This document shows positions 1-64,000 of a stretch of DNA of 64,000 nt, one piece after another. A program made the translations under genes and the position numbers. Position 1 is the first letter of the stretch. Each line of letters starts with the position of its first letter. The stretch comes from Gammaproteobacteria bacterium. GTDB lineage: Bacteria; Pseudomonadota; Gammaproteobacteria; Eutrophobiales; Eutrophobiaceae. The stretch covers positions 62,001-126,000 of the forward strand of contig JANQNX010000001.1 in NCBI GenBank assembly GCA_028279365.1. Reading direction: 5' to 3'. A model generated the notes under the pieces. That model saw only the letters and a list, made by a program, of their open reading frames with translations. It did not search any database and was not told the DNA's origin.

Positions 1-924
1 GATGAGGTAGGTGCTGGCGAGGTGCTGATTAAGTGCGCATATTCGTCGGTTAATTATAAAGACGCACTTGCCGCGACCGGTAAGGGTAAGATTATTCGTC
101 GTTTTCCACTGATTGCAGGTATTGATGTGTCAGGTACTATAGTTGATTCAAAAGATGAAACCTACAAACCTGGTGATAAGGTGATTGTGACGGGCTATGA
201 TTTTGGTGTCAGTCATGACGGTGGCTATGCGGAATATGCGCGTGTGCCGGCTGAATGGGTTGTCAGGCTTCCGGAGACCATGTCTTTGTTTGATGCCATG
301 GCAATTGGAACAGCGGGCTTTACCGTGGCGCTATCGGTAAAACGTCTCGAGGATAATGGTATTAACCCAGATGACGGGCCATTTGTCGTGACCGGTGCAA
401 CCGGTGGAGTCGGTAATTTTGCTATCGATATCATGACTTCTCTTGGTTTTGACGTTGTGGCGGTGAGCGGTAAGCCAGAACAAATCGAAGCACTAAAAAC
501 ACTCGGGGCAAAACAAGTGATGAATCGGCATGAATTAGAGCTTGATGGGCCACCATTGGAAAAAGGGCAATGGTCAGGCGCTATTGATAATGTAGGTGGA
601 GATATGCTGTCCTGGTTGGTCAGAACAACGAACCCCTGGGGCAGTATTGCTTCCGTCGGTTTAGCCGGAGGAAGTCACTTCAATTCTACAGTAATGCCTT
701 TTATACTTCGCGGCGTCAGTTTGCTTGGCATCACTTCTTCTGGATGTCCTACTCAATATCGACAATTGCTTTGGGATAGGCTCGCGAGTGATTTGGCACC
801 CAGAAATCTGGATAAGATAGTGACGCAAATTATTGGTTTGCAACAGTTACCAAGGGTATTTGAAGAAATGCTCTCAGGTAAGACCAGCGGCCGCAGCGTA
901 GTAGAAATTTGTGCGCCTGAATAG
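1..924 (+). CDS. acuI: Acrylyl-CoA reductase / YhdH-YhfP family quinone oxidoreductase (5' partial)
   Basis: Zinc-free medium-chain dehydrogenase/reductase that probably reduces an enoyl thioester such as acryloyl-CoA with NADPH in the cytosol. The open frame runs unbroken through position 1 with no start codon, so the N-terminus lies upstream; 307 codons are visible of about 330 usual. The N-terminal catalytic domain carries the [13 protein letters not shown] segment typical of AcuI/YhdH. The nucleotide-binding domain has the glycine-rich GATGGVG at about residues 132-138 of the visible chain, followed by [10 protein letters not shown]. It ends 14 bp before leuC. Family assignment is firm; the exact substrate is not. 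Confidence 0.85.
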
Positions 925-938
925 AGATAGAGAACTGT

Positions 939-2339
939 ATGACAGCAAAAACGCTTTATGACAAATTATGGGATGATCATGTTGTGCATGATTTTGGTGA
1001 CGGCTCCTCGCTTATCTATATCGATCGACACCTGATCCACGAAGTCACGTCTCCACAGGCATTTGAGGGCTTGAAACTCGCTGGAAGAAAACCCTGGCGA
1101 TTGAGTCCGAATCTGGCTGTACCCGATCACAATGTGCCTACGGTCAATCGCGAGGTGATTGAAGATCCAATTTCAAAGCTGCAATTAGATACGCTGGACG
1201 AAAACTGTGCTGACACCGGTATTACCAAATTTGATATGTTTGACCCACGCCAGGGTATTGTGCATGTGATTGGACCAGAACAGGGCGCATCATTGCCAGG
1301 CATGACGATTGTTTGTGGTGATTCCCATACTTCAACTAACGGTGCCTTAGGAGCAATGGCGTTTGGTATTGGAACCTCTGAGGTGGAGCATGCGTTGGCG
1401 ACACAATGTCTGGTGTTAAAAAAAGCAAAGAACATGTTAGTTAGGGTTAATGGTCATGTGGGTCCTGGTGTGACAGCCAAGGATATTGTACTTGCTATCA
1501 TTGGCGAGATTGGCACTGCTGGAGGTACCGGTTACACCATTGAATTTGCTGGCGAGGCCATTCAAGCATTGTCAATGGAAGGGAGAATGACAGTCTGTAA
1601 TATGAGTATTGAAGCGGGTGCCAGAGTGGGTTTGATTGCGGTTGATCAAACGACGTTGGATTATGTGAAAGACAGACCGTTTTCTCCCGTTGGGAGTGAT
1701 TGGGACAAAGCTGTCACCGCATGGGGCGAGCTAAAGAGCGATGACGATGCATATTTTGATTCTGTTATTGAATTGGATGCATCTGAGATAGAGCCACAGG
1801 TTTCTTGGGGGACATCGCCGGAAATGGTGGTGTCAGTTAATGATCGCGTACCTAACCCGGATTCACAGGCTGATACGGTAAAACGCGAGGGCATGGAAAA
1901 GGCATTGGAATATATGGGTCTGAAACCTGATACTCCGATACAAGACATCAGTATCGATAAAGTTTTCATTGGTTCTTGCACAAACTCCCGTATAGAGGAT
2001 TTACGTGCAGCAGCAGCAGTGGCAAAAAATAAAAAAGTTTCTGCTAACGTGAAATTGGCAATGGTTGTGCCTGGTTCCGGATTAGTGAAAAAACAGGCTG
2101 AAGAAGAAGGGCTTGCGGATGTGTTTATTGATGCCGGTTTTGAATGGCGCGATCCCGGTTGCTCAATGTGTCTGGGAATGAATCCGGACAGACTTGATAA
2201 GGGTGAACGCTGTGCATCGACGTCTAACCGGAACTTTGAAGGTAGACAAGGGCAAGGCGGTCGTACTCATCTTGTTAGTCCGGCAATGGCGGCGGCTGCA
2301 GCAATAGCCGGCCATTTTGTTGATGTAAGGGAAATATAA
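939..2339 (+). CDS. leuC: 3-isopropylmalate dehydratase large subunit LeuC
   Basis: Large subunit of isopropylmalate isomerase, which interconverts 2- and 3-isopropylmalate in leucine biosynthesis. At 466 residues it has the standard length. The three cysteines expected to hold the [4Fe-4S] cluster are visible: C347 in IGSCTNSR, and C408 and C411 in [11 protein letters not shown]. Other aconitase-family blocks are [11 protein letters not shown] and the C-terminal NRNFEGRQG. It starts at an ATG after a GAGA stretch and is followed 8 bp later by leuD, its obligate partner. No leuA or leuB lies in the window. Confidence 0.97.
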
Positions 2340-2347
2340 GACTGATT

Positions 2348-2998
2348 ATGAAACCATTTAGCAAATTCACCGGTATTATTGCGCCGTTAGACCGTCCCAA
2401 TGTGGATACCGATGCGATTATTCCCAAGCAATTTTTGAAATCACTCAAACGTAGTGGTTTCGGGCCTAATCTGTTTGATGATTGGCGTTATCTCGATGAG
2501 GCAGATTTAATTAATACTGATCAATCAAGAGAAATTAATCCGGGTTTTATTTTAAACCAGCCGCCTTATGATAAGGCTGAAGTGTTATTAGCGAGAGAAA
2601 ATTTTGGCTGCGGCTCTTCCAGGGAACATGCAGTCTGGGCCTTAACTGACTTTGGCTTTCGTACGGTATTGGCACCAAGCTTCGCCGACATCTTTTACAG
2701 TAACTCGTTTAAAAATGGTTTTTTACCTGTTGTATTAAAGGAAAATGATATCGACGAACTTTTTGCCAGTGTCACTGCAAATACCGGTCAGCAGGCCACG
2801 GTAAATCTTGAACAGCAAATCGTAGAATTGGTTAACGGTCCAACGTATTCTTTTGACATTGAAGTGAATTTAAAAGAGCGATTGATTAAAGGACTGGATG
2901 ATATTGGCCAGACATTACAAATGGCGGATGAAATTCGGAAATATGAAACTAAGAGAGCTTCACAAGCCCCATGGTTGTTTCCTGAAAATAACGGATAG
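2348..2998 (+). CDS. leuD: 3-isopropylmalate dehydratase small subunit LeuD
   Basis: Small swivelling subunit that completes the isopropylmalate isomerase active site with LeuC. It is 216 residues, the usual size. Diagnostic segments are the N-terminal NVDTDAIIPKQFLK and the central ENFGCGSSREHAVWAL loop that contacts substrate. The gene lies 8 bp after leuC, certainly co-transcribed, and only 3 bp before the rfaH-like gene. The antiterminator is therefore probably expressed from this housekeeping operon. Confidence 0.97.
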   Translation: MKPFSKFTGIIAPLDRPNVDTDAIIPKQFLKSLKRSGFGPNLFDDWRYLDEADLINTDQSREINPGFILNQPPYDKAEVLLARENFGCGSSREHAVWALTDFGFRTVLAPSFADIFYSNSFKNGFLPVVLKENDIDELFASVTANTGQQATVNLEQQIVELVNGPTYSFDIEVNLKERLIKGLDDIGQTLQMADEIRKYETKRASQAPWLFPENNG

Positions 2999-3001
2999 TG
3001 T

Positions 3002-3499
3002 ATGCAAGCCTGGTATTTGATTTACACCAAACCCAAGCAAGAAGATATCGCCAAACTTAATCTTGAGCAGCAAGGTTACGAGACCTATTTACCCAAAGTT
3101 ATGGGACTTAAAAGAAAGCAGGGACGTTCTATCAAATCTATCCTTCCGATGTTTCCTCGTTATCTGTTTATCCATTTGGATAATCAAACTGATGACTGGG
3201 GGCCTATTCGTTCAACAATTGGTGTTGCTAATTTGGTCAAGTTTGGTATGGAGGCAGCGCGTGTCCCTGAAAAGTTGGTCAATACAATTCGGGAAAGAGA
3301 AAATACTGAAGGCATTATTGATTTGCCAGATAAGCAGTTTAAACAGGGGCAGATCGTACGCATCATGACCGGACCGTTTGAGGGTTATGAGGCAGTGTTT
3401 TCAGATAAGCAGGCTAAAAATCGGGTATTGGTACTACTCAAAATTGCGGAAAATTTTGTTAATTTAAAACTCGACCAGCATGAAATAGAACCTGTTTAG
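3002..3499 (+). CDS. rfaH: RfaH-like transcription antiterminator (NusG paralog)
   Basis: Operon-specific NusG paralog expected to bind RNA polymerase paused at an ops element and to suppress pausing and termination across long surface-polysaccharide operons. The 165 residues match E. coli RfaH (162). The NGN domain begins MQAWYLIYTKPKQEDIA and includes FPRYLFIHL and the VxxLVKFG segment. The C-terminal KOW domain contains GQIVRIMTGPFEGYEAVF. Its start lies 3 bp after leuD with GGA upstream. An exact ops sequence occurs at 9815-9825, upstream of the island, which supports RfaH rather than housekeeping NusG. Other specialised NusG paralogs (LoaP, TaA type) are less likely because of that match. 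Confidence 0.9.
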   Translation: MQAWYLIYTKPKQEDIAKLNLEQQGYETYLPKVMGLKRKQGRSIKSILPMFPRYLFIHLDNQTDDWGPIRSTIGVANLVKFGMEAARVPEKLVNTIRERENTEGIIDLPDKQFKQGQIVRIMTGPFEGYEAVFSDKQAKNRVLVLLKIAENFVNLKLDQHEIEPV

Positions 3500-3536
3500 T
3501 TCGTTTTAATAACTATCAATAACACTTATTTTAATT

Positions 3537-4934
3537 ATGCAGGTAATAACGCGTTTTGCTCCTAGTCCCACCGGTTCACTGCATATAGGTGGTGTCAGAA
3601 CAGCGTTATTCTCATGGTTATATGCGCGGCATCATCAGGGCAAATTTATCTTGCGAGTGGAGGACACTGATCGCGAACGTTCAACTGATGAAGCCATAGA
3701 TATCATTTTACAGGGTATGGAATGGCTTGGGCTAGAGCACGATGGAGATATTTATTATCAAACAAGACGTTTTGATCGATATCGTGAAGTGATTAACCAA
3801 TTGCTTGAGCAAGGCGATGCCTATTACTGCACTTGTTCAAAAGAGAGGCTGGATGCCTTGAGAGAAGAAGCGATGGCGAGGGGAGAAAAACCTCGTTATG
3901 ACGGGCATTGCCGTGGCTTAAACCTGGATGAAGGTGTGGTTCGCTTTAAAAATCCAATTGATGGCGAAGTCATTGTGAATGATGAAATTCAGGGGGTGGT
4001 TCGTTTTGATAATGGCGAATTAGACGATTTGATTATTGCGCGCTCTGATGGAACGCCAACATACAACCTGACTGTTGTGGTGGACGACATGGATATGGGA
4101 ATCACTCATGTTATTCGGGGTGACGATCATTTAAATAATACTCCACGACAGATGAATATATTTAAGGCACTCAATGCAGATTGTCCGACTTACGCGCATA
4201 TTCCGATGATATTAGGGCCCGATGGACGAAAATTATCAAAGAGAGATGGGGCTGCCAGCGTATTAGAGTATCGCGATCAGGGATATTTGCCTGATGCTCT
4301 ACTTAATTATCTTGCTCGTCTCGGTTGGTCTCATGGTGACCAGGAGATATTCAGCTCTGAAGAGCTTGTTTCGTTATTTGACATTAAAGATGTCAATAAG
4401 TCAGCGGCTAGCATTAACCCTGAGAAGTTGCTCTGGTTGAACCAGCATTATTTAAAAAATTCCAGAAATAATGAGATTGCTGAGCAGTTAATGCCAATAT
4501 TTAAAGAGATGGGCGTTTCGATTGAGGTCGGTCCTGATTTAATGGATTTGATTGACGTACAGAAACAACGAACTGACACGCTCAAACAGATGGCAGAACA
4601 GAGCGTTTGTTATTATCAGGATTTTGATGAATTTGATGCTAATGCCGCTAAGAAGCATCTGCGACCGGTGATACTACAACCTATGCGGACATTACGAGAA
4701 CGGTTCGTTAGTTTGAAAGATTGGACAAATGCACCTATTAAGGCGCAGATTGAAAATGTGGCGGCTGAATATGAAATAGGCATGGGAAAACTTGGCCAAC
4801 CTTTGCGTGTGGCTGTGACCGGCGCCGGACAATCACCAAATATAGATGACACGGTTCGGTTGGTAGGAAAACAAAAAACGCTGGAAAGGCTTGAAAAATC
4901 AATCATTTTTATCGAAAACCGCGCTTCATCTTGA
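3537..4934 (+). CDS. gltX: Glutamyl-tRNA synthetase GltX
   Basis: Class I aminoacyl-tRNA synthetase that charges tRNA-Glu. It is 465 residues. The HIGH-type signature is in FAPSPTGSLHIGG near residues 8-19, and the KMSKS-type loop is GRKLSKRDGA near residue 240. Other landmarks are ILRVEDTDRERS and DDHLNNTPRQMNI. The gene begins 37 bp after rfaH without an obvious Shine-Dalgarno sequence. Its TGA stop lies inside the -35 box of the following tRNA promoter. The adjacent tRNA-Glu gene is its own substrate, an arrangement known from pseudomonads and relatives. Confidence 0.97.
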   Translation: MQVITRFAPSPTGSLHIGGVRTALFSWLYARHHQGKFILRVEDTDRERSTDEAIDIILQGMEWLGLEHDGDIYYQTRRFDRYREVINQLLEQGDAYYCTCSKERLDALREEAMARGEKPRYDGHCRGLNLDEGVVRFKNPIDGEVIVNDEIQGVVRFDNGELDDLIIARSDGTPTYNLTVVVDDMDMGITHVIRGDDHLNNTPRQMNIFKALNADCPTYAHIPMILGPDGRKLSKRDGAASVLEYRDQGYLPDALLNYLARLGWSHGDQEIFSSEELVSLFDIKDVNKSAASINPEKLLWLNQHYLKNSRNNEIAEQLMPIFKEMGVSIEVGPDLMDLIDVQKQRTDTLKQMAEQSVCYYQDFDEFDANAAKKHLRPVILQPMRTLRERFVSLKDWTNAPIKAQIENVAAEYEIGMGKLGQPLRVAVTGAGQSPNIDDTVRLVGKQKTLERLEKSIIFIENRASS

Positions 4935-4959
4935 CAGTGATAAAGGTGTCACGTAGAGT
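4931..4959 (+). promoter_or_regulatory. Sigma-70 promoter of the tRNA-Ala/tRNA-Glu operon
   Basis: A perfect -35 TTGACA (4931-4936), a 17-bp spacer and a -10 TAGAGT (4954-4959, 4 of 6 consensus bases) sit just before the tRNAs. The next bases (CGCCGCCTG) are GC-rich, like the discriminator of growth-rate-regulated stable-RNA promoters. The expected start is near 4966, leaving about 25 nt of 5' leader before the mature tRNA-Ala. The -35 box overlaps the gltX stop codon. Confidence 0.7.
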
Positions 4960-4990
4960 CGCCGCCTGATATTATTGCGGTATCAAATCG

Positions 4991-5066
<76 letters not shown>

Positions 5067-5086
5067 AAAAATTTTGGACATTTTTT

Positions 5087-5162
5087 GTCCCCATCGTCTA
5101 GAGGCCTAGGACACTGCCCTTTCACGGCGGCAACAGGGGTTCGAATCCCCTTGGGGACGCCA
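5087..5162 (+). tRNA. tRNA-Glu (anticodon UUC)
   Basis: A complete 76-nt tRNA ending GCCA. The acceptor GTCCCCA pairs with TGGGGAC. The anticodon stem CTGCC/GGCGG, with one G-U pair, encloses CTTTCAC, giving anticodon TTC. The D arm GTCTAGAGGCCTAGGACAC is typical of bacterial tRNA-Glu. It lies 20 bp after tRNA-Ala, so the two share a transcript. Confidence 0.98.
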
Positions 5163-5168
5163 TATTTT

Positions 5169-5193
5169 AAAACCGCTTCATTGCGGTTTTTTT
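5169..5193 (+). terminator. Rho-independent terminator after the tRNA operon
   Basis: The 8-bp stem AAAACCGC/GCGGTTTT with a 6-nt loop (TTCATT) is followed by further Ts (5187-5193), beginning 6 bp after tRNA-Glu. It closes the core-gene block and marks its boundary with the AT-rich sugar genes. Confidence 0.85.
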
Positions 5194-5286
5194 ATGTTTG
5201 TTAAGAATGAATGTATATTGAAAAGCGGCTGTTAGTATTAAATTAAGATTGTAGACTATTGCATAAATATTCTTTAGCTAACAAAT

Positions 5287-6294
5287 ATGAAAATAATAGT
5301 TACAGGCGCGGCTGGCTTCATCGGCTTTCATACCTCGAAGTACTTGCTTAAAAGAGATGATGAAGTTGTCGGTATAGATAACATAAATGATTACTATGAT
5401 CCTTCTTTAAAGCATGCTCGGTTATCTAAGTTAAAACAGCATTCTAATTTTCGTTTTCACAAATTAGATATCATTGATAAAGAGTCCCTTTTCCTGGTTT
5501 TCGAAAAAGAGTTGCCGGATTATGTGATCCACCTTGCCGCGCAAGCTGGCGTTAGGTACTCGTTAGAAAACCCTTATGCTTATATTGATTCTAATATTAC
5601 AGGGTTCATGAATATCCTCGAAGCTTGCAGGCATTATCCAGTTAATCATCTGGTTTTTGCCTCTTCCAGTTCAGTATATGGTGCTAACACGCAAATGCCA
5701 TTTAGTGTTAATGATAATGTTGACCATCCGCTATCGTTGTATGCGGCCTCAAAAAAATCCAACGAGTTAATGGCACATACTTATAGTCATTTGTATGGTA
5801 TTCCGGCAAGTGGATTACGATTTTTCACAGTTTATGGGCCCTGGGGTAGGCCTGATATGGCCTTGTTCATATTTACCCGAAAAATATTGAATGGTGACAC
5901 AATAGAAGTCTTCAACAATGGAAAACATAAACGTGATTTCACTTACGTGGATGATATCGCTGAAGGTATTGTACGTGTAACTGATAATATAGCGCTTCCC
6001 AATAAATCTTGGGATAGTAATCATCCAGATCCGGCAACAAGTAAAGCACCTTACCGTTTGTATAATATAGGTAACAATTCACCTGTTGAGCTAATGTATT
6101 TTATCGAATTGGTAGAAAAGAACCTGGGTATTAAAGCAACTAAAAACTATTTGCCACTCCAGCCTGGTGATGTACCTGAAACCTATGCAGATGTTAATGC
6201 ATTAATAGAAGACGTTGATTATTCACCCTCAACCACTATTGAGTCAGGCATAGAAAATTTCATTAAATGGTACAGGGAATACTACAAGGCATGA
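5287..6294 (+). CDS. UDP-glucuronate 4-epimerase-like extended SDR (CapI/LpsL type)
   Basis: NAD-dependent epimerase expected to convert UDP-glucuronate to UDP-galacturonate in the cytosol. It is 335 residues. The N-terminus has the Rossmann motif [10 protein letters not shown] at residues 7-16, followed by the [18 protein letters not shown] segment characteristic of the CapI/LpsL group. The active site has the serine cluster ASSSSVYG and Y152xxxK156. Its stop overlaps the start of the next dehydrogenase by 4 bp (ATGA). A Ugd that could make UDP-GlcA is encoded 1.3 kb downstream, which supports the substrate. Related 4-epimerases of other UDP-sugars are possible. Confidence 0.85.
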
Positions 6295-7583
6295 GTCGGT
6301 TATTAGGCCGTCGTCTCTCTGTTATAGGCCTTGGTTACGTTGGCTTGCCCGTTGCAGTTGCATTTGGCCAATGTTGCAAAGTCATCGGTTTTGATATTAA
6401 CTCCAAAAGAATTAGTGAACTTTTAAATGGTATAGATAAAACAGGCGAAGTTGATTCATCCGACCTTGGCAGCAGTAATGTGCTATATACATCTGATTTG
6501 AATCAACTTGCTAATGCTGATTTCCATATCGTTGCTGTACCTACGCCCATTGATGAAAATAATAGACCAGATTTAACACCACTATTATCAGCATCGAGAT
6601 CAGTTGGAAAAATATTAAAAAAAGGCGATATTGTTGTTTATGAGTCGACGGTATATCCAGGGGCAACTGAAAAAGAGTGTGCCCAAATTCTTGAAGAAGT
6701 CTCCGGGTTGATAAGTGGCAAGGATTTTTATTTAGGGTATTCACCGGAAAGGATTAATCCTGGAGATAAAAAACATACTTTTAAATCAATAAAGAAAGTT
6801 GTTTCTGCACAAAACAAGGAGGTTTTGGAAATAATCGCAGAAATATATTCACAAGTAGTAGAGGCTGGCGTGTTCAAAGCTTCTTCTATCAAGGTCGCAG
6901 AAGCAGCCAAGGTTATTGAAAACACACAAAGGGATTTAAATATTGCATTAATGAATGAATTAGCAGTCTTGTTTGAAAGAATGGATATTGATACTAGTGA
7001 TGTTTTGGAGGCTGCAGGGACAAAATGGAATTTTTTACCATTTCAACCAGGTTTGGTTGGAGGACATTGTATAGGGGTGGATCCATATTATCTAACTCAT
7101 AAATCAATAGAATTGGGATATTCTCCAAAGGTTATATTATCTGGCAGAGAAGTGAATGATAACATGGGCAAATTTATTGCAGACTCTTTACTGGATGTTT
7201 TAAACAACATTGATAAAGATATTGAAAATACCGTAATTACAATATTAGGAATAACCTTCAAAGAGAATATTCCAGATATCCGCAACACCAGAGTTGTCGA
7301 TATTATCAAGCAACTAGGCAATAAACCTGTAATATTACAAGTTTATGATCCGCATGCTGATGCGGATGATGTTAAGCAAGAATATCAAATAGAACTTCAG
7401 GATTATGATTCACTTCAAAAAGCCGATGTCATTGTACTGGCAGTCTGTCATGATGAGTTTATTGATGATGGATGGAATCTTGTTGGGAGTTTAATGAACT
7501 CTAACGGCGGTATTGTATATGATATCAAGAGTGCTCTTGATAGAGATAAGACTCCAGATAATATTCGTTTACTCAGGTTATGA
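6291..7583 (+). CDS. tviB: UDP-N-acetylhexosamine 6-dehydrogenase, TviB/WbpO type
   Basis: NAD-dependent four-electron dehydrogenase that oxidises C6 of UDP-GlcNAc or UDP-GalNAc to the uronic acid. The start at 6291 overlaps the previous stop (ATGA) and gives 430 residues beginning [20 protein letters not shown], with a GxGYVGLP nucleotide-binding motif. The catalytic cysteine is C260 in [13 protein letters not shown], the Vi-antigen TviB/WbpO signature. An upstream in-frame ATG at 6267 lies inside the previous gene and adds 8 non-conserved residues. The C-terminal UDP-binding domain contains [14 protein letters not shown]. Confidence 0.9.
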
Positions 7584-7614
7584 ATTTACATTTAACGTTA
7601 ACGGAAATAAAAAC

Positions 7615-8919
7615 ATGAAAGTAACAATGCTTGGTTGTGGTTATGTTGGTCTTGTATCGGGGACCTGTTTTGCCGAGTTTGGTGCCAATGTTACCTGTTT
7701 TGACGTAGATAAAATTAAAGTAAAGAAATTACAAGATGGTGCAGTGCCAATCTATGAGCCTGGTCTTGATTCTTTAATTGAGAAGAATGTAAAACAGGGA
7801 AGGTTGCTTTTTTCTGATGATCTAAATAAATCTATCCCCGGATCGGATCTTATCTTTGTTGCTGTTGGTACTCCAACACGCAGAGGTGATGGACATGCAG
7901 ATTTGTCTTTTGTATATCAAGCAGTCCAGGATATTGCGCCTTTATTAGATGGTTATACTGTCATTGTTGATAAGTCTACTGTACCTGTTGGTACGGCAAG
8001 AAATGTAAAAAGACTAATTCGGGAAGTAAACTCTGAGGCAGATTTCGATGTCGCTTCAAATCCTGAGTTTCTTAGGGAAGGTGCTGCTATATCAGATTTC
8101 ATGCGACCCGATCGAGTCGTCATTGGTGTCGAAAATAAACGTGCTGAAAATGTTTTGAGAGAGCTATATCGCCCTATTAACCTGATTGAAGCTCCAATAT
8201 TATCAACTGATCTTGAAAGTGCAGAACTCATTAAATATGCTTCTAATGCATTTCTCGCGACGAAGATCAGTTTCATAAATGAGATGTCTGTATTATGCGA
8301 AGAGGTTGGTGCAGATGTCCATTCAGTTGCAAGGGGGATGGGGTTGGATGGCAGGATAGGCCGCAAGTTTTTACATCCAGGTCCTGGATATGGTGGTTCA
8401 TGTTTTCCAAAAGATACGCAAGCTTTGGTCCGTATTGCCCAAGAAAATGGTGTTTCGAGTAGAATTGTTGAAACAGTTATAGAGGTTAACGAAGGACAAA
8501 AAGCGAGAATGATAAAAAAAATACGTAATGCTCTTGCTGGCAATGAGAGCGGTAAGACTATTGCTGTATTGGGATTGACATTTAAACCTGAGACAGATGA
8601 TATGAGAGATGCCCCTTCTTTAGCTATTCTGCCAAAGTTAATGGAAAACGGATGTAGAATTAAAGCACATGATCCTCAGGGTATTAATGAAGCTAAAGAA
8701 TTATTGCCTACTGAGGTCCAATATTTCGATGAAATCTATGAGACTATTAGTGGTGCTGATGCTTTAGTTTTGATGACTGAATGGAATATGTATCGGAATC
8801 TAGATATGGACTTGGTTAAATCAAAACTTAATAAACCGGTATTTATTGATTTACGTAATGTTTATGAGCCAGAAATGATGAAAGAAAAAAGCTTTGATTA
8901 TCATTGCATTGGACGATAA
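7615..8919 (+). CDS. ugd: UDP-glucose 6-dehydrogenase Ugd
   Basis: Oxidises UDP-glucose to UDP-glucuronate with two NAD+. The ATG at 7615 gives 434 residues starting MKVTMLGCGYVGLVSGTCFA, the canonical N-terminus; an earlier in-frame start at 7513 lies inside the preceding gene and is rejected. The catalytic cysteine is C263 in GYGGSCFPKDT. Substrate-loop residues are in ELIKYASNAFLATKISF, and the C-terminal domain contains GLTFKPETDDMRDAPS. It is encoded 31 bp after tviB and closes the region-2 sugar unit. Its product is the probable substrate of the epimerase at 5287. Confidence 0.95.
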   Translation: MKVTMLGCGYVGLVSGTCFAEFGANVTCFDVDKIKVKKLQDGAVPIYEPGLDSLIEKNVKQGRLLFSDDLNKSIPGSDLIFVAVGTPTRRGDGHADLSFVYQAVQDIAPLLDGYTVIVDKSTVPVGTARNVKRLIREVNSEADFDVASNPEFLREGAAISDFMRPDRVVIGVENKRAENVLRELYRPINLIEAPILSTDLESAELIKYASNAFLATKISFINEMSVLCEEVGADVHSVARGMGLDGRIGRKFLHPGPGYGGSCFPKDTQALVRIAQENGVSSRIVETVIEVNEGQKARMIKKIRNALAGNESGKTIAVLGLTFKPETDDMRDAPSLAILPKLMENGCRIKAHDPQGINEAKELLPTEVQYFDEIYETISGADALVLMTEWNMYRNLDMDLVKSKLNKPVFIDLRNVYEPEMMKEKSFDYHCIGR

Positions 8920-9112
8920 ATGTAATTAAATCTGTAAAATATTCAACTTTGATTAATTAGCTATGAAACGATAGGAATAATTTCAGATACTACAGAAAAA
9001 TAATTCACATTATCTTAATCACATTAGTTTTCGTACAATTTTAACAATTATCAGATGACAAAATTCAATACTATATGTATTAATTAGTTTTGATCTAACC
9101 CTACATTTAGTA
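8920..9112 (+). other. AT-rich intergenic region between ugd and the regulator
   Basis: This 193-bp AT-rich stretch has no open frame of note and no convincing terminator. Candidate promoter boxes exist (for example TACATT at 9102-9107) but none has a matching -35. It presumably carries the promoter of the regulator gene at 9152. Confidence 0.5.
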
Positions 9113-9157
9113 GTTCATTATTTGAACATTAGCATATATAATGTTCAAATAATGAAC
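9113..9157. promoter_or_regulatory. Perfect 19-bp inverted repeat spanning the regulator start codon
   Basis: The left arm (9113-9131) and right arm (9139-9157) are perfect reverse complements of 19 bases, with a 7-base centre (9132-9138). Each arm contains a 15-bp pseudo-palindrome of form GTTCA-N5-TGAAC, at 9113-9127 and 9143-9157. Their centres are 30 bp apart, about three helical turns. The ATG at 9152 lies inside the right arm. This fits a double operator for autorepression by the dimeric winged-helix protein. As RNA it would also form a hairpin occluding the start codon. Confidence 0.75.
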
Positions 9158-9760
9158 AGCTCTGAAAAAGAAGATAACCTAACTCTAGGAATTTTATCGG
9201 CTATTGAACACAAAAATGATGTTACTCAAAGACATCTCGCAGATAATTTAGGGGTTGCACTTGGATTAGCCAATTCATACTTAAAAAGATGTGTTCGTAA
9301 AGGGTTAGTAAAAATACACCAAGCACCCGCAAATCGATATCTTTATTATCTTACTCCTAAAGGCTTTGCTGAAAAAAGTCGTCTAACTACCCAATATTTA
9401 ATTTCGTCTTTTGATTTTTATCGTCAGGCTTCTCGATCTTGCAGTGAAATTTTTAAATATTGTAAAGAAGAACAGCAAAAAAATGTGATTATTTGTGGAA
9501 TATCAGAACTGGCAGAAATAGCAACACTTAGAGCTTCTGACTTTGGAATTAATCTGATTGGATACTATGACAAAGACGCAAAGATAAATCAGTATCTTAA
9601 CAAACCTGTTTGGAATTCATTAGAAAATTTGCCTGAATTTGATAATTGCGTGATTACCGATTTATCAAAATCGTTAAATACTTATTCAGATTTGAATAAA
9701 CATATAAATAAAGAAAATATATTGTTGCCTTCAATACTAGGCATTTATCCCAAGGATTAG
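9152..9760 (+). CDS. Winged-helix regulator with C-terminal Rossmann-like domain (EPS-associated MarR-like)
   Basis: Probable local transcription factor of the island. From the ATG at 9152 it has 202 residues; a TTG at 9122 would add ten. Residues about 9-75 form a winged helix-turn-helix (ILSAIEH, VTQRHLADNLGVALGLANSYLKRCVRKGLVKI, then a wing with YLYYLTPKG), like EPS-associated MarR-type regulators. After a linker, KNVIICGISELAEIA resembles the first strand and glycine turn of a nucleotide- or sugar-binding Rossmann fold, as in NeuD/PglD N-termini. The start codon lies inside a perfect inverted repeat, suggesting autoregulation. It stands alone between ugd and the ops leader. Ligand and targets are unknown. 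Confidence 0.7.
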   Translation: MNSSEKEDNLTLGILSAIEHKNDVTQRHLADNLGVALGLANSYLKRCVRKGLVKIHQAPANRYLYYLTPKGFAEKSRLTTQYLISSFDFYRQASRSCSEIFKYCKEEQQKNVIICGISELAEIATLRASDFGINLIGYYDKDAKINQYLNKPVWNSLENLPEFDNCVITDLSKSLNTYSDLNKHINKENILLPSILGIYPKD

Positions 9761-10088
9761 TAGTTGAAAATTAGAATATTTTCTATGTAGGGTACTTTTA
9801 ATTGTACACTGCAGGGCGGTAGCGTTGTTTTTAATTTATTTTAAGTTCAATAAGTATCATAAATCATTAATAAATTTTAAAAGACGTGTAAATGTTTAGC
9901 TGGAGTGGTGGCTTTTTTTTGAAATGTATTAATAAAGACACTATATATTTAGTATTTCTTAATTTTATCCTCTTTTATTTAAAGTAAATTATAAAAGTGA
10001 TTAAATTATTAACTTAATGCTTGAGGCGCTCTGCAAAAAAGATATTTTATTAAGATTAATATAAATTCAATCTTGAAATGAGATTACA
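9761..10088 (+). promoter_or_regulatory. Leader of the polysaccharide mega-operon
   Basis: This 328-bp gene-free stretch separates the regulator from the first operon gene. It holds an exact ops element at 9815-9825. A possible -10 box TAGAAT (9772-9777, 5 of 6) would place transcription start about 30 nt before ops, but I see no good -35. A run of eight Ts at 9913-9920 follows a very weak 4-bp stem. The rest is AT-rich with no credible small ORF or structured riboswitch visible by eye. Confidence 0.6.
9815..9825 (+). promoter_or_regulatory. ops element (RfaH recruitment site, JUMPstart core)
   Basis: GGCGGTAGCGT occurs exactly here, preceded by GCAG and followed by TG, matching the core of enterobacterial JUMPstart/ops sequences. 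It lies 55 bp after the regulator stop and 264 bp before the first operon gene, the usual position in a long untranslated leader. ops pauses RNA polymerase and exposes the non-template strand for RfaH binding. The rfaH-like gene at 3002-3499 supplies the partner. Confidence 0.9.
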
Positions 10089-11138
10089 TTGAAAATTAAT
10101 TTAGACAGTTTGAAAGTTGGGGATAATGAACCTGTTTTTATTATTGCAGAAGCAGGTGTGAATCATATGGGGTCGCAAGATATCGCTATAAAACTAATTG
10201 AAGAAGCAAAATTATCTGGTGCGGACTGTGTAAAATTTCAGACTTTTAAAGCTGACCGTATAGTTTCTAAATCTGCTCCCAAAGCAAACTATCAAAATCA
10301 TACAACTGATCCAGATGAATCACAATACGATATGCTTAAAGCATTAGAAATCGATGAGAATATATATGGTGATCTTATTAATTCATGTAATGACAACAAT
10401 ATTTTGTTTATGTCCACACCTTATAATGAGGAAGATATAGATTTTTTAGATGATCTAAACGTGCAGATCTTTAAAGCTGCATCTATACATATAGCTGAAC
10501 CAAGGTTTCTCAAGCACATGGCTAATAAAGGAAAGCCAATGATAATTTCAACCGGTATGGCAACATTAGATGAGATAGATATAGCAATAAAGACAATACT
10601 AGATGCCGGAAATGATAATTTTGTCGTTATGCAATGCACTTCTAATTATCCTTCTTTAATTGAAGAATGTAATTTGAAAGCAATGTTAGAAATGAAAAGC
10701 AAATATGAATGTCTTGTTGGTTACTCTGATCATACACAGACAAATATATCAGCAATCACTGCTGTGGCTTTAGGGGCATGTGTGATTGAAAAACATTTTA
10801 CACTTGATAAAACATTGCCTGGTCCTGATCAATCTACTTCTGAATCACCTGAAGGTTTTAAGGTTTTAGTTAATCAAATTAGAGAAGCTGAAATAGCACT
10901 AGGAGATAAGGAAAAATCTCCTACAGTTTCTGAGAAAAAAAATATTTTTGCTATGAGAAGAAGTATTGTAGCAAACAAAGATATAAAAAAAGGAGAAGAA
11001 ATAAAGAGTTCTGATTTAACCTTCAAAAGGCCTGTAATAGGTATTACCCCTGTTGAGATTGAGGATGTAGTTGGAACCTATGCGATAGATGATATATCAA
11101 AAGATGAATTTTTATCTTGGAATAAGTTAAAAAAATAG
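10089..11138 (+). CDS. NeuB-family nonulosonic acid synthase (first copy)
   Basis: Condenses phosphoenolpyruvate with a 6-carbon N-acyl amino sugar to make a 9-carbon nonulosonic acid. It is 349 residues from a TTG start (no in-frame ATG fits). The TIM barrel carries IIAEAGVNHMGS, CVKFQTFKADRIVS, ISTGMAT, QCTSNYPS and GYSDHT, and the metal-binding region EKHFTLDKTLPGPDQ. The C-terminal SAF (antifreeze-like) domain has MRRSIVANKDIKKGE. It is the first gene after the ops leader. A second family member at 51022 lies in the Pse cluster, so this copy probably uses another substrate (Neu5Ac-, legionaminate- or KDN-like). No NeuC or LegG is in this module. Confidence 0.88.
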   Translation: MKINLDSLKVGDNEPVFIIAEAGVNHMGSQDIAIKLIEEAKLSGADCVKFQTFKADRIVSKSAPKANYQNHTTDPDESQYDMLKALEIDENIYGDLINSCNDNNILFMSTPYNEEDIDFLDDLNVQIFKAASIHIAEPRFLKHMANKGKPMIISTGMATLDEIDIAIKTILDAGNDNFVVMQCTSNYPSLIEECNLKAMLEMKSKYECLVGYSDHTQTNISAITAVALGACVIEKHFTLDKTLPGPDQSTSESPEGFKVLVNQIREAEIALGDKEKSPTVSEKKNIFAMRRSIVANKDIKKGEEIKSSDLTFKRPVIGITPVEIEDVVGTYAIDDISKDEFLSWNKLKK

Positions 11139-11160
11139 CTCGTAAAATTATGGAAACAAG

Positions 11161-12870
11161 ATGATTGTAATTGGTTTAAATAATGGAGAGTTTAACTCGT
11201 CTGCAACCATCGTAAGAGACGGAGAGGTTCTAGCTGGAGCTCCAGAAGAGAGATTCATAAGGGAAAAAATGACAAAACTATTTCCACATGGCGCCATTAA
11301 GTACTGTCTCGAAACGGCCAACATATCATTAGAAGATTGTGACTACATAGCGCAAGCATGGAATCCGGGTATCGCTTGGGAAAAATATAATCCATTAATA
11401 TCAAAACACAGAAGAGAGCGAGAATTATTTTATTACACAGTACCAGATAACCTTTTTAATCAAACTGAAAATCGTAATCCTGGTGATTGGACATGTTTGT
11501 CTCAATCCGATGACAAATTACCACCGATTTATTTTATTAGACATCATCTCTGTCATGCAGCGAATGCGTATTTTCTATCAGGTTTTGAAGAATCTGCAAT
11601 ATTGACATGTGATTTTAGAGGGGAATTTGATTGTGCAACATTTGGTAAAGCTGTAGGAAACAAAATTAATGTATTACAAAGTCAACAAATACCTCATTCA
11701 TTAGGTATGTTCTATGCAACTTATACTGAACTTCTAGGGTATAAGCCGGATAATGATGAGTGGAAAGTAATGGCTCTTTCATCCTTTGATGTCAACTGTA
11801 AAGAAGAATTATCAAAAATAAGACAAACATATGCCTTAGAAGAATGTGGAAAATTAGTCTTAGACCAATCTTTTTACAAAGGAGCTATTCTAGATCAACC
11901 TAATTTATATACACAAAAACTAATAGATTTGCTCGGAGGAAGATTAGGAAAGAAAGGTGAAGAGTTCGATGAGTGGCATTGCAAAGTAGCGAAAGCTATG
12001 CAAACTGCAGCTGAGGAGATAGCTACTCATTTTTTAAATCATCTGTACGAAATTACAAAATGTGAGAATTTAGTTCTATCAGGTGGATTTTTCATGAATT
12101 CTGTTTTCAACGGTAAAATTCATGAATATACTCAATTTAAAAATATTTTCATTCCATATGCTCCTTCAGATGCCGGAAACAGTATTGGCGCAGCATTATA
12201 TTTAAACTACTGTATTCTCGGACATGATCGAAATCAAATAAATAATAGTAGTTATATTGGGCCAGAGTTTTCTAGTGACGAGATTAAATCAGCTTTAGAG
12301 AGGAGACATATAAGTTATTTAACTAGTAATACAATAGGTGAGGATGTAGCAAAATATATAAATGATGGGAAGATAGTTGCATTATTTAATGGTCGCATGG
12401 AATTTGGAGACAGAGCCCTTGGTAATCGTTCGATTATTGCAGATCCTCGGGATAGTAAAGTTAAAGATAAAATTAATAGCATTATCAAGTATAGAGAATC
12501 TTATAGACCATTTGCACCAGTAGTTCTAAAAGAGTTTGTTGAAGAAATATTTGAAGTCAGTTCGGGTTTTGAATGTAACTATATGGAGAAAGTGGTGCCT
12601 ATACGAAAGAACTGGCAAACAAAATTGGGTGCAGTTACGCACATTGATGGATCAGGTAGAGTACAGACTGTTAGTAGTTCTTCCAATAAAAATTTATACG
12701 ATGTAGTACAAAGTTTTTATGAATTGAGTGGAGTGCCAGTAATTCTAAATACTTCATTCAATATTAATGGTGAGCCAATTGTTCTATCACCTGATGATGC
12801 CTTAAACACTTTTTTCAATAGCGGTCTAGATATTCTTGTCATGAACAATTTCATTGTAGAAAAAAAGTAA
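11161..12870 (+). CDS. NodU/TobZ-family carbamoyltransferase (first copy)
   Basis: Transfers a carbamoyl group from carbamoyl phosphate (through carbamoyl-AMP) to a sugar hydroxyl. It is 569 residues with the two-domain layout. The N-terminal Kae1-like domain starts MIVIGLNNGEFNSSATIV, with AGAPEERF and a histidine cluster H128, H129, H132 in RHHLCHAANAYF. The C-terminal YrdC-like part has GDRALGNRSIIADPRD, KYRESYRPFAPVVL and VILNTSFNINGEPIV. It follows the NeuB-like gene by 22 bp, so it may carbamoylate that NulO. A second copy is at 42576. Confidence 0.88.
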   Translation: MIVIGLNNGEFNSSATIVRDGEVLAGAPEERFIREKMTKLFPHGAIKYCLETANISLEDCDYIAQAWNPGIAWEKYNPLISKHRRERELFYYTVPDNLFNQTENRNPGDWTCLSQSDDKLPPIYFIRHHLCHAANAYFLSGFEESAILTCDFRGEFDCATFGKAVGNKINVLQSQQIPHSLGMFYATYTELLGYKPDNDEWKVMALSSFDVNCKEELSKIRQTYALEECGKLVLDQSFYKGAILDQPNLYTQKLIDLLGGRLGKKGEEFDEWHCKVAKAMQTAAEEIATHFLNHLYEITKCENLVLSGGFFMNSVFNGKIHEYTQFKNIFIPYAPSDAGNSIGAALYLNYCILGHDRNQINNSSYIGPEFSSDEIKSALERRHISYLTSNTIGEDVAKYINDGKIVALFNGRMEFGDRALGNRSIIADPRDSKVKDKINSIIKYRESYRPFAPVVLKEFVEEIFEVSSGFECNYMEKVVPIRKNWQTKLGAVTHIDGSGRVQTVSSSSNKNLYDVVQSFYELSGVPVILNTSFNINGEPIVLSPDDALNTFFNSGLDILVMNNFIVEKK

Positions 12871-12913
12871 AGCTTATTCTGATGAATATATTATTAGAAT
12901 TTCTCAAAAAAAT

Positions 12914-13786
12914 ATGAGTATCTGGATATCATCAGGGGCGTTTCTTACCAGAAATATTAGCGAATTGTTGGAAGTCGCGAGAGTTGCTGGAATAAATAAT
13001 ATCGAGTTAAGTTCTGGCATGGCACATTCGGAAGACTTAGTTGATGTCGTTGTTGAGGAACATCGTAATGGAGGTACTTTCCTTGTACATAATTATTTCC
13101 CTCCACCTAAAGCCCCCTTTGTTTTGAATATAGCTTCTTTAAAAGATGAAGAGTTAGAAAGATCTCTAGAACATTGTAAAAGAGCGATCATATTAGCTAG
13201 TCATGTTGATGCTCCGTTTTATAGTGTTCACGCTGGTTTTGCAGCAAATTTAAGACATCAAGATTTAGGAAAACCTGAACAACAGGCTAATTCGCTTAAT
13301 GAAAGTGATATCGATAGGGAAAAAGCATTCTCGGTCATGTTGGAATCAGTAAGTCAATTGGCAGATTTTTGTAAGAAATTTAACATGGATTTGTTAATTG
13401 AAAATAATGTGATATCTCCACTGTATCTCGAAAAAATGCCTATTAATCCATTGTTATTAACTACTCCAAATGAGGTAAATGAATTCTTTGATGAATTAGA
13501 ATCTGAGAATGTCGGATTATTATTAGATGTTGCTCATGCAAAGGTCTCAGCAACGGCATTGGAATTTAATCCTTTTGATTTTTTTGAAAAATCTGGAAAT
13601 CATATTAAAGCATTCCATTTGAGTGATAACAATGGAAGAGAAGATCAAAATTTACCTGTTAATAAAGACTCTTGGTTTATGCCATTATTAAAAGGCTATA
13701 GTGATTTAGAAATTGTATTAGAAGCTTATAGATTAAGCATTCAAGACATACAAAATCAACTGGAATTAGTATCAAAATATCTTTGA
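12914..13786 (+). CDS. Xylose isomerase-like TIM-barrel protein (sugar phosphate isomerase/epimerase family)
   Basis: AP-endonuclease-2 / xylose-isomerase-like barrel of 290 residues, a family that epimerises or isomerises sugars and sugar phosphates with a divalent metal. Barrel-strand segments with potential ligands are FLVHNYF, FYSVHAGF, DLLIENNV, GLLLDVAHAKV and AFHLSDNNG. These are spaced as in the family, and the Glu, Asp and His ligands appear retained. It sits between the carbamoyltransferase and the CBS-aminotransferase (3 bp). Inference: it prepares or modifies the precursor of the first NulO. The substrate cannot be told from sequence. Confidence 0.7.
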   Translation: MSIWISSGAFLTRNISELLEVARVAGINNIELSSGMAHSEDLVDVVVEEHRNGGTFLVHNYFPPPKAPFVLNIASLKDEELERSLEHCKRAIILASHVDAPFYSVHAGFAANLRHQDLGKPEQQANSLNESDIDREKAFSVMLESVSQLADFCKKFNMDLLIENNVISPLYLEKMPINPLLLTTPNEVNEFFDELESENVGLLLDVAHAKVSATALEFNPFDFFEKSGNHIKAFHLSDNNGREDQNLPVNKDSWFMPLLKGYSDLEIVLEAYRLSIQDIQNQLELVSKYL

Positions 13787-13789
13787 TAT

Positions 13790-15229
13790 ATGAGTGAAAC
13801 AATCGAAAAATATTTGGTTTCAACAGACTCAACATTCGAACATGTTATTCAACGATTGGACGAAAATTCTGGTGGAGTCGTATTCATCGTTGATGATAAT
13901 GAAATAATGAAAGGAATATTAACTGACGGAGATGTGCGAAGATTAATATTGAAAGGTATATCTACAGATAAAGTAGTTAATGATCTAATGAATGATAATT
14001 TTGTATCAGGTTCAATCAATTCATCCAGGTCAGAAAATATAAAATTATTAAATAATAAAGTACATCATTTACCCATTCTCGATGAATCTGGTATTCCTGT
14101 GGATATGATTTCGTGGTCCGATTTATGGAGTTTACCCATTGCACAACCATTTCTTGGAGGAAACGAATTAAAGTATATTACCGATTGTATATCGACAATG
14201 TGGATTTCTTCCCAAGGTCATTATATTGAAAAATTTGAAGAATCTATGGTGTCATTCCTGGGTGGCGGTAAAGGACTCTGCACATCATCTGGTACGACAG
14301 CTCTAACCTTATCTCTAGCCGCATTAGGAATCACAAGTGGAGATGAAGTCATTGTTCCAAATATCACTTTTGGGGCAACTGCGAATGCTGTTATTCAACT
14401 CGGTGCAATTCCTGTTTTTGTTGATATAGACTCTAGAAGTAAAACAATGTGCCCAGTAGCATTTCAGGATGCAATAACAAATAAAACAAAAGCTGTGATT
14501 CCAGTACATCTCTATGGTCATCCATGTGACATGGATCCAATTCTAGAAATTGCTAAAAAGTTTAATATTTATGTAGTAGAAGATTGTGCCGAGTCGCTTG
14601 GAGCTGAATATAAAGATAAAAAAGTAGGACTGCTTGGAGATGTTTCTTGCTTTAGTTTTTTTGCAAATAAAGTTATTACTACAGGTGAAGGTGGAATGGT
14701 AGTGACAAAAGATGATTCATTGCTTGGCAAGATGAAATTATTAAGAGATCACGGCATGTCACCCAAAAGAAGATATTGGCATGAGTTGCCTGGATATAAC
14801 TTTCGTATGACTAATTTACAAGCGGCAATTGGCTTGGCACAAATGGAACAAATTGATAAATTCTTAATTGACAGAAGAGAAATTGTTGATATTTATAATA
14901 AAAAATTAGCTTCAATTAAAACAATCGTTCGACCTGTGGAAGAAAGCTGGGCTAAGAATATATATTGGCTTTATTCAATTGAACTCCAAGATAATGATTC
15001 ACTTATAACAAAGAATATGTTGATGACTCGATTAAAAAGTGTCGGGATAGAATCGAGACCAGTATTTCCGCCTCTAAATAATCAACCTGCATATAGATCG
15101 GATAATATTAATTCCTATCCAGTATCAGAAAAATTTGCAAAAAATGGTTTAAGCTTACCTACGGCCAATGGAATGAAAATTGGTGATGCTGAGCGAGTTT
15201 GTAACCTTATAAAAACAATTTTAAAGTAA
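13790..15229 (+). CDS. CBS-domain pair fused to DegT/DnrJ/EryC1 aminotransferase
   Basis: A 479-residue fusion. Residues about 5-115 are two CBS motifs (GVVFIVDDNEIMKGILTDGDVRR, in which TDGDVRR is typical, then HHLPILDESGIPVDMISWSDL). Residues about 118-479 are a PLP-dependent sugar aminotransferase. Landmarks are TSSGTTALTLSLAAL, the VEDCAES aspartate and the PLP lysine K294 in SFFANKVITTGEGG. It probably aminates a keto-sugar, with the CBS pair sensing a nucleotide. Related pathways use a CBS-nucleotidyltransferase fusion (PtmE), so this is a different joining of the same sensor. It is encoded 3 bp from both neighbours. Confidence 0.85.
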   Translation: MSETIEKYLVSTDSTFEHVIQRLDENSGGVVFIVDDNEIMKGILTDGDVRRLILKGISTDKVVNDLMNDNFVSGSINSSRSENIKLLNNKVHHLPILDESGIPVDMISWSDLWSLPIAQPFLGGNELKYITDCISTMWISSQGHYIEKFEESMVSFLGGGKGLCTSSGTTALTLSLAALGITSGDEVIVPNITFGATANAVIQLGAIPVFVDIDSRSKTMCPVAFQDAITNKTKAVIPVHLYGHPCDMDPILEIAKKFNIYVVEDCAESLGAEYKDKKVGLLGDVSCFSFFANKVITTGEGGMVVTKDDSLLGKMKLLRDHGMSPKRRYWHELPGYNFRMTNLQAAIGLAQMEQIDKFLIDRREIVDIYNKKLASIKTIVRPVEESWAKNIYWLYSIELQDNDSLITKNMLMTRLKSVGIESRPVFPPLNNQPAYRSDNINSYPVSEKFAKNGLSLPTANGMKIGDAERVCNLIKTILK

Positions 15230-15232
15230 AAT

Positions 15233-15955
15233 TTGGAAACTAATATTATTGACATTCCTCTTGCAATCATACCCGCAAGAGGTGGTTCTGTCGGAATACG
15301 GAAAAAAAACCTACACCAAATTAATGGTATCCCCCTAATTCAATATACGTTGAACATCTTAAGAAAAATGGAAGATAAGCTGATTCCATTTATATCAACA
15401 GACGATGTAGAAATTCATGAGTATTGTGAAAAAAATGGGTTTAATAACAAATATATTAGACCTACAAAATTAGCAGGTAACAATTCAAAAATTGTAGATG
15501 CTGTATTAGATGCTTGTAATTGGTGGGAGGTAGAAAATAAGAAAAAATTAAAAACCGTTATGTTGTTGCAACCTACTTCCCCATTTCGACGTGTACAACA
15601 TGTTATTAATGCTATAGAAAAATATCAGAAGACAGATAAATCATCTTTGGTGAGTGTTTGTAAGATGATAATACATCCAAATCTTTGTATTGATGCGTCA
15701 AATAATAAATGGAACTTTTTAGACCATACAGACGGAACGGTTATTAATCGTCAAAACCTGAGTTCAGCATATTATCAACTAAATGGTGCAATATACATTT
15801 CAACTATAGAACAGCTTAGGAATAAAAAGAGATTTGTAATTCCTGGTGAGACTGAATTGTTTAAGATGGACCAATATTCAAGCATCGACATTGATGACAT
15901 TGATGATATTGAATATGCAGAATATTTAATCTCGAGTGGTAAAGTAACTATATAG
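15233..15955 (+). CDS. CMP-nonulosonic acid synthetase (NeuA-like acylneuraminate cytidylyltransferase)
   Basis: Activates a nonulosonic acid as its CMP-sugar. It is 240 residues from a TTG start 3 bp after the previous stop. The CTP-binding loop is IIPARGGSVGIRKKNL near residues 12-27, followed by PFISTDD and MLLQPTSPFR. The C-terminus has YYQLNGAIYIS and an acidic DIDDIDDIEYAEYL end encoded by a short 9-bp repeat (15887-15913). It is distinct from the PseF-type gene at 47875 and a third family member at 60398. Its position suggests it acts on the product of the NeuB-like gene at 10089. Confidence 0.85.
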   Translation: METNIIDIPLAIIPARGGSVGIRKKNLHQINGIPLIQYTLNILRKMEDKLIPFISTDDVEIHEYCEKNGFNNKYIRPTKLAGNNSKIVDAVLDACNWWEVENKKKLKTVMLLQPTSPFRRVQHVINAIEKYQKTDKSSLVSVCKMIIHPNLCIDASNNKWNFLDHTDGTVINRQNLSSAYYQLNGAIYISTIEQLRNKKRFVIPGETELFKMDQYSSIDIDDIDDIEYAEYLISSGKVTI

Positions 15956-15957
15956 TT

Positions 15958-16842
15958 ATGCAATATTCCAGTACTGTTATTGATGATTTTATAAAAATTG
16001 GCTTTTTGAATTTTCGGGATCTTGAACACTATCATCCATGCGTCAGAGATGATAAATATATGGAAGTTCTAAAATGCAGAAAAACGGGGGTGATAGCGTT
16101 ATCAACTACAAAACATATAACGCATGAATACTATGAGTCAAGAAATGTAAATCAAATAACAAAAGATATAGATGTTGAACAGATTAAAACAATAGAGAAT
16201 CAAGATAATTTAAGAAGGACTAAATATTTCAATCAAGATATTGTTAATAAAGTTTGGCTAGATATTGGTACCGGTACTGGACTCATTCTTGAAATGAATA
16301 AAGATGTTGCGAATAAGTGTATAGGGATAGAACCACATAAGTTAAGAAGAGAAATTGCAAACAAGAATGGTTTAGATGTTAAAGAAAGTCTATCTGAAAT
16401 AGAAGATAATAGTATTGAGGTTGTCACATTATTTCACGTTTTTGAACATATACTGATACCTGTTGAATTTCTGTCAGAATTAGCAAATAAGATTATAAAA
16501 GGTGGGAAAATAATTCTGGAAGTCCCTCATGCTAATGATTTTTTAATGAATCGATTAGATTGTATTCCAGCTAAAGATTTTCTCTTATGGAGTGAACATC
16601 TAATTCTACATACAGAATCCAGCTTGAGATATATTTTAGAGCATATAGGTTTTAAAGATATTAAAATCAATGGATATCAACGATATGGATTGTCTAATCA
16701 TCTTTATTGGTTGCGTCATGGAAAACCCGGAGGCCAACAAATATGGAGTGATCTTAATCAAGAAGAATTAGATGAGAAATACAGTGAAATGTTATGTCGT
16801 ATTCAGCAAACTGATACATTAATTGCAACCGCATATAGATAA
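15958..16842 (+). CDS. Class I SAM-dependent methyltransferase
   Basis: A 294-residue protein with a short N-terminal extension and a methyltransferase fold from about residue 95. Motif I is VWLDIGTGTGLILEM, the acidic residue after the next strand is in CIGIEPHKLRR, and VVTLFHVFEHI and GGKIILEVPH follow. The layout (HVFEH, EVPH) resembles sugar and lipid modification methyltransferases of O-antigen loci. The gene lies 2 bp after the CMP-sugar synthetase and directly abuts the next gene. A glycan substrate is an inference from position. Confidence 0.75.
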   Translation: MQYSSTVIDDFIKIGFLNFRDLEHYHPCVRDDKYMEVLKCRKTGVIALSTTKHITHEYYESRNVNQITKDIDVEQIKTIENQDNLRRTKYFNQDIVNKVWLDIGTGTGLILEMNKDVANKCIGIEPHKLRREIANKNGLDVKESLSEIEDNSIEVVTLFHVFEHILIPVEFLSELANKIIKGGKIILEVPHANDFLMNRLDCIPAKDFLLWSEHLILHTESSLRYILEHIGFKDIKINGYQRYGLSNHLYWLRHGKPGGQQIWSDLNQEELDEKYSEMLCRIQQTDTLIATAYR

Positions 16843-20166
<3,324 letters not shown>

Positions 20167-20202
20167 ACATTATTTATAGTTATTCCTACTGCTTTTAGAG
20201 TA

Positions 20203-21993
20203 ATGGAAGAGTTGTCATATACAGGAATCATTAGCTTTGCGGTTGCTTTATTTAACCGGTTTAGAAAGCTTTTTGCTATTAATGTTGTCCTATCAGTATT
20301 TCTAACAATAATTGATGGCTTATCAATTTTTTCAATCGCGCCAATCGTTTCATTAATACAAGATGGAGGATCTGGTGATTATCTGTCCAGTTATATTATT
20401 TCAGTTTTTGAGAAATATGGGACGCCAGTAAATCTTGAGTTTTTTATTCTTTTGTTTGTTACGTTGAGTATTACAAGAGTATTGATGAGAGCTGGGATCG
20501 AATGCTTTATCTTAAAGACAAAATATTATGTTATTCATGATGTTACGTTAGAAGTTGTAAATAAAATTTTAGTCGCGAGTATGAGTTTTGTAAAAGATCA
20601 AAGACAAGGTGACTTTGTGAATGCAATGTTTTTAGAGTTGTCTAAAGTTGGTGATGCATTTACCGCATTATCGAGGATCATTGCGCCACTCATACAAATG
20701 AGTGTTTTAATCGTTATACCATTATTTGTTTCTTGGCAGGTTACGTTTGTTTCTATACTTGTTGTTATATTACTATCGGCACCTCTAGAACTAATTAATA
20801 AATATTTATATAAATTTGGTCGAAGTAACACTTTATCCGGCAATGAGTATAACGTCGTTTTACAAGAAACTTTTTCACAGCTGCGTTTAATTTTAGGGTT
20901 TGGAAATAAAAAAACAGCCATAAAACGAATTGATGATGCATTTAACACGCACAAAAAAAATTCAATTTACTTACAATCAGTACAAATAATTGTCAAATCT
21001 GCATATGGACCAATTGGTATACTAGTTGTTTTAGTAACATTTTTAATTGGGAAAAAGTTTAATGTGCCAACTTCAGAAATCATCGTTATGATTTATTCCT
21101 TTTATAGGCTTGCATCTTGTGGAACTGAATTCGTAGGATACAAAAATATTTTATTATCTGTATACCCAGCCTATGAAATAGTAATGTCCACCGCAGAAAA
21201 TGCATTCAAATCAAAAATTAAATCAGGAAATATCAAGTTTGATGATTTGCAAGTTGGAATAAAACTTGAAAATGTAAATTATTATTATCCAGCCTCAGGG
21301 GGAGATGCTAAACCTTATCATGCCTTGAGAGATATCAATTTGATGATTGCATCAGGGAAGATTACTGCAGTTGTAGGAAAATCTGGTTCTGGAAAGTCCA
21401 CATTAATAGATATAGTAATGGGACTATTAAACTGTACTGATGGTGAATTATTATTTGATAATATAAATATCTCTGATATAGATATAGACTCTTTACATCA
21501 TAAAATAGGTTATGTGCCTCAAGGTAATGAATTATTTCATGATAGCATTAAAAATAATGTTTTATGGGGTAATCCAACTGCAAGTGATGAAGAAGTAACT
21601 TCAATATGTAAATTAGCTCATGCACATGAATTTATCGAAAAATTAGAGAATGGATACGATACTCTAGTAGGAGATAAAGGTGCAAAATTGTCAGGAGGAC
21701 AAATTCAACGTATTGCGCTAGCTCGAGCATTGATACGGAAACCCAAAATCTTAATTCTTGATGAAGCTACTAGTGCATTAGATAGTTCAAGTGAAAAACA
21801 GATTCAATTAGCAATTAATAAAATCTCAAAGAAAACTACCGTACTTGTCATTGCTCATAGATTGTCTACCATTGCTAATGCAGATTATATATACGTTTTT
21901 GATGATGGGTATGTGAAGGAGGAGGGTGCTTATACCACCTTAATAAACAATGACGGTATATTTTCAGAGCTAATCAAGCTACAGCAATTGTAA
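20203..21993 (+). CDS. ABC transporter, fused permease-ATPase (MsbA/PglK-type lipid-linked glycan exporter)
   Basis: A half-transporter of 596 residues expected to work as a homodimer in the inner membrane. Residues about 20-315 contain the transmembrane segments (for example 25-50, 78-95, 165-195, 268-285). The ATPase follows: Walker A GKSGSGKST at 392-400, signature LSGGQ at 496-500, Walker B ILILDE at 516-521, switch histidine H552 in AHRLSTI. The overall form is that of MsbA and of PglK, which flips lipid-linked oligosaccharides. As the only exporter in the window, it is the likely flippase for the glycan. Drug or lipid export is less likely in this setting. Confidence 0.85.
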   Translation: MEELSYTGIISFAVALFNRFRKLFAINVVLSVFLTIIDGLSIFSIAPIVSLIQDGGSGDYLSSYIISVFEKYGTPVNLEFFILLFVTLSITRVLMRAGIECFILKTKYYVIHDVTLEVVNKILVASMSFVKDQRQGDFVNAMFLELSKVGDAFTALSRIIAPLIQMSVLIVIPLFVSWQVTFVSILVVILLSAPLELINKYLYKFGRSNTLSGNEYNVVLQETFSQLRLILGFGNKKTAIKRIDDAFNTHKKNSIYLQSVQIIVKSAYGPIGILVVLVTFLIGKKFNVPTSEIIVMIYSFYRLASCGTEFVGYKNILLSVYPAYEIVMSTAENAFKSKIKSGNIKFDDLQVGIKLENVNYYYPASGGDAKPYHALRDINLMIASGKITAVVGKSGSGKSTLIDIVMGLLNCTDGELLFDNINISDIDIDSLHHKIGYVPQGNELFHDSIKNNVLWGNPTASDEEVTSICKLAHAHEFIEKLENGYDTLVGDKGAKLSGGQIQRIALARALIRKPKILILDEATSALDSSSEKQIQLAINKISKKTTVLVIAHRLSTIANADYIYVFDDGYVKEEGAYTTLINNDGIFSELIKLQQL

Positions 21994-22016
21994 ACAACAT
22001 TACTATAAAAGATAAC

Positions 22017-22601
22017 ATGAAACATTCTAAACTGTATTTTAAAAATATTGCAGAAATCGCTGCATCAATAAATGATGAACAAATAGACCAACTTGCTATT
22101 GATTTAGCAAAAATCAGGGGCAACAAAGGAAGATTGTTTATCCTTGGGGTTGGTGGAAGTGCGGCTAATGCCTCACATGCTGTAAATGATTTTAGAAAAT
22201 TATGCGGCATTGAAACTTACGCACCGACTGACAACGTATCAGAACTGACTGCGAGAACTAACGATGAGGGATGGGAAACTGTATTCAGTGCTTGGCTTGA
22301 AACCAGTAACTTAAGTTCTAATGATGCTATTTTAGTATTTTCAGTTGGTGGAGGTAATGTTGAAAAAAATGTCAGTGTTAACTTGGTTAAGGCGCTTCAA
22401 TATGCAAACAAAATTGGGGCAAGTATTTATGGTGTTGTTGGTAGAGATGGAGGGTTTACAAAACAGGTAGGTAACAATGTTGTGCTAATTCCAGAGGTTC
22501 ATTCAAACCACGTCACTCCCCACACAGAAGCTTTTCAGGCTGTAGTATGGCATTGTCTTGTATCACATCCAAAGCTGCAGCTAATGTCAACAAAATGGTA
22601 A
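22017..22601 (+). CDS. SIS-domain phosphosugar isomerase, GmhA-like
   Basis: Probably isomerises sedoheptulose 7-phosphate to a heptose 7-phosphate. It is 194 residues, the size of GmhA. It has the phosphate-binding loop LGVGGSAANASHAVNDF, then NDEGWETVFSAWL, VFSVGGGNVEKN and the C-terminal HTEAFQAVVWHCLV, whose last histidine aligns with catalytic H180 of E. coli GmhA. Where GmhA has Glu-Glu after the SIS loop, this protein has Asn-Asp, as O-antigen-linked SIS paralogs often do, so the substrate may differ. The matching phosphatase and nucleotidyltransferase-kinase are at 29603 and 32922. Confidence 0.75.
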   Translation: MKHSKLYFKNIAEIAASINDEQIDQLAIDLAKIRGNKGRLFILGVGGSAANASHAVNDFRKLCGIETYAPTDNVSELTARTNDEGWETVFSAWLETSNLSSNDAILVFSVGGGNVEKNVSVNLVKALQYANKIGASIYGVVGRDGGFTKQVGNNVVLIPEVHSNHVTPHTEAFQAVVWHCLVSHPKLQLMSTKW

Positions 22602-22620
22602 TGATTATTTATAAGAGATA

Positions 22621-23004
22621 ATTGATATTCATAAAGAAATTAAAAGGTATTCTATTGTAGGTCTGATAAATACAATATTAGGTTATGCAGTTATTTTTTT
22701 ATTAATGTTTTTCGGAGTGAACGTATTCATTTCAAATGTTATTGGATATATTGTGGGCTTGATCTCATCGTTTTTGTTTAATCGTAATTGGGTATTTATT
22801 GATGCGCGAACAAATAAAGTATCAGGACAATTATTGAGATTTATTTATTCATTCATAACCGCTTACTCAATTAATATATTAGTGCTTTATGTATTAATAA
22901 GTAGCTTAATCAATCCATATTTATCACAAGCATTTGCATCATGTTTTTATTTAGTGGTTTTTTATTGCCTTAATAAATACCATGTATTTAAAAAAAATAT
23001 TTAA
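22621..23004 (+). CDS. GtrA-family membrane protein with a non-ATG start
   Basis: Small four-helix membrane protein of the GtrA family, thought to help flip undecaprenyl-phosphate-linked sugars. The frame is open from 22615. Conserved N-terminal sequence KRYSIVGLINTILGYAVIF lies upstream of the first ATG (22705). Translation therefore probably begins at ATT 22621 (127 aa) or ATT 22627, behind AAGAG. Hydrophobic helices are evident throughout, with the family NRNWVF motif after helix 2. The GtrB-like transferase follows 28 bp later. Starting at 22705 would remove most of helix 1. Confidence 0.75.
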   Translation: MDIHKEIKRYSIVGLINTILGYAVIFLLMFFGVNVFISNVIGYIVGLISSFLFNRNWVFIDARTNKVSGQLLRFIYSFITAYSINILVLYVLISSLINPYLSQAFASCFYLVVFYCLNKYHVFKKNI

Positions 23005-23032
23005 GACAGAATTAATTTTAAAGGCTTAAATT

Positions 23033-23968
23033 ATGATAAGTATAGCAACACCAGTTTATAACGAAGAAAAAAATATCAGCGAATTAGTTCAGAGGATAAA
23101 AAATGCGTGTGAAGAGACTAAAGAAAACTATGAAATAATCATAGTAGATGATGGTAGTTCTGATAATACATTGGAATACATAAAAAAAATTCATGAGAAA
23201 GATAAAAGCGTTAATTATATTAGCTTGTCTAGAAACTATGGGCATCAAGGAGCTTTATGGGCGGGTTTGGACAATGCTAGTGGGGATGCAGTTATTACAT
23301 TAGATGGAGATCTGCAACACCCTCCCGAATTAATTGTAAAGATGGTTGATCTATGGAGGAAAGGGTATGAAGTGGTCTATACGGTTAAAAATGGTTATGA
23401 ATTTAAATCAAAGCCTTTATTTTATTTTTCAAAGTTGTTTTATAGCTTAATAAGTAAAATATCAGATATCAATTTATCATTCGGACAGTCAGATTTTAGG
23501 TTGCTTGATAAAAAAGTTGTGAAAGTGGTATGTGATATTCCTGAAAAGAATAAATTTATGAGAGGCCTTGTTGATTGGGTTGGTTTTAAACAAACTGGAA
23601 TTAATTATACTCCACCGAATAGAAAGTATGGTGAATCTAAATTTAAAATAAGTAATTACGTCAATTTTGCATTAGATGGAATCTTTGCATTTTCAATTTT
23701 TCCAATGAGGTTATTGCTTTGGGCAGGATTAATTCTTTCTTTCTTGTGTTTATCTTATGCCTTTATTTATATTGTGCTTGGAATAATAAACTTTGTTGTG
23801 TTTGAAAATTTGTTTCTGCCTCCAGGTTGGGCTTCAATAGTAGTTAGCATTACATTGATTGGCGGAATCCAGCTAATAGGACTGGGTCTTATGGGAGAAT
23901 ATATATCTAGAATATACTTACAGACGAAAAGACGTCCTGACTATATCATTAGAGAATGCAGTTTATAA
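23033..23968 (+). CDS. Polyprenyl-phosphate glycosyltransferase, GT2 (GtrB/DPMS type)
   Basis: Transfers a sugar from its nucleotide donor to undecaprenyl phosphate on the cytoplasmic face. It is 311 residues. The GT2 domain starts ISIATPVYNEEKNI, has the DDGSSDNT donor aspartates and the DGDLQHPPE metal site, then YGESKFK. Two transmembrane helices are at about 222-248 and 262-285. This is the GtrB/dolichyl-phosphate-mannose-synthase arrangement. It pairs with the GtrA-like protein just upstream and probably with the GT-C enzyme at 27569. Confidence 0.9.
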   Translation: MISIATPVYNEEKNISELVQRIKNACEETKENYEIIIVDDGSSDNTLEYIKKIHEKDKSVNYISLSRNYGHQGALWAGLDNASGDAVITLDGDLQHPPELIVKMVDLWRKGYEVVYTVKNGYEFKSKPLFYFSKLFYSLISKISDINLSFGQSDFRLLDKKVVKVVCDIPEKNKFMRGLVDWVGFKQTGINYTPPNRKYGESKFKISNYVNFALDGIFAFSIFPMRLLLWAGLILSFLCLSYAFIYIVLGIINFVVFENLFLPPGWASIVVSITLIGGIQLIGLGLMGEYISRIYLQTKRRPDYIIRECSL

Positions 23969-23969
23969 A

Positions 23970-24815
23970 ATGGGGCCATATTTAATTGTCACATGCGATG
24001 ATGTAGGGATGCATCAATCAATCAATGAGTGTGTAAATGAAGCAATAGAAAAAAAAATAATCACTAATGTCTCAATAGTTGCAAATGGTAGTGCTTTTTA
24101 TGAAGCTGTTGAAATATTAAAAAAAGCAAAAAATATATCTGTAGGATTGCATTTTAATATAATTGAAGGGCCACCCATCTCAGACAATCAAGAAAAAAAT
24201 ACATTGCTGTTAGGCGAACATTTTTATGATGACCATGTAAAATTTGCAAAAGACTTGTTGGTTAATAAAATTACTCAAAAAGATATACAGGACGAATTAC
24301 GTGCACAATTGGATTTATGTTTAAAAAGTGGGCTTCATATTAGTCATATTGACGGGCACAGACATTTGCATTTGTTTCCTTTTGTCTTTAAATCTATCTT
24401 GCCTGTTTTAAAAGAATATAACATTAATAAAATTAGATATGTAAACACTCCATTTTTTGAAATTGATTTTAGTAATCCTGTAAAAATATTTTCAAACATA
24501 ATATTTAAATACACCAGGTTAAAATATGGGGTTTTAAATGGGCCAGATTATTTCTTAGGCTTTTATAATTCTGGAAATATTAATTCCAATAGATTAAATA
24601 ATTGGATTTATAATTTGAAATCAAACTTAATTTATGAAATCGGCTTTCATTTAGGTAAGTCAGATGAGTTGTTAAATCAGTCATTTGATTGGAATAGATA
24701 TTATAAATATAACTTTTCATGGGAGGGCGAAATGGAATGTTTATTCTCTGATGATATTGAAAATAATTTATTTAAAAATAAGAACATCACGTTAATTAAT
24801 TACAATGAACTATAA
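23970..24815 (+). CDS. ChbG/HpnK (YdjC) family carbohydrate deacetylase
   Basis: Metal-dependent deacetylase of N-acetylated sugars. It is 281 residues, one base after gtrB. The N-terminal TCDDVGMHQSINE carries the paired metal-binding aspartates. VGLHFNIIEGPP and SHIDGHRHLHLFP supply the histidine ligands, and IGFHLG closes the fold. The same family includes chitooligosaccharide deacetylase ChbG and hopanoid HpnK. Lying between gtrB and two methyltransferase genes, it may deacetylate a lipid-linked amino sugar before further decoration. Confidence 0.8.
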   Translation: MGPYLIVTCDDVGMHQSINECVNEAIEKKIITNVSIVANGSAFYEAVEILKKAKNISVGLHFNIIEGPPISDNQEKNTLLLGEHFYDDHVKFAKDLLVNKITQKDIQDELRAQLDLCLKSGLHISHIDGHRHLHLFPFVFKSILPVLKEYNINKIRYVNTPFFEIDFSNPVKIFSNIIFKYTRLKYGVLNGPDYFLGFYNSGNINSNRLNNWIYNLKSNLIYEIGFHLGKSDELLNQSFDWNRYYKYNFSWEGEMECLFSDDIENNLFKNKNITLINYNEL

Positions 24816-24836
24816 AGTATAGTTATTAATCAAGTA

Positions 24837-25745
24837 ATGGAAGTTTTAGACAATAAATATGATGAATTTAGGGAGTTTGTTATTGATAAGGTGGCTCCGT
24901 TATTATGCGACGATAATATAAATAACGCACTAAACTTGTCCCCCGTTTCGAATCTTAGGAAAACACAAGAAATATCTGTAAATATTCAATCAGACAAAAT
25001 AGTGTCAATTTATATTGAAGAAGGGATACAAACATTAAAAACTATCGAAGGTTATTATAATCATAACTCTAAACTATTGGAGATAGGTGGAGGAATTGGA
25101 ATTGTAAATGTATGGTTACAGCATAAAGGCTATTCAATTGTTTCTATTGAGCCGAGTGATGATGCGCATTCTGATTATTATGAAATAGGAAGTCATATTA
25201 TTAATTCTTTATCTTTAGACCAAGATAAATGGCTGTCATTAGAAGTAGAGGACTTGGATAAAATAAATGATAAATATGATTTGATTTTTTCAAATAACGT
25301 ATTAGAACATTTGTCTGATTTGAAACTAGCATTTAAACGTATGTCTGAAAAAATGGAAGCAACAGGGCTGATGAGGCATAATTGCCCAAATTATCAAGTG
25401 CCATATGAGCCACATTTTGGAATATTTTTGATTCCAGGGATGGAAAAGAAAATGCCTGTATTATTCCCCTATCTAAGAGATGATCATTTATGGAAAAGTC
25501 TCAATTTTATTAAATCATCTTCGGTAAAAAATATATGCACACAGTTAAATTTATGTATTAAATTTGATGAAGGGGTGTTTTATAAAACAGTAAAAAGGTT
25601 ATATTCTGATATTAACTTTTTACAGAGGCATAAATTTTTAAGTGTGTTGTTAATGCCTTTTAAATATAAAATCTTCAATAAGATATTAATGTATCTTCCA
25701 GCACAAATTTCTACACCAATGGTAATTTCAGTAAAAAATAATTAA
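24837..25745 (+). CDS. Class I SAM-dependent methyltransferase
   Basis: A 302-residue protein with an N-terminal helical region and a methyltransferase core from about residue 78. Motif I is KLLEIGGGIGIVNVWL, the acidic strand-2 end is in IVSIEPSDDAH, and DLIFSNNVLEHLSDL is motif IV-like. The C-terminus has a hydrophobic stretch (about 262-292) that may touch membrane. It sits inside the GtrA/GtrB/GT-C set, so the target may be a lipid-linked sugar. The acceptor atom is unknown. Confidence 0.7.
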   Translation: MEVLDNKYDEFREFVIDKVAPLLCDDNINNALNLSPVSNLRKTQEISVNIQSDKIVSIYIEEGIQTLKTIEGYYNHNSKLLEIGGGIGIVNVWLQHKGYSIVSIEPSDDAHSDYYEIGSHIINSLSLDQDKWLSLEVEDLDKINDKYDLIFSNNVLEHLSDLKLAFKRMSEKMEATGLMRHNCPNYQVPYEPHFGIFLIPGMEKKMPVLFPYLRDDHLWKSLNFIKSSSVKNICTQLNLCIKFDEGVFYKTVKRLYSDINFLQRHKFLSVLLMPFKYKIFNKILMYLPAQISTPMVISVKNN

Positions 25746-25776
25746 TAATACTGAAGTTGTTTGTTTAAGATTGTAA

Positions 25777-25780
25777 AGGA
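25777..25780 (+). promoter_or_regulatory. Shine-Dalgarno AGGA that places an ATA start at 25789
   Basis: AGGA lies 8 bp before ATA at 25789. There is no ATG, GTG or TTG between the in-frame stop (25774-25776) and the first nucleotide-binding strand of the protein. This spacing is what points to ATA as the initiation codon. Confidence 0.5.
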
Positions 25781-25788
25781 CTGTTAAA

Positions 25789-27567
25789 ATAAAAAATTTT
25801 AATGCAGTTATTCTAGGTAGTTCACCTCCGCTTTTATCACTGGCTATTAGATTAGCTTCATCAGGAAAAAAAGTATTGGTCCTGGAAAAAGAACGAAACT
25901 TGGGCGGCGCATGGTCGACAATTTCTATTGATGAGTTTGAGAAAACTGACTCTCATTGCCATATCTTTGTTCAGGATTATCGCGCGTATAAGATAATGGA
26001 AAAAGATTTAGGATTTTCCTTGATTAAAAGCGAACCGCAGCCTGTTTATTTTTATAGGGGATATAAATTTCATTACAATAGCTTTATAAGATATTTAGTC
26101 GCAGTAATTGAACCTATATTCGTAAACAAAAAATACAAAAGTAATCCATCAGTTTGGGATGTAAAAAACACATATCTTTCTGAAGCATGTGAATTTCTCA
26201 AAATATTATGGCAAGTCATTCTTTCATTCTTTATAAAAGATGTTAGGTATACAAAAGGCGGATGTAATGAAATTATTAATAAATTAAAAAATAAAATATT
26301 AGAGCTCGACGGTGAAATATTAACTGAGCAGGACAATCAACATATATATATTGATGATGATGGGCAATATATAATATCAAATGAAGAGAAATACACTTTT
26401 GAATATATTTATATGTCTACTGGAACGCATATAAAGGAAATAGCAACAAAGAATAATGTGTGGATTCCTAAATATAACATAAATAATTCCTATGATTTAT
26501 ATTTGATTCTTAATGATAAAAAAACATCACCGATTCCATATATGTATATGGGAACAAATAAAATGATAGGAAGACTTTTTGAGCCAAAAAATAACAACAA
26601 AGAAAAGAGATTAGTAATAGCTCAATTAAAAAATAAATATTATGAGGCAACTAGAAATGACCCGTCAATGAGAGTAGATGAAGACGTTTTTAATATGTTA
26701 AAAAGCGAAGGAATACTTGATCAGCAATCGCTATTGTTAAAGTCTAAAATCAATACATATAAATCGTATCGTTTAATACAGGATGAGTTGTCATATTTAA
26801 AAAATAATTACTCTGAGCATATCAAATATATGCATGTTACAAATATTGCACGTGGAATATGCGAGTCGTATAGAATGGATCTTTTCGGTGGAAATAAAAA
26901 TTTAAAATATTTTCATTATAGGACCGCTGCCGTTAGAGAGTTAGGTGTTAAAAAATTAATAAATTGGTTAATAGAAAATAAACATATAAATTCTAAAAGT
27001 GTAATTTTAGATTATGGTTGTGGTGAGTTTGATTTAGGGAAGAAAATTTCTAATAAAGTTAAAAATATCGATGGTTATGATATAAGGAAAGATGTGGTAA
27101 CAAGATGCCGTAAAAAATATCAATCTGATAAATCAGAATTTTATAGTACTAAAAAAGAAATAAAAAAAAATCACTATAACCTCATAGTACTAAATGGTGT
27201 TGTTCAATACATCAAAGATGAAGAAGAGTTTGTTGAGGTTTTGAAATATATTAAAAAATGGCTAAGAGATGAAGATGAATCAACTGTTATTATTACAGGA
27301 GCAATAGATGAACATTATGATGTGGTTAAAGATGTATATAATTGGTTAAATATTGCTTTTAAAAATAACATATTATTTTATATGTTGGTGCATATAATTT
27401 GGGGTGGAATACTTAATGTTTTAAATAGAAATAATAAATACTATAAACTAAAAGAAAAGAAATTTATTGAGATCGCCAGTGGTCTTGATTTAAAGGTAGA
27501 TAGACTCGAAGAAGATCTCACATACTCTAATACCGCTCGTTCAACTTATTTGCTTAATCCAAAATAA
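25789..27567 (+). CDS. Flavoprotein-like Rossmann domain fused to a SAM methyltransferase
   Basis: A two-domain protein of about 592 residues. The N-terminal part reads NAVILGSSPPLLSLAIRLASSG, then KVLVLEKERNLGGAWST, the dinucleotide-binding start of an amine-oxidase/UDP-galactopyranose-mutase-like flavoprotein (first Gly cluster GSSPPLL). The C-terminal ~200 residues are a methyltransferase with VILDYGCGEFDLGKKI and NIDGYDIRKDVV. The usual reading from ATG at 25876 would delete the dinucleotide-binding strand, so I start at ATA 25789 behind AGGA. The next gene follows after 1 bp. Function unknown; the joining of an oxidoreductase-like and a methyltransferase module is unusual. Confidence 0.65.
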   Translation: MKNFNAVILGSSPPLLSLAIRLASSGKKVLVLEKERNLGGAWSTISIDEFEKTDSHCHIFVQDYRAYKIMEKDLGFSLIKSEPQPVYFYRGYKFHYNSFIRYLVAVIEPIFVNKKYKSNPSVWDVKNTYLSEACEFLKILWQVILSFFIKDVRYTKGGCNEIINKLKNKILELDGEILTEQDNQHIYIDDDGQYIISNEEKYTFEYIYMSTGTHIKEIATKNNVWIPKYNINNSYDLYLILNDKKTSPIPYMYMGTNKMIGRLFEPKNNNKEKRLVIAQLKNKYYEATRNDPSMRVDEDVFNMLKSEGILDQQSLLLKSKINTYKSYRLIQDELSYLKNNYSEHIKYMHVTNIARGICESYRMDLFGGNKNLKYFHYRTAAVRELGVKKLINWLIENKHINSKSVILDYGCGEFDLGKKISNKVKNIDGYDIRKDVVTRCRKKYQSDKSEFYSTKKEIKKNHYNLIVLNGVVQYIKDEEEFVEVLKYIKKWLRDEDESTVIITGAIDEHYDVVKDVYNWLNIAFKNNILFYMLVHIIWGGILNVLNRNNKYYKLKEKKFIEIASGLDLKVDRLEEDLTYSNTARSTYLLNPK

Positions 27568-27568
27568 A

Positions 27569-29599
27569 GTGTCTTTGAGTTTTAAAAATACGATAGATTG
27601 CAATTATAGAAATTTACCAGAAGTCTTTTTAATATTATTTTGCCTTTTTGTAAGTGTAGTTTGGCAGCCACCTGTTTTAGGTTTATGGGAAAGTTCTGTT
27701 TTGTTTCATGTTTTTGAAGCAGAGAAAACCTGGATAAATTTTCTTATTAATCCAAGAGCATGTATCGGTTGTTATGAATATGCAGCATTAGATTTAAGCA
27801 GATATGTTGCGCAATTATTCGGCTTGAACATGTTCTCAATAAGGTTATTGCCCGCTTTATTTGGTTTTGCATCTCTTTATTTTTTATACAAATTGTTAGG
27901 GTTAATTATTTCACGTGTTCCTGCTTTAATGACGACAGCACTTTTTGCTATTAATCCGATATTTAATATTTTTCAAGCGCAATTAAATATATCTATTGTT
28001 ACTTTTTTTAGTTTTATATTTTGTGTTTATGGGTTTTATCTTGTTGATACTAATAAAGTAAATAAAAACAGGGTGTTAATATTTGCAATAGCCTGTTCGA
28101 TTGCATCATTACATTATCAAATAGTTCGGTACTGTATGATTTCTATATTATTATTTTGGTTATCAAGAGGATATACATTAAAAGATAAATATAACTTTAA
28201 TAAACTATGGTTATTTCAGAAAGAAAAGAATATATATTATTTATATTTTTTCCTTTTATTTTTTTTAACGCTTACACTTTTTCATCCATTAAATATTTTT
28301 AACCTCATAAATATTGAGTTTTTATCACCTTATAATGCAGAGCATGCTAGAGATCTAAAATCTATATTTAGTAGTATATATATAAATTTGCCGAAAATAT
28401 TTGGTTTGATTGTTGGAGTTTCTGCTTTTTCTGGAGAATATTCCACCGATGTTATAATTAGTATGCCTTATAAAATTTTGAGCCTGCCACTTTTCATTAT
28501 TTCAATTGTTGGATTAATTTCATTGCCTACATCAATGAGTATGAGAAAAGCATTTTTTATATGCATGCTACTCTTTTTAACAATTTTCCCTATTTCGTTA
28601 TCTTTAATACTACCTAACGGGGCTACAACACTAAATCCATATAGAGTTTTTTACGTCATTGTCCCTCTTTATATTTTAATTGGTGTCGGTATTAATTATT
28701 TTTATAAAGTTAGGAATTATATATTCCTAACTTTTTTGCTATTTATCTCATTTCTTACATCTCAGTGTTATATAAACTTTAAAGAGGCGCATAGATTTAA
28801 AGAATACATAGCAAATTTTGAATGCGCACATGCTTTAATACAAGACGTTACAAAATACACATGTAAAAGTCAGAATGATAATGTTGATATTCAACTTCAA
28901 AGTATTGATCATAGACAATTAAATAGGATTGAAACATATGAAAATCAAATAATACCTTTTTGGAGATATGCTGGTGACTTATCAATAAAGATAAAAGAAA
29001 TAGAACATATTGATAGTATTCTGATAATTGATGCTCCTATTGAGCAATTTACTTATAGTCCTAATAATTTAATGTGGGGAGGGTATAATCTTGGGAAACT
29101 ATGGATTGCTTTGTATTTGGCTACAAATGATATATATCTTAACTATGTAACTCCATACCCAGGAGAAGGTTCGTATAATTTATCCCAGAATGGATTTGGA
29201 TATTTAGAAACAAAATTATTTAATTACAAGGAAAAAGCAGCACGAAGAATATCTACTCATATAAATCTTCCATTGAAACTAGATGAAGTTGGCCGTGACT
29301 ATAATTTAGATAGAAAATATGACACCCATTTGTCTATCATCAAGAAAAAAATTGAAGATAAAATAACTCAAAAGGAAAATGTGTTAAGTCAATATAAGTA
29401 CAAATATTTTTATAATATATTCGGCAAATTAAAAATATTTGAATCAGATTCAATGAGTGAGCCAGGATCACATTTTAATCTTTATTCAACTGGTATTGGA
29501 AGTAGTGATATATATTTAGCGACTACTAATAGTGAAATGGAATATATATTAAATCAAATTAACAAACATGATAAACCCTATAAGATCATTAGAATTTAA
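27569..29599 (+). CDS. GT-C polytopic membrane glycosyltransferase (PMT/ArnT-like)
   Basis: A 676-residue protein starting at GTG 27569. About ten to twelve hydrophobic helices fill residues 15-395, followed by a hydrophilic, probably periplasmic C-terminal domain of ~270 residues. The first loop has an acidic LWESSVLFHVFEAE segment where GT-C enzymes carry their catalytic aspartate or glutamate, and RLLPALFGFASLYFLYKLLG follows as in PMT/ArnT enzymes. It likely moves a sugar from an undecaprenyl-phosphate donor to the glycan on the periplasmic side, completing a Gtr-type set with the genes at 22621 and 23033. Confidence 0.75.
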   Translation: MSLSFKNTIDCNYRNLPEVFLILFCLFVSVVWQPPVLGLWESSVLFHVFEAEKTWINFLINPRACIGCYEYAALDLSRYVAQLFGLNMFSIRLLPALFGFASLYFLYKLLGLIISRVPALMTTALFAINPIFNIFQAQLNISIVTFFSFIFCVYGFYLVDTNKVNKNRVLIFAIACSIASLHYQIVRYCMISILLFWLSRGYTLKDKYNFNKLWLFQKEKNIYYLYFFLLFFLTLTLFHPLNIFNLINIEFLSPYNAEHARDLKSIFSSIYINLPKIFGLIVGVSAFSGEYSTDVIISMPYKILSLPLFIISIVGLISLPTSMSMRKAFFICMLLFLTIFPISLSLILPNGATTLNPYRVFYVIVPLYILIGVGINYFYKVRNYIFLTFLLFISFLTSQCYINFKEAHRFKEYIANFECAHALIQDVTKYTCKSQNDNVDIQLQSIDHRQLNRIETYENQIIPFWRYAGDLSIKIKEIEHIDSILIIDAPIEQFTYSPNNLMWGGYNLGKLWIALYLATNDIYLNYVTPYPGEGSYNLSQNGFGYLETKLFNYKEKAARRISTHINLPLKLDEVGRDYNLDRKYDTHLSIIKKKIEDKITQKENVLSQYKYKYFYNIFGKLKIFESDSMSEPGSHFNLYSTGIGSSDIYLATTNSEMEYILNQINKHDKPYKIIRI

Positions 29600-29602
29600 A
29601 AA

Positions 29603-30139
29603 TTGAAAAAAAAACAGGCTATATTCTTAGATAGAGACGGAGTAATTAACAAAACTATGGTGAGGTATGGGAAGCCATACGCACCAACAAAAATTAAAGA
29701 TTTCGAAATATTACCTGATGTACGCTTATTGTTAGATCAATTAAAGCAATCAGGTTATTTTCTGGTGGTTGTAACAAATCAGCCAGATGTCGGTAATAAG
29801 ATAACAAAGCAAGAAACCGTTGAGAGCATGCATGCGATTTTATTAAATGAATTACCATTAGACGAGATCAAGGTTTGTTATTGTAAACAAACTGATCAAT
29901 GCGAATGTCGTAAACCGAAACCAGGTATGCTTATTGAAGCTGCGTTAGAATTTAATTTAGATTTAATTAATAGTTATATGATTGGTGATCGTAGAAGTGA
30001 CATTGAAGCAGGGGCTGCTGCAGGTTGTAGGACGGTTTTCATAGATCGTGGCTATAGATATTCCGAGCATCCAAAAAAAGTTGATAAAAAAACAATGAAT
30101 TTACAAGAAGCAGTAGAATATATTTTAGAAAAGAATTGA
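29603..30139 (+). CDS. GmhB-like D,D-heptose 1,7-bisphosphate phosphatase (HAD-IIIA)
   Basis: Removes the 7-phosphate of heptose 1,7-bisphosphate in NDP-heptose synthesis. It is 178 residues from a TTG start. The HAD nucleophile motif is IFLDRDGVIN with D10 and D12, then VVTNQPDVG, the lysine in CRKPKPGM, and MIGDRRSDIEAG. A GmhB-type zinc loop is formed by C92, C94, C100 and C102. Partners are the SIS isomerase at 22017 and the fused nucleotidyltransferase-kinase at 32922. The GmhB subfamily is clear; sugar stereochemistry is not. Confidence 0.85.
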   Translation: MKKKQAIFLDRDGVINKTMVRYGKPYAPTKIKDFEILPDVRLLLDQLKQSGYFLVVVTNQPDVGNKITKQETVESMHAILLNELPLDEIKVCYCKQTDQCECRKPKPGMLIEAALEFNLDLINSYMIGDRRSDIEAGAAAGCRTVFIDRGYRYSEHPKKVDKKTMNLQEAVEYILEKN

Positions 30140-30160
30140 GTTTTTAATAGAGGGTTACAT

Positions 30161-30889
30161 ATGAATAATCTGAGTAAACTTGATGTAAAAATATTTGCTG
30201 ACGGGGCGGATATTAATGCGATTAAAAAACTTTCTGAAAATCCATTAGTAAAAGGCTTTACAACCAACCCCACCTTGATGAGAAATGCGGGTGTTGATAA
30301 TTATGAGGCATTTGCAAAAGAAGTCTTGGAATTCATTATTGATAAACCGGTTAGTTTTGAGGTTTTTTCTGATGATATTGATAGCATGGAGCGCCAAGCA
30401 TTAAAAATTGCGTCATGGGGTGAAAATGTAAATGTAAAAATTCCCATTACAAACACCAAAGGTGAATCAACGGTGGAACTGGTCGGGAGTCTGTCAAATG
30501 CTGGAGTTGCGGTTAACGTCACTGCAATTATGACATTAGATCAGGTCCATGCTATAGCAAATGTTTTGAATAAAGGTGTTTTCGCTATTGTATCTGTTTT
30601 TGCCGGTCGCATAGCTGATACTGGTATTGACCCGATTCCATTAATGACAAAGGCTGCACAAATTTTATTAGATAAACCCAAAGCAGATTTGCTTTGGGCA
30701 AGTCCTCGTGAATTGCTTAATATTTTCCATGCTGATGAATGTGGATGTGGAATTATCACGGTAACCCCAGATCTGTTATCAAAGTTAAGTGGTGTGGGTA
30801 AAAACCTTGAGCAATTTAGTTTAGAAACAGTACAAATGTTTTATAACGATGCAGCAGCAGCAGGTTATTCAATTAATACAGATTCTTAA
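30161..30889 (+). CDS. Transaldolase / fructose-6-phosphate aldolase family protein
   Basis: Class I aldolase of 242 residues, close in size to the short transaldolases. The motifs are FADGADINAI, GFTTNPTLMRNAG and the Schiff-base lysine K93 in VNVKIPITNTKGE, followed by VNVTAIMTLDQV and VSVFAGRIADTG. It could make or break sedoheptulose 7-phosphate, the entry point of heptose synthesis, together with the split transketolase at 38275/39096. It lies 21 bp after the GmhB-like gene, behind an AGAGGG Shine-Dalgarno. A pathway role beyond the pentose phosphate cycle is inferred from context. Confidence 0.88.
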   Translation: MNNLSKLDVKIFADGADINAIKKLSENPLVKGFTTNPTLMRNAGVDNYEAFAKEVLEFIIDKPVSFEVFSDDIDSMERQALKIASWGENVNVKIPITNTKGESTVELVGSLSNAGVAVNVTAIMTLDQVHAIANVLNKGVFAIVSVFAGRIADTGIDPIPLMTKAAQILLDKPKADLLWASPRELLNIFHADECGCGIITVTPDLLSKLSGVGKNLEQFSLETVQMFYNDAAAAGYSINTDS

Positions 30890-30907
30890 TTACTAAATAT
30901 TTAAATT

Positions 30908-31921
30908 ATGACAATGCAATATAATAACTTATTAATTACCGGTGGTGCCGGTTATTGCGGTAGTTTACTTGTTCCGCAGTTATTGGACCTTGGCTACAAG
31001 ATTAGTGTCTATGACATGATGTATTATGGTTCAGACTTTCTCCCTGTGGATAATAAAAATCTAACTTTAATAAAAGGAGATATAAGAGATATAGACAAAT
31101 TAAGCGAATCATTGCAAGGAATTGATGCCGTATTACATCTCGCATGTATTTCAAATGATGCAAGTTTTGTTTTAGATGAAAACTTATCAACAACTGTTAA
31201 TTACGATGCGTTTGAACCAATGGTTCTTGCATCCAAAAAGGCAGGTGTCAAACGTTTTGTATATGCATCTTCCAGCTCAGTTTATGGAGTAAGTGATGAA
31301 CCTGATGTCACAGAGGAGCATCCACTTGTACCACTAACTTTATACAATAAATATAAAGGGATGTGTGAGCCTTTATTATTGAAACACACGGATGAAAATT
31401 TTACCGGAGTAATTTATCGACCAGCAACTGTCTGTGGTTATGCTCCAAGACAGAGATTGGATTTGTCTGTAAATATCTTGACGAATCATGCCATAAATAA
31501 GGGTGCGATTACTGTGTTTGGTGGAGAACAATTACGGCCGAACCTACATGTTCAGGATTATGCAGATTTATGCAAGGTTTTACTTGAAGCTCCTGATGAA
31601 AAAGTTGCAGATCAAATATTTAATTGTGGTTATCAAAATATGAGTATTATGCAAATAGCAAAGACTGTTAAGTCCGTCGTTGAGCAAGAGTTTTCTGAAC
31701 TAAACGAGATTTCGATTGAAACAACGCCTTCTGACGATAATCGTTCATATCATATTAACTCGGATAAAATCACAAATGTTTTAGGCTTTAAGCCTCAATT
31801 TTCTGTTGAAGATGCTATCAGAGATCTTTGTAAAGCGTTTAGGGATAACAAATTGCCTGATAGTTTTAATAATGATTGGTATTATAATGTACGTACGATG
31901 CAAAAAATTGGTGCCAGTTAA
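30908..31921 (+). CDS. NAD-dependent epimerase/dehydratase (extended SDR)
   Basis: A 337-residue sugar-nucleotide modifying SDR. The Rossmann motif is TGGAGYCGS near residues 11-19, the GDIRDIDKL acidic turn follows, and the active site has ASSSSVYG and Y146xxxK150. YRPATVCGYAPRQR and HVQDYADL line the substrate pocket. Its stop and the next start share one base. Its position in the heptose-like module suggests action on an NDP-heptose, as an epimerase or dehydratase. Confidence 0.8.
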   Translation: MTMQYNNLLITGGAGYCGSLLVPQLLDLGYKISVYDMMYYGSDFLPVDNKNLTLIKGDIRDIDKLSESLQGIDAVLHLACISNDASFVLDENLSTTVNYDAFEPMVLASKKAGVKRFVYASSSSVYGVSDEPDVTEEHPLVPLTLYNKYKGMCEPLLLKHTDENFTGVIYRPATVCGYAPRQRLDLSVNILTNHAINKGAITVFGGEQLRPNLHVQDYADLCKVLLEAPDEKVADQIFNCGYQNMSIMQIAKTVKSVVEQEFSELNEISIETTPSDDNRSYHINSDKITNVLGFKPQFSVEDAIRDLCKAFRDNKLPDSFNNDWYYNVRTMQKIGAS

Positions 31922-32925
31922 TGAGTAAACCAATTGCTCTGGTGACTGGAGGTGCAGGTTTTATTGGTAGCCACACAGTTGATCTACTATTAAATGAAGG
32001 ATTTAAAGTTCGTGTCATAGATAATCTTACTGGCGGCCATGAAAAGAATATCGAACATCATAAAACCAATTCCGATTTTTCATTTGAAATAAAAGACATT
32101 TGTGATTTACAAAACTCTGAGACTTTGTTCAAAGATGTAGAGTATGTTTTCCACTATGCTGGTATAGGCGACATTGTCCCATCAATAGAAAATCCAGTTG
32201 ATTATATGTTAACTAATGTACAAGGAACTGTTCGTATACTAGAAGCAGCTCGATATCAAGGAGTAAAAAAACTGGTATATGCAGCTTCATCTTCATGTTA
32301 TGGCTTAGCTGATACTCCAACTCGTGAAGATCATCTTATAAATCCATTATATCCCTATGCATTAAGTAAGTACCTAGGGGAGCAGTCAGCATTACATTGG
32401 AATAATGTTTATAGTTTGCCAGTTAATTCTGTACGGATATTTAATGCTTATGGCACACGAGTTCGTACTACAGGTGCCTATGGTGCTGTATTTGGTGTTT
32501 TTTTAAAGCAAAAACTTTCTGGAAAACCCTATACTATTGTTGGTGATGGTACTCAATCCCGGGATTTTCTGTATGTTACGGATGTGGCAAAAGCTTTTTA
32601 TTTAGCTGCAATATCTGATAAATCTGGCGAGATTTTTAACTTAGGTGCTGGGAACCCACAATCTGTTAATCGATTAGTAGAATTATTAGGAGGCGACGTT
32701 GTTTACATTCCAAATCGTCCTGGTGAGCCGGATTGTACTTGGGCAGATATTTCTAAAATAAAAACTGAATTAAAATGGCAGCCTGAAATATCTTTCGAAA
32801 GTGGTGTAAATATGATGTTGCAAGAAATTGATAATTGGCATGATGCTCCATTGTGGGAACCAGAAAATATTGCCCGTGCGACCGGAGCTTGGTTTAAATA
32901 TATGTCGAGTGGTAAAGATATATGA
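31921..32925 (+). CDS. NAD-dependent sugar-nucleotide epimerase (extended SDR, WbpP/GalE-like)
   Basis: A 334-residue extended SDR. TGGAGFIGSH at residues 9-18 binds NAD, DNLTGGH follows strand 2, and the catalytic set is AASSSCYG with Y146xxxK150. VRIFNAYGTR, GDGTQSRDFLYVTDVA and NRPGEPDCTWADISK are typical of GalE/WbpP-type 4-epimerases. It overlaps the previous gene by one base and the next by four. The SDRs at 30908 and 36711 in the same module suggest a multistep conversion of one NDP-sugar. Confidence 0.83.
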   Translation: MSKPIALVTGGAGFIGSHTVDLLLNEGFKVRVIDNLTGGHEKNIEHHKTNSDFSFEIKDICDLQNSETLFKDVEYVFHYAGIGDIVPSIENPVDYMLTNVQGTVRILEAARYQGVKKLVYAASSSCYGLADTPTREDHLINPLYPYALSKYLGEQSALHWNNVYSLPVNSVRIFNAYGTRVRTTGAYGAVFGVFLKQKLSGKPYTIVGDGTQSRDFLYVTDVAKAFYLAAISDKSGEIFNLGAGNPQSVNRLVELLGGDVVYIPNRPGEPDCTWADISKIKTELKWQPEISFESGVNMMLQEIDNWHDAPLWEPENIARATGAWFKYMSSGKDI

Positions 32926-34475
32926 CAAATGATTTTTTTGAAAAATATGAACATAAAATAAAGACTAGAGAAGAAATTCTAAGTGAGATTGGTGATTTTC
33001 CTAGAAACAATAAAACTATAATGTGTCACGGAGTATTCGATGTCGTGCATCCCGGCCATGTTAGGCATTTAGCTTATGCTAAGAGTAAGGCTGACATTCT
33101 CATAGCCAGTATCACCTGTGATAAGCATATTAAAAAAGGTACATATCGACCTCATGTTCCTCAAAATCTGAGAGCTCATAATCTTGCCGCCTTTGAAATG
33201 GTTGATTATGTATTGATTGATATAAACGAAAAGCCTCTTGAAAATTTGAAATTTCTAAAACCAGATTTATTTGCAAAAGGATTTGAATATACATCGAAAG
33301 GATTACCCCCTGATACACAAGAAGAAGTGGATCTCGTTGAAGGTTATGGAGGCGATGTTATTTTTACACCGGGCGATATCGTTTATTCATCATCAAAACT
33401 AATCGACATGGCTCTACCAAACCTACAAATAGAAAAATTACTTGCATCAATGCGAGAAGAATCATTTACTTTTGAAGATCTTCATGAAGTGTTAAATAAT
33501 TTAAAAGGTAAACGTGTTCATGTGATTGGAGATACTATCGTTGATAGTTACACAAGAACTACATTAATTGGAGGTCAAACCAAAACTCCTACATTTAGCG
33601 TGCTTTATCAGGGAGTTGATAATTATATTGGCGGTGCTGGTATTGTTGCTCAGCATATGAGAGCTGCAGGTGCTGATGTGGTTTTTACCACAGTTCTTGG
33701 AGATGATGAATTAAAAGACTTTGTAGTTAAAGGATTAGAAAATTCAGATATTGAATGTAACGTAATAATCGACAAAACAAGACCGACAACTAACAAAAAT
33801 GCGATCATTGCAGGTGGCTATAGATTATTAAAAGTTGATACACTCGATAATCGTTCAATTTCGGAGCATATTGTTGAAAAAATATCTAGCTCAATATCAG
33901 AAATAGAATGTGATGCAATAATTTTTAGTGATTTTCGACATGGTATTTTTAATAAACTCACAATACCAGAATTTACTAACGCAATACCAGAAAATATATA
34001 TCGGGTTGCAGATAGCCAGGTCGCAAGCCGGTGGGGCAATATAACTGACTTTGAATCTTTTGATCTGATAACTCCTAATGAACGTGAAGCAAGATTTGCA
34101 CTTGCAGATCAAGAGTCAACAGTGGGACACCTTGCTGGAAAACTAGTAGAAGAGACTCAATGTAATAATTTAATCTTGAAACTGGGTGAGAGAGGCGTAT
34201 TTGTTTTGGCAAAAAATAAACAAGATTCAGATGATCAGATTTATTTCTCTGTTGATAGCTTTGCTAATAATGTCATTGATGCAGTTGGAGCCGGCGATGC
34301 CTTATTAGCTTACTCGACGTTATCAATGTTGCACTCTGGTTCTCCATTTATTTCTACAATTTTAGGTTCGATGGCTGCAGCGATTGAATGTGAATATGAT
34401 GGAAATATTCCAGTTAAACCGGGTGATGTGACTCGAAAAATCGAAGCCATACAAAAAATTGCCCAATACGAATAG
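32922..34475 (+). CDS. Bifunctional nucleotidyltransferase-PfkB kinase (HldE activities in reverse order)
   Basis: A 517-residue fusion that should phosphorylate a heptose 7-phosphate at C1 and later activate the heptose 1-phosphate as an NDP-sugar. The nucleotidyltransferase domain is N-terminal (about 30-165) with GVFDVVHPGH, i.e. H43 and H46, and DIVYSSSKLI. The ribokinase-like domain is C-terminal (about 195-515) with GDTIVDSY, YIGGAGIVA, ITPNERE, KLGERGVFV and GAGD at 456-459, D459 being the catalytic base. E. coli HldE has the kinase first. It overlaps the epimerase before it by 4 bp and shares a base with the gene after it. Confidence 0.85.
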   Translation: MTNDFFEKYEHKIKTREEILSEIGDFPRNNKTIMCHGVFDVVHPGHVRHLAYAKSKADILIASITCDKHIKKGTYRPHVPQNLRAHNLAAFEMVDYVLIDINEKPLENLKFLKPDLFAKGFEYTSKGLPPDTQEEVDLVEGYGGDVIFTPGDIVYSSSKLIDMALPNLQIEKLLASMREESFTFEDLHEVLNNLKGKRVHVIGDTIVDSYTRTTLIGGQTKTPTFSVLYQGVDNYIGGAGIVAQHMRAAGADVVFTTVLGDDELKDFVVKGLENSDIECNVIIDKTRPTTNKNAIIAGGYRLLKVDTLDNRSISEHIVEKISSSISEIECDAIIFSDFRHGIFNKLTIPEFTNAIPENIYRVADSQVASRWGNITDFESFDLITPNEREARFALADQESTVGHLAGKLVEETQCNNLILKLGERGVFVLAKNKQDSDDQIYFSVDSFANNVIDAVGAGDALLAYSTLSMLHSGSPFISTILGSMAAAIECEYDGNIPVKPGDVTRKIEAIQKIAQYE

Positions 34476-35443
34476 TGACTAAAGACTTAAGACTTATCGT
34501 AATAGGCTTGGGTGTACAAGGATACAAGCGTAAAGAAGTGGCAGGCAATAATGTCATCGCTACAATAGATCCATTAAATTCTGAAGCAACTTATAAAACT
34601 ATTTATGATGTGCCTTTAGTAGATTTTGATGCAGCATTTGTTTGCACACCTGATGAAGTTAAAATTGAATTATTACAATATTTACTTGAAAACAAGAAAC
34701 ATGTACTTGTTGAAAAGCCATTATTAGCAAATGATTCCAAGAATTTACAGGCAATAAAAGAAGTATCAGAGAAAAACAACGTTGTATGTTATACAGCATA
34801 TAATCATCGATTCGAGCCACACTTCGTTCGTATGAAAAAAACTATCGATAGTAATAGACTTGGTGAAATATATTCAATTCGCATGTTTTATGGCAATGGC
34901 ACAGCTCGATTGGTCCATGATAGTCAATGGCGTGATCAGGCTGCAGGCGTTCTGCCGGACTTGGGTAGTCATTTACTTGACACATTGGATTATTGGATAA
35001 AAGACTGTAGTAAACTGGATTTCAATATTTCCAGTGCACTATGTCATGAAAATCGTGCATTTGATCATGTGATTTTGAAAAGTGATAGCCAATTTTCGGT
35101 TCAGCTTGAAATGATGCTTTTGAGTTGGCGAAATCATTTTACCTGTGATATCTATGCAGAAAAAGGAAGTGCACACATTGAATCTCTTTGTAAATGGGGG
35201 CCTTGTAAGTTTACTTACCGTACTCGAGTATTACCGAGTGGGCGCCCACCCGAAGAATCATTTACTCTGGTACAGAACGATCCGACTTGGAAACTAGAAC
35301 ACGAGCATTTTATTAATTTATGTCTAAATAATAAAACTGGAAATATAGGACAGGATATTTGGCTAAATGAAAAACTTAATGAACTAGCCAAACAAGTAGG
35401 TTTGAAATCAGTATTACCTGATAATGTCATGGAAAAGGATTAA
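34475..35443 (+). CDS. Gfo/Idh/MocA family oxidoreductase
   Basis: An NAD(P)-dependent sugar oxidoreductase of 322 residues from a GTG overlapping the previous stop. The dinucleotide-binding loop is VIGLGVQG at 9-16, and the family EKP motif is E80-K81-P82 in HVLVEKPLLA. The second domain contains DLGSHLLDTLDYW, with the substrate-site histidine expected in this family. It sits between the nucleotidyltransferase-kinase and a dehydrogenase-like protein. Oxidation of a sugar nucleotide or sugar phosphate in the heptose-like pathway is likely. Confidence 0.83.
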   Translation: MTKDLRLIVIGLGVQGYKRKEVAGNNVIATIDPLNSEATYKTIYDVPLVDFDAAFVCTPDEVKIELLQYLLENKKHVLVEKPLLANDSKNLQAIKEVSEKNNVVCYTAYNHRFEPHFVRMKKTIDSNRLGEIYSIRMFYGNGTARLVHDSQWRDQAAGVLPDLGSHLLDTLDYWIKDCSKLDFNISSALCHENRAFDHVILKSDSQFSVQLEMMLLSWRNHFTCDIYAEKGSAHIESLCKWGPCKFTYRTRVLPSGRPPEESFTLVQNDPTWKLEHEHFINLCLNNKTGNIGQDIWLNEKLNELAKQVGLKSVLPDNVMEKD

Positions 35444-36705
35444 TGTCAGAGACAGTGATAGGTTTTTGCGGGATGACACATCTTGGAATAAATTCTGCCA
35501 TTGCCAGTGCCGCTCGTGGTTTTGAAGTAGTTGGGTTTGATCTTGATGAAGAGTTAATCGAAAACTTATCTCGACATGAATTTCCTATTGAAGAACCAGA
35601 TTTAATTGAGTTTGTTGATAAATATCAAGAAAGACTCACATTTTCAGCATCATTAAATGATTTAGAACAATGTGATGTTATTTACATCGCGCCGGATGTT
35701 CCTACAGATGAGAATGGTATCAGTGACATTTCAAACGTTGAGAATTTATTTAAGCTCGTAACGAATTATGTAAAAGAAGACTCAGTTCTAGTAATTTTGA
35801 GTCAGGTCTCACCTGGATTTACGCGTAACTTTTCCAAATTACATAAACATTTATATTATCAAGTTGAAACACTAATTTTTGGTCGAGCAATTGATCGAGC
35901 TACAAATCCGGAAAGGTTCATAATTGGTTGTTCAGATCCATCTAATCCATTACCAAATAGTTTAGTAAAATATTTAAATGCTTTTGATTGCCCAATTTTA
36001 CCTATGCGTTATGAAAGTGCAGAATTAGCCAAGATATCTATTAATATGTGTTTAGTTGCTTCGGTAAGTACTGCAAATACTTTAGCTGAGATTTGCGAAC
36101 AGATTGGAGCTGACTGGAAAGAGATTATTCCATCTTTGAGACTTGATAAAAGAATTGGGCAATTTAGCTATATTGAAGCAGGCTTAGGTATTTCCGGAGG
36201 AAACCTGGAGAGAGATCTAACTTCGGTAATTAAGATTTCTGAAAGTGCCGGGACAGATTGTGGGATAGTGAAAGCATGGTTGAACAATAGTAAGTATCGA
36301 AAAAGTTGGCCTTTAAGAATACTTGAGAAAGAGGTGTTTAATAAAATCAAGAATGCGAAAATAGCAATTTTAGGTCTTACATACAAAGAAAACACTCATA
36401 GTATAAAAAATTCACCTGCTATTTTACTAATTGAAAGTCTATCTGATTTTAAATTAGTCGCTTATGATCCGGTTGCCAGAGTAAAGATTAATAATCTCGA
36501 AGTAAAAGATTCTGCATATGAAGCAGTTGATTCAGCTGATGTTGTTTTGATTATGACGCCATGGCAAGAATTTAGAGAATTATCAATTAAAAAAATTAAA
36601 GATTTAATGAATGGGAATATTATTATAGATCCATATCGTATTTTAGATACTGTGCTTTTAAAAGAAAATCATATTGAACATTTTGTACTAGGTGCAAGTA
36701 ATTAA
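35443..36705 (+). CDS. UDP-glucose/GDP-mannose dehydrogenase family protein lacking the catalytic cysteine
   Basis: A 420-residue member of the nucleotide-sugar dehydrogenase family by layout: N-terminal Rossmann start TVIGFCGMTHLGINSA, middle domain with AELAKISINMCLVASVS, and C-terminal domain with ILGLTYKENTHSIKNSPA. K197 and N201 match the conserved Lys and Asn of Ugd. The loop that should read GGSCFPKD reads SGGNLERD, so the nucleophile cysteine is replaced by N254. The thioester route to a uronic acid is therefore not available. It may stop at an aldehyde, do a two-electron redox or epimerising step, or be non-catalytic. It shares one base with the Gfo/Idh gene. Confidence 0.82.
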   Translation: MSETVIGFCGMTHLGINSAIASAARGFEVVGFDLDEELIENLSRHEFPIEEPDLIEFVDKYQERLTFSASLNDLEQCDVIYIAPDVPTDENGISDISNVENLFKLVTNYVKEDSVLVILSQVSPGFTRNFSKLHKHLYYQVETLIFGRAIDRATNPERFIIGCSDPSNPLPNSLVKYLNAFDCPILPMRYESAELAKISINMCLVASVSTANTLAEICEQIGADWKEIIPSLRLDKRIGQFSYIEAGLGISGGNLERDLTSVIKISESAGTDCGIVKAWLNNSKYRKSWPLRILEKEVFNKIKNAKIAILGLTYKENTHSIKNSPAILLIESLSDFKLVAYDPVARVKINNLEVKDSAYEAVDSADVVLIMTPWQEFRELSIKKIKDLMNGNIIIDPYRILDTVLLKENHIEHFVLGASN

Positions 36706-36710
36706 CTAAA

Positions 36711-37604
36711 ATGTTAAAGCATAATGACATTGATGAAAAGAAACCTTCCAGGGTTGTAATACTTGGTGCTAAGGGCTTTGTAGGTAATGCAGTCAAAGAG
36801 AAATTAATCAAAATTGATGTGTCCACATTAGCTCTTGGTAGAGAAGAAGTTGATTTGCTTAATGAAGATTCCATTGATTATTTACATGCGACACTAAACA
36901 CAGCAGACAGTTTGGTATTTGTTTCTGCAGAGGCACCGGTAAAAAATAATAATATGCTCATGCGAAACATTAAAATGGCATCCAATATTTGTGAGGCAAT
37001 CAAAGATCTAAAAATAAGACATGTATTGTATGTTAGTTCAGATGCTGTTTATAAAGATAGTATTGAACCTTTATCTGAAAATTCATGTGCTCAACCTAGT
37101 TCATTGCATGGTGTCATGCATTTGGCAAGAGAAAAAATGATTGCAAATACGTATTCAGGACCATTAGCTATTATAAGGCCAACTCTAATCTATGGAGTGA
37201 ATGATCCTCATAACGGTTATGGGCCAAACCGTTTTAGAAGATTGGCAGAAAAAGATGAAGATGTAGTCTTATTTGGCAAGGGAGAAGAACAACGCGATCA
37301 TGTTCTGATAGATGATGTGGCAGAATTAATTGTGAGAATGCTATTACACAAAAGCAGTGGTGTTTTAAATGCAGCAACAGGAACTGTGAAGTCATTTCAT
37401 GAAATTGCTGAATGTGTTATCTCACAATTTAATGAATCTAAAAAAATTAAATACACAGAAAGACAAGGAGAAATGCCCCATAATGGATACCGTCCATTTG
37501 ATCCGTCCTCTACATACAAAGCTTTTCCTGATTTTAAATATACTGATATCGGTGAAGGAATAGCATTGACCCATACTATAGCCACAGGAGGAAAAATTGT
37601 CTGA
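36711..37604 (+). CDS. Extended SDR-like protein with altered active site
   Basis: A 297-residue epimerase/dehydratase-like protein. The nucleotide-binding motif VVILGAKGFVGNAV at 15-28 is intact, and HVLYVSSDAVY gives the usual serine strand. The place of the catalytic YxxxK, however, reads HGVMH (H133, H137), so both Tyr and Lys are missing. The C-terminal part (GKGEEQRDHVLIDDVAELIV) is normal. It may use another acid/base set or be a non-catalytic partner. It lies 5 bp after the cysteine-less dehydrogenase, also an altered enzyme, and overlaps the next gene by 8 bp. Confidence 0.75.
   Translation: MLKHNDIDEKKPSRVVILGAKGFVGNAVKEKLIKIDVSTLALGREEVDLLNEDSIDYLHATLNTADSLVFVSAEAPVKNNNMLMRNIKMASNICEAIKDLKIRHVLYVSSDAVYKDSIEPLSENSCAQPSSLHGVMHLAREKMIANTYSGPLAIIRPTLIYGVNDPHNGYGPNRFRRLAEKDEDVVLFGKGEEQRDHVLIDDVAELIVRMLLHKSSGVLNAATGTVKSFHEIAECVISQFNESKKIKYTERQGEMPHNGYRPFDPSSTYKAFPDFKYTDIGEGIALTHTIATGGKIV
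37586..37591 (+). promoter_or_regulatory. Strong Shine-Dalgarno AGGAGG for the TTG start at 37597
   Basis: AGGAGG lies 5 bp before TTG at 37597, inside the end of the upstream SDR gene. It decides the TTG start of the methyltransferase, whose reading frame overlaps the SDR stop. Confidence 0.75.
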
Positions 37605-38247
37605 AATTAACTTGTTGAATTCTCTTCCAAAAGGGAAGCGAAATGTAAAATCAAGAGAGACTGCGAAGACAGATGAACACATTTCTATATCTAGAGAATA
37701 TGGTGAAATGTACTTTGATGGTCCTCGTGAATACGGTTATGGTGGCTACCGATACGATGGTCGATGGATTCCTGTAGCAAAAGATATCATTAAACATTTT
37801 GACCTTAAACCTGGTGATAAGGTATTAGATATTGGGTGTGCAAAAGGTTTTTTAGTAAAAGATTTACTGTCTTTAGGAATCGATGCATATGGTATTGATA
37901 TATCAAAATATGCTCTTATGAATTGTGAGCCAGAGGTGATTGGTAGATTACAAATTGGAAGTGCAGATGATTTACCATTTCCTGATAACAGTTTTGATGC
38001 TGTCCTATCAATTAACACAATCCACAATTTGCCACGCGAAAGATGTATTGAATCAGTTAAGCAGATTCAACGCTTAGCACCAGGCAAAGGCTTTATTCAG
38101 GTAGATAGTTTTAGAACCGAACAACAAAAAGAGATTTTTGAAAGTTGGGTTTTGACGGCACGGTTTTATGATTATCCTGATGAATGGATTAAACTATTTA
38201 CTGAAGCTGGATATACAGGTGATTATTATTGGACGATTATCGAATGA
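37597..38247 (+). CDS. Class I SAM-dependent methyltransferase
   Basis: A 216-residue methyltransferase translated from TTG behind a perfect AGGAGG. The N-terminal region is basic and glycine/tyrosine-rich (EYGYGGYRYDGRW). The core has motif I KVLDIGCAKGFLVKDLL, the strand-2 end AYGIDISKYA and the motif FPDNSFDAVLSINTIHNL. It overlaps the altered SDR by 8 bp, so their translation is coupled. It probably methylates the sugar nucleotide made by this module; C-, N- or O-methylation cannot be distinguished. Confidence 0.78.
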   Translation: MSEINLLNSLPKGKRNVKSRETAKTDEHISISREYGEMYFDGPREYGYGGYRYDGRWIPVAKDIIKHFDLKPGDKVLDIGCAKGFLVKDLLSLGIDAYGIDISKYALMNCEPEVIGRLQIGSADDLPFPDNSFDAVLSINTIHNLPRERCIESVKQIQRLAPGKGFIQVDSFRTEQQKEIFESWVLTARFYDYPDEWIKLFTEAGYTGDYYWTIIE

Positions 38248-38274
38248 ACAACTTTTTAATTGAGGTTTTTAATA

Positions 38275-39099
38275 ATGCCTGATGATCAATTTAACGCTTC
38301 AGAATCTAGAAAGCGCTGTTTAAAGTATAGACGGCGGATTCTGGATATCTCTCAACAAGTCACCGCATTACATGGTGCTGCTGCATTTTCTGCAATGGAA
38401 ATGGTTGATTGTATATATAATGGTTTTATGCAATGGAATTCTAAAAGTGAATCATCCGATTCCTTTATTATGTCTAAGGGACATGGTTGTATGGTTCAAT
38501 ATGTGATTCTTGAAGACAGAGGGATTTTATCTAAAAAAGATTTGGATTTGTATTGTAAACCTGAGGGTATTTTAGGTTGTCATCCAGACTATGGAAACCC
38601 AGGCATCGAGGCATCTACAGGCTCGCTTGGACATGGTCTTGGTATGGCTGTTGGTATGGCTTATACAGAAAAATATGTACTTAAAGATAGAGGTCATATC
38701 TACACTGTACTAAGTGATGGTGAACTACAAGAAGGTTCAACATGGGAAAATATGATGATGGCTGCAAATTTAAAGGTAAATAACCTTATTGCTTTTCTAG
38801 ACCATAATGGATTCCAATCATTCGGTAGAACATCAGAAACGCATCCAGAATTTTATCCGATTAAGGAAAAAGTGGAAGCTTTTGGATGGGAGACAGTTGA
38901 AGTTAATGGACATGATGTGAATCAGGTATATGACGCCATCAAAACACGTAAAGGAAATAAACCATATATGCTTATTGGTAATACAGTAAAAGGCAAAGGT
39001 GTTTCTTATATGGAAAATACTGCAATATGGCATTATCGTTCACCTTCTCCAGAAGAGTATGAACAAGCGATAAATGAATTAGATGAGGTGTCATCATGA
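38275..39099 (+). CDS. Transketolase, N-terminal (ThDP-binding) subunit
   Basis: N-terminal half of a split transketolase-type enzyme. The start is ATG 38275, nine bases after GAGG; a TTG at 38260 overlaps that ribosome-binding site and is rejected. The 274 residues include GHPDYG-type HPDYGNPGIEASTGSLGHGLG and the ThDP/metal motif SDGELQEGSTWEN, then a NTVKGKGVSYME segment. Its partner overlaps by 4 bp. Together they may move two-carbon units to form heptulose phosphate or a branched sugar. Split transketolases occur in several surface-glycan loci, but the acceptor here is unknown. Confidence 0.88.
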   Translation: MPDDQFNASESRKRCLKYRRRILDISQQVTALHGAAAFSAMEMVDCIYNGFMQWNSKSESSDSFIMSKGHGCMVQYVILEDRGILSKKDLDLYCKPEGILGCHPDYGNPGIEASTGSLGHGLGMAVGMAYTEKYVLKDRGHIYTVLSDGELQEGSTWENMMMAANLKVNNLIAFLDHNGFQSFGRTSETHPEFYPIKEKVEAFGWETVEVNGHDVNQVYDAIKTRKGNKPYMLIGNTVKGKGVSYMENTAIWHYRSPSPEEYEQAINELDEVSS

Positions 39100-40013
39100 G
39101 AAATAAGTTCGCTGATGCTCTTTATGAAATCGGTAAAACCGATCAAAGAATTTGTGCAATCGTGGCAGATATATCACCAGCAGGCTCAATGGTAAATTTT
39201 AGAGAGGATTTTCCTGAAAGATTTATTAATTGTGGCGTTGCGGAACAATCCATGATAGGTATTGCCGCAGGAATGGCATTAAAAGGAATGAGACCATTTT
39301 GTTATACGATCGCTACGTTTTCATTATATCGACCTTTTGAGATGATACGAGATGATCTGTGTTATCAAAACCTACCCGTTACGGTGATTGGGATGGGGGC
39401 TGGAGTCGTTTATTCAACTTTAGGCGGTACCCACCATACTATGGAGGATATTGCAATAGCTTCAGCAATTCCAAACATGACGGTTTTGTCTCCATGCGAC
39501 CCGAATGAGATGAAACATGCTACAACATGGTGTGCCACTGAGAGTAATGGCCCTGTTTATATGAGATTAGGCAAAGTAGGAGAACCTGATTTAACTGCTT
39601 CTGCTGATGAATTTAAAATTGGAAAAATTCGTTATCTTAAAAAAGGTGCTGGCGATATATGCATATTATCATATGGCATAATAATGAAAATGGCATTTGA
39701 TTTGGCAGAAGAAATATACAATGAGAAGCAGAATGAGGCATCAATCATTTCTGTTCACACATTAAAACCACTAGATAAAGAAGGAATATCGGAAGTATTA
39801 AAGAGTTACTCTAAAGTTATTGTTATTGAAGAACATGTTCCTCATGGTGGACTGAGCTCAAGAGTCAAAGAGATTGCTTTGGATGTGAATAGTAATTGTG
39901 ATTTGAAAGTTTTTACACTGGAAGATAAATTTATTCATTTTTATGGCAGTTATCCTGAATTATTAGAAAAACATGGTTTGTCTCTAAAAAATATAAAATC
40001 AAAGTTAGATTGA
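39096..40013 (+). CDS. Transketolase, C-terminal (pyrimidine-binding) subunit
   Basis: C-terminal half of the split transketolase, 305 residues, start overlapping the preceding stop (ATGA). FINCGVAEQSMIGIAAGMA holds the glutamate that activates the thiamine aminopyrimidine ring. A Pyr domain is followed by the transketolase C-terminal domain (ISVHTLKPLDKEG, VIVIEEHVPHGGLSSRV). It closes the heptose-like module. The largest gap of the operon, with a hairpin, follows. Confidence 0.88.
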   Translation: MRNKFADALYEIGKTDQRICAIVADISPAGSMVNFREDFPERFINCGVAEQSMIGIAAGMALKGMRPFCYTIATFSLYRPFEMIRDDLCYQNLPVTVIGMGAGVVYSTLGGTHHTMEDIAIASAIPNMTVLSPCDPNEMKHATTWCATESNGPVYMRLGKVGEPDLTASADEFKIGKIRYLKKGAGDICILSYGIIMKMAFDLAEEIYNEKQNEASIISVHTLKPLDKEGISEVLKSYSKVIVIEEHVPHGGLSSRVKEIALDVNSNCDLKVFTLEDKFIHFYGSYPELLEKHGLSLKNIKSKLD

Positions 40014-40094
40014 ATTTATATTTTTAATCCTTCTTTCATTATAAATAAAATACATCTCATATGGTTGTTCTTTTAACAACCATAATATACTGCA
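40014..40094 (+). other. Largest intergenic gap within the operon
   Basis: These 81 bp separate the transketolase genes from the next block; elsewhere in the operon gaps are 0-43 bp apart from overlaps. The only structure I see is the hairpin at 40060-40084. There is no clear promoter and no T run after the hairpin. Confidence 0.6.
40060..40084. repeat. Perfect 10-bp inverted repeat (RNA hairpin) in the main operon gap
   Basis: TATGGTTGTT (40060-40069) and AACAACCATA (40075-40084) are perfect reverse complements around the loop CTTTT. No T tract follows, so it is not a standard terminator. It could be an RNA-processing or stabilising hairpin, a pause site, or a protein site. Confidence 0.7.
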
Positions 40095-41315
40095 TTGATT
40101 AATAAATTTTCAGAAAAAATTAAAAATATAATTTTATATTTGAAATTAAAAAAATATTTTTATCCTCATGACGTTCTACTTCTCATACTTGCAATTCCAG
40201 TTGCGTTAATATTTAAGTTAGTTAGACCAATTATACTATTTCGTGTTGGCATGATAGATGCCGGGCGCTTAGGTCATTTGGCTTTGGGGCCTTATTTATA
40301 TCTATCAAATATGAAATTATATCCTCCAAGCAATAAAACGATTGATGTGTTTTTTTATAAAGATGAGACTTGCAATAAATATTTAAGTGAAAAATGGAAA
40401 AACAAAGTATTTATATGTAATTTTTTTGAATATGTAGACAGAGTAAATAAATGGTTTCCTAATTATAAAAAAGACTTTATTGACTTATATGTGAATGTAG
40501 AAAATATTCCAAAACTTCTCAAGATGCCTACACCTATTATCCTGACTAATGAAGAAAAACGCGAGGCGAAAAAAAGATTAGATAGTCATAAAATCAAGCT
40601 TAATGATAAATATATATGTGTATTTAATAGAGATAAATCATATTTAAGTAAAAGATTTGAGCATGATTTTACTTATCATGATTACAGAAATGCAGATATT
40701 CAAAATTACTTATTAGCGGCAGAAAAACTTACAGAATTAGAATATCAGGTTATCAGAATGGGTGTAGATGTTGAAAAGCAACTAATGTCTGATAATGAAA
40801 TGATTTTTGATTACGCATATCACATACGAGATGAATTATTAGACTTGTATATTATTTCCAATGCAGAGTTTGTGCTTGGTATTAATAGTGGGTTAGGTGC
40901 ATTATGTACTGGTTTAGGAAAAGATATAGCATATGCAAATGTAGCTCCACTCTTTACAATGAAAGATTATCCGGGTTCCAGGGATATTTTTATTCCTAAA
41001 AAATATTGGGATGTAACGAAATCCAGGTGTTTGTCCCTTACAGAAATATTGAATAATAAGTATGAATTAATTCATCATGCGGGTGAATTTTCAGATAATG
41101 GAATTAAATTAATTGAAAACACTTCTGAAGAAATATCAGCCTTAGCATTTGAAATGCATTCTCGACTTAACCAAACATGGGTTGAAGAGACTGAAGATAT
41201 AATTCTGAGAGAAAAATACAATAATTTAATAGAAAAATATAATTACAAATATTCGGAAATGCCACAAATAAGTACCAGTTATCTTAGATCTAATACATAC
41301 TTATTAGAAAGTTAA
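40095..41315 (+). CDS. Putative glycosyltransferase, TIGR04372-like (first copy)
   Basis: A 406-residue protein from a TTG start. A hydrophobic N-terminal segment (about 27-52) suggests membrane anchoring, followed by FRVGMIDAGRLGHLALGPYLYL. The C-terminal half has the family pattern: ICVFNRDKSYL, HDYRNADIQNYLLAAEKL, VIRMGVD, and FVLGINSGLGALCTGLGK, which look like the donor half of a GT-B fold. A clear paralog is encoded at 46693. I recall this family being called glycosyltransferase by context, without a known activity. Confidence 0.65.
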   Translation: MINKFSEKIKNIILYLKLKKYFYPHDVLLLILAIPVALIFKLVRPIILFRVGMIDAGRLGHLALGPYLYLSNMKLYPPSNKTIDVFFYKDETCNKYLSEKWKNKVFICNFFEYVDRVNKWFPNYKKDFIDLYVNVENIPKLLKMPTPIILTNEEKREAKKRLDSHKIKLNDKYICVFNRDKSYLSKRFEHDFTYHDYRNADIQNYLLAAEKLTELEYQVIRMGVDVEKQLMSDNEMIFDYAYHIRDELLDLYIISNAEFVLGINSGLGALCTGLGKDIAYANVAPLFTMKDYPGSRDIFIPKKYWDVTKSRCLSLTEILNNKYELIHHAGEFSDNGIKLIENTSEEISALAFEMHSRLNQTWVEETEDIILREKYNNLIEKYNYKYSEMPQISTSYLRSNTYLLES

Positions 41316-41339
41316 ATTCATTCTCATGAATTATATTAT

Positions 41340-42569
41340 ATGAATTTCGAAAGTATAAAAAAAAATGAACTGGCTATTTTTGGTGGTTCTAAAATTAGAG
41401 AATTACCGATGCCACCTCGTATGGCTTATGGTGATAATGAATTAAATGCAATTAAAGAGCTTTTTAAAAGCTACGAGGCTAGGAAACTAGATTTTGGTTA
41501 TCAAGATGAATTCGAAAATAAATACACAAATAAATTTATAGAGTATTTATGTGAGGGAGGGTACGCAGATGCAGTATGTACTGGGACGGCTTCTCTGTTT
41601 GTCGCTGTTGCAGCCCTAGAGCTACCTAAAGGATCACATATAATAACTTCACCAATAACTGACCCTGGTACATTATCAGCAATAATTCTCAATGGCCATG
41701 TTCCTGTTTTAGCAGATTCAATGCCTGATTCTTACAACGTAGGTATTGATGAGGTTGAAGCTAGAATGAATAATAAAGTGAAAGCTATATTAGTTGTTCA
41801 TGCAGCGGGTAAGGCTGCACCAATTGATTCAATTTGTGACATGGCTAGTCAGCATAATATTCAGGTCATAGAGGATTGTTCGCAAGCTCATGGTGCAGAG
41901 TTGAATGGGAAAAAAGTAGGTGTATTCGGTGATATATCGGCTTTTTCAACTATGTATAGAAAGTCTCATGGTACAGGTGGTTGTGGAGGCGTGGTATATA
42001 CAAAAAATATAAATTTATATCACTTAATTAGGGCATATTCTGATCGTGGTAAACCGGTCTGGGAAGATAATTTCGATGAAAAAAACCCAAACCAATTCTT
42101 ATTTCCAGCATTAAATTTACATCTTGATGAAATATCTAGCGCTATAGGCATTTGTAGTTTGGAAAAATTAGATAAGATTCGAAAAAAGAGAATTGAATAT
42201 CTGAAGTGCTTAAGTGATAAAATATCTACTCAAAGTATTGTTTGTAAACCAAGCTCAATATCTAATGAAGACTCACCATTTTTTTTCCCAATTCATGTCG
42301 ATGACAAGTTAATTAGTTGTAGGAAAACAGAGTTTGCAACAGCTATAAGAGGAGAAGGGATAGATATCAATCCACACTATCGTTACTTAGTCTATGATTG
42401 GCCATGGATAAAAAAATATTTGTCCGATGACTTTAAGACTGTAAATGCAGAAAAAGTTATTAATAACTCATTTAACATTTTATTTAACGAAAATTATACT
42501 GAACAAGAAGCAGAAGACACAGTGAATGCAATTAAAAAAATAGAAGGATATTTCTATAAAAATGGTTAA
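41340..42569 (+). CDS. DegT/DnrJ/EryC1 family PLP-dependent aminotransferase
   Basis: Sugar aminotransferase of 409 residues. AVCTGTASLFVAVAAL binds the PLP phosphate, VIEDCSQAHGA contains the cofactor aspartate, and K208 in FSTMYRKSHGTGGCGG is the Schiff-base lysine. The lysine loop is more divergent than in PseC. It lies 24 bp after the glycosyltransferase and 6 bp before the second carbamoyltransferase. This repeats the aminotransferase/carbamoyltransferase pairing of 11161-15229 and may form another amino sugar. Confidence 0.82.
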   Translation: MNFESIKKNELAIFGGSKIRELPMPPRMAYGDNELNAIKELFKSYEARKLDFGYQDEFENKYTNKFIEYLCEGGYADAVCTGTASLFVAVAALELPKGSHIITSPITDPGTLSAIILNGHVPVLADSMPDSYNVGIDEVEARMNNKVKAILVVHAAGKAAPIDSICDMASQHNIQVIEDCSQAHGAELNGKKVGVFGDISAFSTMYRKSHGTGGCGGVVYTKNINLYHLIRAYSDRGKPVWEDNFDEKNPNQFLFPALNLHLDEISSAIGICSLEKLDKIRKKRIEYLKCLSDKISTQSIVCKPSSISNEDSPFFFPIHVDDKLISCRKTEFATAIRGEGIDINPHYRYLVYDWPWIKKYLSDDFKTVNAEKVINNSFNILFNENYTEQEAEDTVNAIKKIEGYFYKNG

Positions 42570-42575
42570 GTTATT

Positions 42576-44189
42576 ATGATAGTTCTAGGAATAAATGGTG
42601 GTATAACAATAAATCAACACGAGCCAAGTGCTGCACTTAGTATTGATGGGAAAATAGTGGCAAGTTGTGAAGAAGAACGATATTCAAGAAATAAATCTTC
42701 TTTTGGTTACTTGCCTTTATTAGCAATAAATAAATGCCTTGAATTTGCGAATATTAAATTCGAGGATATTGATATAATAGTGTCTCCTGGTGAAACATAC
42801 GACAATTTTAATCTTCATTTAATTGACTTTATTAAACACAATTTTGGTAGTTGTCCTAAATTAGAATTAGTCCATCATCATATCGCACACATAGCATCTT
42901 CATTTTACGGTTCAGGCCTTGAAAGTTCTCATTGTCTCAGTTTAGATGCAGGAGGTGATGGGATATCTGGAATAATTGCTTATGCCAGTAAAAAGGAAGG
43001 AATAACTCGATTAGATGATATCACAAATGATAATTCTATCGGCTTGTTTTACACCATGATGACTTATTATCTTGGCTATATTACTGGTGATGAATATAAA
43101 GTAATGGGTCTTGCACCATATGGAGAACCTGCAATTGATCTTAGTCGAATCATATCTATCCATAATGATGGCTGGGATTTCGATTCAACTTTTTTAAGAA
43201 ATGATCCAAAACCAAGGTCTCCTTTCGAACCTATGCATGATAAAAAGTTAATTGATGTTCTGGGAAAACCAAATAGGTTACCTGGGTCAGAAATATCAAA
43301 ATTTTATAAAGATGTTGCAGCAAGTACTCAAAAAGCGACTGAAAATGGAGTGTTAAATTTATTAGATAAGATTAAATCATACAAACCAGAAAATTTAAAT
43401 TTATGTTATTCGGGAGGAGTAGCATTAAACTGTTCCTTAAATAAAGAGATTTTATATTCTGATAAATTTGAAAATATTTATATTCCACCAATTGCTTCGG
43501 ATAATGGTTTAGCTGCAGGTTGTGCCTATCTCGGAGCAATTATGTTAGGTGACAATCCTAAGCCTATTGAATCAGCGTATCTAGGTCTTGAATATACTAA
43601 CGCTAGTATTCATGATGAACTTGAAAGTAACGGAGTTTCATATAAAGAAATCGATGATCCTTCAGAAACCGCATCAGATTTAATTAGTCAAAATAAAATA
43701 ATTGGTTGGTTTCAAAATAGATCAGAAGCTGGAGCAAGAGCATTAGGTAATAGATCTATTCTAGCAAACCCGAAAGATGAGAATATGAAAGATCTTGTTA
43801 ACGCCAAGATAAAATATCGTGAATCATTTCGACCATTTGCTCCATCTATAACCGAGGAAGACACTAGCAAATATTTTTATAATAAAAACAAGATTTTACC
43901 ATTTATGAATTTCACAGTCGATGCGATAAAAGAAAGAACAAAAGAAATTAATTCTGTTGTTCATTTCAATGATACATCGAGAATTCAAATGGTTTCAAAA
44001 GATAAAAATCCCAAATACCATAAATTATTAAAACATTTAGGTGATAAAACAGGAGCCCCTGTAGTGTTGAATACAAGTTTCAATCTTAAAGGACAACCAA
44101 TTGTTGAAACTCCTCGTGATGCGTTAATGACATTCTTCGGTTGTGGATTAGATGTTTTAATATTGGGTAATTTTATTATATCAAAATAA
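42576..44189 (+). CDS. NodU/TobZ-family carbamoyltransferase (second copy)
   Basis: A 537-residue O-carbamoyltransferase. The N-terminal domain starts MIVLGINGGITINQHEPSAA, with CEEERYSR and a histidine cluster H100, H101, H102, H105 in VHHHIAHIASSF; LSLDAGGDG and LCYSGGVALNCSLN follow. The C-terminal YrdC-like half has EAGARALGNRSILANPKD and KYRESFRPFAPS. It is clearly diverged from the copy at 11161, so the two probably act on different sugars or positions. A sugar methyltransferase gene follows after 29 bp. Confidence 0.88.
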   Translation: MIVLGINGGITINQHEPSAALSIDGKIVASCEEERYSRNKSSFGYLPLLAINKCLEFANIKFEDIDIIVSPGETYDNFNLHLIDFIKHNFGSCPKLELVHHHIAHIASSFYGSGLESSHCLSLDAGGDGISGIIAYASKKEGITRLDDITNDNSIGLFYTMMTYYLGYITGDEYKVMGLAPYGEPAIDLSRIISIHNDGWDFDSTFLRNDPKPRSPFEPMHDKKLIDVLGKPNRLPGSEISKFYKDVAASTQKATENGVLNLLDKIKSYKPENLNLCYSGGVALNCSLNKEILYSDKFENIYIPPIASDNGLAAGCAYLGAIMLGDNPKPIESAYLGLEYTNASIHDELESNGVSYKEIDDPSETASDLISQNKIIGWFQNRSEAGARALGNRSILANPKDENMKDLVNAKIKYRESFRPFAPSITEEDTSKYFYNKNKILPFMNFTVDAIKERTKEINSVVHFNDTSRIQMVSKDKNPKYHKLLKHLGDKTGAPVVLNTSFNLKGQPIVETPRDALMTFFGCGLDVLILGNFIISK

Positions 44190-44218
44190 CTAAATTACTT
44201 AATTGGAAAATTTAAATT

Positions 44219-45259
44219 ATGGATAACATAGAAAAATCTCTCAAACGTGCCTCTATACGTGATCAATGGATTTTTGGTGAAAGGATGAATCGTATAGGTG
44301 ATCCATTTAGATGGGTAGATGGTGATCAGTTACCACAATTACAAGGATTAAATGGAGGACTCGCTTTTTTACAATATCTTGCAATGTCGGGAGAGATTTA
44401 TGAAGCCCCAGATGTAATAAAAACAAAAGACCATAAGGAAGTTTTAATAAATATTAAGGAAAGATTAATTAAAGCTTTTGAATATTTTTGTCCATTTCTA
44501 GATATTGATGAAATTTCATTTCAAAAATATATCGATAGTACTGCATCTGTAAAACAACAAGATTATTGTGCTATTAAGACATACTGTAAGGACTTATCTG
44601 GTCATAATATAAATCATCTTGATATAGGTCCAGGCTTAGGCGCAAATGTAATATATAGTCATTTAGGATTTGATTCTTGTTACTATTCGGTAGAGGCATA
44701 TCCTGCAAGTTATAGAGTTCAGCAAGATTTTTTTAAATTTATTTCCGAAAGCAAGGGTAATTATCTAGATCTTGTTGAATGTGATACTTTTGATTTAGAG
44801 ATTCAAAAAATAAATGAAGAATTAAACAATTCTTCAAAATATAAAATCAAGCATGTCCCTTCATGGTACTTTAATCATGTTAAAAAAGAGTCTATAGATC
44901 TTGTTACAGCAACATGGGTGTTGAATGAAGTCATGCCAGCTGGAATAGTATGGCTGCTCTATAATGTAAACAATTCATTAAAAAATGGAGGTTACGTTTA
45001 TATTCGTGATAGTTATAAAAGAAAACCTCATCGTCATAATGTAGATTACGACAATGTATTAGAAAAATTAGGTTTTAATATAGTAACTAAAATGAATGTC
45101 AGGAATAGAGTAGATATGCATGGAATACCCAGGATATACCAGAAAAACTCCAATTTAGTTTTAGACTTTGATGAGTTTTTTGATGATTGTTTTGGAAAAT
45201 ATGCGGTTACCTCACACGGAGGACAATATGTGCAAAATTTAGAATCGAATGAAAAATAA
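44219..45259 (+). CDS. Putative sugar O-methyltransferase (TIGR04371-like)
   Basis: A 346-residue protein with the SAM-binding motif HLDIGPGLGANVIYS near residues 138-152, a strand-2 end in YSVEAYPASYRV, and DLVTATWVLNEVMPAG as motif IV. A long N-terminal helical region precedes the core, as in the putative sugar O-methyltransferases often seen near TIGR04372 proteins; one such gene is present on each side here. The C-terminus overlaps the next gene by 11 bp. Confidence 0.68.
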   Translation: MDNIEKSLKRASIRDQWIFGERMNRIGDPFRWVDGDQLPQLQGLNGGLAFLQYLAMSGEIYEAPDVIKTKDHKEVLINIKERLIKAFEYFCPFLDIDEISFQKYIDSTASVKQQDYCAIKTYCKDLSGHNINHLDIGPGLGANVIYSHLGFDSCYYSVEAYPASYRVQQDFFKFISESKGNYLDLVECDTFDLEIQKINEELNNSSKYKIKHVPSWYFNHVKKESIDLVTATWVLNEVMPAGIVWLLYNVNNSLKNGGYVYIRDSYKRKPHRHNVDYDNVLEKLGFNIVTKMNVRNRVDMHGIPRIYQKNSNLVLDFDEFFDDCFGKYAVTSHGGQYVQNLESNEK

Positions 45260-46712
45260 ATACTCAAAAGAAGAAGCACAAAAATTTTACAATCAAGCAA
45301 AACATCACATCTTTAATAAAGAGATATTACAAGCATCTGCAAAAATAGAAAAAGCTTATGATTCTGATCCAGAAAATATAAATGTCATTTTTTGTTCCCT
45401 TTTTTTAGATCTATGGGAATGTAATTGGTTTAGTTATAAAAATAAATATAAAAAGATAGCGTATTCCAATAATAATCTGATACTTTCTGATTTTCCCTTT
45501 TGCTATACAAAAGATATTGACGAAAAGCTTTACAAGCGTTCTCTACAGCAGAGATTTAAAAAAGGTAAAGATTTTAACAATTATCCTGCTCGAAAAAAAA
45601 AATCACCCACGGATAAAATTAAAATAGGCTATTTTTCTATTGATTTTAGATCTCATAGCGGAGGATGGTCTCTTAAAGAGATCATTGCATCACATGATCG
45701 GAAAGAATATGAAATATATGGTATTGGTTTTTTTCCATATAATAATTCAGTCAAAGTTGAGAATGAGCTTTCCAGGTGTTTTGATAAATTCATAACTCTA
45801 TTCAAAGATAATGACAGATCAATTGGTATTATTAAGTCATTAGAATTAGATATTTTTATTGATACAACCAGAAATATATTAGCTTCACCTGCAAATATTT
45901 TAAGTGTCAGATTAGCGCCAATACAGATTAGTGCATGGGGGTATGGTAATTCATCATGGAACCCAAAAATGGACTATTTTTTATCTGATAGACATATGAT
46001 GCCCAAACATATGGAGATGTCTGAGAATATTTTATTACTCTCATCGTATCAGTATTGTCCAATTGAGGAATATGATGAAAGTATAAAAAAACCACTTAAC
46101 ATAGAAGAAAATCTACCAGACAATCATATCATATATGCAAACTTCAATGCACATTATAAATTAAACTCAAACATATTCAGTGCATGGATGAAAATACTAT
46201 CTAGAGTGAAAAATAGTATATTGTGGTTGAATCAAGGAAGTTTAAATTCTAAAAAGAATATCATTGAAGAAGCAAAAAAATACAGTATTAATCCTAATCG
46301 AATAATTTTTTCATCACCTAAACCTAGAAAATATCACCTAAAGCGAATTTCATTATCTAGTGTAATTTTAGATAATCCTTTTTTAGGAGGCGGTGCGTCA
46401 GTAAGTGATGCTTTAATTTCAAACACGCCAGTTGTTACTATTGCGGGTAACGATATGACAAGTAGAAGCGGAGTTAGCATACTGAATGCACTTGATCTAA
46501 GAAAATATATTGCAAATGACTATGAAGAATATATCAATAAGGCTGTGAATTTAGGCCAAAATTCAGATGAGAGGCAAGCATATAAAGAAAAAATCAAGGA
46601 AAATAAAGTACATACGCCTTTATTTAATAGTAGTAGATATACCAAGGAGCTAGAGACACAATTGCAATATATTTTTGAACGTGGAAAGACGGATGAAAAA
46701 AAACATGTTTAG
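45249..46712 (+). CDS. GT41/SPINDLY-like O-GlcNAc transferase family protein
   Basis: A 487-residue protein with one or two TPR-like helices at the N-terminus (AQKFYNQAKHH, ASAKIEKAYDSDPENIN), then the GT41 catalytic region. IKIGYFSIDFRSHSGGW matches the first catalytic motif, APIQISAWGYG and MDYFLSDRHMMP the second, and IIYANFNAHYKLNSNIFSAW the donor-side motif, with GGASVSDALISNTPVVT near the end. The family includes protein O-GlcNAc transferases and bacterial adhesin glucosyltransferases. The HP dipeptide usual in the first motif reads HS here. Its target could be a protein or the glycan itself. Confidence 0.72.
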   Translation: MKNKYSKEEAQKFYNQAKHHIFNKEILQASAKIEKAYDSDPENINVIFCSLFLDLWECNWFSYKNKYKKIAYSNNNLILSDFPFCYTKDIDEKLYKRSLQQRFKKGKDFNNYPARKKKSPTDKIKIGYFSIDFRSHSGGWSLKEIIASHDRKEYEIYGIGFFPYNNSVKVENELSRCFDKFITLFKDNDRSIGIIKSLELDIFIDTTRNILASPANILSVRLAPIQISAWGYGNSSWNPKMDYFLSDRHMMPKHMEMSENILLLSSYQYCPIEEYDESIKKPLNIEENLPDNHIIYANFNAHYKLNSNIFSAWMKILSRVKNSILWLNQGSLNSKKNIIEEAKKYSINPNRIIFSSPKPRKYHLKRISLSSVILDNPFLGGGASVSDALISNTPVVTIAGNDMTSRSGVSILNALDLRKYIANDYEEYINKAVNLGQNSDERQAYKEKIKENKVHTPLFNSSRYTKELETQLQYIFERGKTDEKKHV

Positions 46713-47859
46713 AAATAATAAAAAGTCCTTTTTTTCAGTATTGATTAATATATCAATTGCATTAGCTATCTATGTTATATCTCCAATTTATCTGATTAGA
46801 TTTTGCAGGATTAGATCCAGTAAGCTTGGATATCTTGCTTTTCAACCTTATGTTTATTTATTTAATTTAAATAACGAGAAACAACCTCGAACGAAAGACT
46901 ATTTTTATACAGATGGTGGAACCAGCAATAGTCAACTATTAAAAATATGGAAAAGAATACTGTCATTTAATGATGCGCTAGGACCAATACATAAAGCTTT
47001 AAATACGTTATCAAAATCAGATAAATTTACGATAAATACAGATATTAATCCTGAGCTAAACTATTTTTCTGAAGAAATTGACGCCGTTAATTTTAATTAT
47101 AAACAGATAAAAGAGGGTCAGTCTGAGCTTGAGAATATGGGATTGTCCTTAAACCATGAATATATCTGTTTTATAAATCGTGAACCCAGTCATTTCAAAA
47201 ATGCATCCAATCTAGATATCAAAGAAAATGAATATAGGAATTTTTCACTTGAGGATATGTTGCCAGCAGTTCAAGAATTGACAAAACATGGATTACATGG
47301 AGTGCGCCTTGGTGAAGCTTCTAATGAACTAATTACAGAAAATAATAAAATTATCGACTATGCCAGTAAATATCGATCAGAATTTATGGATTTATTTCTT
47401 ATATCAAGAGCAAAGTTCCTGCTTTGTCCAAATTCAGGCCCATATGTTGTTTCAACATTATTTAAACGGCCAGTTGGTTTTGTCAATTTATCACCATTTT
47501 TAGGAACAAATGGTTATTATCAACAAGACAGTATCTTCATACCTAAAAAATATTGGCTATTACAAGAAAATAGACTAATGACGCTTAGTGAGATATTTGA
47601 AAGAAAGGTCTATTCATTAATGACATTAAAAGAATATGAAACTATGGGTATAAAACTAATTTCAAATACGAGCGAAGAAATCAAACTATTAGCATTAGAA
47701 ATGTTGAATAGACTAAACAATGAATGGGAAACAACAAGTTTAGATGAAGAAATATATAGCAGGTATCTTGATATCTTATCAAGATATGTTTCTGATTGTT
47801 GCCGAATACCAAGAATAAGCCTATCGTTCTTAAAATTAAACCAAGAATTTTTAAATTGA
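46693..47859 (+). CDS. Putative glycosyltransferase, TIGR04372-like (second copy)
   Basis: Paralog of the protein at 40095. I start at ATG 46693 (388 aa, behind GGAAAG and overlapping the previous gene by 20 bp); ATG 46705 is also possible. An N-terminal hydrophobic segment is followed by IRFCRIRSSKLGYLAFQPYVYL, which parallels the other copy. ICFINREPSHFKN, YRNFSLEDMLPAVQEL and LLCPNSGPYVVSTLFKRP repeat the C-terminal family pattern. Two diverged copies bracketing an aminotransferase, a carbamoyltransferase, a methyltransferase and a GT41 gene suggest two linkages in the glycan. Confidence 0.63.
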   Translation: MKKNMFRNNKKSFFSVLINISIALAIYVISPIYLIRFCRIRSSKLGYLAFQPYVYLFNLNNEKQPRTKDYFYTDGGTSNSQLLKIWKRILSFNDALGPIHKALNTLSKSDKFTINTDINPELNYFSEEIDAVNFNYKQIKEGQSELENMGLSLNHEYICFINREPSHFKNASNLDIKENEYRNFSLEDMLPAVQELTKHGLHGVRLGEASNELITENNKIIDYASKYRSEFMDLFLISRAKFLLCPNSGPYVVSTLFKRPVGFVNLSPFLGTNGYYQQDSIFIPKKYWLLQENRLMTLSEIFERKVYSLMTLKEYETMGIKLISNTSEEIKLLALEMLNRLNNEWETTSLDEEIYSRYLDILSRYVSDCCRIPRISLSFLKLNQEFLN

Positions 47860-47874
47860 ACTGTTAGATAAATA

Positions 47875-48564
47875 ATGAATGTTGTAATAGTTCCTGCTCG
47901 AGGAGGAAGCAAAAGAATTCCGAAAAAAAACATTAAGGAATTTTGTGGTAAACCAATAATCTCTTACCCAATTCTTGAATTAAAAAAATCAAATATTGTT
48001 AATAAAGTAATTGTCTCAACCGATGATAAAGAAATAGCAGCTGTAGCAAAGAAGTATGGAGCTGAAATACCATTTATAAGGCCAAAAAATATATCAGATG
48101 ATATTACAGGAATAGCAGATGTAATTAGACATGCCATTCTTTATTTACAGCAACAAATTACTATTGAAAACGTTTGTTGTGTATTACCAACGGCACCTTT
48201 TATAAGCGCTAAAGATATTGATGAAGCCTTCAATCTTTTAATAGACAAACAATGTCAATTTGTTTTTTCAGCAACCAAATATAATTACCCTGTTCAAAGG
48301 TCATTTATTATTAATGATAAAAACCAAATAAGTATGTTATTTCCAGAAAACTATGAGAAAAGATCACAGGATTTAGAAGAAGTATTTCATGATGCAGGAC
48401 AGTTTTATTGGGGTAACAAAAAATCCTGGCTTTCTGAAAAAAACATTATCAATTCTGAATCTCATCCTTATTTAATACCACATTATCAGGTTCAAGATAT
48501 AGACACTGTTGAAGATTGGCTTAGGGCCGAAGATATAGAAAAAATAAGAAAAATTCATAAATGA
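47875..48564 (+). CDS. pseF: Pseudaminic acid cytidylyltransferase PseF
   Basis: Activates pseudaminic acid as CMP-Pse, the last step of the pathway. It is 229 residues. The CTP-binding loop is VPARGGSKRIPKKNIK, followed by VIVSTDDKEIA and CCVLPTAPFIS. FHDAGQFYWG near residue 178 is a PseF hallmark that separates it from NeuA and LegF. It overlaps the PseG-PseH gene by 4 bp. Confidence 0.93.
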   Translation: MNVVIVPARGGSKRIPKKNIKEFCGKPIISYPILELKKSNIVNKVIVSTDDKEIAAVAKKYGAEIPFIRPKNISDDITGIADVIRHAILYLQQQITIENVCCVLPTAPFISAKDIDEAFNLLIDKQCQFVFSATKYNYPVQRSFIINDKNQISMLFPENYEKRSQDLEEVFHDAGQFYWGNKKSWLSEKNIINSESHPYLIPHYQVQDIDTVEDWLRAEDIEKIRKIHK

Positions 48565-50075
48565 TACTACTTGCGTTTCGGTTAAATATTTCAAGAATAA
48601 TTGGTTATGGACATTTTATGCGATGTTTAAACATTGCCAACGAAATGAAAAAAAGAAATAAAAGATGCATATTTGTTATTAACTCAATTCCAAATGCAAT
48701 ATGTGATTTGTTATTAAAATACGGTCATGAATATATTTCTTTAGAAGAAAATGTATATCAAGAATTTGATTATCTTAATGACGCAAAATCAACTATTGAT
48801 GCAATTAAAGATAAAGATATCGAATGGTTGATTGTTGATAATTATGATATTGATTCGAGATGGCACAAATTATTACGTGTTCATGTTAAAAAAATACTTG
48901 TCATTGATGATTTAGCCAATAGATATTACGACTGTGACTTGTTAATAGATCAATCTTACAAAAGAGAAGAAAAAGAATATCAGAATTATGTTAAAAAAGA
49001 ATGTAAATTATTAACTGGCACGAATTATACATTACTTGATGAAAGATACTCTTATTTGAGGATAAAAGCATTAAATAGAAGAAGAAATATAAGTAATATT
49101 GAAAATATATTTATATCAGTAGGATCAATTGATAATTATAACATTATAAATAAAACAATTAATGCTATAAAGGATGTCAGCTGGGATATAAAACCAGTGA
49201 TATCAATTTCAGTAAGTTCAGAAACCCCAAATCTTAATGATATTAAAGCACTGATTAATAAGTCAGAATTTGATATCAATTTAAATTTAGACGATAAAAA
49301 CGTGCCTGAGAGGATTATGCAAGCGGATTTATCGATCGGTGCATGTGGAACTACTACATGGGAGAGATGTAGCCTAGGGCTTCCCTCCATAGTAATAGTA
49401 TTATCAGAAAATCAAAAACATATATCTAGAGTTTTATCTGAAGATAATGTGGTTATTGATTTAGGTGAACATAAAAACGTCGATGAAAAATTAATTAAAC
49501 AGAAAATACTGTTATTAAAATCAGACAAAAAGTTAATGAATAATTTGTCAAACAATGGATTTAATCTGGTCGATGGTTTAGGAGTTAAAAGACTGTGTCA
49601 ATATATTTATCCGTCTAAGAATAAATATAATGATGAAATTATATTGAGACCACTCAATACTACTGATTTAGATACAATATATGATTGGCAATCAAATTCA
49701 AAAATCAGAGAATATTTTAACAATACTGATACACCAACAAAAGAAGAACACTCTAAATGGTTTGAGAACAGATTGATATCTAAAAATAAGATTACAAGTG
49801 TAATAACTGTAAACGATTCACCTGCTGGCGTGATTTGTCTTGATCCAATTGAAAGTGAAGGCATTTATTTAGATATATATGCAATTTCAATTTACCTGAT
49901 TTTCAATTATCAAGGTCGAGGAATAGCCTTTATTAGTTTAAAAATCATTGAATCTTATTTTAATAATGTGGAGCTTCAGGCTCAAATAAAAAAAGATAAT
50001 GAAAGCTCATTGAGTTTGTTTAAAAAATTAGGTTATACACATAGGTCTGCTGAAACATACTGTAAAAAAATATAA
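48561..50075 (+). CDS. pseG: PseG-PseH fusion: UDP-sugar hydrolase plus N-acetyltransferase
   Basis: One 504-residue chain carries two Pse steps. Residues about 1-350 are PseG, which removes UDP from the 2,4-diacetamido-altrose intermediate; the catalytic His of the GxGH loop is H18 in IIGYGHFMRC, with GACGTTTWERCSLGLPSIV at about 260-278. Residues about 358-504 are a GNAT acetyltransferase like PseH (IILRPLNTTDLDTIYDW, YQGRGIAFISLKII, NESSLSLFKKLGY). In Campylobacter and Helicobacter these are separate proteins. PseH acts before PseG, so the order on the chain is opposite to the order of reaction. Confidence 0.88.
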   Translation: MILLAFRLNISRIIGYGHFMRCLNIANEMKKRNKRCIFVINSIPNAICDLLLKYGHEYISLEENVYQEFDYLNDAKSTIDAIKDKDIEWLIVDNYDIDSRWHKLLRVHVKKILVIDDLANRYYDCDLLIDQSYKREEKEYQNYVKKECKLLTGTNYTLLDERYSYLRIKALNRRRNISNIENIFISVGSIDNYNIINKTINAIKDVSWDIKPVISISVSSETPNLNDIKALINKSEFDINLNLDDKNVPERIMQADLSIGACGTTTWERCSLGLPSIVIVLSENQKHISRVLSEDNVVIDLGEHKNVDEKLIKQKILLLKSDKKLMNNLSNNGFNLVDGLGVKRLCQYIYPSKNKYNDEIILRPLNTTDLDTIYDWQSNSKIREYFNNTDTPTKEEHSKWFENRLISKNKITSVITVNDSPAGVICLDPIESEGIYLDIYAISIYLIFNYQGRGIAFISLKIIESYFNNVELQAQIKKDNESSLSLFKKLGYTHRSAETYCKKI

Positions 50076-50089
50076 ATCATTTCATTGTC

Positions 50090-51019
50090 ATGAAAAAAAT
50101 ATTGTTTACTGGTGGAGGTGGAGCAGCAACACAAATAATAAATGATGTTCTGTTCAATAAGTATGAATGTCATTTCGCAGATGCAAACCAAAATAATCAT
50201 GCAATTCCAAATATTATAGATAAATCTAGACAGCACTCTGTCCCATATTGTTCTAGTCAAAATTATGTTAAAGATTTAGTAGAGTTAATATATGAAAATA
50301 ATATTGATTTATTAATCCCTGGAGTAGATGAAGAGTTGTTTTTGCTTGATGAAATTAAGTCTAAATTAAGTCGAACAGAAATATTAGCGCCTGATTATGA
50401 GTATATAAAAAAAATGATAGATAAAAAGTCTATGTCTCAAATATTAGGAAGAGAGAATATGGTTAATCCGGGGGCATATGATTTAAAAGATAATGAATTG
50501 CCTTATCCTGTATTTATTAAACCGAAAATAGGGCGTGGTTCGAGAAATGTATTGCGAATAGATAGTGTTAATCAGTTAAATTCATTTTTTAAGCTATATG
50601 ATTTATGCATGGATGATTTCGTTGCTCAAAATTATTTACAAGGAGATGAATACACGGTAATGATGAGTGCCAACAAGGATAAGGATCTGATGGCAATAGT
50701 GCCGGTTAGAGTTTATGAAAAAAAAGGAATCACTATTTATGCCGAAGTCATCGACGATAATTTAATCATAGATGTTTGTCATAAAATTCATAATGCGATT
50801 CCAACAAAAGGCTGTTATAACATTCAATTAATGAAAACCTCTGATAATAAAGCGATTCCATTTGAAATTAATCCACGGGTATCAACAACTTTTTTTATGA
50901 GCTTTATTGCAGGAATTGATCCAATACAAAACTACCATGAGACTAAAGTATCTGATGTCTTGCAGACATTTAAACCAAACATAAAAATGAGAAGATATTG
51001 GCATAGTGAAGTAATTTAG
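50090..51019 (+). CDS. ATP-grasp family ligase
   Basis: A 309-residue ATP-grasp protein. The N-terminal domain begins KKILFTGGGGAATQII, followed by a DLLIPGVDEELFLL segment. The ATP-grasp core has YPVFIKPKIGRGSRNV (phosphate-binding lysine), YLQGDEYTVMMS and the metal-binding PFEINPRVSTT. It resembles PylC/carbamoyl-phosphate-synthase-type ligases. It lies between the PseG-PseH fusion and PseI, so it may attach an amino acid or other acyl group to the Pse precursor or to Pse. That role is inferred. Confidence 0.8.
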   Translation: MKKILFTGGGGAATQIINDVLFNKYECHFADANQNNHAIPNIIDKSRQHSVPYCSSQNYVKDLVELIYENNIDLLIPGVDEELFLLDEIKSKLSRTEILAPDYEYIKKMIDKKSMSQILGRENMVNPGAYDLKDNELPYPVFIKPKIGRGSRNVLRIDSVNQLNSFFKLYDLCMDDFVAQNYLQGDEYTVMMSANKDKDLMAIVPVRVYEKKGITIYAEVIDDNLIIDVCHKIHNAIPTKGCYNIQLMKTSDNKAIPFEINPRVSTTFFMSFIAGIDPIQNYHETKVSDVLQTFKPNIKMRRYWHSEVI

Positions 51020-51021
51020 AT

Positions 51022-52059
51022 ATGAATAAGACATTGAAGATAGGAAATAAGCAAGTCGGTAATAATTGCCCTTGCTATGTAATTGCAGAAATTGGTTCAA
51101 ATCATAACCAAGATTATCAATTGGCAATTGAAACAATAGATGCAGCTGTTGAAGCAGGTGTGGATGCTGTTAAATTCCAGACTTTTAAAGCAAAACATCA
51201 TTATTCAAAATTCACGCCAAATTTTAAATATCTCGATAATATAAATGTGTATGAATTAATAGAAAGTTTAGAACTAAATCGAGAGTGGCAAGATAAACTC
51301 AATAATTACTGCAAAAATAAGAATATAGAATTCTTAACATCGCCTTGTGATATTGATGCAATCGAGATTTGTGAGAAATTAGATTTAGCTGCATATAAAG
51401 TGGCATCATTTGATATTACTGATCAAAGTCTAATAAAAAAAATGGCTGATACTGGAAAGCCCGTCATATTGTCAACAGGCATGGCTGATTTAATAGACTT
51501 ATATACTGCACTTGAAACAATTAATAAGTCTGGCAATGACAATACAATATTACTTCAATGTACCTCTCTCTACCCAGCACCAGTGAACTTGTCAAATTTA
51601 AGAGCGATTCAAACAATGAAAGGTACTTTCGGATGTTTGACTGGCTATTCAGATCATACTGAAGGACATCAAATTGTATTAGCCGCGGTTACTCTCGGTG
51701 CGTGTATGATAGAAAAGCATTTTACTCTTGATAGAACCATGCCAGGTCCAGACCATAAATTTGCAATCGAGCCTGAAGAGCTTAAATCAATGGTTAATCA
51801 AATTCGAGATATCGAGAGTGCGATTGGAGATGGACTCAAAAACGGACCCAGAGAAGAAGAAATGGACATGTTTGTAAAGGGAAGACGTAGTTTACATGCT
51901 TCAAGAGATATTTCTAAAGGAGAGATTATAAGTGAAGACATGTTAAAGATTAAACGACCGGGCTTAGGAATTTCACCTCTCTATTTTACTCAAATCTTGG
52001 GAAGAGAAGTAAAAGAAGATATTCCTGAGGATTTATGGATAACTTGGGATAAAATTTGA
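51022..52059 (+). CDS. pseI: Pseudaminic acid synthase PseI
   Basis: Condenses PEP with 2,4-diacetamido-2,4,6-trideoxy-L-altrose to make pseudaminic acid. It is 345 residues. The barrel has CYVIAEIGSNHNQDY, AVKFQTFKAKHHYS, LSTGMAD and GYSDHTEGH, and EKHFTLDRTMPGPDHKFAIEP. The SAF domain has GRRSLHASRDISKGE. It is clearly separate from the copy at 10089. The Pse cluster around it, and the EIGSNHNQD start typical of PseI, support the assignment over NeuB or LegI. The next gene overlaps by 4 bp. Confidence 0.9.
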   Translation: MNKTLKIGNKQVGNNCPCYVIAEIGSNHNQDYQLAIETIDAAVEAGVDAVKFQTFKAKHHYSKFTPNFKYLDNINVYELIESLELNREWQDKLNNYCKNKNIEFLTSPCDIDAIEICEKLDLAAYKVASFDITDQSLIKKMADTGKPVILSTGMADLIDLYTALETINKSGNDNTILLQCTSLYPAPVNLSNLRAIQTMKGTFGCLTGYSDHTEGHQIVLAAVTLGACMIEKHFTLDRTMPGPDHKFAIEPEELKSMVNQIRDIESAIGDGLKNGPREEEMDMFVKGRRSLHASRDISKGEIISEDMLKIKRPGLGISPLYFTQILGREVKEDIPEDLWITWDKI

Positions 52060-52901
52060 AAAAAGTACTCGTCACAGGTGCTAAAGGGTACTTGGGGAAT
52101 GTAATAGCAAATGCTCTTTCTAAGAGTGAACATGAAGTCTATTGTTTAACAAGAACGGATAACCCGTTTAACTATATATCATGTGATCTAACCTCGTTTG
52201 AGAGTCTTAACAAAGCACTAGAATCCGTTTCTTTTGATACAGTAATTCATTGTGCAGGGGTTGTTCAAGGTAAAAATAATTCATCCTTAGAGAAAGATTA
52301 TTCTATTAATAATCAGATGATGAAAAATCTCCTTTCATGTACATCTTCCAAGATTATTTATTGTTCATCAATGACGGTTTATGGTGACAATGTGACAGGT
52401 TATATAAATGAAGTAAAACTAACCAATCCTGAATCAAAATATGCATCATCAAAATATAATGATGAAGTAATGTTAATAGAATCTGACAATCCATATCTAA
52501 TTTTAAGACTGCCTGGTTTATTTGGAGCAGGTAGAAAATCTGGGATAATTTTCAATGCTATTGCATCACTCCTTATGAAAAAGAATCCAGACATACATAA
52601 AAAACTTACCGCATGGTCAGCAATTCATGTTGAAGATGCTGCAAATATAATAATTAAATTAATGGAAAAAAGAATTGATAATGAAATATTTAATATAAGT
52701 TATGGCGTTCCTCAAAGTATATATAGATTAATTAATTTTATAAAAGAACTTATGGAGATGAAAAAAATTCCAGAGTTGGAACTAATCGATAATTGGGTAT
52801 GTTTAGATAATAGTAAGCTTGTGAGTTATATTGGCGATGTAGATTCATATTGGGAAATGAGATTGAAAGATGAAATAAAAATTATTCGAAATATAAATTG
52901 A
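52056..52901 (+). CDS. NAD-dependent epimerase/dehydratase (extended SDR)
   Basis: A 281-residue SDR from a TTG overlapping the pseI stop. TGAKGYLGN at residues 7-15 binds the cofactor, and VIHCAGVVQGKN is strand 4. The active-site set is CSSMTVYG with Y129xxxK133. RLPGLFGAGR and HVEDAANI complete the substrate half. At under 290 residues it is short for an epimerase, closer to RmlD-like reductases. Coupled to pseI and followed by a phosphatase-like gene, it may produce a further sugar nucleotide or modify Pse. Confidence 0.78.
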   Translation: MKKVLVTGAKGYLGNVIANALSKSEHEVYCLTRTDNPFNYISCDLTSFESLNKALESVSFDTVIHCAGVVQGKNNSSLEKDYSINNQMMKNLLSCTSSKIIYCSSMTVYGDNVTGYINEVKLTNPESKYASSKYNDEVMLIESDNPYLILRLPGLFGAGRKSGIIFNAIASLLMKKNPDIHKKLTAWSAIHVEDAANIIIKLMEKRIDNEIFNISYGVPQSIYRLINFIKELMEMKKIPELELIDNWVCLDNSKLVSYIGDVDSYWEMRLKDEIKIIRNIN

Positions 52902-52903
52902 AT

Positions 52904-53695
52904 ATGATTGATGAAGGAAAAGTAATTGTAGAATTAATTGATGTGTTTAATGAATTAGGCGTTCAATTACTTAATAAAAGAAAAGTTTATTCAAACAAAG
53001 GTGAATGGGTTGGAACACAATTCAAGTCAGATGCAGATATGTATGCTGATGAATTTATAACCAGAAACTTAAAAAAAATTACGCCATCAGTTCCGATTCT
53101 AAGTGAAGAACATATTGATTTAAGTAACAAGGCAAGACCAAAAGAATATTGGTTGATTGATCCTATTGATGGTACAGCAAGTTATGTAGAAGGATTTGAC
53201 AGCTTTGTGACACAGGCAGCATACATGCGCAATAAAGATGTGGTTTTATCAGTTATATATGCTCCGGCAACAAATGAGTTATATTCTGCGATATCAGGAC
53301 AAGGTGCGTACAAAAATAATAATTTAATTAAGACGAAAAATAATAAAGAAATTGTGTTTATCGATAATTATCCTAAACCAAAAGGCATAACTAGGACGAT
53401 TATGAGTAATATGCCTGGTTCGATATATATGGAATCTGGTAGTTTAAGTTTAAAAATGATGCGCGTAATTGAAGGAGTGGCAGATATATTTATCAAAGAT
53501 GTAGAAGTCAAAGATTGGGATTTTGCGCCGGCAGTATTATTTTTGAATGAACTAGGAGGTCGTCTTTCGCAATATAACTTTGAAACGTTCGATTTAACAG
53601 GGCCATGGAAAAAACATGGTGTTATTGTTGCTCGTAATGATTTATTGTTTGAAAAAATACAGCAAATAATTCGACTCAATATAAATAAGAATTGA
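52904..53695 (+). CDS. Inositol monophosphatase / CysQ-family phosphatase
   Basis: A Mg-dependent phosphomonoesterase of 263 residues. The metal-binding motifs are ILSEEH, the canonical WLIDPIDGTASYV and DWDFAPAVLFLNELGG. The ATG at 52904 is taken; a TTG at 52898 overlaps the previous stop and would add two residues. The family covers inositol, nucleotide (PAP) and sugar phosphates. A sugar-phosphate substrate fits the operon, but CysQ-like PAP hydrolysis cannot be excluded. Confidence 0.83.
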   Translation: MIDEGKVIVELIDVFNELGVQLLNKRKVYSNKGEWVGTQFKSDADMYADEFITRNLKKITPSVPILSEEHIDLSNKARPKEYWLIDPIDGTASYVEGFDSFVTQAAYMRNKDVVLSVIYAPATNELYSAISGQGAYKNNNLIKTKNNKEIVFIDNYPKPKGITRTIMSNMPGSIYMESGSLSLKMMRVIEGVADIFIKDVEVKDWDFAPAVLFLNELGGRLSQYNFETFDLTGPWKKHGVIVARNDLLFEKIQQIIRLNINKN

Positions 53696-53696
53696 A

Positions 53697-54356
53697 ATGA
53701 AGAATAAAATTTTGGTAATTGCTGCGCATCCGGATGATGAAACAATAGGTTGTGGTGGAGCTATAATTAAACATATTCGGAACGGCGATTCTGTTTCTGT
53801 ATTAACAATTTCTGATGGAGAGACATCACGAGATGTTAACGATAAGAAGCAAAGAAACAGCAATTTTATTAAGGCAATGGAGTCGCTCGGAGTTAAAAAT
53901 TTCGATAATTTAGATTACCCGGATCAAAGACTGGATGTAGTTTCTCTATTGGATATCATTCAGAATATTGAAAAAAAAATCTCTGAAATACAGCCCAATA
54001 TACTATATACACATCATTACAGTGATTTAAACATCGATCATCAAATCACACATAAGGCTGTAATGACTGCAGCCCGACCTTTACCAAATTCATCCATTAA
54101 AGAAATTCTGTGTTTTGAAATTGTCTCAAGTACAGAATGGTCTGTTGATGATGTATTTATGCCAAATTATTTTATTGATATTGAGTCAGAATTAGACGAG
54201 AAAATCAAAGCATGTAATTGCTATGTTGATGAAATGAATATTCCCCCACATGCAAGAAGTATTGAATCAATAATTAATCTTGCAAAATATCGTGGTGCTC
54301 AAGTTGGTATTCATGCTGCGGAAGCATTTCAAGCGCAAAGAATCATTTTTAAATAA
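53697..54356 (+). CDS. PIG-L/LmbE family deacetylase
   Basis: A zinc-dependent N-deacetylase of 219 residues, 1 bp after the phosphatase gene. The zinc motif AHPDDE is at residues 10-15, followed by GCGGAIIKH. The distal ligand motif is THHYSDLNIDH, and GAQVGIHAAEAFQ closes the fold. With the ChbG-like enzyme at 23970 it is the second unrelated deacetylase of the operon, implying that amino groups on the sugars are freed and re-acylated. Confidence 0.85.
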   Translation: MKNKILVIAAHPDDETIGCGGAIIKHIRNGDSVSVLTISDGETSRDVNDKKQRNSNFIKAMESLGVKNFDNLDYPDQRLDVVSLLDIIQNIEKKISEIQPNILYTHHYSDLNIDHQITHKAVMTAARPLPNSSIKEILCFEIVSSTEWSVDDVFMPNYFIDIESELDEKIKACNCYVDEMNIPPHARSIESIINLAKYRGAQVGIHAAEAFQAQRIIFK

Positions 54357-56256
54357 AGATATTCAAGTATTGAAAGCCGTTTTTATTCGCGAGTTAAGTT
54401 TCAAAACAATATTGATTGTTATTTTCTATAGATTTTTAAATTATAGAATAGGGTTTCTTAAAATAAATAATTTTAACATTTCTGACAAATCTTTAGATCT
54501 TTTAGATAGCGTTGGTGTATTTCATCTATCTCATCATAGATACGCGATTGAAAATCCATACAATACTATGTTGCTTGCAGACAAAGTAACAAAGAAATAT
54601 GTTCTGTCTATATACAATAACAATTTATTTAAGAATTTCGTTGAAAAAATTGACCAAGAAAATATCAATTCTAAAAATATAGAAATACTATTATATGATT
54701 GTTTTTATTCTAAGGTATTGGAGTACATAGAGCTAATCGAGTTTCGAAAGTATTGCATTAAGAACAAAATTTTTTCAAAGATAAATATTGTTTCACTTGA
54801 TAGCAATCTATTAGTGGGTTTAGATGAGCAGTGTGAGGTAGATTGCAAATTACAAAAACTATTTTTAGTTATAAATTATTTAATATTTTTTGTAAAATAT
54901 TCGTATAAGATAATTGTTTATTTTATTTTTAATAAATGGGTGAATACTTTAGGCTGTATTAAAAATAATATTCAGAAAGAACGCCGTTACACAGTAAATA
55001 AATTTGATGAATATGCGATTGCTTATTTCCCGCACAAAGGTATTTTTTATGGCGAACACTTTGTAAAAGATCAATATTACAGTGAATCTAAGGAAAGCCC
55101 ATTAAACTCAAGCAATATACTTCATCTTACGATAGGAGAGACACTCGACTCTAAAACCTTAAAATATTTTAATCAGAATAAAATCCCTCACACGGATTTT
55201 GAATCACTTACAAAATATAATTATTGTATTTATTATCAAGTAATGTCCTTCGTTTTGAAATCCATCTTGAATTACCGCTTAGCGTATAAAGAATTTCATG
55301 AATTGTTAATTTTTGCAGGATTATACTTCTCAGTTCTATTGAATTTTAAGAGATTAAATAGGCTAAAAGGTTTATCAATTGTTCTAATTGGTTATGATGT
55401 ATTATTTCCCAAAGCCGTATCTTATTGTTGTAAACAAATGGGTGTTAAAACTATTGCTACCCAGGAAAGGTTCATCCATCCATGGGTCCCCGGGATGTCA
55501 ATGATCATTGATGACTATTATGTCCATGGTGATACAGTTTCAAAGCAAATTGATAATAATCAGTTATACAATGTTAATAATTTAATTTCGATAGGGCCAA
55601 TAAGATTAGATTTAATCTATAAACATATACAAGATATTTGTAGAGAAAAAGAATATCTGTTTAATAATGATGAAAAATATATTGCGTTTGTTTCTGACTA
55701 TCATTCATCCAAGACTAAGTATGGTAATGGAAGGAGTTTAGGTAATAATTGGAGAAATAATTTAATTTTTTATAAAGCTATTTTAAAAATAGCTAAAAAA
55801 TATGCAGAAATAAAATTTGTTATCAAAGGGAAAAATCACGAATTTTTAAATATTGAATATTTCAAAGAAATCGTGACTGAATTAAATTCGCAAAACAACA
55901 TTGAAATCATAAAAGATTATGAATATTGGACACCAGAAAAAATAGCTGCCGTTTGTGATTTTTCAATTGCTTTACACACCTCATTGGGCGATGAAATTCT
56001 TGCAATGAGAAAGCCCGTTATATTTTTTGATTATTATGGTATTCCATCAACATTTTATGATTATGATGGATACCCAGTTATTGCAAAAAATATTGAGCAG
56101 ATAGAGCATAAAATTGACATGATAGTATCCAATGAATTTATGACTGATGATCAGTTTAAAATGCTAGCTAAGAAGTTTTATTCGAGCAGCTGTCATGGAA
56201 AAGTTAGACAAACATTAACTAAGCATCTGCAAGAGACTTGTTCAGAATTATTATAA
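54313..56256 (+). CDS. Large putative GT-B-like transferase, uncharacterised
   Basis: I do not recognise a named family. The start is unclear: ATG 54313 (used, 647 aa) overlaps the deacetylase, while TTG 54370 would begin just after it. The middle holds hydrophobic stretches (about 35-55 and 180-205) that may anchor it to the membrane. The C-terminal half (VSDYHSSKTKYGNG, FVIKGKNHEFL, FSIALHTSLGDEILAMRKPVIF) has the shape of a GT-B donor domain as in CDP-glycerol transferases or capsule glycosyltransferases. Its place after the PIG-L gene suggests transfer onto the growing glycan. Confidence 0.45.
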   Translation: MLRKHFKRKESFLNKDIQVLKAVFIRELSFKTILIVIFYRFLNYRIGFLKINNFNISDKSLDLLDSVGVFHLSHHRYAIENPYNTMLLADKVTKKYVLSIYNNNLFKNFVEKIDQENINSKNIEILLYDCFYSKVLEYIELIEFRKYCIKNKIFSKINIVSLDSNLLVGLDEQCEVDCKLQKLFLVINYLIFFVKYSYKIIVYFIFNKWVNTLGCIKNNIQKERRYTVNKFDEYAIAYFPHKGIFYGEHFVKDQYYSESKESPLNSSNILHLTIGETLDSKTLKYFNQNKIPHTDFESLTKYNYCIYYQVMSFVLKSILNYRLAYKEFHELLIFAGLYFSVLLNFKRLNRLKGLSIVLIGYDVLFPKAVSYCCKQMGVKTIATQERFIHPWVPGMSMIIDDYYVHGDTVSKQIDNNQLYNVNNLISIGPIRLDLIYKHIQDICREKEYLFNNDEKYIAFVSDYHSSKTKYGNGRSLGNNWRNNLIFYKAILKIAKKYAEIKFVIKGKNHEFLNIEYFKEIVTELNSQNNIEIIKDYEYWTPEKIAAVCDFSIALHTSLGDEILAMRKPVIFFDYYGIPSTFYDYDGYPVIAKNIEQIEHKIDMIVSNEFMTDDQFKMLAKKFYSSSCHGKVRQTLTKHLQETCSELL

Positions 56257-56283
56257 ATATTGTTTAATTATTAAGAAGTTTTG

Positions 56284-57168
56284 ATGAAAAAAATATTAAA
56301 TACATTATTTTATCCAGTTTTAGTCCTGGTTTTTAATTTATGCAGATGGATAATCTCAAGTCATTTTGAATGGGAACGAAATAAAAAGTTTAAATATAAG
56401 CTTAATTATTTTTCAATACCATTTATATATATTTTTGAATACTGTCGCTTAATTTTAAATAACATATGTAACCCTATATATATAAATTACGGACTAAATA
56501 AATATTCTAGATATATTTCTGATCATTATAAAGAAAACGGCATCGCTTATGAAATATATAATGAGCTTGATGAAAATGAATCAATTAATAAATTTAATAC
56601 ATCTAATTCTGCTATTGAATACTATATATATAACTACAAATACTTAATCGATTATAAAGATGGAGAGTCGTTTTTTGAGCCAGGGTGCGGTTTGGGTAAT
56701 AATTTGCATACACTAAACAAGCTATATCCAGAATCTAAGTTGAAAGGTTTTGATCTTAGCCAAGATGCAATAAATTTTATAAAAAAAGCAACGAAAAATA
56801 ATAATATAGATGTGGAATGTAGGGATGTATTGAATTTAAATTACTTATCAAGAATTAATGAAAATGCTTATGACCATACAATTATGTCTCATGTGTTTTC
56901 GTTATTGATATCAAATAGTAACGAATTAACAGACAAATTACGTTTATCAATAATCAGAGAACTAATTCGAATTTCTAAAAAAAGTTTCATATTAATAGAT
57001 AACAAGAGATTGTTCACAGAATCTAAACCATATCTTAAAATAGAACAGAAATATAGATGTATGTACTATAGCTCTTTGTATTCTATATTCAATGAGTTTA
57101 GAGGGATTGGAGAGTTTTACATAATGCATTCAGATATAGATGCATCGATTATTTTTAAAAAAACATAA
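56284..57168 (+). CDS. Class I SAM-dependent methyltransferase with N-terminal hydrophobic region
   Basis: A 294-residue protein. The N-terminus has two hydrophobic stretches (about 5-26 and 42-62), which suggest membrane attachment. The core from about residue 125 has motif I SFFEPGCGLGNNLHTL and strand 2 KGFDLSQDAINF, then HTIMSHVFSLLIS. A TTG directly before the ATG is the alternative start. It follows the large GT-like gene by 27 bp and could methylate a lipid-linked glycan terminus. Confidence 0.68.
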   Translation: MKKILNTLFYPVLVLVFNLCRWIISSHFEWERNKKFKYKLNYFSIPFIYIFEYCRLILNNICNPIYINYGLNKYSRYISDHYKENGIAYEIYNELDENESINKFNTSNSAIEYYIYNYKYLIDYKDGESFFEPGCGLGNNLHTLNKLYPESKLKGFDLSQDAINFIKKATKNNNIDVECRDVLNLNYLSRINENAYDHTIMSHVFSLLISNSNELTDKLRLSIIRELIRISKKSFILIDNKRLFTESKPYLKIEQKYRCMYYSSLYSIFNEFRGIGEFYIMHSDIDASIIFKKT

Positions 57169-57179
57169 TTAAGTAGGCT

Positions 57180-58145
57180 ATGAGTAAAAAAATATTTATT
57201 TCCACATCATCATTTGGCGAAGTATCTGAATATCCCATAGAGAAATTAAGGTCGGAGGGATATGAAGTAGAGTTTAATCCGCATGGGCGTAAATTGACTG
57301 CAGATGAAATTAATGAATTAGCCATAGATTGTGACGCTCTTATCGCAGGCACAGAAGATCTTTCCATCCTTATTAAAAACACTCGTAAAATCAGGATCAT
57401 TTCCAGGGTTGGTGTAGGAACAGATTCAGTTCCATTAAAGCAATGCAAAGATAAGGGTATAAAAGTAACAAATACCCCTGATGCTGTTACTTCTGCTGTA
57501 GCGGAATTGACAATCAGTTTAATACTCTGCTTGTATAGAGATATTCATAATACCAATCACAACGTTAAAAGTCTGAATTGGAAAAAATCCTTGGGTAGCT
57601 CTATCGAAGGTTCGGTTATAGGAATAGCTGGGTTTGGAAAAATCGGTCAATATGTTGCGAATATTTTGATAGGCTTTAATCCCAAAGAAATCATTATTGT
57701 AGATCCAGATGATAAAGAAAAAGAATTATCTAAATATAACAAAAACTCAAACGTTATTCGTCAGGCATCCAAGGAGGTTATGTTGGAGAACTCAGATGTC
57801 ATATCATTGCATTTGCCTTATACTGACACCACAGTTGGGTATATATCGAAAGATGAGTTATCAAAAATGAAAAAATCGTCTATTCTTATTAATACTTCAA
57901 GAGGAAATATTATAGATGAAAAAGATTTATTTAATGCACTTAAAAATAATGAAATAAAATCAGTGGCATTAGATGTATACTCAGAAGAACCTTATACTGG
58001 GCCTTTAATTGAATTAGAGAATATTTTACTCACTTCCCATATTGGCTCATATACATCAAGTTGCAGACTTAAAATGGAATCTCAAGCAGTAGATGAAGTA
58101 ATAAGATTCTTTAATAAACAAGAACTTCATTGTCAGGTTATATAG
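57180..58145 (+). CDS. D-2-hydroxyacid dehydrogenase (SerA-like)
   Basis: An NAD-dependent 2-hydroxyacid dehydrogenase of 321 residues. The cofactor loop is IAGFGKIGQYVA with GFGKIG at 151-156. The catalytic triad is R241 (INTSRGNIID), E270 (YSEEPYTG) and H287 (TSHIGS). It lacks the C-terminal ACT domain of regulated SerA. It opens the last module, which includes a CMP-sugar synthetase and a cyclase, so its substrate may be a sugar-derived hydroxy acid rather than phosphoglycerate. Confidence 0.85.
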   Translation: MSKKIFISTSSFGEVSEYPIEKLRSEGYEVEFNPHGRKLTADEINELAIDCDALIAGTEDLSILIKNTRKIRIISRVGVGTDSVPLKQCKDKGIKVTNTPDAVTSAVAELTISLILCLYRDIHNTNHNVKSLNWKKSLGSSIEGSVIGIAGFGKIGQYVANILIGFNPKEIIIVDPDDKEKELSKYNKNSNVIRQASKEVMLENSDVISLHLPYTDTTVGYISKDELSKMKKSSILINTSRGNIIDEKDLFNALKNNEIKSVALDVYSEEPYTGPLIELENILLTSHIGSYTSSCRLKMESQAVDEVIRFFNKQELHCQVI

Positions 58146-58173
58146 TTTTAGACCTATTATTTCTTGCTTGAAA

Positions 58174-58854
58174 ATGAAATTTCTTAGTCATGTCCTTGAA
58201 CAAGGAATGCCTTTATATGGTAATTCAAATAATTTATTTCTAGAGCAAGTTAGAGGGATTTGTTCTGGAGATAGTTCAAATAATACTGAAATATCGTTAC
58301 CTGCTCACTCAGGAACACATGTTGATGCCCCGTATCATTTCGATCAATCAGGAATGTGTATTGAAGAGTATCCCCCTAATTTTTGGGTATGTAAGCAAGT
58401 ACATGTGATTAATATTAATGTTAATAAAGAAGAAATAATATCACTAGATAAAATTTCATCCGAATTATCTAACATGCCAAACTCTACAGAGTTTTTAATT
58501 ATTAAAACTGGGTTCGAAAAATTTAGAGATGAGGATAAAGAAAAATATATATTAAATGGTCCAGGTCTATCGCCAGATGTTGGGGTTTGGTTGAGAAACA
58601 ATAAAAGTTTAAAAATGATTGGCTTTGATTTTATATCTTTGAGCAGTTATGCTCATAGAGAATTAGGAAGGGAAGCTCATAAAGCTTTTTTATGCAAGCG
58701 TTATTTGGGCTTCAATAAACAATGTTCTAATCCGATATTAATAGTAGAGGATATGCATTTAATGGATTTAGATGAATGTCCTGATAGTCTATATGTATTT
58801 CCACTAAGATATAAAAAATCAGATGGGGCTCCAGTCACTATTTATGCATATTAA
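58174..58854 (+). CDS. Cyclase family protein (kynurenine formamidase-like metal hydrolase)
   Basis: A 226-residue member of the cyclase/kynurenine formamidase superfamily. The signature HSGTHVDAPYHF (HxGTHxDxPxHF) supplies the metal ligands. FLIIKTGFEKF and MIGFDFISLSS are further family segments. ATG 58174 is preferred to the TTG six bases upstream. The next gene starts immediately after the stop. Such proteins open amides or lactones; a lactone or amide of a sugar acid would fit the neighbours, but this is speculative. Confidence 0.78.
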   Translation: MKFLSHVLEQGMPLYGNSNNLFLEQVRGICSGDSSNNTEISLPAHSGTHVDAPYHFDQSGMCIEEYPPNFWVCKQVHVININVNKEEIISLDKISSELSNMPNSTEFLIIKTGFEKFRDEDKEKYILNGPGLSPDVGVWLRNNKSLKMIGFDFISLSSYAHRELGREAHKAFLCKRYLGFNKQCSNPILIVEDMHLMDLDECPDSLYVFPLRYKKSDGAPVTIYAY

Positions 58855-59517
58855 ATGACCCTATTTGAATTATTAAAAACAAAAGCAGTTATATTTTGGG
58901 ATTTTGATGGAGTTATCAAAGATTCAGTTTCTGTCAAAACAGATGCATTTTCTTTGTTATTTAAACCTTATGGACCCGTTATTCAAAAGAAAGTTATTGC
59001 ATATCACCTTGAAAATGGTGGTGTGTCTAGGTTTGACAAAATCAGACATTTTTACAGTCAATATCTCAATAAAAACATTTCAGACACAGAATTATATGAA
59101 ATATGTGAAGAATTCAGCCGTCTTGTATTACAAGAAGTTATAAATTCTCCTTGGGTTCCAGGCGTAAAGAAATTTTTATTGGATAATCCATATAATCAAA
59201 GATTTATAATTGTTACAGGCACACCCCAAGAAGAAATAGAACTGATTTTGGAGGAGTTGAAAATCAAGCAAGTTTTTTCTTCTGTATATGGTTCTCCTAA
59301 ATCTAAGGTTGATATTGTCAAGGAAGAATTAAGAAACAATTTAATTGAAAGAGAGAAATATATACTCATAGGAGATTCAAAAACCGATTATGACGCTGCA
59401 ATTTCAAATGATATTTCATTTGTTCTAAGGAAAACCGAAGATAATAAAAGAATACAAATGAAGTCGGATATATATATGATAAGTGATTTCAATAGTTATA
59501 AAGGCGAGCTTGTATGA
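58855..59517 (+). CDS. HAD-superfamily phosphatase (phosphoglycolate phosphatase-like)
   Basis: A 220-residue HAD hydrolase. The nucleophile motif is VIFWDFDGVIKDS with D16 and D18, the second motif is FIIVTGTPQEE, the lysine is in YGSPKSKVDIV, and the acidic pair is IGDSKTDYDAA. A helical cap lies between motifs I and II. It overlaps the following SDR by 4 bp and lies 900 bp from a CMP-sugar synthetase. That recalls the phosphatase/cytidylyltransferase pairs of KDN and KDO synthesis. Confidence 0.83.
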   Translation: MTLFELLKTKAVIFWDFDGVIKDSVSVKTDAFSLLFKPYGPVIQKKVIAYHLENGGVSRFDKIRHFYSQYLNKNISDTELYEICEEFSRLVLQEVINSPWVPGVKKFLLDNPYNQRFIIVTGTPQEEIELILEELKIKQVFSSVYGSPKSKVDIVKEELRNNLIEREKYILIGDSKTDYDAAISNDISFVLRKTEDNKRIQMKSDIYMISDFNSYKGELV

Positions 59518-60395
59518 ATATATTAGTTTTTGGTGGGGCAGGTTTTTTAGGTTCACATGTTTGTGACAAATTAAGTGGTGCTGGCCATACTGTCAGTGTA
59601 TTTGATTTGGTTGAATCAAAATGGTTAAAAGATAATCAAAAGATGGTTGTTGGAGATATCCTTAATACTGAATTAGTCAATAGTGCAATAAAAGGATCGG
59701 ATGTGGTGTTCAATTTTGCAGGGATAGCCGATCTAGATGAAGCTATGGATGATCCAGTACAGACCGTCATGTCTAATATATTAGGAAATGTTTATCTCCT
59801 TGAAGCATGTCGATTAAATAATATAAAAAGATATATTTATGCAAGCACAGTTTATGTTTACAGCCGTTCGGGTGGTTTTTACAGATGTAGTAAACAAGCA
59901 TCAGAGTCATATATAGAAAATTATCATCAACAATATGGCTTGGAATATACAATTTTACGTTATGGCTCGCTTTATGGTACAAGGTCTGATGAAAAAAATG
60001 CGATATATAGATTTATTGATGAAGCATTGAGGTCTAAAAAGATTACCTACGGTGGTAATCCGGATTCTCTAAGAGAATACATTCATGTTGAAGATGCAGC
60101 AAATGCAAGTATAGAAGTCTTGAGTGATAAATATATAAATGAAAGTGTTACATTAACTGGCCATCAACCTATGCATGTTAAAGATTTGTTACATATGATC
60201 CAGGAAATCATTGGTGGTGAAATTCAACTTGACTTCAGCGAAGAGAAAAATACAGCGCATTATGATATTACTCCATATTCTTTTGTACCAAAAATAGGAA
60301 AAAAATATGCATCGCCTTTACATATAGATATGGGGCAAGGATTAATTCAATTAATTGAAGAACAACATAATAACTTAAATAACTTGGATAAATAA
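59514..60395 (+). CDS. NAD-dependent epimerase/dehydratase (extended SDR)
   Basis: A 293-residue SDR. FGGAGFLGSH binds the cofactor, with VFDLVESK after strand 2. The catalytic residues are the STVYVYS strand and Y123xxxK127 (YRCSK). LRYGSLYGTRSD and REYIHVEDAANASIEV form the substrate half. It is translationally coupled to the HAD gene (ATGA overlap) and followed after 2 bp by a CMP-sugar synthetase, so the three probably act in one pathway. Confidence 0.82.
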   Translation: MNILVFGGAGFLGSHVCDKLSGAGHTVSVFDLVESKWLKDNQKMVVGDILNTELVNSAIKGSDVVFNFAGIADLDEAMDDPVQTVMSNILGNVYLLEACRLNNIKRYIYASTVYVYSRSGGFYRCSKQASESYIENYHQQYGLEYTILRYGSLYGTRSDEKNAIYRFIDEALRSKKITYGGNPDSLREYIHVEDAANASIEVLSDKYINESVTLTGHQPMHVKDLLHMIQEIIGGEIQLDFSEEKNTAHYDITPYSFVPKIGKKYASPLHIDMGQGLIQLIEEQHNNLNNLDK

Positions 60396-60397
60396 AT

Positions 60398-61126
60398 ATG
60401 ATTCCGGCGTTGTTACTTGGAAGGAAAGGTAGTAAAGGCTTCCCAGGAAAAAATACACATAAAATACTCGGTCACCCATTAGCATGGTATCCAATGCAAG
60501 CTGCAATCAAAGCTGATAAAGTAGGTCGGGTTTTTTTATCTACTGATGATAAAGAGCTTATTAATATCGCGAAACAAATTGACGTGGAGATAATTACAAG
60601 ACCTGATTATCTTTGTTCTGATAGTGCACTTGGTGAGGATGCATATGTGCATGGATATGAACAAATAAAAATAATAACCGAATCTGATATTCAAATAATG
60701 GTATTACTCTTTTGTAATGCTGCCACTATTACTTACGACACTATTAATAACGGGATACAATTACTTATTGATAATCCTGAGATAGATTCTGCTGTAACAG
60801 TATCCAGATACAATATGTGGTCACCTCTTAGAGCCAGAAAGCAAAATGACGAAGGTTTTTTAGAGCCATTTGTTCCTTTTGAAACATTTGGGAATCCTAA
60901 GACCCTTAATTGTGATAGAGATTCTCAAGGGGATGTTTTTTTTGCTGACATGGGCTGTTCAATTGTTAGAACTCGATGTTTAGAAAGTATTGATAATGGA
61001 TTATTACCTCAAAAATGGATGGGCCAAAAAATAGCACCATTGTTTCAGGAAGCTGGTTGTGATGTTGATTATGAGTGGCAAGTACCTGGTGTAGAATGGT
61101 GGCTTAAAAAACATGGTGGATATTAG
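60398..61126 (+). CDS. Acylneuraminate cytidylyltransferase-like protein (third CMP-sugar synthetase)
   Basis: A 242-residue cytidylyltransferase. The CTP loop is LLLGRKGSKGFPGKNTHKI, more divergent than in the other two copies, followed by RVFLSTDDKEL. The middle has the AVTVSRYNMWSP block. GDVFFADMGCSIVRT sits where NeuA proteins read NGAIYI. It has no adjacent NeuB-type synthase, and the divergent loop hints at a different sugar acid. Radical SAM and methyltransferase genes follow. Confidence 0.8.
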   Translation: MIPALLLGRKGSKGFPGKNTHKILGHPLAWYPMQAAIKADKVGRVFLSTDDKELINIAKQIDVEIITRPDYLCSDSALGEDAYVHGYEQIKIITESDIQIMVLLFCNAATITYDTINNGIQLLIDNPEIDSAVTVSRYNMWSPLRARKQNDEGFLEPFVPFETFGNPKTLNCDRDSQGDVFFADMGCSIVRTRCLESIDNGLLPQKWMGQKIAPLFQEAGCDVDYEWQVPGVEWWLKKHGGY

Positions 61127-61134
61127 GATTATAA

Positions 61135-62277
61135 ATGACAGATAAATTATATAAAAAGCATCATAGTTTTTCTGATTTTATTTGCAGATCGGATCAAGCA
61201 GGAATATCTGTTCAAAAAGAGCGTGTTATTAAAATAATAAAAAATCAACTCAATATAGAAAAGGCAAAAGAAAAAAAAGTAATCTATCAAAACATAATCA
61301 GTGATTTGAGACATAATGATGAGCCATTATTTACAATAACGCCTCTAATTGCTGATGATTTATCAATCATTTCTGATGATGATGTATCAAACTATTTGTT
61401 TCATAGATATAGATATGATGTATTCCCGCAAACTCATACATTGGATAAATTCCCTCCTTATTTGCAGATAGAGCCTACATCAGTTTGTAACTTTAGATGT
61501 GTTTTTTGTTATCAGACAGATACTAGCTTCAGTAATAAAAAAAATGGATATATGGGTAATATGCCATTATCCACATATAAAGAAGTTGTTGATCAAGCTC
61601 AGGGTAATATCGAATTTATATCTTTAGCTTCAAGAGGAGAACCTCTTATATGTAAAGAGTTACCTGAAATGCTTGAATATAGTGTCGGCAAGTTCCTTAA
61701 TTTAAAAATTAATACGAATGCTTCATTATTAACAGAAGAATTATGTCATTCATTATTAAATGGAGCGATTAAAACGATTGTTTTCTCTGCAGACGCTGCA
61801 GAAGAACCGTTGTATAGCCAAATGAGAGTTAATGGGAAGTTAGATAAGACACTTAAAAATATAGAAATGTTTCACAATATACGAGAAAAGAACTATAGAG
61901 AACAAAAGGTGCTTACAAGAGTGTCTGGAGTCAAGTATTCAGATAAACAGGATATGTTGTCGATGTTAAATCTTTGGAGTGGATTGGTAGATCAGATTAG
62001 TTTTGTAAATTATAACCCATGGGAAGATATTTATTCATCTGATGTGAATGATGTTAGTAAGCCCTGTTCAGACTTATGGCGTAGAATGTTTGTGTGGTAT
62101 GACGGAAAAGTCAACCCTTGCGACAGTGATTATAAATCAACATTATTGTTGTCAAATATCAAAGATATTAGTTTATCTGATGTTTGGGCCAGTAATGCAT
62201 ATCAAAGCTTGAGGGAGAAGCATCTGGATAACAAAAGAAATACAGTTGAACCATGCAAGCGTTGTTATGTTGTCTGA
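61135..62277 (+). CDS. Radical SAM protein with SPASM-like C-terminus
   Basis: A 380-residue radical SAM enzyme. The [4Fe-4S] motif CxxxCxxC is C118, C122 and C125 in TSVCNFRCVFCYQ, with SLASRGEPLICKEL as the GGEP-like SAM-binding element. The C-terminal part has PCSDLWRRMFVWYDGKVNPCDSD and a final EPCKRCY, consistent with auxiliary cluster cysteines of the SPASM type. The N-terminal ~105 residues are an extra helical region. Likely reactions in a glycan operon are epimerisation or dehydration at an unactivated carbon. Confidence 0.85.
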   Translation: MTDKLYKKHHSFSDFICRSDQAGISVQKERVIKIIKNQLNIEKAKEKKVIYQNIISDLRHNDEPLFTITPLIADDLSIISDDDVSNYLFHRYRYDVFPQTHTLDKFPPYLQIEPTSVCNFRCVFCYQTDTSFSNKKNGYMGNMPLSTYKEVVDQAQGNIEFISLASRGEPLICKELPEMLEYSVGKFLNLKINTNASLLTEELCHSLLNGAIKTIVFSADAAEEPLYSQMRVNGKLDKTLKNIEMFHNIREKNYREQKVLTRVSGVKYSDKQDMLSMLNLWSGLVDQISFVNYNPWEDIYSSDVNDVSKPCSDLWRRMFVWYDGKVNPCDSDYKSTLLLSNIKDISLSDVWASNAYQSLREKHLDNKRNTVEPCKRCYVV

Positions 62278-62290
62278 AATTAGATAAATA

Positions 62291-63127
62291 ATGAGTATCA
62301 AACAAGCAATTCGAAAAGCAGTATATAAATTTTTGGTATTTTTATTTGGTCTTTTTGATACGAATAATAAAGAAAGAATGAAATCATTAGCATGTGATGT
62401 ATTAAGGTTAAAAAATGAAGAGGAAGTGATTCTTGAATCTGAATATGGAGTAATCAAATTTTATGTCGTGAATGATTTAACAAGATGGAGAATAAATACT
62501 TTTTATAAAAAAGAGCCAGAGACGATCCGTTGGATAGATGAATTTAATCAAAATGATGTGTTTTGGGATATTGGAGCAAATATTGGCATTTATTCAATTT
62601 ATGCGGCGAAAAAAGGCTTGAATGTATTTTCATTCGAGCCAGAATCGTCTAACTATAAAATACTGAATAAAAATATCTTTATTAATAGTCTGCAAACTAC
62701 TATGAGTGCCTACTGTCTTGCATTTGATGATAAGTCCAGTATAGGAAAATTAGGCATGACGATGATAGATGAGGGCGGGTCAATGTCGACATTTGAAAAA
62801 AATAAAACTAATCAGAATGTGAAATTTGCACAGGGCATGATCGGCATTTCAATTGACGAGTTTATTAAAAAATATGACCCTCTTTTTCCAAATTATATAA
62901 AAATAGATGTTGATGGAAATGAAATAAACATTATCAAAGGAGCCGAAAAAACATTAAAGGATGAAAGATTGAAAAAAATATCAATTGAGTTAGATGAAAA
63001 CGACAACAATGATCTCATAATTAATATTCTTACAAAATGTGGTTTTTCTTATATAAAAAATGAAAATTCCGAAATGTTCACTAATTCAAAATTTTGTAAT
63101 ATTTATAATTATCATTTTTCTAAATAA
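62291..63127 (+). CDS. FkbM-family methyltransferase
   Basis: A 278-residue FkbM-type O-methyltransferase. Motif I is VFWDIGANIGIYSIYAAKK, strand 2 ends VFSFEPESSNYKIL, and the family sequence YIKIDVDGNEINIIKGAE near residue 205 is very clear. The N-terminus has a short hydrophobic stretch (about 12-24). It shares one base with the next gene. Its target is probably a sugar hydroxyl of the glycan. Confidence 0.85.
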   Translation: MSIKQAIRKAVYKFLVFLFGLFDTNNKERMKSLACDVLRLKNEEEVILESEYGVIKFYVVNDLTRWRINTFYKKEPETIRWIDEFNQNDVFWDIGANIGIYSIYAAKKGLNVFSFEPESSNYKILNKNIFINSLQTTMSAYCLAFDDKSSIGKLGMTMIDEGGSMSTFEKNKTNQNVKFAQGMIGISIDEFIKKYDPLFPNYIKIDVDGNEINIIKGAEKTLKDERLKKISIELDENDNNDLIINILTKCGFSYIKNENSEMFTNSKFCNIYNYHFSK

Positions 63128-63813
63128 TGACATCTAATATTCTGATAACAGGCGGGAATAGTGACATAGGGAGTAAGTTAATTGGCCTGATTTATAAAAA
63201 TAATGATCTAAATATTTATTCTACAAGATACTCAGGAACTAGTATTAAAGATAAAGTCTATAAGGAATATAGTATAGATTTTTCAAATCCTAATAGTGAA
63301 TTAGTCGATGATCTTCCCTCATTAGATATTAGCCATCTTATATTAATCCATGGAACGATTTTGCGTGATAGTTTGCTAGAAAATGATAGCCTATATGATG
63401 TTATGCAAATTAATATGTTTTCGTCACTCGAAATAATAAAGAAAATTTTGCCAGGCATGATAGGAAAAAAATTTGGCCGTATAGTAGCCGTAAATACGGC
63501 TTCATTAAAAATAGGTGGCGGTAAAAATAGTTATAGTTATGGCTTGTCGAAAAGTGCATTAAAATATACTGTGAAACACCTTTCAAAACACTACAGTGAA
63601 TTTAATATTTTAACAAATTCAATTTCTCCTGGTTTTGTCGATACTAAATTTCATAACAAATCAAAAACTAAAGAAGAAATAGATAATAGAATTCAATCTT
63701 TAAATAACCCGAGTACTACGAAAGAAATAAGTGAGATGATTTATTTTTTAATGTTTAAAAATGACTCAATCACTGGGCAAGATATCGTAATAGATGGTGG
63801 TGAATTTACCTGA
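63127..63813 (+). CDS. Classical short-chain dehydrogenase/reductase (PtmA/FabG-like)
   Basis: A 228-residue classical SDR. The cofactor motif is LITGGNSDIGSKL at residues 6-18, then LILIHGT, and the catalytic set is S126, Y138 and K142 (YGLSK). The end reads FKNDSITGQDIVIDGGEFT, as in FabG-like reductases. A similar small SDR (PtmA) accompanies CMP-sugar synthetase PtmB in Campylobacter flagellin glycosylation loci. Here the two are 2 kb apart, so the analogy is suggestive only. Confidence 0.83.
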   Translation: MTSNILITGGNSDIGSKLIGLIYKNNDLNIYSTRYSGTSIKDKVYKEYSIDFSNPNSELVDDLPSLDISHLILIHGTILRDSLLENDSLYDVMQINMFSSLEIIKKILPGMIGKKFGRIVAVNTASLKIGGGKNSYSYGLSKSALKYTVKHLSKHYSEFNILTNSISPGFVDTKFHNKSKTKEEIDNRIQSLNNPSTTKEISEMIYFLMFKNDSITGQDIVIDGGEFT

Positions 63814-63838
63814 ACATATTCATTTACAGAAGAATTAA

Positions 63839-64000
63839 GTGGATATAAATAATTTACACGTCCTCTTTGAGGAGGAGGGGCCATGGAATATCGAAGTTGC
63901 ATTAAATAGAGATCTAGTCGATGCATCTCTGCACTTTGGACTTGATGTTAGGGATTATCCAGAAAATCTTAAAAAGATTGATATATCAAAATATTCAAAT
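63839..64000 (+). CDS. Start of an unrecognised protein (3' partial)
   Basis: An open frame starts at GTG 63839, six bases after AGAAG, and runs without a stop to the window edge (54 codons). It begins MDINNLHVLFEEEG and contains NRDLVDASLHFGLDVRDYPENL. I do not recognise it. It lies 25 bp after the SDR, as expected for the next gene of the same operon. Confidence 0.6.
   Translation, partial: MDINNLHVLFEEEGPWNIEVALNRDLVDASLHFGLDVRDYPENLKKIDISKYSN

Follow-up and report, generated by a model that had tools for sequence, protein, structure and literature searches.

A nonulosonic acid gene module predicted to draw on GDP-mannose by way of GDP-perosamine

The gene run and its neighbours

We analysed a 64,000-nucleotide stretch of a gammaproteobacterial genome (hereafter referred to as the window), in which six intact open reading frames follow one another on one strand with gaps of 2-43 bases (Table 1). 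Their coordinates, reading frames and domain matches agree with the first-pass annotation of six adjacent genes, from a NeuB-like synthase to a methyltransferase. The synthase belongs to the NeuB family, as it carries the active-site residues E25, Q55, K129, Y186, H215, E234, H236, D247 and R314 (N. meningitidis numbering) together with the NeuB and SAF domains, and the Carbam_trans_N and Carbam_trans_C domains span the whole carbamoyltransferase. Homologues of the regulator upstream of the module were found directly upstream of NeuB in locus L028 and upstream of the GDP-mannose dehydratase gene (GMD) in L134.

Table 1. Genes of the module and those flanking it in the window
Feature	Position	Strand	Remarks
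Winged-helix regulator	9122..9760	+	Upstream of module; MarR_EPS-like, below that model's cut-off
NeuB-family nonulosonate synthase with SAF domain (module synthase)	10089..11138	+	Tyr112/Ile133, N. meningitidis numbering
NodU/TobZ/GdmN-type carbamoyltransferase	11161..12870	+	Carbam_trans_N/C; slot held in relatives by a GNAT or PerB-like N-acyltransferase
AP_endonuc_2 TIM barrel	12914..13786	+	Putative role in freeing the sugar from GDP
Two CBS domains fused to DegT aminotransferase, perosamine-synthase family	13790..15229	+	
CMP-nonulosonate synthetase	15233..15955	+	CTP_transf_3
SAM methyltransferase	15958..16842	+	Methyltransf_23; homologues adjoin module in L018 and L136
Adjacent protein, possible glycosyltransferase	16843..18012	+	No family match

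The genes for PseB and PseC lie about 1.1 kb downstream of the module in the same gene run, a point missed by the first-pass annotation. They form part of a pseudaminic-acid set in the window (PseB, 17981; PseC, 18997; PseF, 47875; a PseG-PseH fusion, 48561; a second NeuB, 51022), whose NeuB is Pse-like, with Phe133; the earlier description of the run as a second nonulosonic acid (NulO) module is thus upheld. The reported lack of NeuC, LegG and LegB beside the module also held genome-wide: no NeuC-family match was detected at E <= 1e-3 in the whole genome, and no LegB scored over its cut-off (best match to the LegB model, 149 vs 475 bits). The LegB-like matches within the window, at 31921, 59514 and other positions, all scored far below the cut-off and were discounted. 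A synthase placed squarely within LegI or NeuB, with the missing Leg/Neu enzymes encoded elsewhere in the genome, had been named in advance as what would refute the earlier interpretation; on checking, these enzymes were not found there.

Recurrence of the module and its partner genes

We further found that NeuB, the TIM barrel and the CBS-aminotransferase co-occur at about 24 additional loci distributed over many phyla, so that the grouping is not due to chance. Additional searches with the TIM protein at class and phylum level yielded one more genome among 369 and none among 398, which indicates that few members of this lineage carry the module. When the NeuB-carbamoyltransferase-TIM combination was sought elsewhere, the best plasmid match had no NulO neighbourhood. 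A compact relative, in a gammaproteobacterium (L133), consists of overlapping genes for GMD, NeuB, a PerB-like acyltransferase, the TIM protein, a PerA-like aminotransferase and CMP-synthetase, followed by ManC; this run, which has no GlcNAc dehydratase, would represent the complete predicted pathway in seven neighbouring genes.

The best solved relative of the module aminotransferase is a perosamine synthase (360 bits; next non-PerA, 284 bits), and its catalytic Lys region is conserved. All 26 module aminotransferases matched PerA best, above LegC, 7b0m and PseC. In a quick tree built with two LegC references and with homologues picked by similarity to the query, 25 of the 26 formed a 99% clade among GMD-adjacent homologues, LegC branched separately and the L031 enzyme fell outside the main CBS clade. 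About 20 of the closest homologues without CBS domains have GMD immediately upstream. These results place the module aminotransferase, at the family level, with PerA. A similar affinity was seen for the acyltransferase that occupies the carbamoyltransferase slot in relatives: the best solved relative was perosamine N-acetyltransferase for both hexapeptide forms tested, in a comparison that held no true LegH. The window module itself has no PerB-like or GNAT gene.

GMD was over its cut-off in 21 of 24 module genomes, compared with 167 of 369 background genomes (Fisher p = 6e-5), the background being drawn from one class and the module genomes from several phyla. Linkage of GMD to the module without Fcl was observed in L018, L028, L031 (IS-interrupted) and L134. 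In the genome under study, GMD (587 bits; cut-off 415) is on another contig, unlinked to the module and beside Fcl and ManC. This position counts against a GDP-perosamine route, as do the commonness of GMD, which often serves fucose synthesis, and the GMD-Fcl pair that adjoins a NeuC-type NulO cluster in L131/L132.

Predicted route and its alternatives

Taken together, the similarities of the aminotransferase and acyltransferase, the linkage to GMD and the synthase residues described below point to GDP-perosamine as the precursor. The uncommon six-carbon precursor proposed by the first-pass annotation is therefore well supported, but its statement that no precursor pathway could be recognised was wrong, given that GDP-mannose to GDP-perosamine is recognisable. 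From gene order, conservation, family membership and the presence or absence of partner genes, we infer every enzyme activity, the TIM-barrel reaction and the product, and we consider it fairly probable that the module makes a CMP-activated NulO from GDP-mannose via GDP-perosamine. In this route, GMD would convert GDP-mannose to GDP-4-keto-6-deoxymannose, and the CBS-aminotransferase would then form GDP-perosamine. A PerB-like or GNAT enzyme would N-acylate the 4-amino group in most relatives, the carbamoyltransferase standing in that slot in the window. The TIM barrel would split the GDP-sugar to give free 4-(acyl)amino-4,6-dideoxy-D-mannose; since perosamine is already manno-configured, C2 epimerisation, and hence a 2-epimerase, would be unneeded. 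NeuB would condense this sugar with PEP to 7-(acyl)amino-3,7,9-trideoxy-D-glycero-D-galacto-nonulosonate, with a hydroxyl at C5 (N-acetyl form C11H19NO8, calculated at about 293.11 Da, an isomer of deoxy-Neu5Ac). The nonulosonate would be activated by the CMP-synthetase and decorated by the carbamoyl- and methyltransferases, so that the window product is perhaps O-carbamoylated and methylated; the carbamoylated, methylated product suggested by the first-pass annotation is thus a possible one.

The TIM barrel most likely replaces NeuC or PseG in freeing the sugar from GDP. It occupies the place that one of these enzymes holds elsewhere, and is thus probably no plain isomerase in this role, as it had been labelled. 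In none of the loci examined does one NeuB have both the TIM protein and NeuC or PseG as neighbours, and in L022 the TIM protein and CBS-aminotransferase take the slot of LegB-LegC-NeuC-PtmE in the bona fide Leg cluster L141. However, the best structural matches of the TIM fold are sugar isomerases and epimerases (3wqo, which is D-tagatose 3-epimerase-like, xylose isomerase and tagatose/psicose 3-epimerases; Z 23-27) and none is a hydrolase, which counts against a release role. A possible but less probable reading therefore keeps the precursor route and makes the TIM protein an isomerase or epimerase of the free sugar or a later intermediate, with another enzyme freeing the sugar from GDP. Eight residues (H59, H106, E163, D205, H208, H235, D244 and E270) are invariant in all 23 TIM proteins, and position 246 is mostly Asn. 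E163, D205, H235 and E270, which we take to be the usual metal quartet of the isomerase/epimerase family, are in keeping with such an activity, but H59, H106, H208 and D244 presumably correspond to further metal ligands present in endonuclease IV, whose nine ligands in all are H69, H109, E145, D179, H182, H216, D229, H231 and E261. Endonuclease IV turned up weakly in a profile search; its absence from the best 50 structural matches is uninformative either way. The conserved genes offer no other candidate for the release step, and 15 of the 24 module genomes had neither NeuC nor PseG over cut-off (NeuC in 6 and PseG in 5, in addition to PseG in the genome under study); both points speak against the isomerase reading.

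The phylogeny that had been proposed as a check placed the module synthase next to LegI and NeuC-linked synthases, apart from PseI (291 bits on TIGR03586; cut-off 340), and it scored 398 bits on the NeuB model, just below the cut-off of 399.65. This closeness, the 351 bits of the aminotransferase on the LegC-family model (cut-off 420) and the downstream genes that L022, L030 and L033 have in common with true Leg clusters favour an ordinary Leg- or Neu-type sugar, in which the aminotransferase acts on NDP-4-keto-6-deoxy-GlcNAc and the TIM protein is a hydrolysing 2-epimerase replacing NeuC. We regard this as unlikely. The synthase residues near the substrate C2 differ from those of both NeuC-linked and PseG-linked enzymes. 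At position 133, named as a C2 determinant in a published synthase comparison (PMC7371886), NeuC-linked or Neu synthases have Gly (6/6) and PseG-linked ones Phe or Tyr, whereas 21 of 24 TIM-linked synthases, unlike Leg/Neu enzymes, have Ile, Leu, Met, Ala, Ser or Thr; Gly133 is kept in L017, L019 and L031. The Ile of the window synthase is neither the legionaminic Gly nor the pseudaminic Phe. Similarly, 22 of 24 TIM-linked synthases have Tyr at position 112, where every NeuC- or PseG-linked synthase has Phe. LegB was over cut-off in only 3 of the 24 module genomes, and the closer match of every module aminotransferase to PerA than to LegC and the gene content of L133 also argue against a GlcNAc-derived sugar. 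It is very improbable that the neighbouring PseB and PseC, although both are over curated cut-offs and directly follow on the same strand, supply the module as part of a branched pseudaminic-acid pathway, since a full Pse set, including a dedicated Phe133 synthase, is encoded in the window and the two genes lie outside the conserved module elsewhere.

We lean, less firmly than for the route itself, towards a further NulO class with a C5 hydroxyl and a C7 (acyl)amino group, made from GDP-mannose via GDP-perosamine with the help of a TIM-barrel metalloenzyme that would be a GDP-sugar hydrolase of a new kind, the class being spread over many phyla by gene transfer and O-carbamoylated and methylated in the window. 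If true, this route from GDP-mannose would extend the acidic nine-carbon surface sugars by one class, reveal a new type of NDP-sugar hydrolase and explain NeuB genes found without NeuC, LegB or PseG. The predicted product could also be mistaken for other compounds in mass spectrometric surveys of sialic-acid-like sugars.

Comparison with known systems

Published NulO pathways start from UDP- or GDP-GlcNAc, Kdn excepted (PMC8053191, PMC7439481). The literature searched, which covered few subscription papers, held nothing relevant on a NulO module with a carbamoyltransferase/isomerase, a CBS-aminotransferase or perosamine, and no description of the predicted product class appeared in the titles and abstracts searched.

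CMP-legionaminic acid is made from GDP-GlcNAc by LegB, LegC, LegH, LegG, LegI and LegF in C. jejuni, and from UDP-GlcNAc by the Sps variant in B. subtilis (PMC7439481). The module resembles this pathway in combining a NeuB-type synthase and a CMP-synthetase with a dehydratase, an aminotransferase, an acyltransferase and a release step, in a synthase that branches near LegI, and in a CBS pair fused to the aminotransferase that is similar to that of PtmE (53 bits). It differs in lacking LegB, LegC and LegG, in its perosamine-type aminotransferase and acyltransferase, in a TIM protein in place of NeuC or PseG, and in a precursor predicted to carry no nitrogen at C2. The GDP-N-acetylperosamine pathway (Caulobacter 3bn1/3dr7, 4ea7) provides, in GMD, PerA and PerB, the closest relatives that are solved or curated. 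That pathway ends in GDP-perosamine for O-antigen, whereas the module is predicted to release the sugar and to extend it through NeuB, and its aminotransferase has CBS domains. Kdn, formed from mannose 6-phosphate or mannose and PEP, likewise turns the hexose C2 hydroxyl into the C5 hydroxyl, and a review figure shows every NulO except Kdn branching from UDP-GlcNAc (PMC8053191); unlike the predicted product, Kdn has no nitrogen, no 9-deoxy group and no aminotransferase in its synthesis. Finally, the pseudaminic pathway (PseBCHGIF) also frees its sugar with a separate hydrolase rather than a hydrolysing epimerase, but differs in its release enzyme PseG, its altro configuration and its Phe133 synthases. 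PseG is a GT-B-like hydrolase, and the module would entrust the same step to a TIM barrel.

Gene content and relatives of the module

The six adjacent genes described in the first-pass annotation were all intact, on the same strand and closely spaced. Family scans identified a SAF-containing NeuB (narrowly below the cut-off of the NeuB equivalog at 398 bits, and scoring 291 on PseI), a carbamoyltransferase of the NodU/TobZ type, an AP_endonuc_2 TIM barrel (TIM), an aminotransferase of the DegT family that carries two CBS domains at its N-terminus, a CTP_transf_3 CMP-synthetase and a class I methyltransferase. The window also contains a separate pseudaminic-acid (Pse) set: PseB and PseC lie just downstream of the module, and PseF, a fused PseG-PseH protein and a second copy of NeuB are encoded near 48-52 kb. 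This second NeuB carries the Phe typical of Pse synthases, and the first module therefore requires its own explanation. An inositol-phosphatase-family protein and a PIG-L-type deacetylase are encoded beside the Pse synthase and may contribute extra trimming steps. A further cluster (29603-40013), whose HldE-like protein has the nucleotidyltransferase preceding the kinase, resembles a biosynthetic route to a heptose, or else to some other branched or higher-carbon sugar.

Coordinates of features in the window and in related loci
Sequence	Position	Strand	Feature
Window	10089-16842		six-gene module
Window	12914-13786	+	TIM
Window	13790-15229	+	CBS-aminotransferase
Window	29603-40013		HAD phosphatase (GmhB-like), transaldolase, HldE-like protein, two-gene transketolase (38260, 39096), NAD epimerases, methyltransferase
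Window	41340-44189		second carbamoyltransferase adjoining another DegT aminotransferase, very distant from the others
Window	48561-50075		PseG + PseH-like GNAT domain, single protein, 504 residues
Window	52898-54356		inositol-phosphatase-family protein, PIG-L-type deacetylase
L014	13112-15948		second sub-cluster
L021	9501-12246		second sub-cluster
L031	6199-7290		transposase gene between GMD and NeuB

Scanning one genome per species for relatives of the CBS-aminotransferase, we found it together with NeuB and TIM in about 24 loci, usually with the CMP-synthetase alongside. The distribution is broad yet patchy: hosts include Pseudomonadota, Thermodesulfobacteriota, Verrucomicrobiota, Omnitrophota, Nitrospirota, Rokuibacteriota, Chlorobiota, Bdellovibrionota, Pelagibacteraceae and others, and only 2 of 369 genomes of the window's own class carry the TIM gene. 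Most relatives have an acyltransferase (GNAT or PglD_N/hexapeptide) between NeuB and TIM, the slot occupied by the carbamoyltransferase in the window. A second sub-cluster adjoins the module in L014 and L021; it encodes a DapA-family protein, a protein resembling CMP-synthetase, and a highly divergent homologue of NeuB (25-29% identity) whose active-site residues are altered. L012, L013, L016 and L069 are similar.

Evidence bearing on the precursor

The first-pass annotation rightly proposed an uncommon precursor, but its statement that no precursor pathway is recognisable no longer holds, as five lines point to GDP-perosamine. First, the nearest solved protein to the window aminotransferase by sequence is perosamine synthase (PerA; 360 bits, next other enzyme 284), and all 26 module aminotransferases preferred PerA over LegC, 7b0m and PseC. 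A quick maximum-likelihood tree placed 25 of the 26 in one clade (support 99), which falls within a set where many CBS-free relatives have GDP-mannose 4,6-dehydratase (GMD) immediately upstream; LegC stands apart. Second, for the hexapeptide acyltransferases in L022 and L133 the best match among solved proteins is perosamine N-acetyltransferase (PerB), which ranks above VioB and PglD. Third, in the key locus, L133, genes with overlapping ends encode, in succession, GMD, NeuB, a PerB-like protein, TIM, a PerA-like aminotransferase and the CMP-synthetase, followed by ManC. GMD without GDP-fucose synthase is also linked to the module in L018, L028 and L134, and likewise in L031, where a transposase gene interrupts what appears to be the L133 order. 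In L131 and L132, GMD and GDP-fucose synthase come immediately after a NeuC-type nonulosonic acid (NulO) cluster, so nearness to GMD alone is not specific. Fourth, GMD scored above cut-off in 21/24 module genomes (class background, 167/369) and was split across two contigs in one more; LegB exceeded cut-off in 3/24 and NeuC in 6/24. The window's genome has a strong copy (587 bits) on another contig, adjoining GDP-fucose synthase and ManC.

Fifth, a published comparison gives the NeuB C2 determinant as Gly in Neu/Leg and Phe in Pse synthases (PMC7371886), which we equated by alignment with position 133 (N. meningitidis numbering). At this position every NeuC-linked synthase checked has Gly and those linked to PseG have Phe/Tyr, but 21/24 TIM-linked synthases carry some other residue; position 112 was Tyr in 22/24 TIM-linked synthases and Phe in NeuC- and PseG-linked ones. 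Together, these lines fit a manno precursor lacking the usual C2 acetamido group, and the GDP-perosamine route as a whole, predicted from genes, appears reasonably probable.

Proposed sugar release and possible product decoration

NeuB requires a free sugar, which known pathways release via NeuC/LegG, PseG or a phosphatase. In the window's assembly (3.14 Mb, completeness score 100%) nothing matched the NeuC family at E<=1e-3, and LegB had no hit above cut-off. Among the module genomes, 15/24 had neither NeuC nor PseG above cut-off; in none of the loci compared does one NeuB have both TIM and either NeuC or PseG as neighbours. TIM would hydrolyse the GDP-sugar to the free sugar, a role we infer because it is the sole conserved gene left after the other roles are given. 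Its predicted structure (pLDDT 95.9) best matches sugar isomerases/epimerases (3wqo, Z 26.6), and its eight invariant His/Glu/Asp residues include the isomerase quartet, as expected were it an isomerase instead; they also include what we take to be counterparts of most endonuclease IV ligands, and endonuclease IV turns up weakly in the profile search. These residues and this match are suggestive of a hydrolase rather than proof, and an isomerase role is the less likely rival.

The window module lacks a dedicated N-acyltransferase; the 7-amino group may remain free, may receive its acyl group from the PseH domain, or may itself be what the carbamoyltransferase is there for. Known NodU/TobZ-family enzymes make O-carbamates, which makes an O-carbamate the default assumption for the product. 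Related methyltransferases adjoin the module in L018 and L136, and methylation may thus be a recurrent decoration. L136 lies on the mobilizable plasmid p2 of Azospirillum sp. TSA2s, where two HisF/HisH/N-acetyl sugar amidotransferase gene sets accompany the module, which suggests acetamidino modification of the product.

Comparison with Leg clusters

Rhizobium sp. WL3 has a bona fide Leg cluster, which runs LegB-LegC-NeuC-LegI-LegH-PtmE-Gfo/Idh-CMP-synthetase-SDR-PtmG... L022 shares with it the synthase, acyltransferase, Gfo/Idh, SDR and amidation genes as well as the CMP-synthetase gene (63% identical); in contrast, TIM and the CBS-aminotransferase replace LegB, LegC, NeuC and PtmE. In the aminotransferase, the CBS pair is similar to that of PtmE. 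We place the module outside the Leg and Pse pathways because, when tested, it showed the defining features of neither. It is thus best described as a putative variant route of NulO biosynthesis, with chemistry predicted from sequence, that would operate like Leg/Pse synthesis yet belongs to neither.
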